From Planctomycetaceae bacterium (GTDB lineage Bacteria; Planctomycetota; Planctomycetia; Planctomycetales; Planctomycetaceae), in assembly GCA_021732845.1 (NCBI GenBank), contig JAKFUF010000043.1:1207-42111 (forward strand): DNA of 40,905 nt. Direction: 5' to 3'. This document shows positions 1-40,905 of this stretch, piece after piece (position 1 is the first letter of the stretch; the number at the start of each line of letters is the position of its first letter). The notes beneath the pieces were generated by a model, which saw only the letters and a program-made list of their open reading frames with translations, did not search any database and was not told where the DNA came from. The position numbers and the translations under genes are program-made.

Positions 1-1077
1 GCAAGGACCGGTTGCGGCGGCCGTGAGTCACAAAGTAGGCGAGTCACTCCGTGACTCGAACCCGGCCGGAGTGACTGGGCGACTTAGAGACTCACCGGAG
101 GGCTTGTGTCGGCTTGCGCTCTGCCGCACGCTTTGGAGGGGCAAGCCGTCGAGGAAGCCACGATGCGAGTCACGGAGTGACTCGGCAACTTTTGTGTTGC
201 CCCTCTGCACTACGTCGAACGGCGGCATGCCGCGTAATGCACAGGCCCGAAACCACCGAGTTGAACTCGGTGGGGCGGCGACCATCACAGGCATGGCGAG
301 GACCGGTTGCGGCGGGCGTGAGTCACAAAGTAGGCGAGTCACTCCGTGACTCGAACCCGGCCGGATGACTGGGCGACTTTGAAACTCACCGGAGGGCTTG
401 TGTCGGCCTGCGCTCTACCGCGCGCTTTGGAGGGGCAAGCCGTCGAGGAAGCCACGATGCGAGTCACGGAGTGACTCGGCAACTTTTGTGTTGCCCCACT
501 GCACTACGTCGAACGGTGGCATGCGGCGTAGTGCACAGGCCCGAAACCACCGAGTTGAACTCGGTGGGGCGGCGACCATCACAGGCGTGGCAAGGACCGG
601 TTGCGGCGGCCGTGAGTCACAATGTAGTCGAGTCACTCCGTGACTCGAACCCGGCCGGAGTGACTGGGCGACTTAGAGACTCACCGGAGGGCTTGTGTCG
701 GCCTGCGCTCTACCGCGCGCTTTGGAGGGGCAAGCCGTCGAGGAAGCCACGATGCGAGTCACGGAGTGACTCGGCAACTTTTGTGTTGCCCCACTGCACT
801 ACGTCGAACGGTGGCATGCGGCGTAGTGCACAGGCCCGAAACCACCGAGTTGAACTCGGTGGGGCGGCGACCATCACAGGCGTGGCAAGGACCGGTTGCG
901 GCGGCCGTGAGTCACAAAGTAGGCGAGTCACTCCGTGACTCGAACCCGGCCGGAGTGACTGGGCGACTTAGAGACTCACCGGAGGGCTTGTGTCGGCTTG
1001 CGCTCTGCCGCGCGCTTTGGAGGGGCAAGCCGTCGAGGAAGCCACGATGCGAGTCACGGAGTGACTCGGCAACTTTT
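1..1077. repeat. Tandem array of a ~295-bp hairpin-rich unit (about 3.6 copies, cut by left edge)
   Basis: The anchor GGACCGGTTGCGGCGG recurs at 5, 300, 594 and 889, a period of 294-295 bp. Each unit holds GAGTCACTCCGTGACTC (41, 336, 630, 925) and its exact reverse complement GAGTCACGGAGTGACTC (167, 461, 756, 1051). Each of these is itself a hairpin with 7-bp arms and a 3-nt loop. A third palindrome has arms CCACCGAGTT and AACTCGGTGG around one central base (253-273, 547-567, 842-862). Extra single GAGTCAC/GTGACT heptamers are scattered through the unit. Copies differ by only a few substitutions and one 1-bp indel. The last copy loses similarity after 1077. Open frames run through on both strands, but they follow the repeat and are not believed to be genes. 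The function is unknown. Confidence 0.95.
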
Positions 1078-1579
1078 GCCCCTCTGCGAGAGGCACGGCG
1101 GTCCGGCGATGGCAAGTACCGATTCAACCGACAGGCCTGAACTCGGTGGGGAGCCACCTAAGAGTGTCGCTTGGCGAAAGGCATTTTCCCAGACGCATTT
1201 TCCCAGACGCTGGACAATGGACGGAAGTTTGGGTAAAGAAATCTGTCGAACCAAATCAGGGAGTTTGCGCGGCAGGCTAACGATTGGAGTGCCCGTTTCC
1301 GTTGCGTTCCGTGACCCGAGCCCTAAAATCTGGGTTTCCGGTCTGAGTTGGTTCGTCCGCGAGGTCCGGAGTAATCTCCGTGGCTTCGCTGCTGTTTCGG
1401 CCGCGGCTGGAGACTTGGGAGAAGTCCGGGGGCGTGGCATTCAACACCGTGCGTCGGATCGGCGTACTAGGGGATGAATGCCTTCGGGAGGTCAGCATCG
1501 TGGATTCGTCTCATCCATTGGGGTGACCGAACCACCACCGGGATGTGTACCGCTTGGAAATCGTGGAATGGGAGTGGTG
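1078..1579. other. Non-coding stretch between repeat array and ABC operon
   Basis: No convincing gene is visible on either strand. A remnant of the repeat unit, TGAACTCGGTGGGG, survives at 1138-1151, so this part looks like a decayed array copy. A perfect 14-bp direct repeat, GCATTTTCCCAGAC, occupies 1181-1194 and 1195-1208. The remainder should include the promoter of the downstream operon, but no clear -35/-10 pair was recognised. Confidence 0.5.
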
Positions 1580-2311
1580 ATGGCGAAAGAAAGTCCGATG
1601 ATGATCGAGGCGCGGGGACTCAGCAAATATTACGGCGAGTTCGCGGCGATTGACAATGTGACATTTTCCATCCCCTCCGGGAAGGTTGTCGCCTTTCTTG
1701 GCCCCAACGGTGCCGGAAAATCGACGACCATGAAGATCCTCACCGGCTTCCTGAACCCCTCCAAAGGCCAGGCGCTGATTGGGGGCTTCGATGTCCATGA
1801 GAATCGGATCGCCGCCGCCAAGCTGATCGGATACCTGCCGGAAAACGGGCCGCTCTATCTGGACATGTCACCCAAGGCCCTGTTGCGGCATGTGGGCGAA
1901 GTCCGGGGCCTGTCACAGAGCTACATTCGCGAACGCCTCGACTATGTCGCCGTCCGCTGTGACCTGACTCACGTCTGGGGCAAGCCCACCGGCAAACTGT
2001 CGCGCGGCTACCGCCAGCGCGTCGGGATGGCCCAGGCCCTGTTGCACGACCCCAAAGTGCTGATTCTCGACGAGCCGACCTCCGGTCTCGATCCGAACCA
2101 GGTTCATGACGTGCGTGAGCTGCTCAAAAGCCTCGGAGAAACGAAGACGGTCATACTTTCAACGCACATTCTGCAGGAAGTCGAGGCCGTTTGCAGCCGC
2201 GTGATCCTGATCAACGAAGGGCGGATCGCCCTCGACGGGACCGTGGCGGATCTGGGTGGGCCGACCCACGACATGGAAGGCCGGTTCCGGCAGTTGACCC
2301 GCGTCCGGTAG
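1580..2311 (+). CDS. ABC transporter ATP-binding protein (GldA/ABC-2 type)
   Basis: Cytoplasmic ATPase of an ABC-2 type exporter, 243 residues. Motifs are complete: Walker A GPNGAGKST at 41-49, signature LSRGYRQR at 140-147, Walker B plus D-loop VLILDEPTSGLDP at 160-172, and the switch histidine in LSTHIL at 196. The start chosen is the ATG at 1580, which has GGGAG five bases upstream; in-frame starts from 1478 and 1568 lack this. The next gene encodes a fused membrane subunit and GldG-like protein, so this ATPase most likely energises that complex. The set resembles the gliding-associated GldA/GldF/GldG transporter of Bacteroidetes, but in planctomycetes the substrate is unknown and gliding should not be assumed. 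Confidence 0.93.
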   Translation: MAKESPMMIEARGLSKYYGEFAAIDNVTFSIPSGKVVAFLGPNGAGKSTTMKILTGFLNPSKGQALIGGFDVHENRIAAAKLIGYLPENGPLYLDMSPKALLRHVGEVRGLSQSYIRERLDYVAVRCDLTHVWGKPTGKLSRGYRQRVGMAQALLHDPKVLILDEPTSGLDPNQVHDVRELLKSLGETKTVILSTHILQEVEAVCSRVILINEGRIALDGTVADLGGPTHDMEGRFRQLTRVR

Positions 2312-2441
2312 GCGGCGATCGATCAGCGGGTGGCTCAGAGAGAGCGACTCAAAATCGGCGGTGGCGGCAAAATACAATTGTCAGAGTCTTTCTTCCCGCG
2401 TGGCTCAAGGCGGGAATGGACATAAATTCAGGAGTTCGTGG

Positions 2442-5258
2442 ATGTCTGTGATTCTGGCCGTTTTCAAACGGAACCTCGTGAGTTACTTCTCGGGGGTGAT
2501 CGGCTACCTGTTCGTTGCCGTCTTCCTCGGTGCCAGCGCCTATCTGGCGTTCAGCGAACAGTTCTTTGCCAACAATCTGGCAAACCTCGACCAACTGAAT
2601 CTGTGGTTTCCCGCTCTGCTGGTCGTGCTGATCCCCGCGATCACCATGTCGAGCTGGGCCGATGAGCGCCGGTTTGGCACCGACGAACTGCTGTTCACCC
2701 TGCCCGCCACCGATCTGCAGATTCTTATCGGGAAGTACCTGGCGGTTCTGGGTGTGTACTCCATCGCGCTTTTGTTCAACGCCGTCGGCCTGTCGCTGGC
2801 TCTGTTGGTGATGGGCAGCCCAGACTGGTCTCTGTTGTTGACAGTCTTCATCGGTTTCTGGTTCGCGGGAGCCGCACTGCTTGCGGCAGGCTTGGTCGCT
2901 TCAGCCGCCAGCAAGAGTCCAACCGTCGCCTACCTGCTGGGGCTGTTTGTGGGCGGCGTCCCGGTGATGCTGTATTACGGCAGCACCGCGTTTCTCGGCT
3001 ATAGTGTGGCCGGCAACCTTCGAACCTTCGGTTTGGGCATCCTCTCCTTCTCGGGGATTGTCTACTTCGTCTCGCTGATCGCGCTGTTTCTGTTCGTCAA
3101 CTATGTGTTGATCACCGGGCGGTTCTGGTCCACCGGCCCCGGGCGCGCCGCGCTGCTGGTCGGCTTGTTCGTGGCGATGATCGCCCTGCCGGAAGGCCTG
3201 CTGCTGTGGCTTGGACTGAACAGTGCCGCCTCCTGGGCACCGCTGGCGATCCGTGTGGGGGTCATTCTGGTCCTGGCGTTGGGGCTGTTTCTCGGAACGG
3301 CGATCAAGGGGCGCGAGATTCGTTCCGGTTTGCTGTTCGCGGTCGAGTTCGTGGCGCTGGCGATCACCTTCGTCTCGGTGAATCAGGCCGCCAACAGCTA
3401 CAACATGGATGTCGACCTGACCTCGGAAAAGCTCTACAGCCTCTCATCCACGACGGATACGACGCTCTCGAGCCTCAAGTCCGACCAGGAAGTCATCATT
3501 CGGGCCTTCATTTCGCCGGAAGTGCCCAAGCAGTTCGCTCCCCAGCGCAACACGCTGCTGGGTCTGCTGCGACAGTATGACAGTTACAACAATGTGATCG
3601 TGCAGATCTCCGAAACGCGGCAGTTCACTCCAGAAGCAACCGAAGCGCAGCGGTTTGGAATCGACGCCCAGGTGCGCGAGGCCGAACAGGCAGGCAGAAA
3701 GGTCGTTTTACCCTTCTATCTCGGCGTGGCAATCACCTCGGGCGACTCCGAAAATGTCCTGCCCTTCTTTGACCTGGGAACGCCGGTTGAATACGAACTG
3801 ACGAGCGCGATCTATGCTCTGACCCGGCCCAAGCGGAAGACGCTGGGCATCCTGAAGACCGATGCGAAGGTCACCGGTGGCCTCGACATGAGCACCTTCC
3901 AGCAGAGTCCGGAATGGCCAATTGTCGCCGAACTGAAGAAACTTTACGACGTGAAGGAAGTCGAACCGAAGGATCTGGCCAACTCGGATTTCGCCACCCT
4001 GCTGGCGTTCATGCCATCGACGCTCACCGACCAGGAACTGCCGTTCCTGGTGGCCTACGTCAAGTCTGGTCATCCCACGCTGATTGTCGATGACCCGTAT
4101 CCGTTCTGGAATCCAGACCTGGCACCAAGCTCCGAGAAGCCGCGCCAGGGGGGAATGTTCGGGGGCGGACCGCCTCCCACACCCAAAGCCGACGGCGGTC
4201 GGCTGACGCCGCTCCTGGATGTGCTGGAGGTCGCTTGGGATTCGGGCCGGACCGTCTGGGATCCGTACAATCCGCAGGTCAAGCTGGCGGACGTCTTTCG
4301 GCGGTTTGACGCGGTGTTTATCGACAAGAACAGCGGTGGCTCAATGCCCTTCGGCGACAAAAGCCCCATCAGCAACGGCCTGCAGCAGGTGCTGATGCTC
4401 TATCCCGGGCAGTTGCAGCCACGGCAGGGTGCCCGCACGACGTTTACCAACCTGCTGCGGACCGGCAAGGAAAGCTACACCCGCGAATGGGATGAGATCG
4501 TGGAACAGGGCGGTGGCTTCATGGGACCCCGCACGCAGTTGAAGACCGACCTGGAGCGCAAAGAACCAGAGATGTTTGGCGACAATCCCGGTGAGATTGT
4601 GACGGCGGCTCAAATCAAGGGGCCCAAGGCCGACAGCAAACCGGTCAACGTGGTCTTCATCACCGACTTGGACATGATCTCCAAGCCATTCTTCGACATC
4701 CGCGACCAGCAGTTCGAAAACCTCGATTTTGACAATATTGCGTTCGTGCTGAACGCCGTGGATGTGCTCGCTGGTGTGGACACGCTGGTTCCGCTGCGGA
4801 TTCGTCGCGGGCAGCACCGCACGCTGAAGCGGGTCGAAAACAAGCGCCGCGAAGTGGAACGCAAGGAAATCGAAGACCGGACGCGGGCCGAAGACAAGGC
4901 CAAGAAGAAGAATGAGGAAGCCACGCAGAACTTTGTGGAGATGGCGAACAAGATTCGCGAAGACAAATCCCTGGACCGGCAGCAGCAGGAGATCAAGCTG
5001 GCCCAGCTCGCCGAGAATCAAACCCGGCAGATGGCCGTGATCGAAGCGCAGATCAAGGATGAGACCAACCAGGAGATTCGCGTCTCCCGCGACCGCACCC
5101 AGGCTGAAATTCTGCGGCTGGAAAGCCAGTTCCGCTGGGCCTCGGTGCTCCTGATTCCGCTGCCGGCCATCCTGCTTGGCCTCGTCGTGCTGTCCGTCCG
5201 CATGGCGGATGAAAACCGCGCGGCGGTGCCCGAACGGCTGCTGAAGAAGCACAAGTAG
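2442..5258 (+). CDS. Fused ABC-2 permease (GldF-like) and GldG-like auxiliary protein
   Basis: Inner-membrane protein of 938 residues. The first ~330 residues have many hydrophobic segments and look like an ABC-2 permease of the GldF/NosY type. Residues ~335-790 look like the periplasmic GldG-type ABC_transp_aux region, starting near YNMDVDLTSEKLYSLS. A charged coiled coil (~795-900, rich in K, R, E and Q) and a last membrane helix (~905-925) follow. In Bacteroidetes GldF and GldG are separate proteins; here they are one chain. The start is the ATG at 2442 with GGAG seven bases upstream; the frame is open from 2361, but that start lacks a site. The gene lies 130 bp after the ATPase gene and 299 bp before the DUF4340 gene, probably one operon. 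Confidence 0.9.
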   Translation: MSVILAVFKRNLVSYFSGVIGYLFVAVFLGASAYLAFSEQFFANNLANLDQLNLWFPALLVVLIPAITMSSWADERRFGTDELLFTLPATDLQILIGKYLAVLGVYSIALLFNAVGLSLALLVMGSPDWSLLLTVFIGFWFAGAALLAAGLVASAASKSPTVAYLLGLFVGGVPVMLYYGSTAFLGYSVAGNLRTFGLGILSFSGIVYFVSLIALFLFVNYVLITGRFWSTGPGRAALLVGLFVAMIALPEGLLLWLGLNSAASWAPLAIRVGVILVLALGLFLGTAIKGREIRSGLLFAVEFVALAITFVSVNQAANSYNMDVDLTSEKLYSLSSTTDTTLSSLKSDQEVIIRAFISPEVPKQFAPQRNTLLGLLRQYDSYNNVIVQISETRQFTPEATEAQRFGIDAQVREAEQAGRKVVLPFYLGVAITSGDSENVLPFFDLGTPVEYELTSAIYALTRPKRKTLGILKTDAKVTGGLDMSTFQQSPEWPIVAELKKLYDVKEVEPKDLANSDFATLLAFMPSTLTDQELPFLVAYVKSGHPTLIVDDPYPFWNPDLAPSSEKPRQGGMFGGGPPPTPKADGGRLTPLLDVLEVAWDSGRTVWDPYNPQVKLADVFRRFDAVFIDKNSGGSMPFGDKSPISNGLQQVLMLYPGQLQPRQGARTTFTNLLRTGKESYTREWDEIVEQGGGFMGPRTQLKTDLERKEPEMFGDNPGEIVTAAQIKGPKADSKPVNVVFITDLDMISKPFFDIRDQQFENLDFDNIAFVLNAVDVLAGVDTLVPLRIRRGQHRTLKRVENKRREVERKEIEDRTRAEDKAKKKNEEATQNFVEMANKIREDKSLDRQQQEIKLAQLAENQTRQMAVIEAQIKDETNQEIRVSRDRTQAEILRLESQFRWASVLLIPLPAILLGLVVLSVRMADENRAAVPERLLKKHK

Positions 5259-5279
5259 AACGTCCAAAACGCTGAAGGA

Positions 5280-5422
5280 ATTTCAGATTTCAAATTTCAC
5301 AGTCCGTGGAGTGCGTCGAACTGGCGGCCATGTTGTTGAAAACACACCGTGATCAAATCGGCTTCCCTCGCATTCCGTCCGATTTCGAAAAACACTTTAC
5401 TGTGAAATTTGAGATCTGAAAT
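5280..5422. repeat. AT-rich inverted repeat with 24-bp arms in the intergenic gap
   Basis: The left arm at 5280-5303 (ATTTCAGATTT then CAAATTTCACAGT) is the reverse complement of 5399-5422 with one mismatch; 95 bp lie between the arms. It lies between the permease and DUF4340 genes, in sequence far more AT-rich than its surroundings. A related string, TTTTACTGTGAAATTCT, occurs at about 16001-16017, and CGAATCTCGAATTTCACGG near 40153-40171. This suggests a dispersed element. Whether it acts as transcript structure or is a mobile-element relic cannot be told. Confidence 0.75.
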
Positions 5423-5557
5423 TTGAAATTCCACTTGACCGCGCGGCGTTCCAAAGACCATTGACGATACCAAGATTTTCCTCCGACCCTGTCGGCCACG
5501 ATCGATCTGACTTCACAGCCTGCCGTTAGATGGCGTGCTGAATCCATGGAGGCAACT

Positions 5558-7795
5558 ATGAACGACGCAATTCGCAGTGCTGTGTTTGTCGGTGTCGCGG
5601 CGGTTTCGCTGCTCACCGCATGGATCACCAGCACGCCCACCACCCGCACCGCCAAGAACGAGCTGGGTGAGACTGGAAAAATATTCTATCCGGAGTTCCA
5701 GGATCCCACCGTTCCGGACAGCATCAAAGTCACGATGGTGGACGAAGGCAAGGCGCTCGAAAAGAACTTCGAAGTGCAGGTGAAGGATGGACAATGGAGC
5801 ATTCCGTCGCACCACGGTTACCCGGCCGATGGCAAGGACCGGCTGGCCAAGACGGCCGCCTCAGTCATCAATTTGAAGCGTGAGGAACTCCGCAGCCGCG
5901 CCGTTGCCGATCATGAGAAGCTCGGAGTGTTGGACCCTGCCAAGGCGACCAAAAGTGCGCTGAAAGGGTATGGTCGGCGAATCACACTGTCGGAAAAGGG
6001 TTCCCCGGTGATGGATCTGATCATCGGGAACGAATTGGAGAAGCGCCCGGGATTCTATTTCGTCCGCAAACCGGAGGAGACGGCCACGTATGTCGCCAAG
6101 GTCAATGTCGATCTCTCCACGAAATTCAGCGACTGGATTGAGCCGGATCTGCTCAAAATTGATCGCGACCAGTTGACCGCCGTGAAGGTGGACAACTATT
6201 CGATCGACGAAGAGCGCGGAGTGCGAATTCCCGGCGATGTCAGCATCCTCACGCGGGACAAGTCTTCCGATCCTTGGATCCTCAAGGAGATCGACAAGGA
6301 CAAGGAAGAGGTTGAACCCAGCCGCGTGGCGGGGATCGTCAACACACTGGACGATCTCAAGCTGATCGGCGTCCGCCGCAAACCGGCCCAACTGCGTGAC
6401 TATCTTCAAGGCAAAAGCGAGGGAATTGGTCGCGACGACGCTCTGTCACTGCAGTCCCGTGGTTTCTATGTGACGCAGCGGGGACAGTTGCTGGCCAATG
6501 AAGGCGAGATGTCGGTCGTCACCAACAAGGGGATTGTCTACGACCTGCAGTTCGGCGAAATCTTCACGGGCGACGATCTGGAACTCGAAACTGGCCTGAC
6601 CCCCAAGGACAAGAAGCCCGACGAGAAGAAGCCCGCCGCCGGCGCTGCTCCGGCAGCCACGGGGAAGTCGGGACGATATCTGTTTGTCCGCGCCGCATTT
6701 GACGAAGACCAGATGCCGGGCAAGCCGGTCAAGCCTGTGAAGCAGAAGGTTCCCGCCGCTGAACCTGCGGCAGATGCGCCCAAGGAGGCACCCAAGGAAG
6801 ACGCGCCTAAAGCCGACGCGCCGAAGGAAGAGGCTCCCAAAGAGGAGCCGAAGCCTGAAGCCGCACCAAAGAAAGAGGAAGAGCCCAAGCCTGAGGCGAA
6901 AGCCGAAGAGGCCAAGCCAGCCGACACCAAGCCCGAAGCCGGTTGCGAAGATCCAAAACCAGAAGCAGCACCTGAAGCCCCCAAGGCGGAAGAGGCTCCG
7001 AAGGCTGCAGAGGCCCCCAAAGCCGAGGAAGCTCCGAAGGCCACTGAAGCTCCGAAGGCCACTGAAGCTCCGAAGGCCACTGAAGCTCCGAAGGCCACTG
7101 AAGCTCCGAAGGCCACTGAAGCTCCGAAGGCCACTGAGCCACCCAAAGCTGCTGAAGCTCCCGCTGCCGCTACACCGCCCGCCGCAGCCAAGCCACCGGT
7201 CAAGACTGCGGAAGATCTGGAAAAGGAGTATCAGGCGGCCCTGAAGCAGTACGAGACCGATCTTGCCGCATGGAAGACCAAGGTCACCGAAGCCACGAAA
7301 GAGGCCGAAACGTTGAATGACCGCTTCGCGGAATGGTACTACGTGATCTCGGCGGACGACTTTGAAAAGCTGCACGTGGCCCGCAAGGATTTGGTGAAGG
7401 CCAAAGCACCCGCGGCGGCAGCACCAGCGGGTGCCGCAGTGCCGGGTGCCCCTGGGACACTGCCAGCCGCAACGGAGCCACCACCGGCCGTGAAGCCTGA
7501 GGCCGCGAAGCCCGCCGAGAAGACGGATGCGGAAAAGCCCGCCGAGAAGACGGATGCGGAAAAGGCAGATGCTGACAAACCAGAGCCACCGAAGGCAGAA
7601 GCACCCAAGCCGGAAGCCCCGAAGGACGAGAAGCCAACGGCGCCTGCCAAGGCGGAAGCAGAGGCGAAGCCCGCTGACGCGAAGCCTGAGGCTCCCAAAG
7701 AAGAGGCTCCCAAGACCGACGAGAAGCCAGAAGCCGCCGCGGCTGAAGAGAAGCCCCAAGCAGAAGCACCGAAAGAGGCTCCCAAGCCCGAATAG
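5558..7795 (+). CDS. DUF4340 protein with long Lys/Pro/Ala/Glu-rich insert
   Basis: 745 residues starting at the ATG at 5558, with GGAGG five bases upstream; an ATG at 5546 is less well placed. An N-terminal hydrophobic helix (~5-22) anchors the protein, and residues ~25-390 match DUF4340, a family usually encoded beside GldA/GldFG-type transporters and thought to act outside the membrane. The family-typical ending is displaced: after [14 protein letters not shown] (~370-383) comes about 150 residues of K/P/A/E-rich sequence. Then a short helix and [17 protein letters not shown] (~589-605) resume the domain. A second K/P/A/E tail fills ~616-745. Six exact KATEAP-type hexapeptides lie at about 492-527. 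The likely role is an accessory subunit of the upstream exporter; the substrate is unknown. Confidence 0.85.
7031..7138 (+). repeat. Six tandem copies of an 18-bp unit inside the DUF4340 gene
   Basis: The unit GCTCCGAAGGCCACTGAA occurs at 7031, 7049, 7067, 7085, 7103 and 7121. The copies are nearly identical at the DNA level and only the last one changes, at its end. They encode APKATE repeats in the extended linker. Near-identity of the DNA points to recent slippage or recombination, so copy number probably varies between strains. Confidence 0.95.
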
Positions 7796-7844
7796 TGGGA
7801 AAAACAGCGGCGTTCTTTTGAACTGCGACCTGCGGAGGACATGA

Positions 7845-8171
7845 TTGCTGCCGCTCGTCGAAAACTACCTGCGCGCCCATCCGTGGCTTGGATGGTGTGC
7901 CGCGGCATACGGCATCTCCTGCCTCTGCATGTGGCCGTATCGGCTGCGAATCCGACTGTTGGCGCTGCGTCTTTTTCGCCGTCAGGTCAGCAGTCCAGCA
8001 TTCGACCCTCATCTCCGCAGACTGCTGTTGCGCAACCGGTGGTTGTATTCGACGGGAATGCGAAAATATTGGAATCGTCGATCCTGGCACTCCCAATGGA
8101 TTGACGCACTGTGGATGCTCACGGCAGTCACCGCGGCCGCATGGATCGTCTGGGTCACCTTTCGACGGTAG
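7845..8171 (+). CDS. Small two-helix membrane protein, unknown function
   Basis: 108 residues read from a TTG start at 7845, six bases after GGAGG at 7834-7838. Two hydrophobic, Trp-rich segments (~14-32 and ~86-106) flank a strongly basic middle (many Arg). Third codon positions are mostly G or C, as in neighbouring genes. A competing ATG at 7841 opens a different frame of 87 codons without recognisable structure, so the TTG frame is preferred. It follows the DUF4340 gene by 49 bp and is probably the last gene of the transport operon. The family is not recognised. Confidence 0.6.
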
Positions 8172-8213
8172 CCGCGACACGCTGCGGATGAGCCTGCTTC
8201 CCGGTGACGAGGC

Positions 8214-9155
8214 TCATCGCACAAACCAGCGCATCGGACAATGCATGTTCTGGTCTTCAAACTTCAGCGTGTGCGGATCGACCTGCCGATACACGAGATG
8301 CCCATCCGTGCACGCCAGGCACCAGCCGAAATCCCAGCCACGGCTGACGTAGCGGAGCGGGATGGTGGGATGGATCCGCACCAGGGGGTTGGTGCCGGCG
8401 ATGAACAGCTTCCGCTCTGTGTAGTCGTAGCACGAACCAGCCTGAATCTGCACTTCATGGTCCAGTGCGTCGGCTGAGGGAAGCCCAGCAGGATCCAGTC
8501 GAAAACCGTGGCACAAACCTCTGATGGCGACTTTGATCTGGCAGCCACGGCGGAAGGCTGCTGAGAGGTCCTCGATCGAGCCGGCCAGGACGCTGCCGTC
8601 GGCGGCATGCGACAACACCTCGGACCACTCGTCACGGACGAGATAGTCGAACTGTTCGAAGTCATACACGAAATTATGGCATGGGGCGCTGGTTCCGGCA
8701 TCCCAGTTGTCGTGCTGGTGGTAGCGCGGCATGTCTGGATGCGGCGGGGCCGCCGCCGCACCAAAGATGTTGTCCGACGCACCGCCATCCAGGTAGGGCC
8801 GGGCAATGCCCTGCTCGCCGTCCTGGTTGTAGAGAAAGAAGGACATCGACGGCCGCGGCCCAAACGTGCTCGGAAGCGTGACGGGCTGCCGCAACCCCAT
8901 CACCCCGCCGACCCAGCGTTCCGCGACTTGATGCACGATTTGAAAGTCGCAGACTTCGCGAATCAGTTCATTGCTGTCGGAGGCCGTGTCAATGTGCTCG
9001 TTGTGTCGAAATTCCGTCAGAATCCGCAGGTCCGCGCCGCGGCGGATGGCCGCGTTCAACGCGTCCGCGCTGCCAGCGCGAACCGTACGGTCCGAGTTAA
9101 GGGTGAGCACGCTGCGCCATGGCGCGGCGGGAGTCTCTCGGCTGGCTGCAGTCAT
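8214..9155 (-). CDS. Conserved-looking protein with internal duplication, function unknown
   Basis: 313 residues with no signal peptide or membrane segment. The ATG at 9155 has GTGAGGA seven bases upstream. The chain contains two versions of one module. Near residues 14-43, a WRSVLTLN...VRAGSADALNAAIRRGADLRI stretch; in the second half, WSEVLSHAADGSVLAGSIEDLSAAFRRGCQIKV. Both share a W..VL, then an AGS..L.AA.RRG core followed by a beta-like stretch. The C-terminal half is rich in Trp, His, Tyr and Cys and ends near HCPMRWFVR. No family is recognised. It is convergent with the operon to its left and stands alone. Confidence 0.75.
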   Translation of the reverse strand: MTAASRETPAAPWRSVLTLNSDRTVRAGSADALNAAIRRGADLRILTEFRHNEHIDTASDSNELIREVCDFQIVHQVAERWVGGVMGLRQPVTLPSTFGPRPSMSFFLYNQDGEQGIARPYLDGGASDNIFGAAAAPPHPDMPRYHQHDNWDAGTSAPCHNFVYDFEQFDYLVRDEWSEVLSHAADGSVLAGSIEDLSAAFRRGCQIKVAIRGLCHGFRLDPAGLPSADALDHEVQIQAGSCYDYTERKLFIAGTNPLVRIHPTIPLRYVSRGWDFGWCLACTDGHLVYRQVDPHTLKFEDQNMHCPMRWFVR

Positions 9156-9713
9156 TCAATGATCCTCACCGACGGGAGTGCTCAAGAGCTTGGGGACGCG
9201 GCAAAAATAATTGTGACATTTGTCTCCCTCTCCAGCAGCGAACGCCATCAAGGACAGCGAATGAAGTTGGTGGTGAAGTCGACAGGGCTGGGAAAACGGT
9301 ACGGGAATCGTACGGTCATAAATTAACCACGAATTTTCACGAATCTTACGAATATCACGAATGATCAACCGGCATGGCTTCGCGGGTGATGGAATCCTGC
9401 GCGTTGTTATTCGTGACATTCGTCTTATTCGTGAAAATTCGTGGTTCCCCCTTCTCGTTGCCTAAGACCGGCGTTCGGTCAGCAACTTGAAGCGTGCTTT
9501 ATTCTTTGTCCGGTCCTTACCATACAATTCCTGACCGTGACTTTTGAAGATCGCGGCACGCTTTGATGAAACGATGAAACCACATTGCTGGCCGCGGTTG
9601 TGCAGCCACTTCCGGGCCTGGAGACGGCACTGCCTTATGGTCGGTGTGCGTGTCCCTTATGATGGCCGTGCAACACAATCATACGACTCGATAGACAGGA
9701 CCAGCGGCTGCCG
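9156..9713. other. 558-bp intergenic region with AT-rich inverted repeat
   Basis: This region separates the divergent genes at 8214-9155 (-) and 9714-10427 (+) and should hold both promoters. A long inverted repeat (listed separately) occupies 9325-9446. A small hairpin, GACCG-GCGTT-CGGTC, lies near 9466-9480. No -35/-10 pair is clear enough to call, and no gene was seen. Confidence 0.5.
9325..9446. repeat. Long inverted repeat with 38-bp arms (CACGAATTTTCACGAAT type)
   Basis: The left arm 9325-9362 and right arm 9409-9446 are reverse complements with 4 mismatches. The outer 20 bases, AACCACGAATTTTCACGAAT and its complement, match perfectly. The 46-bp spacer is ordinary sequence. Within each arm CACGAAT/TACGAAT heptamers repeat. 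It could fold into a long hairpin in RNA or a cruciform in DNA. It resembles short non-autonomous elements but has no coding capacity, and no target-site duplication was seen. Confidence 0.85.
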
Positions 9714-10427
9714 ATGACTGAACTGTTTTTGGTGCGACATGGAGCGACCCCGTCCAATGAGCATATTCCGCCGATTCTCCAGGGGAAGGGGATTGACGAC
9801 CCATTGAGCGAAACCGGCCTGCGGCAGGCGGCGGCGGTCGGCCGATTCTTTGCGGAACGCCGGGTTTCGCGAATCTATTGCAGCGGCCTGCGGCGGACGC
9901 GGGAAACGGCCGAAGCGATCGCTGCGCCGCACCGGTTGGCGGTCACCCCCATTGAGGCCCTGCATGAGATCGACGTGGGGGTGTGGCAGGGAAAGACGTG
10001 GGACATGCTCCGCCGCGAGGTGCCCCGCGAACTGGAACTGAATCAGGCGGACCCCGTGAAGCATGGCCACCCCGGCGGCGAGAACTATCAGGATGTGCTC
10101 GACCGGGTGATGCCGGTTTTTACGCGGCTGCTGGAGGAGCATGCCGGCGAGCCGTTCGTGGTTGTGGCCCACAATGTCGTCAACCGCGTCTATCTGGCTC
10201 ATCTGCTGCGCGTGCCGCTGTCCCTGGCGAACAGCATTCGCCAGCAGAACTGCGGCGTCAACCTGATCCGCCGCGACCAGGGAATCACGTCGGTGGTGAC
10301 CTGCAACTCGGTGTTCCACCTGGAGCCGCCCAACGCACCCGCCACGGTCGCCCCCCACGACGCAGCCACCGAACGCCGATGTGCAGCAGAAGTGAAGGAT
10401 GGCGTTCGCCGCACCGATGGTCGCTGA
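9714..10427 (+). CDS. Histidine phosphatase superfamily protein (phosphoglycerate mutase-like)
   Basis: 237 residues. The N-terminal LVRHGAT motif holds the catalytic Arg8-His9-Gly10. SGLRRTRETA supplies the phosphate-binding arginines (~60-63), HEIDVGVWQGKTW the acid near Glu85, and VVAHNVVNR the second histidine, His153. The usual motif at the second histidine is SHGG, so AHNV is a mild deviation. In the family these enzymes transfer or remove phosphate through a phospho-histidine; the substrate here (alpha-ribazole phosphate, sugar phosphate or other) cannot be told. About 30 C-terminal residues are disordered-looking. The ATG at 9714 sits directly before TELFLVRHG, which fixes the start. 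Confidence 0.9.
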   Translation: MTELFLVRHGATPSNEHIPPILQGKGIDDPLSETGLRQAAAVGRFFAERRVSRIYCSGLRRTRETAEAIAAPHRLAVTPIEALHEIDVGVWQGKTWDMLRREVPRELELNQADPVKHGHPGGENYQDVLDRVMPVFTRLLEEHAGEPFVVVAHNVVNRVYLAHLLRVPLSLANSIRQQNCGVNLIRRDQGITSVVTCNSVFHLEPPNAPATVAPHDAATERRCAAEVKDGVRRTDGR

Positions 10428-10527
10428 TGCACGAATCAGTTCCCTCCACGCTGGATTCCGCATAGCATTGAACGTGAAGCCTGCCACCCAATGATTGACG
10501 CCCGACATCAAGCCACCGGAGCAGCCC

Positions 10528-12813
10528 ATGCGGTCGCAACTCTTTCCGAGAGATTTCGTCCTGTGCCTCGGAATTGCCTTTGGATGCGCCGGTCTGTTGG
10601 GGCGCGCGGCCCTCGCTGAAGACGCTCCGAAACCAACGGCCACCCCGCCTGCGGCACCTGTCGCGGCGGCCACCGACGAAGCCGAGCAGTCGGTCGAGAA
10701 ACTGACGGAAGTCAGCCGCAAGGCCGTGGTGGTGATCCGTGTGGCGGGACGGGATGGCCGGCAGCAGGCGCTTGGCAGCGGTGTGATTGTCGACAGGAAC
10801 GGCCTGATCGCCACGAATCTGCACGTGATCGGCGAAGGCCGGCCGATTTCCGTTGAACTGGCTGACAAGCGGAAGTTCGACGCGACGGTCGTGGAGGCGT
10901 TTGACCGGCCGTGGGATCTGGCGCTGATCCGGATCGACGCCAAGGACCTGCCCACCCTTCCACTGGGCGATTCAGACACGCTCAAGCAGGGGCAGTCGAT
11001 CGTGGCGATCGGCAACCCCCTGGGGTTGACGCACAGCGTGGTGGCCGGCGTGGTTTCCGGGACGCGCGAGATCGACGGCCGCTCGATGATCCAACTGGCG
11101 ATTCCCATTGAACCCGGCAACAGCGGCGGGCCGCTGCTCGACCGGCAGGGCCGCGTTCACGGCCTGCTGACGATGAAATCCGCCGTCACTGAAAACCTGG
11201 GCTTTGCCGTCCCCGTCAATGCCCTTAAGCCCTTGATGGCGAAGCCCAACCCGACCGTCATGTCCCGGTGGCTCACCATCGGGGCGCTCGACGCCGAGGA
11301 CTGGACGCCATTGTTCGGCGCGAAATGGCGGCAGCGGGCGGGACGGATTCAAGTGAGTGGTCTGGGCTCCGGTTTTGGCGGCCGTTCGCTCTGCCTCTCC
11401 AGCCAGGCTCCTCCCACAGCGCCGTTTGAAGTCTCGGTCGCGGTCAAGCTCGAGAGTGAAGACGGGGCGGCCGGGCTGGTGTTTTGCTCCAACGGAAACG
11501 ATGTGCACTATGGGTTCTATCCCACCGCCGGCAAGCTGCGGCTGTCCCGCTTCGATGGTCCCGATGTCTTCAGTTGGAAGGTGCTGGTCGAGCAACCCAG
11601 CGAACACTACCGCCCCAAAGACTGGAACCTGCTCAAGGTGAAGTTTGAACCGGGAAAGATTCAGTGCTTCGTCAATGGCCAATTGGCTCTGGAGTCCACC
11701 GACGGCGAACTCAGCACGGGCAAGGTTGGCCTCGCGAAGTTTCGTGACACCGAAGCGGAATTCCGTGGCTTCCAAATGGGCCACGAACTGGAAAGCGGAC
11801 TCACGGCGGACCTGACCAGCCAGATCGCGGCGCTACTGCCTGCCGGAAGTCTGAACAATGTTTCGGCGGAAGTGACCGCCAAACTGGCCGGGCAGGGGGC
11901 CGGTGCCAGCGCGGTGCTGCGGGAACAGGCGCTGCAGTTGGAACAACGCGCGGCGCTTCTGCGAAGCCTCGCGCTGTCAGTCCACCAAAAGCGGGTCCAT
12001 GGCGAACTGACGACCCTCTTTGCGAGACCTGAAGCAGAAGTTGACCTGTTTCAAGCAGCACTGCTCGTGGCTCGTCTCGACAATGAAGAGGTCGATGTCG
12101 CCGCGTATCAAGCCGACCTGCAACGGCTCGTGCGGCAGATCAAGGAGAAGCTGGCGGCGGACGCCGATGACCTGTCCAAACTGGCAGCGCTCCAAAGATT
12201 CCTGTTCGAAGAACAGGGGTTTCATGGCAGCCGTGGCGACTACTACCACAAGTCCAACAGCTACGTGAACGAAGTCCTGGACGATCGCGAGGGTCTGCCC
12301 ATCACGCTGGCCGTGGTGTACATGGAGCTGGCCCGGCATCTGGGGGTAAGGGTGGTGGGCGTGGGGTTCCCCGGGCACTTCATGGTCCGGCATGAAACGG
12401 AAGCCACGGAGAAGGCGAAGCTGCAGGAGCTGCCGCTGATCGACCCGTTTGAAAACGGCAAGATTGTCACTCCCGACCAGACGATGGCGGCCGCGCTGCG
12501 GGCCACCGGCCGACCATTGCGCGATTCCGACCTGGCGGCGATCACCAAGCGGGCGATCATCACCCGCATGCTGCATAACCTGCTCGGCCTGGCACAGGAA
12601 GCGCAGGACCTGCCGGGTATGCTCCGCTATCTGGATGCCATTCTGCTGTTGTCTCCGGACCTGGGTCAGGACCGATTCATGCGGGCCGCTGTTCATTATC
12701 AGTTGAACCACAAGCCCGAATCGCTCGTGGATGTCGACTGGATTTTGGAGCACCGGCCGGAAGGGGTCGACCTGAACCGGCTGCAGCAGTTGCGCGACGA
12801 ACTGACGCGGTAA
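10528..12813 (+). CDS. Secreted trypsin-like protease fused to LamG-like and SirB1-like domains
   Basis: 761 residues starting at the ATG at 10528, with GGAG six bases upstream; an earlier TTG is less likely. A signal peptide (~1-32, ending ALA-ED) is followed by an S1C/HtrA-type protease. SGVIVDRNGLIATNLHV carries His99, WDLALIRID carries Asp130 and PGNSGGPLL carries Ser199. No PDZ domain was recognised; instead residues ~250-415 resemble a concanavalin/LamG or DUF1080 beta-sandwich. The C-terminal ~230 residues match SirB1/Transglut_core2, including LFEEQGFHG, NSYVNEVLDDREGLPITLAVVYMELARHLG and GVGFPGHFMVRHE. The fusion suggests a periplasmic or surface protein; the substrate is unknown. 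The next gene begins 39 bp downstream on the same strand. Confidence 0.88.
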   Translation: MRSQLFPRDFVLCLGIAFGCAGLLGRAALAEDAPKPTATPPAAPVAAATDEAEQSVEKLTEVSRKAVVVIRVAGRDGRQQALGSGVIVDRNGLIATNLHVIGEGRPISVELADKRKFDATVVEAFDRPWDLALIRIDAKDLPTLPLGDSDTLKQGQSIVAIGNPLGLTHSVVAGVVSGTREIDGRSMIQLAIPIEPGNSGGPLLDRQGRVHGLLTMKSAVTENLGFAVPVNALKPLMAKPNPTVMSRWLTIGALDAEDWTPLFGAKWRQRAGRIQVSGLGSGFGGRSLCLSSQAPPTAPFEVSVAVKLESEDGAAGLVFCSNGNDVHYGFYPTAGKLRLSRFDGPDVFSWKVLVEQPSEHYRPKDWNLLKVKFEPGKIQCFVNGQLALESTDGELSTGKVGLAKFRDTEAEFRGFQMGHELESGLTADLTSQIAALLPAGSLNNVSAEVTAKLAGQGAGASAVLREQALQLEQRAALLRSLALSVHQKRVHGELTTLFARPEAEVDLFQAALLVARLDNEEVDVAAYQADLQRLVRQIKEKLAADADDLSKLAALQRFLFEEQGFHGSRGDYYHKSNSYVNEVLDDREGLPITLAVVYMELARHLGVRVVGVGFPGHFMVRHETEATEKAKLQELPLIDPFENGKIVTPDQTMAAALRATGRPLRDSDLAAITKRAIITRMLHNLLGLAQEAQDLPGMLRYLDAILLLSPDLGQDRFMRAAVHYQLNHKPESLVDVDWILEHRPEGVDLNRLQQLRDELTR

Positions 12814-12852
12814 GGCGGCTCGACAGACCTTTCTTCGATTGGGCTGACCATC

Positions 12853-14868
12853 ATGCGGGACGGGCTGTGCTTGCTGCTGCCTCTGGTGTTCTTGCTTGTT
12901 CAGCCAATGGCTGTCGCGGAAGACGGCATTCATGTCGGACCGCCGGCGACCGCGGCCGCCGAAGTTGGCTGGCCATTCCTGCGCGGGGCGAATTTCGACG
13001 GTCGGTCGTCCGAGACAGGTCTGGCCGAGACCTGGCCCGCAGCCGGGCCACCAGTGCTGTGGTCGCTGGAGTTGGGACAGGGCTACTCCGGTTTCGTCGC
13101 TCAGGGCGAACGGGTCTACACCCAGCGGCAGTCGCTGACCGGACAGACTGTGGTCTGCCTGCATGCCGAAACGGGAGCCACCCTTTGGGAGTACCGCTAC
13201 GACTTTCCCTTCGAAGCGTCGGGGTTGTACCCCGGTCCGCGTTCAACGCCAACGCTGGCGCGGGGAAAAGTCTATTTTGCCACTCCGAAGGCCGAAGTCG
13301 GCTGCCTGAGCGAAGCTGGAAAACTGCTGTGGCAGGTGGACTTGGCGGACCGCTTCAAGATTGCGGACCCCGGCTTTGGATACGCCTGCTCGCCCGTGGT
13401 GTTCGACGGCAAGGTCCTGCTGCCCGTGGGAGGGGCGGGGGCGAGCATGGTGGCCCTGAACGCGGAGACTGGCGACACCGTGTGGCAGGCCGGCGACGAA
13501 AAGGCCAGCTATACGCCGGTCTATCCCATCAAGCTGGGTGACCGATGGCAGGCGGTCGGCTATTTGGAAAACGCGCTGGTCGGACATGATCTGGCCACTG
13601 GCCGACTGCTGTGGCAACTCAAGATGTCACATGGTTATGACGAGCATGCGGCCTGGCCCATCTATCAAGAGCCTCATCTCTGGATCAGCGCTCCCTTCCA
13701 GGTTGGCTGCCGGCTGTTGAAGGTTCCTGAGCCACGGGCAGATGGGAAACTCAGCAAGATTGAAAGTGTCTATAGCGAACGGATCCTGTCCAACGACATC
13801 GCCTCCAGCGTGCTGGTCGACGGTCATCTCTACGGATTCGATCTTCGCGATCCTCAGGCCAAATCGCATCGGGGCTCCCGCGGACAGTTTCGATGCATCG
13901 AGTTCATGACTGGCAAGGAATGCTGGGCCACGACCGAAACGGGACATGCCTCGGCCATTGTTGCCGAGGGAAAATTGATTCTGCTGAACGACACCGGCGA
14001 CCTGCTGCTGGCCCGCGCCTCTCCCGAGAAATTCGAACTGCTCGCCAAGTGTTCCGTCCTTTCGGGAGAGATTGGCTGGACTCCGCCGATGCTGCATCGC
14101 CGCCGGTTGTATGTCCGCAATCAGACGCGTGCGGTCTGTGTCTATCTGGGGAAGCCTGAAGACCTGGAGCGTCCGGTCGATGCACGACCGCTGCTCACAG
14201 TGAAGGATCTGCCGCGGCGATCGTACTACGACATGGCGCTGCTCTTGGGCGTCGAGCCCGAGTATTCCATGGATGTGCCGAGCAGCGCATCGTTCTGGAA
14301 CTGGTATCGCAACAGCATGGCGATTCTGGCAATCGCCTCCCTCGTCGCGTTTGTGCCACAGGTGTTCCTCTGGCCGCGCTTTCCGGCGGCGACACTCTTC
14401 CGCCTGCTGGCCTTTGCTGGCGGTGCCTGTGGCACGACACTTCTGAGCCTGCACTTTGGCGAGTTCACCTTCACCTGGGCCGTGCCATTGTTTGTGGCAT
14501 TGGATCTGGTGGTCAGTTTTCTCAGCGTCGGACAACTGAAACTTCGACAGGAAAAAGATTCGCAGTTGTCGCAACAATCCGGCCGGTCATCCGCCTGGAT
14601 GCGGCGGCTGGCAGACCTCGCATTTCTCGCCGTGGCTTTCGCCTACTACTGGCTGTGCCACCGCCTGAGCCTCGTCACCCAGTGGTGCTTCCTCTTTGGA
14701 CTCGCCCCGGCGCTGCCTTTGTTGTGGGCCGGCTACTGGCTCCAAATTCGCGTCCGCTGGCGGTTGACCGCCGCACTGATCATCACGGCGGCCCGCCTGT
14801 TGGGGTTCACGGCGATGTATGGCACGACCGTATTGGGCATCTGGCTGAAGTACGGGATCCCGTTATAG
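12853..14868 (+). CDS. PQQ-type beta-propeller protein with polytopic C-terminal membrane domain
   Basis: 671 residues. A signal peptide (~1-22) is followed by WPFLRGANFDGRS, the usual opening of planctomycete PQQ-like/outer-membrane-assembly-type propellers. Blade motifs follow, such as HAETGATLWEY, SEAGKLLWQV, NAETGDTVWQA and LATGRLLWQL. The propeller region ends near residue 455. Residues ~485-671 contain about six hydrophobic helices, so the propeller is tethered to the inner membrane. Catalytic quinoprotein residues cannot be assigned, and a scaffold or binding role is as likely as dehydrogenase activity. It may be cotranscribed with the protease fusion 39 bp upstream. No strong ribosome binding site precedes the ATG at 12853. 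Confidence 0.85.
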   Translation: MRDGLCLLLPLVFLLVQPMAVAEDGIHVGPPATAAAEVGWPFLRGANFDGRSSETGLAETWPAAGPPVLWSLELGQGYSGFVAQGERVYTQRQSLTGQTVVCLHAETGATLWEYRYDFPFEASGLYPGPRSTPTLARGKVYFATPKAEVGCLSEAGKLLWQVDLADRFKIADPGFGYACSPVVFDGKVLLPVGGAGASMVALNAETGDTVWQAGDEKASYTPVYPIKLGDRWQAVGYLENALVGHDLATGRLLWQLKMSHGYDEHAAWPIYQEPHLWISAPFQVGCRLLKVPEPRADGKLSKIESVYSERILSNDIASSVLVDGHLYGFDLRDPQAKSHRGSRGQFRCIEFMTGKECWATTETGHASAIVAEGKLILLNDTGDLLLARASPEKFELLAKCSVLSGEIGWTPPMLHRRRLYVRNQTRAVCVYLGKPEDLERPVDARPLLTVKDLPRRSYYDMALLLGVEPEYSMDVPSSASFWNWYRNSMAILAIASLVAFVPQVFLWPRFPAATLFRLLAFAGGACGTTLLSLHFGEFTFTWAVPLFVALDLVVSFLSVGQLKLRQEKDSQLSQQSGRSSAWMRRLADLAFLAVAFAYYWLCHRLSLVTQWCFLFGLAPALPLLWAGYWLQIRVRWRLTAALIITAARLLGFTAMYGTTVLGIWLKYGIPL

Positions 14869-14882
14869 GATATTGGCGGCGC

Positions 14883-15899
14883 TTATGTTCCGTTCCCGCC
14901 CGTGACCTCGAGCACAATCTTCCCGATGTGTTCTCCCGCCTCCATCAGGCGGTGGGCTATGGCCGCCTGTTCCAAGGGGAATGTGGCATGGATCACCGGT
15001 TCGATTTTGCCGGGTCCGAGCCGCGGCCAGACGCGGGAGTACAGCTCAGAGGCAATCTCTGACTTTTCCCGAGCGGTGCGCGGCCGCATCGCGGATCCGG
15101 TGATGATCAGCCGGCGGCCCAGGATCTTGGTCAAGTCAAACCGTTCAGCCACGGCACCGCCCTGAAACCCAATCAGCAGCAGTTTACCGTCCATCGCCAG
15201 GGACACCATGTTTCGCTCGAGATAGGCGGCTCCCACCATGTCCAGAATGGCGTTCACCCCGCGACCCTCGGTCTCTCGTTGCACCACCTCGGCAAAATCC
15301 TGCTCGCGGTAGTTGATCGCCACGTCACAGCCCAGCTTGACCATCGCGGCACACTTCTCGGCAGTTCCCGCCGTCGCCAGCGTGCGCATGCCGATGTCGT
15401 GGCACAGTTGAATGGCCGTGGTGCCAATGCCACTGGTGCCGCCATGAATGAGCACCGTCTGACCGATGCTGGCTCGCCCCATTTGAAACAGATTCGCCCA
15501 AACAGTGAAATAGGTCTCGGGAATGGCAGCGGCCTGGACTGCATTGAAACCCTCGGGCCAAGGATTGAGCTGTCCGGCCGGGACGCGGCAGTATTCCGCG
15601 TAGCCGCCTCCGTTGGTGAGGCCGCATAATAGGTCGCCCTTGGCACGGGTCTCCAGCCCTTCGCCCAGCCCCACGACCTGCCCAGCGATTTCCAAGCCGG
15701 GCGTCGGCTGTGCGTCCGGGGGCAGCGGGTACTTCCCCATCCGCTGCAACACATCCGGCCGGTTCACTCCCGCCGCCATCACGCGAATCAGCAACTCTCC
15801 CGCCTGTGGCTTGGGAACCGGCACCCGCCGGGCCTGCAGCACCTCCGGACCTCCCGGGCGCGTGATCGTGATTTCCGTCATCTCGGCGGGGAGGTCCAT
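14883..15899 (-). CDS. NAD(P)H quinone oxidoreductase, PIG3-type zinc-free MDR family
   Basis: 338 residues of the medium-chain dehydrogenase/reductase fold, cytoplasmic. The N-terminal GroES-like part contains AAGVNRPDVLQRMGKYPLP and GLEIAGQVVGLG. The nucleotide-binding half starts with LIHGGTSGIGTTAIQL (~150-165), the hallmark of the quinone oxidoreductase branch. The structural and catalytic zinc ligands of alcohol dehydrogenases are absent. The start chosen is the ATG at 15899, with GAGGA about eight bases upstream; a TTG at 15914 and an ATG at 15881 are alternatives. The gene converges on the PQQ-propeller gene, 14 bp away. Confidence 0.92.
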   Translation of the reverse strand: MDLPAEMTEITITRPGGPEVLQARRVPVPKPQAGELLIRVMAAGVNRPDVLQRMGKYPLPPDAQPTPGLEIAGQVVGLGEGLETRAKGDLLCGLTNGGGYAEYCRVPAGQLNPWPEGFNAVQAAAIPETYFTVWANLFQMGRASIGQTVLIHGGTSGIGTTAIQLCHDIGMRTLATAGTAEKCAAMVKLGCDVAINYREQDFAEVVQRETEGRGVNAILDMVGAAYLERNMVSLAMDGKLLLIGFQGGAVAERFDLTKILGRRLIITGSAMRPRTAREKSEIASELYSRVWPRLGPGKIEPVIHATFPLEQAAIAHRLMEAGEHIGKIVLEVTGGNGT

Positions 15900-16066
15900 G
15901 TCATTCGTCCTCAACAGCGCGGCGACATCGAACTATCGGCGACGCATCCACAGTGGAGAACTGAACTCTCGCCCCAAAGGACTGATCTCGCGAAACGTCA
16001 TTTTACTGTGAAATTCTATACAATCAGATAGCAAACTCCTCGTTGGCCACGTCACTACGCCTGCGA

Positions 16067-17026
16067 TCAATTCGCGTTCCCGCAGCGCCCGGCAATACTG
16101 TACGCCTCACGCGAGGGGCTGGCATTCGCCACGATGAGTTCGGCAAGGAAGCCGAGCGACAGGAGTTGTCCGCCCAGGAGCAGCGAGGCGACGGAATAGA
16201 TCAGCATCGGTCGGCCGCCGATCGGTGTCTTCACGAAACCGAGCGGAATCAGGTTCATGGCGAGCCACGCACAGGCGAGGTAGGTGAGCCCCAAGCCACC
16301 GAGCGCGAAGAAGAACAGGCCGAAGCCACCGAGCACATGCTGCGGACGCTGCCCGAAAGCGGTCAGAAACTTGACGGTCAGCAGGTCGAGAAAGCCGCGC
16401 AAGAAACGGCGGATGCCATACTTGCTGTGCCCGAACTGTCGCGAGCGATGGTTGACCTCCAATTCGGTCACCCGGAACCCGCGCGCTGCCGCCAGCACCG
16501 GGATGAAGCGGTGCAGTTCGCCGTAAAGGCGGATTTCGCCAGCGACCTCGCGGCGAAACATTTTGATGCCGCAGTTGTGGTCATGCAGGTTGACGCCGGT
16601 GAGGCGGCTGACCATCAGATTGAAAACGCGGCTGGGGTAAACTTTGTGCCACGGGTCGAGCCGCCGCCGCTTCCAGCCATTGACCACATCCCACCCGGCG
16701 GCAAGCTGCTCCAGAAACCGCGGGATCTCGGCGGGATCATCCTGCAGGTCGGCATCCATCATCAGGATGGTTTCGCCGCGTGCCGCCTGCATGCCCGCCG
16801 ACAGCGCGGCGGCCTTGCCGAAATTTCGACGAAAGCGGATCCCCGAGACCCGGGAATCCGCTTGGGCCAGCTCCTGGATGATGTTCCAGCAGCCGTCCGT
16901 CGACCCATCGTCGACGAACACGATCTCCACGGCGAAATTCCCCGCGTGGCTCGCGGCATCAATCTCGGCGTGAAGCGGCCGCAGGCTTTCCGACTCGTTG
17001 AACAGCGGGATGACGATCGACAGCAT
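16067..17026 (-). CDS. Family 2 glycosyltransferase with C-terminal membrane helices (GtrB/DPM1-like)
   Basis: 319 residues. The GT-A catalytic domain shows the opening [17 protein letters not shown] at 38-44, RNFGKAAAL at 67-75, DADLQDD at 91-97, and NCGIKMF plus HSKYG further on. These are typical of dolichyl/undecaprenyl-phosphate sugar transferases. Two to three hydrophobic segments (~230-300) follow, as in GtrB, anchoring the enzyme to the inner membrane. It likely transfers a sugar from a nucleotide donor to a polyprenyl phosphate; the sugar is unknown. It lies 12 bp downstream of argJ on the same strand, so the two are probably cotranscribed. Confidence 0.92.
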
Positions 17027-17038
17027 TTGGGCTGGGGC

Positions 17039-18256
17039 TCACGTTGTGTAATCGGCGTTGAGCCGGACGTACTCCGCGGTCAGGTCGCACGTCCAAAACC
17101 GCACCGACTCCTGACCGAGGTTCAGCATCAGTTCAACGTGCGTGGCCCGGTTGTTCTTGATGCTGGCCGACGCGGCGGACGCATCAAACGCCAGCGGGAC
17201 GCCGCGCTCATACAACAGCATGCCGTTGACCTTGAGCGAGATGTTCTCTTCGGCGAGCTTCACGCCCGCATAGCCCGCGGCGGAGACGATGCGGCCCCAG
17301 TTCGGGTCCGCTCCGGCGATGGCGGTCTTGACCAGCGGCGAGTCGGCAATGGCCTTGGCGATGCGAAACGCCTCGTCCCGCGTCCGCAGGCCGGTCACAT
17401 CCAGCGTGATGTCGTGCGTGGCTCCTTCGGCATCGCGAATGATGCCCAGGGCCAGTTCGGCCGTCACCTCGTCCAATGCCGCTTGAAACTGCTTCTTGGC
17501 GGCATCGCTGAGTGGTTTTGATTGGCCTCTCCCGGCTGCCGCGCCGTTCGCCAGGAGCAGCACGGTGTCACTGGTACTCATATGGCCTTCGACGCTGATG
17601 CAGTTGAAACTGCGATCGACGGCGTGCCGGAGCATGCCATCAGCTTGCAGCGGCGTCAGCGTCGCATCCGTCATCACCACGGCCAGCATCGTGGCCATGT
17701 TGGGCGCGATCATCGCCGCCCCCTTGGCGCAGCCACTGATCCGGACGGTCACACCATCCAGTTCCACCGTCCGCGTGGACTGTTTGGGAACGGTATCCGT
17801 GGTCATGATGCCCCGCGCGGCGGCTTCAAAAGCGGCGGGTGTGGCCGCGAGTTTCGTTGCCACCGCTTTGATGCCCGTTTCTAGCGGCTCGCGGGGCAGG
17901 AACCGGCCGATGACCCCGGTCGAGCAGACCAGCACATCGTCGGCGGCACAGCCAATCTGGCTGGCGGCGAGACCAGTCATCCAGCGGGCGTCTTCGATGC
18001 CCCGGTCACCCGTGCAGGCGTTCGAGTTGCCCGAGTTCATGACGACGGCCCGCGTCGTTTCCCGGCGGACACGCTCCCGCGACACCTTCACCGGCGCGCC
18101 ATGCACCAGGTTCGTCGTGAATACGCCCGCGCTGCTGCAGGGGAAGTCAGAGACGAACAACGCCAGGTCGAAGATCGACGGATCTTTCTTGACACCGCAG
18201 TGCATGCCGGCGGAGCGAAAACCTTGGGGAAGCGGAATGTCGGACATCGAAGCCAT
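17039..18256 (-). CDS. argJ: Bifunctional glutamate N-acetyltransferase / ornithine acetyltransferase
   Basis: 405 residues, the usual ArgJ length. It catalyses the acetyl-cycling step of arginine biosynthesis, moving acetyl from N-acetylornithine to glutamate, and in some members also uses acetyl-CoA. ArgJ precursors self-cleave before a threonine in KGxxMIxPxMATML; here KGAAMIAPNMATML is at 178-191 with the nucleophile Thr189. Other family stretches are MNSGNSNACTG, GVIG and DPNWGRI. Starts at 18256 and 18247 (MSDIPLPQGF) are both possible; neither has a clear ribosome binding site. Other arginine genes are not in the window, which is common outside proteobacterial operons. Confidence 0.95.
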   Translation of the reverse strand: MASMSDIPLPQGFRSAGMHCGVKKDPSIFDLALFVSDFPCSSAGVFTTNLVHGAPVKVSRERVRRETTRAVVMNSGNSNACTGDRGIEDARWMTGLAASQIGCAADDVLVCSTGVIGRFLPREPLETGIKAVATKLAATPAAFEAAARGIMTTDTVPKQSTRTVELDGVTVRISGCAKGAAMIAPNMATMLAVVMTDATLTPLQADGMLRHAVDRSFNCISVEGHMSTSDTVLLLANGAAAGRGQSKPLSDAAKKQFQAALDEVTAELALGIIRDAEGATHDITLDVTGLRTRDEAFRIAKAIADSPLVKTAIAGADPNWGRIVSAAGYAGVKLAEENISLKVNGMLLYERGVPLAFDASAASASIKNNRATHVELMLNLGQESVRFWTCDLTAEYVRLNADYTT

Positions 18257-18593
18257 TCAGAATTCGGGACCAATTGCATCAATCGGCATTGTGGCGACCT
18301 GCGCCCGGTTTGTCATCGGAATGGCGCGAGTTCGGCGGACAATGTCTCACGGGTGCAAGGGACACGAGAAGACGTGGGCATGTTCACCAGCACAACGAGA
18401 TTTGAACGACCGTGGATCGTGCCGTCGGTTGATTTCCTCCGCGCCGTGGGTGAGAGTGGGTTCCGCAGCGAGCAAAAACTTACCCGTGAGCGAGGAACCC
18501 CGACAGCGGATGAAGAAGGTGGCGCAGCCACCCATCCGCGGCAGGGGTTCCGCAGCGAGCAGAATTCACCACATCCCCGTGGCTCAACCACCC
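18257..18593. repeat. Intergenic hairpin cluster upstream of isomerase gene
   Basis: No gene is seen in these 337 bp between divergent argJ and the isomerase gene. GGGTTCCGCAGCGAGCA occurs at 18458-18474 and again at 18545-18561. The first copy pairs with GGAACCC at 18494-18500. A compact nested hairpin sits at 18506-18539: outer arms GCGGATG and CATCCGC, inner arms GGTGGC and GCCACC around GCA. The duplicated 17-mer flanking hairpins suggests a dispersed palindromic element rather than a gene-specific regulator, but it lies only ~55 bp from the downstream start. Confidence 0.6.
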
Positions 18594-19406
18594 ATGCCTG
18601 ATTTTCAATACTGTCTCAACAGCAGCACCATCCGTCCCGCTCCCATTCTCGACAAGATCCGGATTGCCGGAGAAGTCGGGTATTCGGCGATCGAACTATG
18701 GCACGATGACATCGACCTGCACCTGTCCCGTGGCGGGACACTGCAGGATTTGAAGGCTGCCCTCACTGACCAGAATCTCGTGGTTCCGACCACGATCTAT
18801 CTGAAAGGCTGGTTTGAAACGACCGGGGCGGAACATGCGGTCGAGCTGGAGGAATGCAAGCGCCGGATGGCGCAGGCGGCGGCTGTCGGCGCGATCCATG
18901 TGATCGCTGGTCCACCGGCAGGATTCGCGGACCATGATCAGGGAGCGCGGAACTATCACGAACTCCTGGAAATCGGCCGCACGTTCGGCGTGAGACCCGC
19001 GATGGAGTTTTTAGGATTCGTGGACGACATCAATACCATTGAAGATGGTTTGGAGATCGTCACAAAAGCCGGCCACCCGGACGGAACAGTCGTCCTTGAT
19101 CCGTTCCATATCTTTCGTGGCGGAGGATCGCCGGAATCCATCGTCAAGCTGCGGGCCGAACAGATCGCCATCTTTCACTTCAACGATGCCCCCGCGAATC
19201 CGCCGCGCGCCCAACAACACGATAAAGACCGGGTTTACCCCGGCGAGGGGCATCTCGATCTCAAGCGGCAACTCGATCTGCTGCGACAGATCGGTTACCA
19301 CCGGTGGCTGTCGCTTGAACTGTTTCGCGAGGACCTGTGGGCACAGGACCCCAAGGAGGTCGCCCGCGTCGGCTTGGAGAAGATGCGGGCCGTCGCCGAA
19401 GGGTGA
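18594..19406 (+). CDS. Sugar phosphate isomerase/epimerase-like protein (AP endonuclease 2 TIM barrel)
   Basis: 270 residues. The pattern fits the xylose-isomerase-like TIM barrel: IRIAGEVGYSAIELW near the start, IHVIAGPP, PAMEFLGF with the metal-type Glu, VVLDPFHIFRGGGS with Asp and His, FHFNDAP, and GEGHLDLKRQLDLLRQIGYHRWLSLELF at the end. These acidic and His residues are the usual divalent-metal ligands. In the family such enzymes isomerise or epimerise sugars or cyclitols; the substrate cannot be told. The reading frame is open far upstream (from 17496), but that part is antisense to argJ. The ATG at 18594 gives the right N-terminus. Confidence 0.9.
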   Translation: MPDFQYCLNSSTIRPAPILDKIRIAGEVGYSAIELWHDDIDLHLSRGGTLQDLKAALTDQNLVVPTTIYLKGWFETTGAEHAVELEECKRRMAQAAAVGAIHVIAGPPAGFADHDQGARNYHELLEIGRTFGVRPAMEFLGFVDDINTIEDGLEIVTKAGHPDGTVVLDPFHIFRGGGSPESIVKLRAEQIAIFHFNDAPANPPRAQQHDKDRVYPGEGHLDLKRQLDLLRQIGYHRWLSLELFREDLWAQDPKEVARVGLEKMRAVAEG

Positions 19407-19570
19407 GACATGCTGTCAAGAGAAAAAGTAGCAATTTGCTGTAACCAGTCTCTTCGACCGGCAACTTACCTTCCGTCTGGCCGAATGCCGCCCAGTCGTG
19501 GCGTCAGAAGTCTATTCTTCGGCCCGCAGTCATCTGTGTTCAGCGTCTCTGTGGTTCTCAGGAGCTTCCC

Positions 19571-20467
19571 ATGTTGTTGTCTCGTCGCGTCTTTTGGGTG
19601 GCAGCCTTAGTTGCCACAGTCGCTCTCACCTCGATCGCTCAGGCCCAACCGGGTGGCGGCGGCCGTGGCGGCCGCGGAGGATTTGGAGGCGGGTTCGGCG
19701 GTGGGGGCTTCGGTGGCGGCGGATTCGGCGGACAAAGTACTTTCAGCCTCATCGGTCGCGAATCGGTCCAGAAGGACCTGGCTCTGGATGCCGATCACAT
19801 CGCCAAGGCCAAGGCCCTCGCAGAAAAGTACGGCACGGCGACCCGCGAAGAGTTCCAAAAAATCGGCGGCTTTCCGCAGGTCAACCGTGACACCCCTGAA
19901 GAAGAGCGCAATGCCAAGATGAAGGAGTGGGGCGAAAAGGCCGCCGCAGCAAACAAGGTCGTTGTTGACAAACTCCAGCCAGAACTCGACGAACTGCTGA
20001 CCGACGAGCAGGCCACCCGCCTCGAGCAGATTCGTGTGCAGGCCCTCGGTGGCGGTGCCATCAATGACCCTGTCGTCGCCAAGGCGCTGGCCATCACCGA
20101 GGAACAGAAGACCAAGTTTGCCAGCATTCGCGAAGAATATCAGAAGAAGGGAAATGAACTGGCGAGTGCCGCTGGCTTCGGACGCGGCCCCGGCGGAGGT
20201 AACGGCGGTGATGGGGGTGACCGCGAAGCAGCTCGTGCGAAGTTCACGAAGTTCCAGGAAGATCAAGCCAAGCTGCGCGAAGAGCAAACCAAGGCAACTG
20301 CCGACGTGCTGACTGCCGAACAAAAGGAAAAGCTGACCGCGCTGAAGGGCAAGGAATTTGATGTCGCGTCGCTGCGCGGCGGATTCGGCGGCCCCGGCGG
20401 AGGTCGTGGTCCCGGTGGACCGGGCGGCGGTCGTCCCCGCGGTGAAGGTCGGCCCAAAGCCGAATAG
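19571..20467 (+). CDS. Secreted Gly-rich protein with LTxEQ motifs
   Basis: 298 residues. A signal peptide ends near AQA-Q (~25), followed by a Gly/Arg/Phe-rich stretch (~27-55). A mainly helical middle carries LLTDEQATRLEQI and VLTAEQKEKLTALKG, and a second Gly/Pro/Arg-rich tail fills ~265-298. LTxEQ-type motifs are found in Spy/CpxP-like periplasmic proteins and in many planctomycete secreted proteins with low-complexity ends. A stress or chaperone role is inference only. AGGAG lies about seven bases before the ATG at 19571, and a strong hairpin follows the stop codon. Confidence 0.8.
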   Translation: MLLSRRVFWVAALVATVALTSIAQAQPGGGGRGGRGGFGGGFGGGGFGGGGFGGQSTFSLIGRESVQKDLALDADHIAKAKALAEKYGTATREEFQKIGGFPQVNRDTPEEERNAKMKEWGEKAAAANKVVVDKLQPELDELLTDEQATRLEQIRVQALGGGAINDPVVAKALAITEEQKTKFASIREEYQKKGNELASAAGFGRGPGGGNGGDGGDREAARAKFTKFQEDQAKLREEQTKATADVLTAEQKEKLTALKGKEFDVASLRGGFGGPGGGRGPGGPGGGRPRGEGRPKAE

Positions 20468-20494
20468 TTCAGCCTGAGTGACTGAGTCACAAGC

Positions 20495-20524
20495 AGAAGG
20501 GAACGCCGGTTGGCGTTCCCTTCT
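20495..20524 (+). terminator. Strong hairpin terminator after Gly-rich protein gene
   Basis: A perfect 13-bp stem, AGAAGGGAACGCC pairing with GGCGTTCCCTTCT, encloses the loop GGTT. It begins 28 bp after the stop codon at 20467. The T-tract is weak (TTCTCGTATTT). The hairpin sits between two convergent genes and could stop transcription from both sides. Confidence 0.75.
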
Positions 20525-20710
20525 CGTATTTGGCCGGACTGATTATTGGTAGTGGCTTCAATACATTCGACGAATTGAAAACGCATTTGGGTGATTCACC
20601 ATCGGGCTATGCATGGCACCATGGAGTTGGGCAAAACGCTTCAGCATCACCCCGCCATCCACCACCATGCGCCTCTCCTCCTAAAAGCCTGACTCCCTAT
20701 TCCGACAGGT

Positions 20711-23700
20711 CTAGCGTTTGGCCGTCGTGAACTGACGCGGATCCCACAGGGAAATCGTGGTGTCGTAGCTGCCGGTGGCGATTCGCTGGCCATCGGGGGT
20801 GAACTGCAGTGTCCAGGCTGTTGAACGAAGGGGGATCTGAGAAACAACCGTCTTGCTGTCGACGTCGACGATTTTCACGGCAGTCGCATCAACTTGTTCC
20901 AACCACGCGAGCTGCCGGGAATCGGGCGAGAACTGCAGGGCCGCAACCTGCACAGGAAGCGTGATCGTTGAGACGTGATCCCCCACCTGAAAGCCTTCCT
21001 CTCCCACCCGGTGACTCAGCACAGCCGTGGCTGTGTCTGGGGTGGTCTGGGTGATCCTGATGCTGCCGAGATGTTTCCGTGGCTTTCCGGTGGGTGAAGT
21101 TCGATAGACGGTCAGCGCATGACCTTCGCGCATTCCATCGTCGTGCCCCAGCGAAATGGACAGAATCTGTGAATCGCCGGGATTTTTTGGCGGCGTCACG
21201 CTGATGATGTCACCCTCCGCGATAGGTACTCCCCCCAGCCGCCACTCAGTCTCTTTCTTGAATGTCGAGAGTTCATGGAGGTTGACCTGCGTGTGACGGT
21301 CACCGGTCTCGTCCACGACCACCTGGGAGACCGCCAGCCATCGACCATCCGGAGAGACCGCGATCTGCTCCACACCAGGAACCTGTTCCGTGCGGCGGAT
21401 CTGGCCGTTTGCCGTGTTGACCTCGTAGAGCTTGGATTCAAACAAGATGAACAGCGAACGGGCGTCTTCCGAGAACAGGCCGCTCAGCAGTTGCGGGCGC
21501 GGGTAGGCCTGCGGAGTGCTGTAGTTCGGCAGGGCAATGGAATGTTTCGACACCGGCGTGCCGTTCGCGTTCCACCAGCGGAGTTCCATGTCGTCGCCCC
21601 AGGTGACGAAGCGGCTGCCATCGGCACTGTATTTCGCCGCCCGCGCCCCGCCCCGGTCGCCGTGTCCTGGCCGGGTCGTCAGACGCTTGAACGTCGCGAG
21701 ATCCCAGATGCCGATGGTGTTGTCGAACATGTTGGCCACAAACGAATGGCCATCGCGTGAGACCGCCACGTCTCCCGCCTCTCCCGGCAGGCCAATCGAG
21801 TCACGCAGCTTGCCGGTCTTCACGTCCCACAGGCAAAGCGATTTGTCAGCCGCAGTGGAGACCATCAGCCCCTCGCCGGCAAATCGAATGGACCGGACTG
21901 GGTCACCGTGTCCGTGGCTCGCGCCGCCGACCAGTTTGCGCTCCGGCAAGTTGTAGACTTCAATGGCAGCACTGGAGCCGGTGCAAGCGAGCCACTGGCC
22001 GTCGCGGCTGATGGTCACCGAGCGGGACGTTCCCGCCGGCAGCGTGCTGGTCAGTTTCCGAGAATCGACATCCCACAGCTCGACGCCACTGTTGGCCGGG
22101 GCGGCGAGCAACTGACTGTCGGGCGAGAAGGTCAGGCCGCCATCCGGATGCATGGAACTGCCCGATTTGAACTGGGCTGCCAACGAACCATCCTGGCCGT
22201 TCCACAACGAGATCCCATCTTGCTCATTGGCACCGGTGGCAAACCATTTGCCGTTAGGAGCAAAGCATACCGTCAGGTGCCGCAGGGGATTTCCTGGCTG
22301 CAACTGCTGACTTGGCGGACCGGCCTCAGCCAATTTCCAGAAGTAGGACCGTTGCATCCCGGTCAACACGACAGTCTCGCCACCGGGAGAATACGCGGCC
22401 TCCCAAAGTTCGGCACCTTCGAGGGTCTCCTGCCGGATCTGGGTCCCCTGAGCCACGTCCCATAGTCGAATATCACCCTGCGACGTTGCAGCCAGCAAAG
22501 CAGTGTCATCAGGTTTGAAGGCCAGGCACCGCAAGTCTCCAAATTTTCCCTTCCATATCATTGACCGTTTGAGGGCCGCCGTGCGCGCGTCGAGTACGAC
22601 CAGACGATAAGTTGTTCCTTCCGGTGCCACAGGCATCTCGAACATGCCGATGGCCGCGAGCTTTCCGCTGGGAGAGATTGCCACGGATTGCACGTAGCCA
22701 TTGCCCAACCCAAGTCTCTGATGATCCACGACGTATCCGGTTTGGCGGTGCATCACAAAAGCTCGCTCATCCGCCTTGCCCCAGATCCACTCGCCGTCCT
22801 CGGCAAAGGCCACCGTTCTCCACCATCCGGTAGCCTTGAACCGCGCCGAGCCAAGTTTCTGCAGCATCCCTTTGGGCAAAGGCTGGCCGTCGGCGTCGAG
22901 AGGAACATCGGCCCCGGCGACTACTGCCGGCGGAACCACCAGCGGGCTGATGAAGGCGGCCGCCACGGCAGGAGCCTGGGGTGCGGAGGCATTCACCGCC
23001 GCTACCGTGTTATTGTCAGTAGCCGCTTTCGCCACCTTCCGCCCCTGCGGCGTCAGCACAAGACCAGTCATCGATTCCTTCAGCTCAACTTCCACCACCA
23101 CATCGGACCCCTTGGGGTCGCGGCGGGCGTAGGTATGCGACACTTGGTGCGGATGCGGTCCGAAGTTGGAAATGAACCGAAGTTTGCCAGGTGCAAGGCC
23201 TGTCAAATGAAACGTCAGCTTGTCGCCGTCCACATTCGTCTCCAACGTTTTGGAGACGGCGTAGATCCAAGTGGCATCCGGGTTGTCGGACTTCATCTCC
23301 AGGGGCTGATCCCATTCGGCAGCAAACCGCTTGAGTTCTTCCGCGGTGCCATGAATCTCGCCGGACACGTCCAGCGGCGGTCCGAGGGTGATCGTTTCCA
23401 GTTCCTTGCCGGCCCGCACTGGACCGATGATGCGTGATGGAAACGGTGATTTTTCGCCATTCGGACCCGGCGGAGCTTCGACACAGAAGTAATAGAGAGC
23501 GTCGCCCAAGTCTTTGTAATACGGGTCGACTTTTTGCAGCGAGTCAAACTTCAACAACCCCTCTTCGCCGGTCACGGCCCACACCGGCCCTTCAAGGCCA
23601 TGCATGGGAATCGGGCCGGCAGACGCTTTGGCCGACGTTTTGTTGAAGAACCGCCCTTTGGCCCCCACCAGGGGCTTGCCGTCGACCGCCGAGAGCACCT

Positions 23701-26605
23701 TGAAGCACGAGGGCGTCGCCACTTTCAACTCGATCTGTTTCACCTCATCGGGTTTGAGCTTCACTTCGTAAAAGATCGCTTCTTCGTAGCCGTCGGCGCG
23801 AACCGTGATCATCACGGGGCGGAGTGTGCAGTCGGGAACATCGACGAACCGGCCCTTGAGCGGCTTGTCGATCAGGTCATCGCGTTTGACCTCGCCCCGC
23901 ACCGTCACCACGCCGCTTTCCACGCCGGGTCCCTTCTTCCCGACAAACTCCAGCTTCCCGGTGAATGTCGGTGGCTTCGCCCGCGCGTCGTCCTCAGCCG
24001 TCCGCGCCCGCAGCACCAGCGGCACCGCACCCGTTTCCAGCTCCTTCTGCCAGTCCCCCTTGAGCGGGAAGGTGATGTTCCCCTTGTCGTCCTTGGACTG
24101 CATCCCGTTGAACCGCACCGTGTAGCTCACGGTGTATTGGCCCGGCTGCTCCAGTTGGTTGATCGCCGGCGACAGCACCTGCTGTTCGGAAATCTCGCCC
24201 GGCTGCAGCGTCCAGCGGACCATGATCGGCACGCCGCTGAACCAGGTGCCCTGCACAGGAACCTCCTTCCCCGCCGCATCCTTCACATGGGCATAGTCAT
24301 CCTGCCGGCTGGTCTCGCTGGCAAAGGTGATCGGCTTGTCGCTGACGTTCTTGATGTGAAAGTGGACGCTCATTCCGGCCTTGATGGGAATTCCCGGCCC
24401 TGCTGATGGATCTCCCACGACTGAATTTGGAACGCGGATCTCCATCGCGGCTTGGAGGCCATCGACGACTGGCCCCCAGACGAGATCTGCGACCTCAACC
24501 TGGATCACATAGGGCTCATGATCCTCGTCAATCACGGTCACCTTGGTAGTTCCCGGCGCGACTCCAGTGAACCGAATCCGGCTGGTTTCCGTCCCGATCT
24601 GCGTGACCACGATGACTTTCGGATCGTGTCCATCAACCAGGCGTATTTTCTTGGGCAATCGCAAGATCCGGCTGTTGCGAACGCTCAACTTGAATTTGGA
24701 GTTCTTCTCTGCTGGCACGAAGTCCAATTCCCGCGATGTGTCGACAGTCACAATCGAATTCACTTCCACTGGCACGCTGTTTGATACCGCTTCATGCGAC
24801 CAGGCGTTGCCCTGCGCCTTGTCCGGCCAGTGTTTCTTGATCAGTGCCAGCGCCGTCTCTTCCGGCCCGTGATACCGCACCTTCACGTTGTATTTGCCGG
24901 GGGGCAATTGGTAGTCCATTGGCGCGTGGAACTTCGATGGCCGCAGCAGGACTTTCAGGTTGCCGCCGGGAGGCACGACATGCGCAGACGCGCCATCAAC
25001 CAGCATTGCATCGCGTTCAAACACCCGCTTCGCCCGTGGCAGCGGCTTGCCGTCTTTGTCAGTGAATTCGAACTCAAAGAAGTGCGGGGCGAAGAACTCG
25101 GTGTTCAGTTTGCCGGCTGCCGTAGGGTACGAGTCGCCATACCTTACGCCAAGCAGAGTGACTGGCTTATCACTCACGTTTTTCAATTCGACGAGGAATG
25201 TCGCCTCGTTGGTGTTGGCGAATTCCCGAACAGCCCGCGATGCGTCCGGCTCTTCGTCATCCGTGGCTGCCGAAACCGCCACCAACCGGCAGCGCAGGCC
25301 GTGGGCCTCCGGGCCGAATTCGTCCATCACGTCCGCGGCTGCGTTCTGTGGTTTGATGTCATTCTCATTCACGTTCGCTCCCGCGTCCTTGCTCGGCTTC
25401 TCCTTCGAAGCGTCTTGTTTCTGCTCCTGTTTGGGTTCATCGGCCATGGAGTTCAACCCATTGTGTGTGACCGTCCAAGCCATCAGGACGCACAGCATTC
25501 CCAGCAGCAGCACCGGCCAGCGATGCAGGAACCGCACATGGGAATCGCTCGAATCTCCCAGCAGCCGGGCAATCCGCTGCCGCAGCGTCGAGGGTTTGCC
25601 GCCGGTCGCCAGCAGACTCACGGCGGCAATCGCCCCCTGTCGCCTCGCCCCGCCGTGGCTTAACTCAGCCACGCGCAGCAGCGACTCGGCGTAGTCCAGC
25701 GGGATTGCGCCGCAGGCGACGACCAAGTCGTCGCAGCAGTTCTCCCGCTCCACACGAATCCGCCCGCTCACCCACCACAGCGCCGGGTGGAAGAACAGCA
25801 CCGATTCCACCACCCGTTGGAACAGGTTCACCAGATGATCGTAGCGCCGCAGATGGGCCAGCTCATGGGCCAGGATCGCCTCGATCTGCGCTGGAGCCAG
25901 GCCGGCGACGAGAGCCACGGGCAGCAGAATGGTGGGTCGCAGGATGCCAATCACGGTGGGCACCGTGACCCGTTCGCAATACGCCAGGGACGGAATGAAC
26001 GCCAGCCCCAGCGACTCGGCCTGCTCCTGCAATGTGACCAACAACCGGACATCCCACACCGGAGTGGCGCTACGGCGCAGCCGCCACCCACCCCACAGCC
26101 CCGCCATCAGCCGCAGAAACATCACCGCCACCCCGGATAGATAAAGATTCGTCAACATTCTGGCGATGTTCTGCCAGTCGATCTCAGCCCGCACAGTGGT
26201 TTGTGGCGTGCTGGCAGGGATTGAAGGGACAACGGCCTGTGGCGACGGCCCGAATCGGGGGGTCGGAACGGGTCCGCTGGGCGCAGTTCCCACGATGGCG
26301 GTCGGAATCGCAGTTGGCACCGTCACCACTGGTGGCGAATTCCTGGGCGCGGGGGCGGATGTTGCCACCCGTGGAGCCGGCAGGTCGGCGACAAAGACGG
26401 AAAACGTGGCCAGCGGACAAAGCATCATCAGGGCCAGGGTGGCCACATGCGCGAGGTAACGCCCGTTGGCGGTGCGAATCTGCCGGGCGACCAGCGCGCC
26501 GAGCACGGCGACCAGTGCCCCCTGCCAGAGGAAGTGACCCATGGAAAGCACCACGGCGGCGGAGATGTCGCGGCCGGGTGCAACGCTGTCGAAGAACGCG
26601 TTCAT
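20711..26605 (-). CDS. BlaR1-like M56 peptidase with giant extension and C-terminal WD40 propeller
   Basis: 1964 residues. The first ~390 resemble BlaR1/MecR1: hydrophobic segments near 15-40, 50-74 and 150-172, an M56 zinc site LAHELAHLRRYDH (HELAH at 247-251) with ENCCDDLV (Glu288), and a membrane segment at ~365-385. In BlaR1 a penicillin-binding sensor follows; here it is replaced. Residues ~617-708 resemble the beta domain of pilus/secretin N-termini (RLPKKIRLVDGHDPKV..GVAPGTTKVTVID). Residues ~900-1100 include carboxypeptidase-regulatory-like repeats, and ~1250-1964 form WD40 blades (LWDV, IWDLATFKRL, LWDPRQF). The ATG at 26605 has AAGGG seven bases upstream. It lies 127 bp after a BlaI-type repressor gene; a sensing protease that inactivates the repressor is inferred. 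The ligand is unknown. Confidence 0.88.
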   Translation of the reverse strand: MNAFFDSVAPGRDISAAVVLSMGHFLWQGALVAVLGALVARQIRTANGRYLAHVATLALMMLCPLATFSVFVADLPAPRVATSAPAPRNSPPVVTVPTAIPTAIVGTAPSGPVPTPRFGPSPQAVVPSIPASTPQTTVRAEIDWQNIARMLTNLYLSGVAVMFLRLMAGLWGGWRLRRSATPVWDVRLLVTLQEQAESLGLAFIPSLAYCERVTVPTVIGILRPTILLPVALVAGLAPAQIEAILAHELAHLRRYDHLVNLFQRVVESVLFFHPALWWVSGRIRVERENCCDDLVVACGAIPLDYAESLLRVAELSHGGARRQGAIAAVSLLATGGKPSTLRQRIARLLGDSSDSHVRFLHRWPVLLLGMLCVLMAWTVTHNGLNSMADEPKQEQKQDASKEKPSKDAGANVNENDIKPQNAAADVMDEFGPEAHGLRCRLVAVSAATDDEEPDASRAVREFANTNEATFLVELKNVSDKPVTLLGVRYGDSYPTAAGKLNTEFFAPHFFEFEFTDKDGKPLPRAKRVFERDAMLVDGASAHVVPPGGNLKVLLRPSKFHAPMDYQLPPGKYNVKVRYHGPEETALALIKKHWPDKAQGNAWSHEAVSNSVPVEVNSIVTVDTSRELDFVPAEKNSKFKLSVRNSRILRLPKKIRLVDGHDPKVIVVTQIGTETSRIRFTGVAPGTTKVTVIDEDHEPYVIQVEVADLVWGPVVDGLQAAMEIRVPNSVVGDPSAGPGIPIKAGMSVHFHIKNVSDKPITFASETSRQDDYAHVKDAAGKEVPVQGTWFSGVPIMVRWTLQPGEISEQQVLSPAINQLEQPGQYTVSYTVRFNGMQSKDDKGNITFPLKGDWQKELETGAVPLVLRARTAEDDARAKPPTFTGKLEFVGKKGPGVESGVVTVRGEVKRDDLIDKPLKGRFVDVPDCTLRPVMITVRADGYEEAIFYEVKLKPDEVKQIELKVATPSCFKVLSAVDGKPLVGAKGRFFNKTSAKASAGPIPMHGLEGPVWAVTGEEGLLKFDSLQKVDPYYKDLGDALYYFCVEAPPGPNGEKSPFPSRIIGPVRAGKELETITLGPPLDVSGEIHGTAEELKRFAAEWDQPLEMKSDNPDATWIYAVSKTLETNVDGDKLTFHLTGLAPGKLRFISNFGPHPHQVSHTYARRDPKGSDVVVEVELKESMTGLVLTPQGRKVAKAATDNNTVAAVNASAPQAPAVAAAFISPLVVPPAVVAGADVPLDADGQPLPKGMLQKLGSARFKATGWWRTVAFAEDGEWIWGKADERAFVMHRQTGYVVDHQRLGLGNGYVQSVAISPSGKLAAIGMFEMPVAPEGTTYRLVVLDARTAALKRSMIWKGKFGDLRCLAFKPDDTALLAATSQGDIRLWDVAQGTQIRQETLEGAELWEAAYSPGGETVVLTGMQRSYFWKLAEAGPPSQQLQPGNPLRHLTVCFAPNGKWFATGANEQDGISLWNGQDGSLAAQFKSGSSMHPDGGLTFSPDSQLLAAPANSGVELWDVDSRKLTSTLPAGTSRSVTISRDGQWLACTGSSAAIEVYNLPERKLVGGASHGHGDPVRSIRFAGEGLMVSTAADKSLCLWDVKTGKLRDSIGLPGEAGDVAVSRDGHSFVANMFDNTIGIWDLATFKRLTTRPGHGDRGGARAAKYSADGSRFVTWGDDMELRWWNANGTPVSKHSIALPNYSTPQAYPRPQLLSGLFSEDARSLFILFESKLYEVNTANGQIRRTEQVPGVEQIAVSPDGRWLAVSQVVVDETGDRHTQVNLHELSTFKKETEWRLGGVPIAEGDIISVTPPKNPGDSQILSISLGHDDGMREGHALTVYRTSPTGKPRKHLGSIRITQTTPDTATAVLSHRVGEEGFQVGDHVSTITLPVQVAALQFSPDSRQLAWLEQVDATAVKIVDVDSKTVVSQIPLRSTAWTLQFTPDGQRIATGSYDTTISLWDPRQFTTAKR

Positions 26606-26732
26606 GCGAGTGCCCTTCGGGACCGGGGACCAACGTCCCGGATGGAGTGTCTGGGGAGGCGGTGGTGGCTGAACTGCGAGAACTGGCCTGCGTCAACTGT
26701 TTGCCATGAACGGCAGATTTGCGTCGAAAGAT

Positions 26733-27125
26733 TTACTCGGATTTTTCCCGCGACTTGCGGTTGATGAGCGAGCGGATCTCCTTCAGCTCGTTCTCGTCGA
26801 GGTCGGCGGTCTCCAGCAGATGCTGCATCACCGCCTTGGTTGAGCCACCAAACACGCGGTCCACAATGTCCTGCAGCAGGTTGCGGGAGGCCTTCTGCTC
26901 GCGGTAGACCGCCTCGTAGATGAAGCTCCGCCCATTTTTTTTGCGCTCGACGTAACCCTTGCCGAGCATGATGGTCATCATCGTCATGACCGTGGTGTAG
27001 GCCAGTTCGCGCACCGGCGAGAGGGCGTCGCGCACCTGCCGGACGGTGGCCGGCCCCAACTGCCACAACACCTTGAGAATCTCCAGCTCCAACTCCGTTG
27101 GATGCCTGGACACGGACCGGGACAT
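26733..27125 (-). CDS. BlaI/MecI/CopY family transcriptional repressor
   Basis: 130 residues with the winged-helix pattern of the penicillinase repressor family: PTELELEILKVLWQLGPATVRQVRDAL, then YTTVMTMMTIMLGKGYVERKKNGRSFIYEAV, and a helical dimerisation half. Such repressors dimerise on palindromic operators and are inactivated by cleavage by a partner M56 protease, which is encoded directly downstream. The ATG at 27125 has GGGGGAG (27133-27139) seven bases upstream. The promoter is flanked by two operator-like dyads, so autorepression is likely. No beta-lactamase gene is near, so this is probably not a resistance system. Confidence 0.93.
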   Translation of the reverse strand: MSRSVSRHPTELELEILKVLWQLGPATVRQVRDALSPVRELAYTTVMTMMTIMLGKGYVERKKNGRSFIYEAVYREQKASRNLLQDIVDRVFGGSTKAVMQHLLETADLDENELKEIRSLINRKSREKSE

Positions 27126-27150
27126 CGCGTTTCTCCCCCGAGCTGATATC

Positions 27151-27169
27151 TACTAATTCATTAGCAGTA
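27151..27169. promoter_or_regulatory. BlaI-type operator overlapping the -10 box
   Basis: TACTAATTCATTAGCAGTA is a dyad around CTAAT-TC-ATTAG with outer TACT and AGTA. It overlaps the -10 box, where a bound repressor would block polymerase. BlaI/MecI operators are typically TACTA/TAGTA-type dyads, so the repressor encoded just downstream is the expected ligand. Confidence 0.7.
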
Positions 27170-27193
27170 TAGCGAGGCGTTCGCGACTGTCAA
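27166..27193 (-). promoter_or_regulatory. Sigma70-type promoter of the blaI-M56 operon
   Basis: On the minus strand TTGACA (27193-27188), a 16-bp spacer and TATACT (27171-27166) form an almost perfect housekeeping promoter, about 40 bp upstream of the repressor start codon. Confidence 0.85.
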
Positions 27194-27194
27194 T

Positions 27195-27209
27195 CTAATT
27201 TCTTAGTAG
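27195..27209. promoter_or_regulatory. Second BlaI-type operator upstream of the -35 box
   Basis: CTAATTTCTTAGTAG repeats the dyad (CTAA-TTTC-TTAG plus TAG) immediately upstream of the -35 hexamer. The two dyad centres are about 44 bp apart, roughly four helical turns, which would allow cooperative binding on one DNA face. Confidence 0.6.
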
Positions 27210-27655
27210 ATCCGCGTGGGAGGCCACGAGTTGAATGGCTGGCGCAGTGTTCTGGCTCGGAGGTACACCGCGGCGGAAATGGAATTTGAGCCACGGATGG
27301 ACCACTGATGAAACACGGAACTGGCTGAATGTCAGCGACACACAACCTTCGTGTCTTTCCGAGGCCGCACAGGCTCTGGGATGCGTTTGCCACAGCACGA
27401 AATGCGCAACGCTTGATCTTCGTTTCCTGCTGTTGAAACAATAATCAGAGAACGACGAAGCAACCAAAGGCGCGGCAGGTAGTGCCGGCTTTCGGGCGGA
27501 GCCGGCAACAAGTCTCAGCTCAGCAGAGACTTTTCACATCCTTTGCACATGCGGGACGAGTCCGTGTTTCACACACGTTACGCACGCCTCCCCGCGTGGG
27601 AAAGCACGGGGCGGCCTGAGCAAAGGCTTTGGTCATTGATTCATTGGTCATTTCC
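27210..27655. other. Intergenic region between blaI promoter and esterase gene
   Basis: No convincing gene was found. A GC-rich hairpin, TGCCGGCT-N9-AGCCGGCA, lies near 27483-27507. AAGTCTC-N9-GAGACTT with a short T-run lies at 27510-27532. The esterase gene ends at 27656 on the minus strand, so the two hairpins may terminate it when read from the right. The remaining ~270 bp show nothing recognisable. Confidence 0.4.
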
Positions 27656-28582
27656 TCATTCCTTCTTCTCCCGTTTCTCCTGGAGCTTGAAAAACTCCGC
27701 GATGCGCTTCGGCGCACCGTCCGGGATCTCGTGTGCGCCGGGGTGGATGTAAGCCACGACGGGCGGGCCGTCTTTGGAAGTGTACTCGGTGCAGAGTTCG
27801 CCGGCGGGTTTGCCCTCGGCATCGCAGCCATTCAGTTTTCGCACCTGCTCAATCGAGAGTTCCTGCCAGGCGAACTTTACAATCTTGTCCTGCTCGCCGG
27901 CCACATGCAGCATCGGCAGTGGCTTCTGAGCCTTGAAGTCTCGGGGATTGATGAAACCGGCGATGGGGGCGACCGCAGCGAAGGTGTCGCCGCGCGCGGC
28001 CCACAGCACATAGGTAAAGCAGGCTCCGTTGGAATGTCCAGTGGAATAGATGCGGCGCGGATCGACCGGATGACCGGCCCGAATCGATTTCAGCATGGCG
28101 TCGAAGAACTCCAGGTCGCGGTCGTTCTGGTCGCCGACATACTTTTGCCAGCCGGGAAACTTGCCCTCCACATCAATGACCGGCACGGCGGTCGGCAGCC
28201 CCTGTGGGTACACACAGATCGCCTCCGGCCAGAACTCGTGAATCGGCAGCTTGCGGACGGAATACTCTGACCGCCCGCCGTGGCCATGAAAGACGAAGAC
28301 GAGCGGGACGAGGGCTTTCTTCTCTTCAGTCACCTTCTCGGCGGGAGGAAAATAGACCAGCGCTTCGCGGGTGGATTCGCCCACCTTCCAGCTCATCCGC
28401 TTCAGCTTGGACAGGTCGGCCTGTGCGTTTCCGAAGCGTTCACGAAGCTGCTTGAGCCGCTCCGGGTCAATTCGCCGCGCCGGCCTGGCCGGTGCCTTCT
28501 CATCTTCGGCAGCCAGTCCCGTGGTGACGGTCAACTGCGAACACAGCAGCAGGATTGCGGCGAACAGCAGGCGGCAGATCAT
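27656..28582 (-). CDS. Secreted alpha/beta-hydrolase, PHB depolymerase/LpqC-like esterase
   Basis: 308 residues from the ATG at 28582, with AAAGG eight bases upstream; a GTG at 28621 would add a non-signal leader. A signal peptide (~1-24) is followed by an alpha/beta-hydrolase core. HGHGG at 100-104 serves as the oxyanion region, TGHSNGA holds nucleophile Ser184, GEQDKIV holds Asp232 and PGAHEIPD holds His284. The family includes feruloyl/acetyl-xylan esterases (CE1-like) and poly(3-hydroxybutyrate) depolymerases. Polysaccharide-ester cleavage outside the cytoplasm is the likeliest role, supported by the CE15-type gene nearby, but the substrate is not defined. Confidence 0.88.
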   Translation of the reverse strand: MICRLLFAAILLLCSQLTVTTGLAAEDEKAPARPARRIDPERLKQLRERFGNAQADLSKLKRMSWKVGESTREALVYFPPAEKVTEEKKALVPLVFVFHGHGGRSEYSVRKLPIHEFWPEAICVYPQGLPTAVPVIDVEGKFPGWQKYVGDQNDRDLEFFDAMLKSIRAGHPVDPRRIYSTGHSNGACFTYVLWAARGDTFAAVAPIAGFINPRDFKAQKPLPMLHVAGEQDKIVKFAWQELSIEQVRKLNGCDAEGKPAGELCTEYTSKDGPPVVAYIHPGAHEIPDGAPKRIAEFFKLQEKREKKE

Positions 28583-28654
28583 TAGAACGACCTTTCGAAA
28601 AGCGAGATTCCGATTGAACACCGGCGCGGCTGGAAAGGGTCGCCAGTCTTGGGT

Positions 28655-29188
28655 TCAACCTGCGCCGTGAGTTCCGACAGTCTCAGGCATCATTGGGTCG
28701 CGGAAGGCGATTTTCATCGCCCGTGCCGCAGACCGTTTGCTGACCACTCCCGCATCGATGAACTTGCCCATCCGTTCTTCCGCCAACCGCTTCACCCAGG
28801 CCGCCTCGGAAGTGCGCCCCTGTCGCGCCAGCACGGCAAAGTAGCAGGCATAGGTCGACAAGACAGTCATCTGATCGTGAGTCCGTTCAAGACGTGTCAG
28901 ATGTACAAATGCGTGCCTGAGGCTGCCCCACCTGCCATGCATCTGTGCGAGGCTCATGCGGATGTTGAGAAGGCACGCGGTCACGTGCTGCAGTTCATCA
29001 TCCTTGGCGATTTTCGCAAAGTCGCCAAGGATGTTTGCGAGTTTGCGGGAGGCGGACTCGTAGGTCATGGCAGGCTTGCCGGGCTGTTGGCGGGACTCCA
29101 CCATGGAGCGCAAAGCGGCCAGGTGAACCGCATTGATGGCCTCGCCGGCCTGCTCCATGGCGTTGAGTTCCCTTTTCACGCGCTTCAT
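28655..29188 (-). CDS. Small helical protein coupled to the CE15 gene, unknown function
   Basis: 177 residues. The ATG at 29188 overlaps the TGA of the upstream esterase gene (ATGA), a classic sign of translational coupling, which decides the start. The frame is open further upstream (to 29449), but that part is antisense-frame of the esterase. The sequence is mostly alpha-helical with Leu/Ala-rich amphipathic repeats (KLANILGDFAKIAKDDELQHV, HAFVHLTRLERTHDQM). It has no signal peptide, membrane segment or recognisable catalytic motif. The family is not recognised. Its pairing with a secreted esterase has no evident explanation. Confidence 0.6.
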   Translation of the reverse strand: MKRVKRELNAMEQAGEAINAVHLAALRSMVESRQQPGKPAMTYESASRKLANILGDFAKIAKDDELQHVTACLLNIRMSLAQMHGRWGSLRHAFVHLTRLERTHDQMTVLSTYACYFAVLARQGRTSEAAWVKRLAEERMGKFIDAGVVSKRSAARAMKIAFRDPMMPETVGTHGAG

Positions 29189-30462
29189 GGCTTGCCCAAC
29201 TGCTTGTCGGCGTAGTCCAGAAAGGCCTGCCAGTCCTCGCGGTTCATCGAATGCTTGCCGAGCCGCAAAAAATAGCCCAGACGGGCGTTCATCAGCTTGC
29301 CAGGAGCGGGCGTGTAGCCGGGTTCGGTGCCGGGTGCCCCGAGTAGTTTGTAGACCGGTTCGGCGGCCTGGAGGACGCGGAATTGACCATCGGGATCGGC
29401 CCAGGTGTCTTCGATGGCGTTCGACAGGAGAACGGGACGGGGAGCACACATTGCCACCAGGCAGTGCTGATCGAACGGCAGCCGTTCGACCTGGTCGTTG
29501 AACGCGGTGAACGAATCGCTGAACCAGTGGGGGAAGCGGTCATTGATCTGCTTGACCTGTTCTCCCACCTTGTGCCGACTGGGGGCGGTGCCGCCGCAGC
29601 CGGCCTGGTGCGGAATCGCCAGGGCGATCCGTTCGTCGAAGGCTGCTGCCAGCAGTGTCGTCTTGCCGTTGCGAGAATGGCCGACGGCGGCGATCCGTTT
29701 GGCGTCCAGGTCGGGGTCGGTGACCAGATAGTCGATGGCACGGCTGTAACCCCAGGCCCAGGCGGCGATGGTGCCCCACTCGTGCGGACCGGGCTGCGTC
29801 TGCCCGGCTTTCAGGAAGTGCGGATGGACCCCGTCCGTGAAGTCGGGCCGGTCGGGGTCGATGTCGCCGGAAAAAAAGGTGGCCAGGGCGTAGCCACGGC
29901 TGATGATCAGGTCGGCGTTCCACACCTCTTTTTGTGAGCCACGGGCGGCTTCCGTCGGTTTGTTGTCGACAACACCAGTGCAGTAGGCGGGCATCCAGAC
30001 CGCAGGCAGAAGGACGTGCGGATCTGCGGTGACGGTGTGGTTGCCGCAGAAATTCATCCCCAAAAAGACGGGAGCCTTCTGTTGGCGTCCGTTGGGAACA
30101 ATCAGCAGCAGGTGCAGTTTCGGCGTGGTTTGAGGACCGAAGTTGATCTGGACTTCCTTCAGTGTTGCCCTGCCGTCCATGAACTTGGCGTCCGTGCGGA
30201 GCACCACCGCTTCGATCTTTGGCGCGGCGGGGGCGGCCCCGTACATGTAGTGTTCAAACAACGCCTTGAGTTCCGGCCGTCGCTGCTCCTTCCACTGCTG
30301 GGCGGTGGTGACCCGCGTGCCGTTGAACAACACCAGCGGATCCGGCAATTCGGCCTGGACGGGTAGTTGCGCGGCCGGCGGAAAATCAGCACCGGGAACG
30401 GTTGTGGACAGCACGAAACAGGTCAGCAGCAAGGTGACCAGACTGGTCGCGGCGCGATGCAT
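29185..30462 (-). CDS. Secreted CE15-type glucuronoyl esterase-like protein
   Basis: 425 residues with a signal peptide (~1-24). The chain carries landmarks of bacterial carbohydrate esterase family 15: FFSGDIDPD (~197-204), TIAAWAWGYSRAIDYL, AVGHSRNGKTTL with nucleophile Ser263 and the family Arg264/Lys267, HQAGCGGTAPSR, FPHWFSDSF, DQHCLVAMCAPRPVLL, EDTWADPDGQF with a candidate acid, and LGKHSMNREDW with His404. CE15 enzymes split ester bonds between glucuronic acid side chains of xylan and lignin alcohols. A plant-polymer substrate would fit a planctomycete but is inferred from family only. It overlaps the following gene by four bases. Confidence 0.88.
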   Translation of the reverse strand: MHRAATSLVTLLLTCFVLSTTVPGADFPPAAQLPVQAELPDPLVLFNGTRVTTAQQWKEQRRPELKALFEHYMYGAAPAAPKIEAVVLRTDAKFMDGRATLKEVQINFGPQTTPKLHLLLIVPNGRQQKAPVFLGMNFCGNHTVTADPHVLLPAVWMPAYCTGVVDNKPTEAARGSQKEVWNADLIISRGYALATFFSGDIDPDRPDFTDGVHPHFLKAGQTQPGPHEWGTIAAWAWGYSRAIDYLVTDPDLDAKRIAAVGHSRNGKTTLLAAAFDERIALAIPHQAGCGGTAPSRHKVGEQVKQINDRFPHWFSDSFTAFNDQVERLPFDQHCLVAMCAPRPVLLSNAIEDTWADPDGQFRVLQAAEPVYKLLGAPGTEPGYTPAPGKLMNARLGYFLRLGKHSMNREDWQAFLDYADKQLGKP

Positions 30463-30584
30463 GGATAGCTCCCCAGAGCGGTGGCCGTCGTGGAATCAGA
30501 CGGTCTGCCGCACATCGTAAATGAGTGCCGGCCAGTTCGCGACAGCATTGGGTTTTGCGCCTCTGCAATCAGTCAATTTCACGC

Positions 30585-30612
30585 TTGACGAGAGATATTG
30601 AAGTGATATCAT
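30585..30612 (+). promoter_or_regulatory. Promoter of the SPFH gene with phased TATCA operator-like sites
   Basis: TTGACG (30585-30590), a 16-bp spacer and TATCAT (30607-30612) form a good sigma70 promoter. The palindrome TGATATCA covers 30604-30611 on the -10 box. TATCA recurs at 30618-30622, eleven bases (one helical turn) after the TATCA at 30607-30611, and GATATT lies at 30594-30599. Ribbon-helix-helix repressors usually bind such phased short sites, and one is encoded two genes down. Confidence 0.65.
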
Positions 30613-30645
30613 TACACTATCAATCACATCGGGGTGGGTAAACAC

Positions 30646-31590
30646 ATGCAAGATCGAGTCATCAAGCCACTGTCGGGCGGAATCGTGTTTCTGGGGATGC
30701 TGCTGTGGCTGGCGGGCATCATCTATTACATTGCCAGCGTCAACAGTTCGCCTTCGCGATCGGGTGCGGAGTTCGTCCTGATTCCCGCTCTGGGTCTTGC
30801 CTGGCTCATCTGCCTGTGCGGGTTCAAGGTGAACAGTCCCAACAATGCCCGCATCGTCCAGTTCTTTGGTGTCTATGTCGGCACGATCAAGGATGTGGGG
30901 ATCTTCTTTGTCAATCCATTCTCCACGACGACCAGAGTCTCGCTGCGGGTGCGGACATTCGAAACGGATGTCGACATCATTACCGAGGTGAAGAACGCTG
31001 CCGGGCAGGTGCTGCGCGCCGCGCAGACCTCGCAACGGACGCCGCTCAAGGTCAATGACCTGGATGGAACGCCGATCGAGATTGCCGCCGTCGTGGTCTG
31101 GAAAGTCGTGGATGCCGCGAAGGCGGAGTTCGTCGTCGATGACTACGAGGACTTCGTCAAAATGCAGGCGGACTCCGCCCTGCGGACGCTCGCCAGCCAA
31201 TACAGCTATGACGCTCCCGAGGCCGACTCGCATTCATTGCGGGGGCACATTGCCGAAGTTGCGGCGCAGTTGAAGAACGAACTTCATGACCGCATGCAGC
31301 AGGCCGGTGTCGAGGTTCAGGAGGCCCGCATCAGCAAGCTGTTCTACGCCCCTGAAATCGCGGCCGCCATGCTGCAGCGCCAGCAGGCGGGGGCGATCAT
31401 CGCCGCCCGCGCCCGGATTGTGGAAGGGGCGGTGGGCATGGTGGAGCATGCGCTCGACATGCTGAACGCGAAGAACATTGTCGACCTGGATGCCGAACGC
31501 AAGGCGGCGATGGTCTGCAATTTGCTGGTGGTTTTGTGCGGCCATGCCACGCCGCAGCCGGTGCTCAACACCGGAACGCTGCACAACTGA
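30646..31590 (+). CDS. SPFH/band 7 domain membrane protein
   Basis: 314 residues from the ATG at 30646, with GGGGTGGG just upstream; a GTG at 30634 is an alternative. Two hydrophobic helices (~9-30 and ~42-60) precede an SPFH/prohibitin-like domain. It includes NNARIVQFFGVYVGTIKDVGIFFVNPF, LKVNDLDGTPIEIAAVVVWKV and a long C-terminal helix region, EVQEARISKLFYAPEIAAAMLQRQQAGAIIAARARIVEGAV. SPFH proteins oligomerise in membrane microdomains and often assist proteases or membrane repair; a specific role is not visible here. A small RHH gene follows on the same strand, probably a linked regulator. Confidence 0.9.
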   Translation: MQDRVIKPLSGGIVFLGMLLWLAGIIYYIASVNSSPSRSGAEFVLIPALGLAWLICLCGFKVNSPNNARIVQFFGVYVGTIKDVGIFFVNPFSTTTRVSLRVRTFETDVDIITEVKNAAGQVLRAAQTSQRTPLKVNDLDGTPIEIAAVVVWKVVDAAKAEFVVDDYEDFVKMQADSALRTLASQYSYDAPEADSHSLRGHIAEVAAQLKNELHDRMQQAGVEVQEARISKLFYAPEIAAAMLQRQQAGAIIAARARIVEGAVGMVEHALDMLNAKNIVDLDAERKAAMVCNLLVVLCGHATPQPVLNTGTLHN

Positions 31591-31671
31591 CGAACGTAAA
31601 ATTCCCCCTCGCGGCCTGGATTGAGATGTGACTCAATCGCTGAGCCACGATCATTCGTCTCTTTTACAACA

Positions 31672-31754
31672 ATGCACGATTCCGGGACACCTGTCGCGGA
31701 TCCGCTCGACAGGTCTCGCATTTGATCCGCTGGCGGTGTCCCGAAATCGTGCAT
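31672..31754. repeat. Nested palindromic element between SPFH and RHH genes
   Basis: The outer arms ATGCACGATTCCGGGACACC (31672-31691) and its complement at 31735-31754 match 19 of 20. Pairing continues inward through GCGGATC and GATCCGC with a few mismatches. A second palindrome, ACCTGTCG ... CGACAGGT with GGATCC at its centre, lies within the left half, so alternative foldings compete. The element ends 21 bp before the RHH start codon. It could be an operator, a transcript structure or a palindromic mobile element; no related copy was noticed in the window. Confidence 0.8.
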
Positions 31755-31775
31755 AGAAGAACGTGTAAGGCTTCG

Positions 31776-31964
31776 ATGCCGCGCAAAGCGTTTCTGCTCC
31801 GGATAGACGACAAGCTCCTCGCCGCCCTGCAGCGCTGGGCGGACGACGACTTGCGGAGTCTCAACGGGCAACTGGAGTACCTGCTGCGTCAAGCGCTACA
31901 GAAACGCGGCACCAAGCTCCCTGATGCGCAGCCAGACGACCGTGCTGAAGAGGCAGGGACCTGA
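31776..31964 (+). CDS. Ribbon-helix-helix (Arc/CopG-like) DNA-binding protein
   Basis: 62 residues from the ATG at 31776, with AAGG five bases upstream; an in-frame ATG at 31722 would start inside the palindrome. MPRKAFLLRIDDKLLAALQRWADDDLRSLNGQLEYLLRQALQKRG has the short beta strand and two helices of RHH dimers, including the RSLNGQLEYLLRQAL pattern common to Arc-type proteins. RHH proteins bind DNA as dimers of dimers on phased sites. It is the likely regulator of the SPFH promoter, whose TATCA sites are one helical turn apart. Its C-terminus is short and acidic. No toxin partner is seen, so a toxin-antitoxin role is unlikely. Confidence 0.8.
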   Translation: MPRKAFLLRIDDKLLAALQRWADDDLRSLNGQLEYLLRQALQKRGTKLPDAQPDDRAEEAGT

Positions 31965-31981
31965 ATCCTTGGCCTTCCGCT

Positions 31982-32449
31982 TTATGGCATTGCGGCCCAA
32001 TCACGGTAAAAATCCACGACGCTCGGATTCGCCGCCGCAAGGAAGTCCGCCAGCAGATGGGGATATTCTTCCATCTGAGGAAAGGCCGATGCGTAGAGCA
32101 AATCCACAACATCTGGATCCGCCGATTCCTGCATCCCCATCACCATTTTGAGCAACAGGTCCAGAAGTGATCTGTCCAGTGGCTGAGTTTCTGCGACCTG
32201 TCGAACAAACCCGTCAACGAACGAGTGTGGGATCAGCTCATCACATTCGCCTTCATGCTCTGCCAGAATGAGCAGCATCTGCAGACCAAGGCTCACCAGA
32301 AATGGCCTGAGCGTTTGGTACGTCAAATTCGGGGTCATGCTGAGGCGAGTTGGAGGGTCGGACATCGCCGGGACCGATCGTGGCTGGGATGTCAGGACCA
32401 AAGAAAGCGCCAATCCACAGCAGCTTACCAGCAACGACAACTGGCTCAA
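31982..32449 (-). CDS. Hypothetical protein, probably secreted or membrane-anchored
   Basis: 155 residues from a TTG at 32449, with a hydrophobic leader (LSLLVSCCGLALSLVL). ATG alternatives lie 28 codons (MSDPPTRLS) and 37 codons (MTPNLTYQTL) in. The remaining sequence is mainly helical and acidic, with evenly spaced Leu/Met (SLLDLLLKMVMGMQESADPDVVDLLYASAF). The codon pattern looks coding. The gene is convergent with the RHH gene (17 bp gap). No family is recognised, and if the start is internal the protein would be cytoplasmic. Confidence 0.5.
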   Translation of the reverse strand: MSQLSLLVSCCGLALSLVLTSQPRSVPAMSDPPTRLSMTPNLTYQTLRPFLVSLGLQMLLILAEHEGECDELIPHSFVDGFVRQVAETQPLDRSLLDLLLKMVMGMQESADPDVVDLLYASAFPQMEEYPHLLADFLAAANPSVVDFYRDWAAMP

Positions 32450-32879
32450 ACCGCCCCGGCCAAATGACTAAATGACTGCGGCCCGGCGTGGAGTACGCCG
32501 GGCCGCAGTGCTGTCGAGTTTCAAAAGCTGCTTGCGACGGTGGAGTGGTTGTGCGAATCGGGCGGGGGTCCGGCTGCATGGATGCAGTCCGTTCTGCTGA
32601 CCCCGAAACCCACGCGATAAGGGTTGGCACCTCCGACGGTATTGCAGCGGAAACTCGACGTGTTCACGCTTCCTTCGAAGTGTATGAGTATCCGTTTCCC
32701 TCTTCATCGTCTTGCGACTTTGAAGTCGACCTGACGGGCAACGGTTTGACACACAAAACAATCGGCAGGCAGACCATCGGCGCTCGTGACAATTCAGCGC
32801 GGATTTTTGCGGCCGACAGGATCGGCTCCCGTGGCGGTTCTACAATCGGGCCAGGCAGGAAGTCCGTTACGACGCGCGC
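32450..32879. other. 430-bp gap with a strong GC-rich hairpin
   Basis: No gene is supported; the open frames (for example 32488-32895, +) have poor composition. A 15-bp stem with a 5-nt loop occupies 32475-32509 (listed separately). The rest contains only a small palindrome, CTGCAT-GG-ATGCAG, near 32574-32587. Confidence 0.5.
32475..32509 (-). terminator. GC-rich hairpin, possible terminator of the sigma/anti-sigma transcript
   Basis: ACTGCGGCCCGGCGT pairs perfectly with ACGCCGGGCCGCAGT around GGAGT. Read on the minus strand the stem is followed by CATTTAGTCATTTGG, which is T-rich enough for a weak intrinsic terminator. The nearest upstream gene in that direction is the anti-sigma gene, ending at 32880. 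Confidence 0.45.
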
Positions 32880-33731
32880 TCAGATGACATTCTGATGGCG
32901 GATCAACCGCATCAGTTCGCCTTCGCCACCCTCGAGCGCGACAACGAACTGCGTATTGCCCTCACTCCACGTCCAGACGGCCCATGATCCGACATAGGCG
33001 ATCCGCCCGGCACCAGGTGAGTTGACCGCAAACTGCACCGATGCCCGTGGCACTGCGACAAGTCGCACCGGAATCGCCACGCGCTTACGGTTGAGCACCT
33101 TGAAAAAGCGAATGGCCACCGGGACCCCATTGACCACAAGTTCCCGCACCGGCTCACGGTCGACGGTCGGGGGAACCCACAAATCCTGCGGCAGGGGTGC
33201 CGCCGGGCGTGAGTAAGCCACGAGTGCCGCCGGATCCAAATTCGCCGCCGTCGTCGCCTGGACCAACTGCTCAAGCGGAACCCGCTGCGGGGTGAACCAA
33301 CTCCAGCCAGCAAATCCCGTGATGAGCAACAAGGCACAGGCTGCCAGTTGCTTGAGCAACAGCCGGCGGCGTTGGCCAGGCACGCGGGGATGCTCCCGCG
33401 TCGGCTGTGGCTGTTGGGGACTGCTGTTCGTGGCGGCCTGCACGACAGCCGGCTCCACGGTCGCCTCCACGGCCACCTGTGCGAGTTCTGCCGCCTGCAC
33501 CGCGGCGATGAGCCGTTCGCGCAACCCCATGGGAACCGGGATATTGCGAAATGCCTCACCAACCCGTGCATCAAACCGCAGGTGGCGCGCCACGACACCC
33601 TGGCAGAGTTCGCAGCCCGTCAAATGCGAGCGTGCTTCCGCAGCGATCGCTTCCTCAGCCTCGGCCAAATCCTGGGCGGACTGTCCGGGGCGAAGCAGAT
33701 CGAGTGTGCGCTGGGTTGTCAGGCAGTCCAT
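32880..33731 (-). CDS. Membrane anti-sigma factor with zinc-finger motif
   Basis: 283 residues. The N-terminus shows the anti-sigma zinc motif with Cys3, His36, Cys40 and Cys43 (SHLTGCELC). A linker and one membrane helix (~127-146, LKQLAACALLLITGFAGW) follow, then an extracytoplasmic region (~150-283) of beta-rich sequence with repeated V/A-R/P stretches. Anti-sigma factors of this kind hold an ECF sigma at the membrane until a signal triggers release. It overlaps the sigma gene by 13 bp and is cotranscribed with it. The outer domain, and therefore the signal, is not recognised. Confidence 0.85.
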   Translation of the reverse strand: MDCLTTQRTLDLLRPGQSAQDLAEAEEAIAAEARSHLTGCELCQGVVARHLRFDARVGEAFRNIPVPMGLRERLIAAVQAAELAQVAVEATVEPAVVQAATNSSPQQPQPTREHPRVPGQRRRLLLKQLAACALLLITGFAGWSWFTPQRVPLEQLVQATTAANLDPAALVAYSRPAAPLPQDLWVPPTVDREPVRELVVNGVPVAIRFFKVLNRKRVAIPVRLVAVPRASVQFAVNSPGAGRIAYVGSWAVWTWSEGNTQFVVALEGGEGELMRLIRHQNVI

Positions 33732-34336
33732 TGGATCCTCATCATTCGTGCCACATCCGTGTCGGCAGTCGGCGGTGCAGAATCTGGCCGGGGTGTTTTG
33801 ACCTCGGCAGACGCCCCTTTCAAGTGGGCCTGACGTTCCGGTCCGTGTGTGTCTGACAGTCGCTGCCGCAGGAAAGTCTTCGCCCGCGACAACCGGCTCA
33901 TCACAGTGCCGACCGGCACCTCCATCTGCTCCGCGACCTCTTTGTAGCTGAATTCCTCAAAGTAAAACAGAATAATCGTCGTTCGGAACTCCTCGGGGAG
34001 CTCCACAAGCGCCTGCTGCAGCGTGTTGGGATCGATCTCCAGATCGTCGTCCGGCTCGATTCCCACCTCTTCCGTCTGTTCCAGAGACTGCAGGGAAATG
34101 ACATTTTGCCGCCGTCGGTTGCTCAAGTAGAGGTTGCGCAAGATTCTGCACAACCATGACTTGGCACGCTCCGGCTGACGCAGTTGCTCGAAGTTGAGCT
34201 GCGCGTCAAGAAACGCCTGTTGGGTCAAATCTTCCGCATCCGCCGCACTGCCGGTCAGCCGAAAGGCGAACCGGTACAGCAGGGCATAATGCTGGTCGAT
34301 GAACTGCACCAAAAGCGCACTGGAGCCGGACTCCAT
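33719..34336 (-). CDS. ECF-type RNA polymerase sigma factor
   Basis: 205 residues. Region 2 (~12-77) contains YRFAFRLTGSAADAEDLTQQAFLDA and WLCRILRNLYLSNRRRQ. Region 4 (~109-160) contains ELPEEFRTTIILFYFEEFSYKEVAEQMEVPVGTVMSRLSRAK, typical of the RpoE-like group. About 45 extra C-terminal residues, Pro/Ala-rich, are unusual in length. The gene overlaps the anti-sigma gene, and the start at 34336 is preceded by GGGGGAGG. It lies 240 bp downstream of the DUF4175-like gene, so the sigma factor may be transcribed with it or from its own promoter near the nested hairpin at 34359-34429. The target genes are unknown. Confidence 0.93.
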   Translation of the reverse strand: MESGSSALLVQFIDQHYALLYRFAFRLTGSAADAEDLTQQAFLDAQLNFEQLRQPERAKSWLCRILRNLYLSNRRRQNVISLQSLEQTEEVGIEPDDDLEIDPNTLQQALVELPEEFRTTIILFYFEEFSYKEVAEQMEVPVGTVMSRLSRAKTFLRQRLSDTHGPERQAHLKGASAEVKTPRPDSAPPTADTDVARMMRIQWTA

Positions 34337-34358
34337 ATCCTCCCCCTACTATTAGGAT

Positions 34359-34429
34359 GCACCAACCGGAGAATTATTCCCGGTCCTGCGTCTGGAATTC
34401 AACTTTTTTGAAGTTGCGCAGGTTGGTGC
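34359..34429. promoter_or_regulatory. Nested inverted repeats in the sigma factor leader
   Basis: Three pairs nest around one centre: GCACCAACC (34359-34367) with GGTTGGTGC (34421-34429), CCTGCG (34385-34390) with CGCAGG (34417-34422), and CAACTT (34400-34405) with AAGTTG (34411-34416). The two outer pairs share bases 34421-34422, so they cannot all form at once. The 3' half would pair as one continuous arm, while the 5' half carries bulges. It lies 23 bp upstream of the sigma start codon on the minus strand. A leader attenuator, a terminator of the upstream gene or an operator are all possible. Confidence 0.65.
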
Positions 34430-34576
34430 TCATTCGCCCGCAGGCTGGGCGTCGCCGAAACCGCAGGACGGTCCAGCTTACGTCCCGATTGGATGGTTTG
34501 CCATCCCATCCGTTGGGAAGAGACTTCGATTTTTACCGCAGATTTCGACATTGGCCCTGCGGCCGGTTCGACGGGA

Positions 34577-37500
34577 TCACTTTTCCGTGCCGGCGGCGGG
34601 CACTTTCTGGGTTTTGGCGATTTCCTTGAAGTACAGTTTGATCAGCCGCGCATAATCGCTGCTCGGCTTCTTGGCCGCCGCCTGCAGGATTTCTGTCTGC
34701 AGTTCGCCGGGCAGTTCGCCCCAGCGGCGACCAGTCGACTTCTTCACCGCCGCCTCCAGTTGCTGCATGTCCGCCGGCTGTGGCTCGCCGGAAGCCACGC
34801 CTCCACCGCCCGGCTGCGAGGACGGCTTTCCGTCCGCGCTGGCAGGTGCCGGTTGTGTTCCACCCCGGCGTTGCGACCGCTGGGCGGCTTTCTGGAGAGA
34901 CTCTGACGCCTGCCGCAGGGTTTCTGCCGCCTCGGCCAGAGGGTCGGCCGGTGCGGGCTGGGCCTGTCCGGTCGGCTTGCCAGAACCCATCCGTGCCGGT
35001 TGACCCTGTTGTCCCGGCTGGCCTTGTCCCGGCTGACCTTGTCCCGGCTGACCTTGTCCCGGCTGACCTTGTCCCGGTTGACCCGATTGACGGGGCTTCA
35101 TCCCCTCTGCACCGCCCTGATCAGGCTGACCGGTCCCTTGCCCCTCACCGCCCGACGGGCTGGTGCTTGGCGATTGTCCTTCGCCCGGCATTGAACCCGG
35201 TTCCATCCCGCTGGGAGCGGCTTGTGGTTTGGCCCCATCTGCAGAGGCACTCGACCGTTCGGCCGCCCCTGGCTTCTCTGCCATGCCAGGTTCGCCCGCA
35301 GTGGCCGGTTCTCCGGAATTCGCCGGAGGTTTCTGTCCGGTGGCATTGTCGCTTTGCGTCTGTCGGCTGGCCTCCAGTTTCTCTTGAGCCTCCCGCAACT
35401 GATCCAGTGCGTCGGTGACATCGTCGGCAACTTGCGGCGGAACGTCGGGAGTTTTTGTAGGTGACTTCCCCGCGCCTGTGGCTGCCTCTTCGGCGGCCTG
35501 CCGCAGTGACTTCGTGGCTTGCTCCGAGGCCGCCGCCGCCTCCTCGGGATTCCCCTGTTGTGTGGCTTGAGCTGCCTCTGAAAGCTGCTCTGACGCCTTG
35601 GAGGCCGACTGCTTCGCCGCCTCGCTGCTCTTGCTGGCGGGTTGATCATCCAGTGGCTGAGAACCCAGCGATTCCGCCGCGCGGTCGAGTTTCTCCGCCA
35701 GTGCCTGGGCTGCCTCTGCCCGCTGCTGCTGCGGACTCGGCTGTGCCGGAGTCGATTGGGGGGAAGCGGGTTGAGCTGGTTCTTCAGTGGTTGCCGTGGC
35801 TGGAGCCTGACCCTCTGGAGAACTCATGGGGGGCTGACTGGCCTCGGCCTGAGCCTTGGCCGCCTCTTGACGGGCGGCGTCCACCTGTTGCTGCAGGTCG
35901 CGCTGTGCCTGGGCCAGTTCACGCGCCTGTTGCGCCTGAGCGGGTGAATTTGCCGGTGGCTCGGAAGCCATGGCTTCTGCCTGTTCTTGCACCTCACGCA
36001 ATGAGTCCGCCGCGTCTTTCTGTGCGGTTTGAGCCTCGGTCGCCGCGCCACGTTCCAAGGCAGATTGAGCCTCGGCCAGCTTCTGCAGGGCTTCCGCTCG
36101 TTCCAGCGGAGCCACAGACTTGGGAAGCTCATTGGCCGCCTGTGTCAGTTGCTCCTGTTGATCGGCCAGGTCGTCGAGGTGCTCAGCCAGTTCCTGGGGT
36201 GTGGCCTGTGGCTTCTCGGCCGCCTTTTTCTCGGTCTCCTGCCGCACCGCATCTTGTTTCTGCGCCAGGTCGGCAGCCGCCTTCGCAGCCGCCGCTGCGG
36301 CCTGCTGCTGTGGCGAACCGGGCGACGATGGTTCTCCATGTTGGCCCTCGGGTGAGGAATCGTTCTCGGGCTGGCCCTCAGCGGGTGCTTGAGGTTGTGA
36401 ACCCCTGGCCGCCTGTGCGAGGGCGTTCAACGCCTGCGAGGCTGCTTCGACTGCCTGTTTGGCGGAGTCCGCATTTTCGGGCTTGGGTCCGGCGGAATTC
36501 TCGCCAAGTTTGGAGGCGGCGGTTTCCAACGCCTGCCTGGCGGCTTGCTGCTGCGGCCCTGAAGCCGGCAGATCGAGCGCGGCGGCGGACTTGGCCAATG
36601 CTTGCACTTGTTCGGCCAGAGACTTCAACGTCTCGCTCCGCTCCGGGCTTTCTGGCTGGGACAGGCCCTCGTTGGCGGCCTTCGCCAATGCCTCCTGTTG
36701 CTTCTGAAGATTGGCCACATCCTCATCGACGGAATGACCTTCGAGCCGCTTTTGAAGCTTGGCCAGAGCCTGCTCGGCTTCGGCCTGAGACTGCTTGGCC
36801 TTGGCCTCATCGGGCTGCTGTAGGTCCGTGGCTGCCTGGGTGCTCCGCTGAACAGCCTGTTCCAGTTCGCGCTGGGCGTCCACCGGGTCAATGGCGGCCG
36901 CGTCCCGGGCGATCTGCTCCTGCCGCTTGACCAGCGACTCTTGCGCCTCTTTGTTTTGCGGGTCGGCTGCCGCCGCATCCTTTCGCAACTGTTCTTGTTG
37001 CTGCCGCAGTTCCGCGACCTTTTGGGCGGCCTGCTCACGGCGCTGGGCTGTCGGCGGAATGGCTGCCGCCAAATCGTCCAAGGCAGATTCCGCCTGCTTC
37101 GAGGCGGCTGCGGCCTGTTGAGCCTCGCCTGCCAGAAGTTTGTCCAACGCCTCGGCGGATTGATTGAGCGCCTGCTGTTGCTTTTCGCGGGCTGACGCGG
37201 GTGCATCAAGTTGTGCCACCCCGGCCTGGAGCGCGGCCTGCTCGACCGCCAGGGGCCGCAGGTGTTCCGCCCGCTGTTCGGCTGACTCTTCAGGCGGGGC
37301 GTTCTCTTCGGCTTCAGCAATCTTCTGCTGCAACTCAGCCTGCCGCTTGGCCAGTTCCTCCGCCGCCGCGTGGGGATCGCTGGAGAGCGATTCGTTCTTC
37401 TGCAGCGCCTCGGCAAGCTGCTCCAACTCCTTTGCAGCGGCCTCCTGAGCCGCGCTGGCCGCACCGAGGTTCCCCTTTTTCAAATTGTCCACCGCCTCCT

Positions 37501-40003
37501 GCAGGGCTGCCGGGTCCAACGGTTTTGCCTGCGTGCGCTTCGCCTGCTCGGCCGTCTCTTTTTGGAGTGCTTCAGCCTTGTGGGCCAGTTCCTGTTGTTG
37601 TTCGGCCAATGGAGCGGCACGTTCAGCTTGCTGCTTGGCCTGCTCCGCCAGGGCCTTTGCGAGCAAGTCCTCAGGCTCGGCGAGTTCGCGGGCCTGGCGC
37701 GACAACTCTGCCAGTCGGTCGCGCTGGCTCTGACGCGCGGCCTCAACCAGTTCCGGGTTCCGTTTGAGCAGGTCGGACAGCTTGTTGGTCAATTCCTGCC
37801 GCTTCTCTTCCAGTGCTTGCGCTTCGTCGTCCAGCGACTGCTGACGCGCCACCCGCTCATCCTCCGGGAGTGGCTCCTGGGTATTCTGAAGTTCCTTTTC
37901 AAATTCCTCCCGCCGATGCTGGAGGTTGGTCAATTCGGTGGCCAGATCCCCCGCCTGGTCGGCCAGCCGGTTCAATTCCAGCAGCTCCTGCTCCAGGGCG
38001 GCCAGTTTGTCAAATTTCTGCGACACCTCCGCCAGATGTTTGGCCGCCTGCTCCAGGGTCGCCCGGGCCTCGCCGAGCTGGTTCCGTTTCCGGCCCAGAT
38101 CCTTCATCGGCTTGGCGGCATCAATCTTTTTGGCGGCCTCGGGCAGCTCCTGCTTTCCAACGCCGCGCGTTTCCTCCGCCAGATTGCCAAACAGCGGGTG
38201 TTCGGCGAGCCGTTCGGCCATCAGTTCCGCCTGCTCGGCCGTCGCCTCCTGCTGCCGCGCGGCTTTCGGCAGTTCGTCGTCGCGTTCGAACGGTTCGTTC
38301 TGGCGACCGGCCGAATCTGCCGCCTTTTCCAGGGCGGCAACCTGTTCCACACCCGCCTGTACAGCCTTCTGCAGCGCCGCGAGTTCTTCCTTGAGGGCCT
38401 TCTGCTCCAGTTCCAGGTCACTCGAACCTGGTGGTTTGGCTTTGTTGCTGACCAGAATCACCCTTGGCTCAGACCAGACCTCCTGCGGTCCTGGTGCCGG
38501 CCGGCCATCTGCCGCCCGAACACGCCACGTCAGCGTCTCGCCATCTTTCGCGGAGATTGCCGCGAGGTCCAGCCGGAAACGGTGTTCAACTTTCGGACTG
38601 GATGGCTCCAAAGCCGGTCCGTCCACCTTCCCTTTGCGGCCGTCTGGGAATTCATAGTGCAGTTCAAGGGCAGCGATGCCCACGTCGTCGGTGGCCGTGA
38701 CCTCCACGGGAACAACATCGTCCGGCTTGGCTTCGACCGCCTGCGGGTCCCCAGAGACCTCCAGCTTCGGTGGCTGGTCGATCACCAGTTCCAGCAGCCG
38801 CTCGGGTTCCGTTGGATTCTCCAGCTTGTACTCGTCCACCAGCCGCATGGCAAATACGCCAGCGGCTTCGGCAGACCACTTGATTTCGGCTTCCAAACGG
38901 TCTTTGGAGAGGGGCAGCGGACCGGACGGGATTGCGCCAGGTTCACCGGGTTTGTCGCCCTTCCACAGCCACTCTGCCGATTGAACCGGCTTGTTGAACT
39001 TCACCTTCAGCGTGAGCGCACTATGCTCAAAGACTGGAATCTTGCCGGTCACGCCGTCGATCTTTTGTGGTGGGCGGCGCGTGTAGACTGGAGGCACCAT
39101 GGCGAGAGAAACGCTGGCGATGGACGGGGCATCCACAACATTCACAGCGTATTGCCGCGACTGCGCATTGGATTCGCGGACGGAAAAGCCAAACCCCTGA
39201 AAGACATGCGGCACCGTCGTGACGTAGTTGCCCGTCGCGGCATCGAACTCCATCCGCCGTTGGTCGTGGACCTTGCGGTCGGCCGTGGCCTGCCAGTCGA
39301 GCCTTACGATTTCGGGAAGTTTGGACTTGAAGAGCCGCCAGTGAGGAACAGCCCGCAGTTCGACATCTGAGCCACGGGCGACGGTGCGGTCGCCATTGGG
39401 CACTTCAAAGTACAGGTTGCTGACGCGGGCCAGGTTCTGCCAGGGAGCGGCAAACCGCTGCAGCAACTGCCGGTAGGAGGAGGACATGAAACCCGGCAGC
39501 ACCAGCAGCGCCACTGCCATGCCGCCCGCAATCATAGCCCGCCGCATCGGCTGGGTGGGTGCCGCGTCGGGAACCTGCAGGTCTGCCAGCCGGGTCTGCG
39601 TTTCTTCAACGAGCCACTCCCGCATCAGGGCTGACCCCTTCCAGGACTCCGGCTCGTCGTCGCTCATGAACTCGACGGTGGACAGCAGCGCTTCGTTCAA
39701 CTCCGGATGCGCCACCTCGACCAGGCGGGCCAGTTCCGGCAGCGTGTGGCGCTTCACCAGCGGGCGCCAAATGAAGGCCCACGCCGACAGTCCGGTACTG
39801 ATGCCGACCGCCCCCAGCAATCCGTAGCGCAGGGAGAGGGGTGCGTCGACGAGCATGTCGACCAGCAGCGACAGCAGGACAGAGGTGGCAAGGACCACGG
39901 CGGTCAATCCAAAGCCACGGCAGACGGCCAGCCAGCGGACCCGCCCGCTGAGCCGGTCCAAGCCACTGGTGAGATTCGCCGGCAAAACTTCCAGAGCAGG
40001 CAT
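34577..40003 (-). CDS. Giant DUF4175-like membrane protein with coiled-coil region
   Basis: 1808 residues from the ATG at 40003, with GAGGG about five bases upstream; the frame is open to 40123 but that leader lacks a site. Two hydrophobic segments (~20-75) and one near 155-170 are followed by a beta-rich part to ~560. Then over 900 residues of Gln/Ala/Glu/Lys-rich coiled coil come (ELAALQKAV, AEQAELMAERLAEHP, LQQKIAEAEEN). A low-complexity C-terminal linker holds GQPGQ repeats, and the end, WGELPGELQTEILQAA, is typical of planctomycete proteins of this type. The function is unknown; the architecture suggests a long envelope-spanning scaffold. Upstream repeats and downstream sigma/anti-sigma genes are the neighbours. 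Confidence 0.82.
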   Translation of the reverse strand: MPALEVLPANLTSGLDRLSGRVRWLAVCRGFGLTAVVLATSVLLSLLVDMLVDAPLSLRYGLLGAVGISTGLSAWAFIWRPLVKRHTLPELARLVEVAHPELNEALLSTVEFMSDDEPESWKGSALMREWLVEETQTRLADLQVPDAAPTQPMRRAMIAGGMAVALLVLPGFMSSSYRQLLQRFAAPWQNLARVSNLYFEVPNGDRTVARGSDVELRAVPHWRLFKSKLPEIVRLDWQATADRKVHDQRRMEFDAATGNYVTTVPHVFQGFGFSVRESNAQSRQYAVNVVDAPSIASVSLAMVPPVYTRRPPQKIDGVTGKIPVFEHSALTLKVKFNKPVQSAEWLWKGDKPGEPGAIPSGPLPLSKDRLEAEIKWSAEAAGVFAMRLVDEYKLENPTEPERLLELVIDQPPKLEVSGDPQAVEAKPDDVVPVEVTATDDVGIAALELHYEFPDGRKGKVDGPALEPSSPKVEHRFRLDLAAISAKDGETLTWRVRAADGRPAPGPQEVWSEPRVILVSNKAKPPGSSDLELEQKALKEELAALQKAVQAGVEQVAALEKAADSAGRQNEPFERDDELPKAARQQEATAEQAELMAERLAEHPLFGNLAEETRGVGKQELPEAAKKIDAAKPMKDLGRKRNQLGEARATLEQAAKHLAEVSQKFDKLAALEQELLELNRLADQAGDLATELTNLQHRREEFEKELQNTQEPLPEDERVARQQSLDDEAQALEEKRQELTNKLSDLLKRNPELVEAARQSQRDRLAELSRQARELAEPEDLLAKALAEQAKQQAERAAPLAEQQQELAHKAEALQKETAEQAKRTQAKPLDPAALQEAVDNLKKGNLGAASAAQEAAAKELEQLAEALQKNESLSSDPHAAAEELAKRQAELQQKIAEAEENAPPEESAEQRAEHLRPLAVEQAALQAGVAQLDAPASAREKQQQALNQSAEALDKLLAGEAQQAAAASKQAESALDDLAAAIPPTAQRREQAAQKVAELRQQQEQLRKDAAAADPQNKEAQESLVKRQEQIARDAAAIDPVDAQRELEQAVQRSTQAATDLQQPDEAKAKQSQAEAEQALAKLQKRLEGHSVDEDVANLQKQQEALAKAANEGLSQPESPERSETLKSLAEQVQALAKSAAALDLPASGPQQQAARQALETAASKLGENSAGPKPENADSAKQAVEAASQALNALAQAARGSQPQAPAEGQPENDSSPEGQHGEPSSPGSPQQQAAAAAAKAAADLAQKQDAVRQETEKKAAEKPQATPQELAEHLDDLADQQEQLTQAANELPKSVAPLERAEALQKLAEAQSALERGAATEAQTAQKDAADSLREVQEQAEAMASEPPANSPAQAQQARELAQAQRDLQQQVDAARQEAAKAQAEASQPPMSSPEGQAPATATTEEPAQPASPQSTPAQPSPQQQRAEAAQALAEKLDRAAESLGSQPLDDQPASKSSEAAKQSASKASEQLSEAAQATQQGNPEEAAAASEQATKSLRQAAEEAATGAGKSPTKTPDVPPQVADDVTDALDQLREAQEKLEASRQTQSDNATGQKPPANSGEPATAGEPGMAEKPGAAERSSASADGAKPQAAPSGMEPGSMPGEGQSPSTSPSGGEGQGTGQPDQGGAEGMKPRQSGQPGQGQPGQGQPGQGQPGQGQPGQQGQPARMGSGKPTGQAQPAPADPLAEAAETLRQASESLQKAAQRSQRRGGTQPAPASADGKPSSQPGGGGVASGEPQPADMQQLEAAVKKSTGRRWGELPGELQTEILQAAAKKPSSDYARLIKLYFKEIAKTQKVPAAGTEK
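35022..35081 (-). repeat. Four tandem copies of a 15-bp unit in the DUF4175-like gene
   Basis: CCTTGTCCCGGCTGA starts at 35022, 35037, 35052 and 35067 on the plus strand and encodes GQPGQ repeats on the minus strand. The last copy has one substitution. Copies this similar suggest recent slippage. Confidence 0.9.
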
Positions 40004-40332
40004 GGACACCCTCGTCCCGTTGAAAGCGGTCACCCTTCCCAAATTCTGAAACACCCATCCGCAGCCAAGGTGTTGCGCGAATTCTGCTTGGTGAAGTGTA
40101 CCGTGCCGGGTGCCGCGACCCAATCACGAACGAGCATCAAATCTCGGATCTATCTCGAATCTCGAATTTCACGGAATTCCGACAACGCTGTTTCGCTTTA
40201 ATTCCAGCGCCACTAACTAACCATTACCCCGGCACGAAAGAAACGCACGACTGAATCAACTTGGGAACCATCATGCTTCGTCGAGGGGCGTGTGGCTCGT
40301 GGTGCGACTTTTCGTGTGAGGACGACTCCGAC
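40004..40332. other. Upstream region of the DUF4175-like gene
   Basis: No gene is seen. It should contain the promoter of the large minus-strand gene, but no clear hexamers were identified. The run CGAATCTCGAATTTCACGG near 40153-40171 resembles the AT-rich inverted-repeat family at 5280-5422. Confidence 0.4.
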
Positions 40333-40708
40333 GACAGGCTGCTTTCGTGGCATCGGCTTGAGCCGGCTTGAGCCGACGCGGCCATCAACTGCCGAAAACC
40401 TGGTTGTGGACGCAAGTCCAAGCCACGGGTGCTGACAGGGGGCGCGAGACAGGCTGCTTCCGTAGCGTCGGCTTGAGCCGACGCGGCCATGACGAGCCGG
40501 CAACTTGGTTGTGGACTGAAGGCCACGCTACGGGTGCTGACAGGCGGCGCTCCCCGGAACCGACCCCTGATCCACCGGCGGGAAGGCGCAGCCGACGTTG
40601 GAACTGGCAGTCAGAGATAGGGGGCGCGAGACAGGCTGTTTTCGTAGCGTTGGCTTGAGCCGACACGGCCATGACGAGCCGGCAACTTGGCTGTGGACTG
40701 AAGTCGAA
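40333..40708. repeat. Three diverged copies of a dispersed repeat with GGCTTGAGCC palindrome
   Basis: Copies begin at about 40333, 40448 and 40630 with GACAGGCTG. Each carries CGGCTTGAGCCGACGCGGCC (GGCTTGAGCC is a palindrome-like core), then the GCCGGCAACTTGG / GCCGAAAACCTGG variants and GGTTGTGGAC; the first two end with ACGGGTGCTGACAGG. Copies A and B run head to tail with no gap; B and C are separated by ~70 bp. The third copy ends at the IS4-type transposase region. Short frames through these copies are not believed to be genes. Confidence 0.85.
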
Positions 40709-40739
40709 TGGCACTTAATCGGACCGATCTTATGGGGGG

Positions 40740-40905
40740 TTAATGCTTTGGCACGACGCGCTGACGTGTAAGGCGTTGTCGGGCCTTGGTGCGGGGCTCA
40801 GTCAAGTTCGGGAAGGGCTTGGGGCGGCGTTTTCTTGCCCGGGGTTCGACCCTGTCGGGACGATCCCCCACCACATGTTTGATGAGCGAGTCGGTCAGCG
40901 CCTTC
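40740..40905 (-). CDS. IS4-type transposase, C-terminal fragment (runs off the window)
   Basis: A frame open from the right edge to a TAA at 40742-40740 encodes the last ~54 residues of a transposase. KALTDSLIKHVVGDRPDRVE, PRARKRRPKPFP and NLTEPRTKARQRL match the conserved basic C-terminus (VGDRPGRVEPRAxKRRPKP) of IS4-family DDE transposases. The catalytic part lies outside the window, so intactness is unknown. The ATTAAGTGCCATTCGACTTC region (minus strand, ~40717-40698) is a candidate inverted-repeat end. Confidence 0.8.
   Translation of the reverse strand, partial: KALTDSLIKHVVGDRPDRVEPRARKRRPKPFPNLTEPRTKARQRLTRQRVVPKH

Follow-up and report, generated by a model that had tools for sequence, protein, structure and literature searches.

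What does a SirB1 domain do when it follows, in one chain, a protease that begins like a secreted protein? Stand-alone SirB1 is cytoplasmic. At the locus described here, the domain ends a single polypeptide of secreted type, in which an HtrA-like protease and a sugar-binding-like domain precede the SirB1 unit. The gene lies in a 40,905-nucleotide stretch from a Planctomycetaceae bacterium, which was analysed as a whole and is called the window. A three-part fusion in one polypeptide had been proposed in a preliminary description of this DNA, and it was borne out by Pfam, NCBIfam and the predicted fold of the central sandwich. No description of a protease-sandwich-SirB1 fusion was found in the literature searched, with most subscription papers falling outside that search, and the accessible text of PMC8195603 contains no such fusion.

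The fusion gene and its protease

The open reading frame of 761 amino acids spans 10528 (ATG) to 12813 (stop codon included) on the + strand, to which all coordinates of the fusion refer, and internal stops are absent. A GGAG at 10518..10521, read from the sequence, is a putative ribosome-binding site for this ATG, and the GC content at codon positions 1, 2 and 3 is 0.698, 0.429 and 0.765. A promoter and terminator scan around the gene gave no signal above chance. The encoded protein starts with a signal-peptide-like N-terminus (residues 1-30, 10528..10617), made of a hydrophobic stretch followed by ALA-E. The signal peptide expected from the first reading of the sequence is supported by our own heuristic (a hydrophobic stretch plus a small-x-small motif), which detects such a start in 48 of the 50 fusion rows with at least 45 amino acids ahead of the protease; three more rows are truncated by the end of a contig.

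The trypsin-like domain occupies residues 60-240 approximately (10705..11247) and is matched by Trypsin_2 at residues 83-213 (Pfam, E 5.1e-32); its best relatives of solved structure by sequence are DegP-like (best E 8.4e-32). The triad previously listed for it is complete, consisting of His99 in LHV (10822..10824; 52/52 fusion rows), Asp130 in DLA (10915..10917; 52/52) and Ser199 in GNSGGP (11122..11124; 53/53), and is invariant wherever the 53 distinct fusion rows are readable. Trypsin-like domain, His/Asp/Ser triad and GNSGG motif are thus all present, as in family S1C. NCBIfam models of DegP/HtrA type also match the protease, the Do/DegP model TIGR02037 reaching 159.6 bits against a cut-off of 416.2; scores under whole-protein cut-offs, here and in the SirB1 part, are expected because the domain order is new.

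The fusion therefore shares with the HtrA/Deg proteins (DegP, DegQ, DegS, HhoA, HTRA2) the trypsin-like fold as judged by sequence, the triad, the GNSGGP motif and the secretion-type start, but it carries a CBM66-like sandwich and a SirB1/TPR arm in place of PDZ, which is usual in these proteases without being universal. The missing PDZ domain, remarked on from the outset, was confirmed by the lack of any PDZ match in the fusion at E<=1 in Pfam, whereas the same library detects PDZ in five of seven further S1C proteins encoded in this genome. PDZ was not detected by Pfam in the S1C paralogues at L006 and L008; the latter (L008:1003-3483, - strand) joins WD40 repeats to a trypsin-like domain. 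Searches for a defence or plasmid context were answered by the protease domain as well. The PADLOC model RT-Protease_XI (E 2.4e-15) covers residues 51-237 only, a shared protease domain, and a defence system was rejected. Plasmid carriage was likewise rejected: 104 plasmid records match, none over more than 80% of the query, and those among the matches listed cover the protease domain only. E. coli DNA gave no match to the fusion.

Spread, conservation and surroundings

The spread of the fusion was followed with residues 275-761 (sandwich plus SirB1) as query in 59 genomes, the window's own included. This part is matched nearly end to end in 33 of them, and a protease in the same frame was confirmed in 32 of the 33 (29 of 30 loci, together with genomes G004, G017 and G029), the exception being L013 (G012), which starts at a contig end. 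In a collection of named genomes, which has five sequences in common with the related set, 29 of the 31 loci returned are fusions, including some truncated where a contig stops; 18 are labelled Planctomycetota or below, 10 Verrucomicrobiota or below and one simply "bacterium". The two others are a SirB1 protein alone (L068) and a protease piece (L069). A wider sample, drawn evenly, gave the fusion in at least 14 of 199 genomes from the phylum of the window, 10 of those 14 belonging to the window's family, and in at least 2 of 115 genomes from the phylum that includes G204, the Verrucomicrobia genome in which L059 lies. These counts, which include the centre genome, are lower bounds because only the best 5 (199-genome set) or 10 (115-genome set) candidates per genome were scored. 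As for PF13369 itself, 95 of 149 genomes of the phylum carry it, as do 2 of 14 control genomes (E. coli, Caulobacter). By these sequence counts, the fusion is common close to the window's genome and sporadic farther away.

This recurrence also settles a doubt raised with the preliminary description, that a stop codon present in relatives might be missing here. The fusion is conserved across many genomes, so a lost stop codon was ruled out. An artefact of any kind, whether missed stop, frameshift or assembly join, has a negligible chance given that the three-part order is identical in independent genomes of two phyla and that no internal stop was found.

Conservation was read from an alignment of 53 fusion rows, from which copies of the window's protein, identical sequences and matched spans below 480 residues (L013 and the non-fusion loci) were excluded. 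Mean column identity is 0.70 in the protease, 0.66 in the sandwich and 0.63 in the transglutaminase-like core, followed by 0.48 in the TPR, 0.476 in the long helix, 0.34 in the linker and 0.28 in the N-terminus. The spacing from S199 to W248 measures 50 residues throughout the 53 rows, and that from F415 to L512 varies between 89 and 110. The constant first spacing and the varying second therefore suggest that protease and sandwich behave as a single unit, to which a tether of variable length attaches SirB1. The tether corresponds to residues 421-498 (11788..12021), delimited by the AlphaFold model and column identity, where a linker with pLDDT of about 67-74 precedes a long helix (model residues 219-259 in the model of residues 240-761). 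In a tree of 60 hand-picked rows made by a quick method, 29 fusion rows and one divergent copy form a single clade (SH-aLRT 99), divided into a verrucomicrobial side (88) and a planctomycetal side (91).

The genes around the fusion are hardly shared. Among 46 loci used for comparison, the gene picker recovered the fusion in 45 (it was missed in L062), and the largest neighbour family is common to just 6 of these 45, five of them in one verrucomicrobial group (L059, L060, L061, L063, L066). In that group, a gene of 418-424 amino acids lies 13 nt upstream of the fusion; no Pfam or NCBIfam match was found in the two members scanned (L059, L060). As no neighbour family exceeds 6 of 45 loci, the neighbours point to no common pathway, and the fusion protein is therefore probably a self-contained unit. 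A glycosyltransferase-like gene stands directly downstream of the fusion in five loci, mostly Schlesneria. In the window, the fusion is followed on its own strand, after some 40 nt, by the gene of a PQQ/BamB-like propeller protein (12853-14868, + strand); relatives of this protein occur near the fusion in four other loci, on varying sides. Elsewhere in the window, an ABC transporter ATPase, an ABC_transp_aux/DUF7088 membrane protein and a DUF4340 protein are encoded consecutively (1478-7795, + strand), and the - strand carries a 1964-aa ORF (20711-26605) with a BlaR1-type M56 peptidase, a T2SS/T3SS pilus N-terminal domain and WD40 propellers, an ORF matching the fungal-type glucuronyl esterase family GCE_fung (29185-30462, E 1.5e-38), and a sigma-70 family (ECF-like) gene (33719-34336) adjoining a 1848-aa ORF (34577-40123) that has no Pfam match at E<=1e-4.

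The sandwich and the SirB1/TPR arm

By sequence, the sandwich (residues 241-420, 11248..11787) is weakly recognized. The family 3keto-disac_hyd (PF06439) matches it at E 2.4e-5 with 24.9 bits, short of the cut-off of 26.8 (28.0 bits are reached in the related protein of L039), and Laminin_G_3 matches at E 0.038 (Pfam). The AlphaFold model of residues 240-761 has a pLDDT of 89.6 and a pTM of 0.64, and because of the latter it does not fix the placing of the sandwich relative to SirB1. In this model, the sandwich was aligned by VIA with CBM66 structures 4b1m/4azz at Z 22.2 (rmsd 1.9-2.0 over 151 residues, 20% identity), the next-best fold reaching Z 18.5. The sandwich noticed earlier was therefore real as a fold, but its LamG-like label gives way to a CBM66 fold, as predicted by the model and as known from the levanase of Bacillus subtilis, from which the fusion differs in attaching the sandwich to a protease. 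Known CBM66 members are reported to bind fructan ends or lyase-treated xanthan (PMC11002231); a CBM66-like sandwich in BT1760 is described, in the accessible part of its report, with no ligand density (PMC6560043). Four residues of the fusion sandwich, H327, Y331, W350 and R406, are invariant in 53 of 53 rows and may be structural rather than ligand-related. Because the sandwich is conserved almost like the protease and kept at a constant distance from it, glycan binding by the predicted domain can be called possible and is put no higher.

The SirB1 part comprises a helical lead-in with the transglutaminase-like core (residues 499-680, 12022..12567) and TPR-like C-terminal helices (residues 681-761, 12568..12810). 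Transglut_core2 (PF13369) matches residues 526-682 at E 2.5e-44, its 150.9 bits passing the cut-off of 23.5, and TPR_9 matches residues 687-755 at E 6.3e-8 with 33.0 bits, slightly below the cut-off of 35 (both Pfam). The C-terminal TPR of the SirB1 family is thus present, as a TPR_9 match and as TPR-like helices in a confident model. The NCBIfam SirB1 model PRK10941 aligns with residues 505-745 over its positions 12-247 of 269 (E 2.2e-18), its equivalog cut-off of 391 bits not being reached by a score of 66.7. The conserved residues of the family, in which the first reading saw a point to check, are retained: the fusions show D-R-E-G-[LI]-P-[IL]-[TS]-L, then P-x-H-F and D-[PV]-F, and so share with E. 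coli SirB1 and the domain of eukaryotic FBXO21 the core plus TPR and the R-x-G-x-P, P-x-H-F and D-P/V-F motifs. Unlike these, the fusions place the domain behind a secretion-type protease instead of leaving it to stand alone, and FHGSR and E588 are specific to them.

The idea that this part could be a second working enzyme was not supported. At the transglutaminase nucleophile position, Pro591 (12298..12300) is found in 52 of 52 fusion rows, next to the retained triad positions His617 (12376..12378; 50/52) and Asp639 (12442..12444; 52/52), so that the Cys-His-Asp triad of catalytic transglutaminase-like enzymes is incomplete, with Pro replacing Cys. No common Cys column was found anywhere in the SirB1 part of the 52 rows. 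In 41 non-fusion relatives, a non-random set hand-picked from PF13369 matches plus L068 and including the near copies L091/L092, the P591 column is occupied by Pro in 22 cases, by Cys in 18 and by His in one. All 18 Cys-type relatives have His at the 617 column, which identifies P591 as the nucleophile position. PF13369 thus appears, from these alignments, to unite two sorts under one Pfam family, a Cys sort that is probably catalytic and a Pro sort to which SirB1 proper and the fusions belong. Having lost the active residue, the SirB1 part of the fusion is unlikely to be a second enzyme. Several Cys-type proteins have long TPR arrays (L081, L082 and L089 were scanned). In the tree, eight Cys-type rows form a separate clade (100), which midpoint rooting nests among the Pro types, so the tree leaves the direction of the Cys/Pro change unsettled. 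The divergent fusion copy in that tree (L090:1127-3406, + strand) is the second one in the Roseibacillus genome of L057; it has kept the protease triad and lost the P591 and H617 motifs, so that the P591/H617 pocket is not always required. Transglut_core2 also occurs fused with a protein kinase domain (L087:337-2289, - strand) and in a terpene-cyclase-like, HEAT and TPR protein (L089:276-3650, + strand).

No solved SirB1 structure was found by sequence, a single-sequence search returning none and a profile search TPR-type proteins only, and the arm was modelled by AlphaFold (residues 495-761; pLDDT 95.0, pTM 0.91). Foldseek returned mostly TPR proteins, with zero PDB matches at E<=0.001; menin was among the matches listed, at E 0.023-0.031 and TM 0.40-0.48. 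After re-alignment by VIA, menin occupied ranks 1-39 with Z 11.9-13.9 over 212-239 residues (rmsd 3.4-5.7, identity 7-12%), followed by a TPR domain at Z 8.5, and streptococcal TglA scored Z 8.3 over 159 residues. Helical models can reach Z 13-14 through common arrangement alone, which places the menin match at the edge of reliability; in its favour, a single family fills the top ranks, and both core and TPR are covered. By sequence, the menin family (PF05053) was absent among Pfam matches at E<=1 and menin among 60 PDB sequences at E<=10 (profile A2 search). The predicted SirB1/TPR shape thus resembles menin, although by Foldseek alone the likeness is weak.

In published descriptions, menin is a scaffold whose deep pocket binds peptides (PMC10318531, PMC13256885). 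Independently of the models made here, a survey of the papain-like superfamily treats menin, Transglut_core and PF13369 in one section, considers human menin, which lacks a catalytic Cys, as probably inactive and a scaffold, and terms the transglutaminase-like domain of FBXO21 inactive (PMC10318531). The fusion arm and menin have in common the loss of the nucleophile and perhaps, as far as the prediction goes, the transglutaminase-like plus TPR arrangement, but menin is larger, has no sequence match to the fusion, is described as solely eukaryotic with a role in transcription regulation, and carries Ser at the Cys position where the fusion has Pro (PMC10318531). The lost nucleophile and menin-like shape together suggest that the SirB1 part is a binding module, and in the fusion the arm probably binds partners only.

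A proposed mechanism and its alternatives

From the architecture, the conservation, the lost nucleophile and the predicted folds, we infer that this is a protease of Deg type whose sandwich and inactive SirB1/TPR arm take over from PDZ and choose or gate protein substrates, a tentative reading whose chance we place slightly short of even. The PDZ-less S1C protease would be exported and would cut proteins outside the cytoplasm. The sandwich, rigid in the usual place of PDZ, would position the protease on a glycan or pack against it, and the arm would have a menin-like groove that grips a peptide or a partner protein; partner binding could then feed substrates to the protease or switch it on. 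More doubtful is a narrower version, in which the Pro type of SirB1/Transglut_core2 is a bacterial counterpart of menin and would act here, next to a sandwich that takes the position of PDZ, as substrate receptor for a secreted protease of Deg type. A recurring proximity of SirB1 domains to protein breakdown is no more than a hint: FBXO21 serves as a subunit of a ubiquitin ligase (PMC10318531, PMC4887211), and in the accessible text of a plastid Clp study, SirB1 is named in the legend of a domain figure, where the protein that bears it is not stated (PMC8889267). Against the SirB1 part as the receptor in FBXO21, a C-terminal fragment with YccV sufficed to pull down ASK1 (PMC4887211).

The protease might instead be anchored to a surface glycan, much as the first reading of the sequence had it, the sandwich holding an exopolysaccharide or cell-wall sugar and the SirB1/TPR part serving as a secondary anchor or spacer. 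The clear margin by which CBM66 is the best fold, the sugars bound by its known members, the glycosyltransferase-like gene downstream in five loci and the four invariant residues speak for this anchoring; it is nonetheless unlikely, as a binding module that can be exchanged would not be expected to show conservation near that of the protease and a fixed spacing, the invariant residues may have a structural role, BT1760 offers the same fold without an observed ligand, and the conserved SirB1 core is left unexplained. Allosteric control is general among HtrA proteases, and here a flexible linker of varying length joins two rigid halves; both would suit an arm that acts as an autoinhibitory lid, blocking or distorting the active site of the protease and lifted by a ligand or a stress signal, a reading that we regard as rather improbable. 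It is a good deal less probable still that the SirB1 part works as a peptidase, amidase or transglutaminase through another residue: His617 and Asp639 are retained, but neither Cys nor Ser stands at the nucleophile position and the fusions share no Cys column.

If the reading of the arm as a menin-like substrate receptor is true, it would represent a new route of substrate choice in the HtrA family, to which the fusion would add a PDZ-free architecture, and a first functional handle on PF13369. This family ranges from E. coli to human FBXO21, and its function was termed unknown in a 2023 survey (PMC10318531). Because the chemistry of the protease to which the fusion ties it is understood, the role of SirB1 could be probed in assays on a single soluble protein, which could help reveal the function of the SirB1 family.
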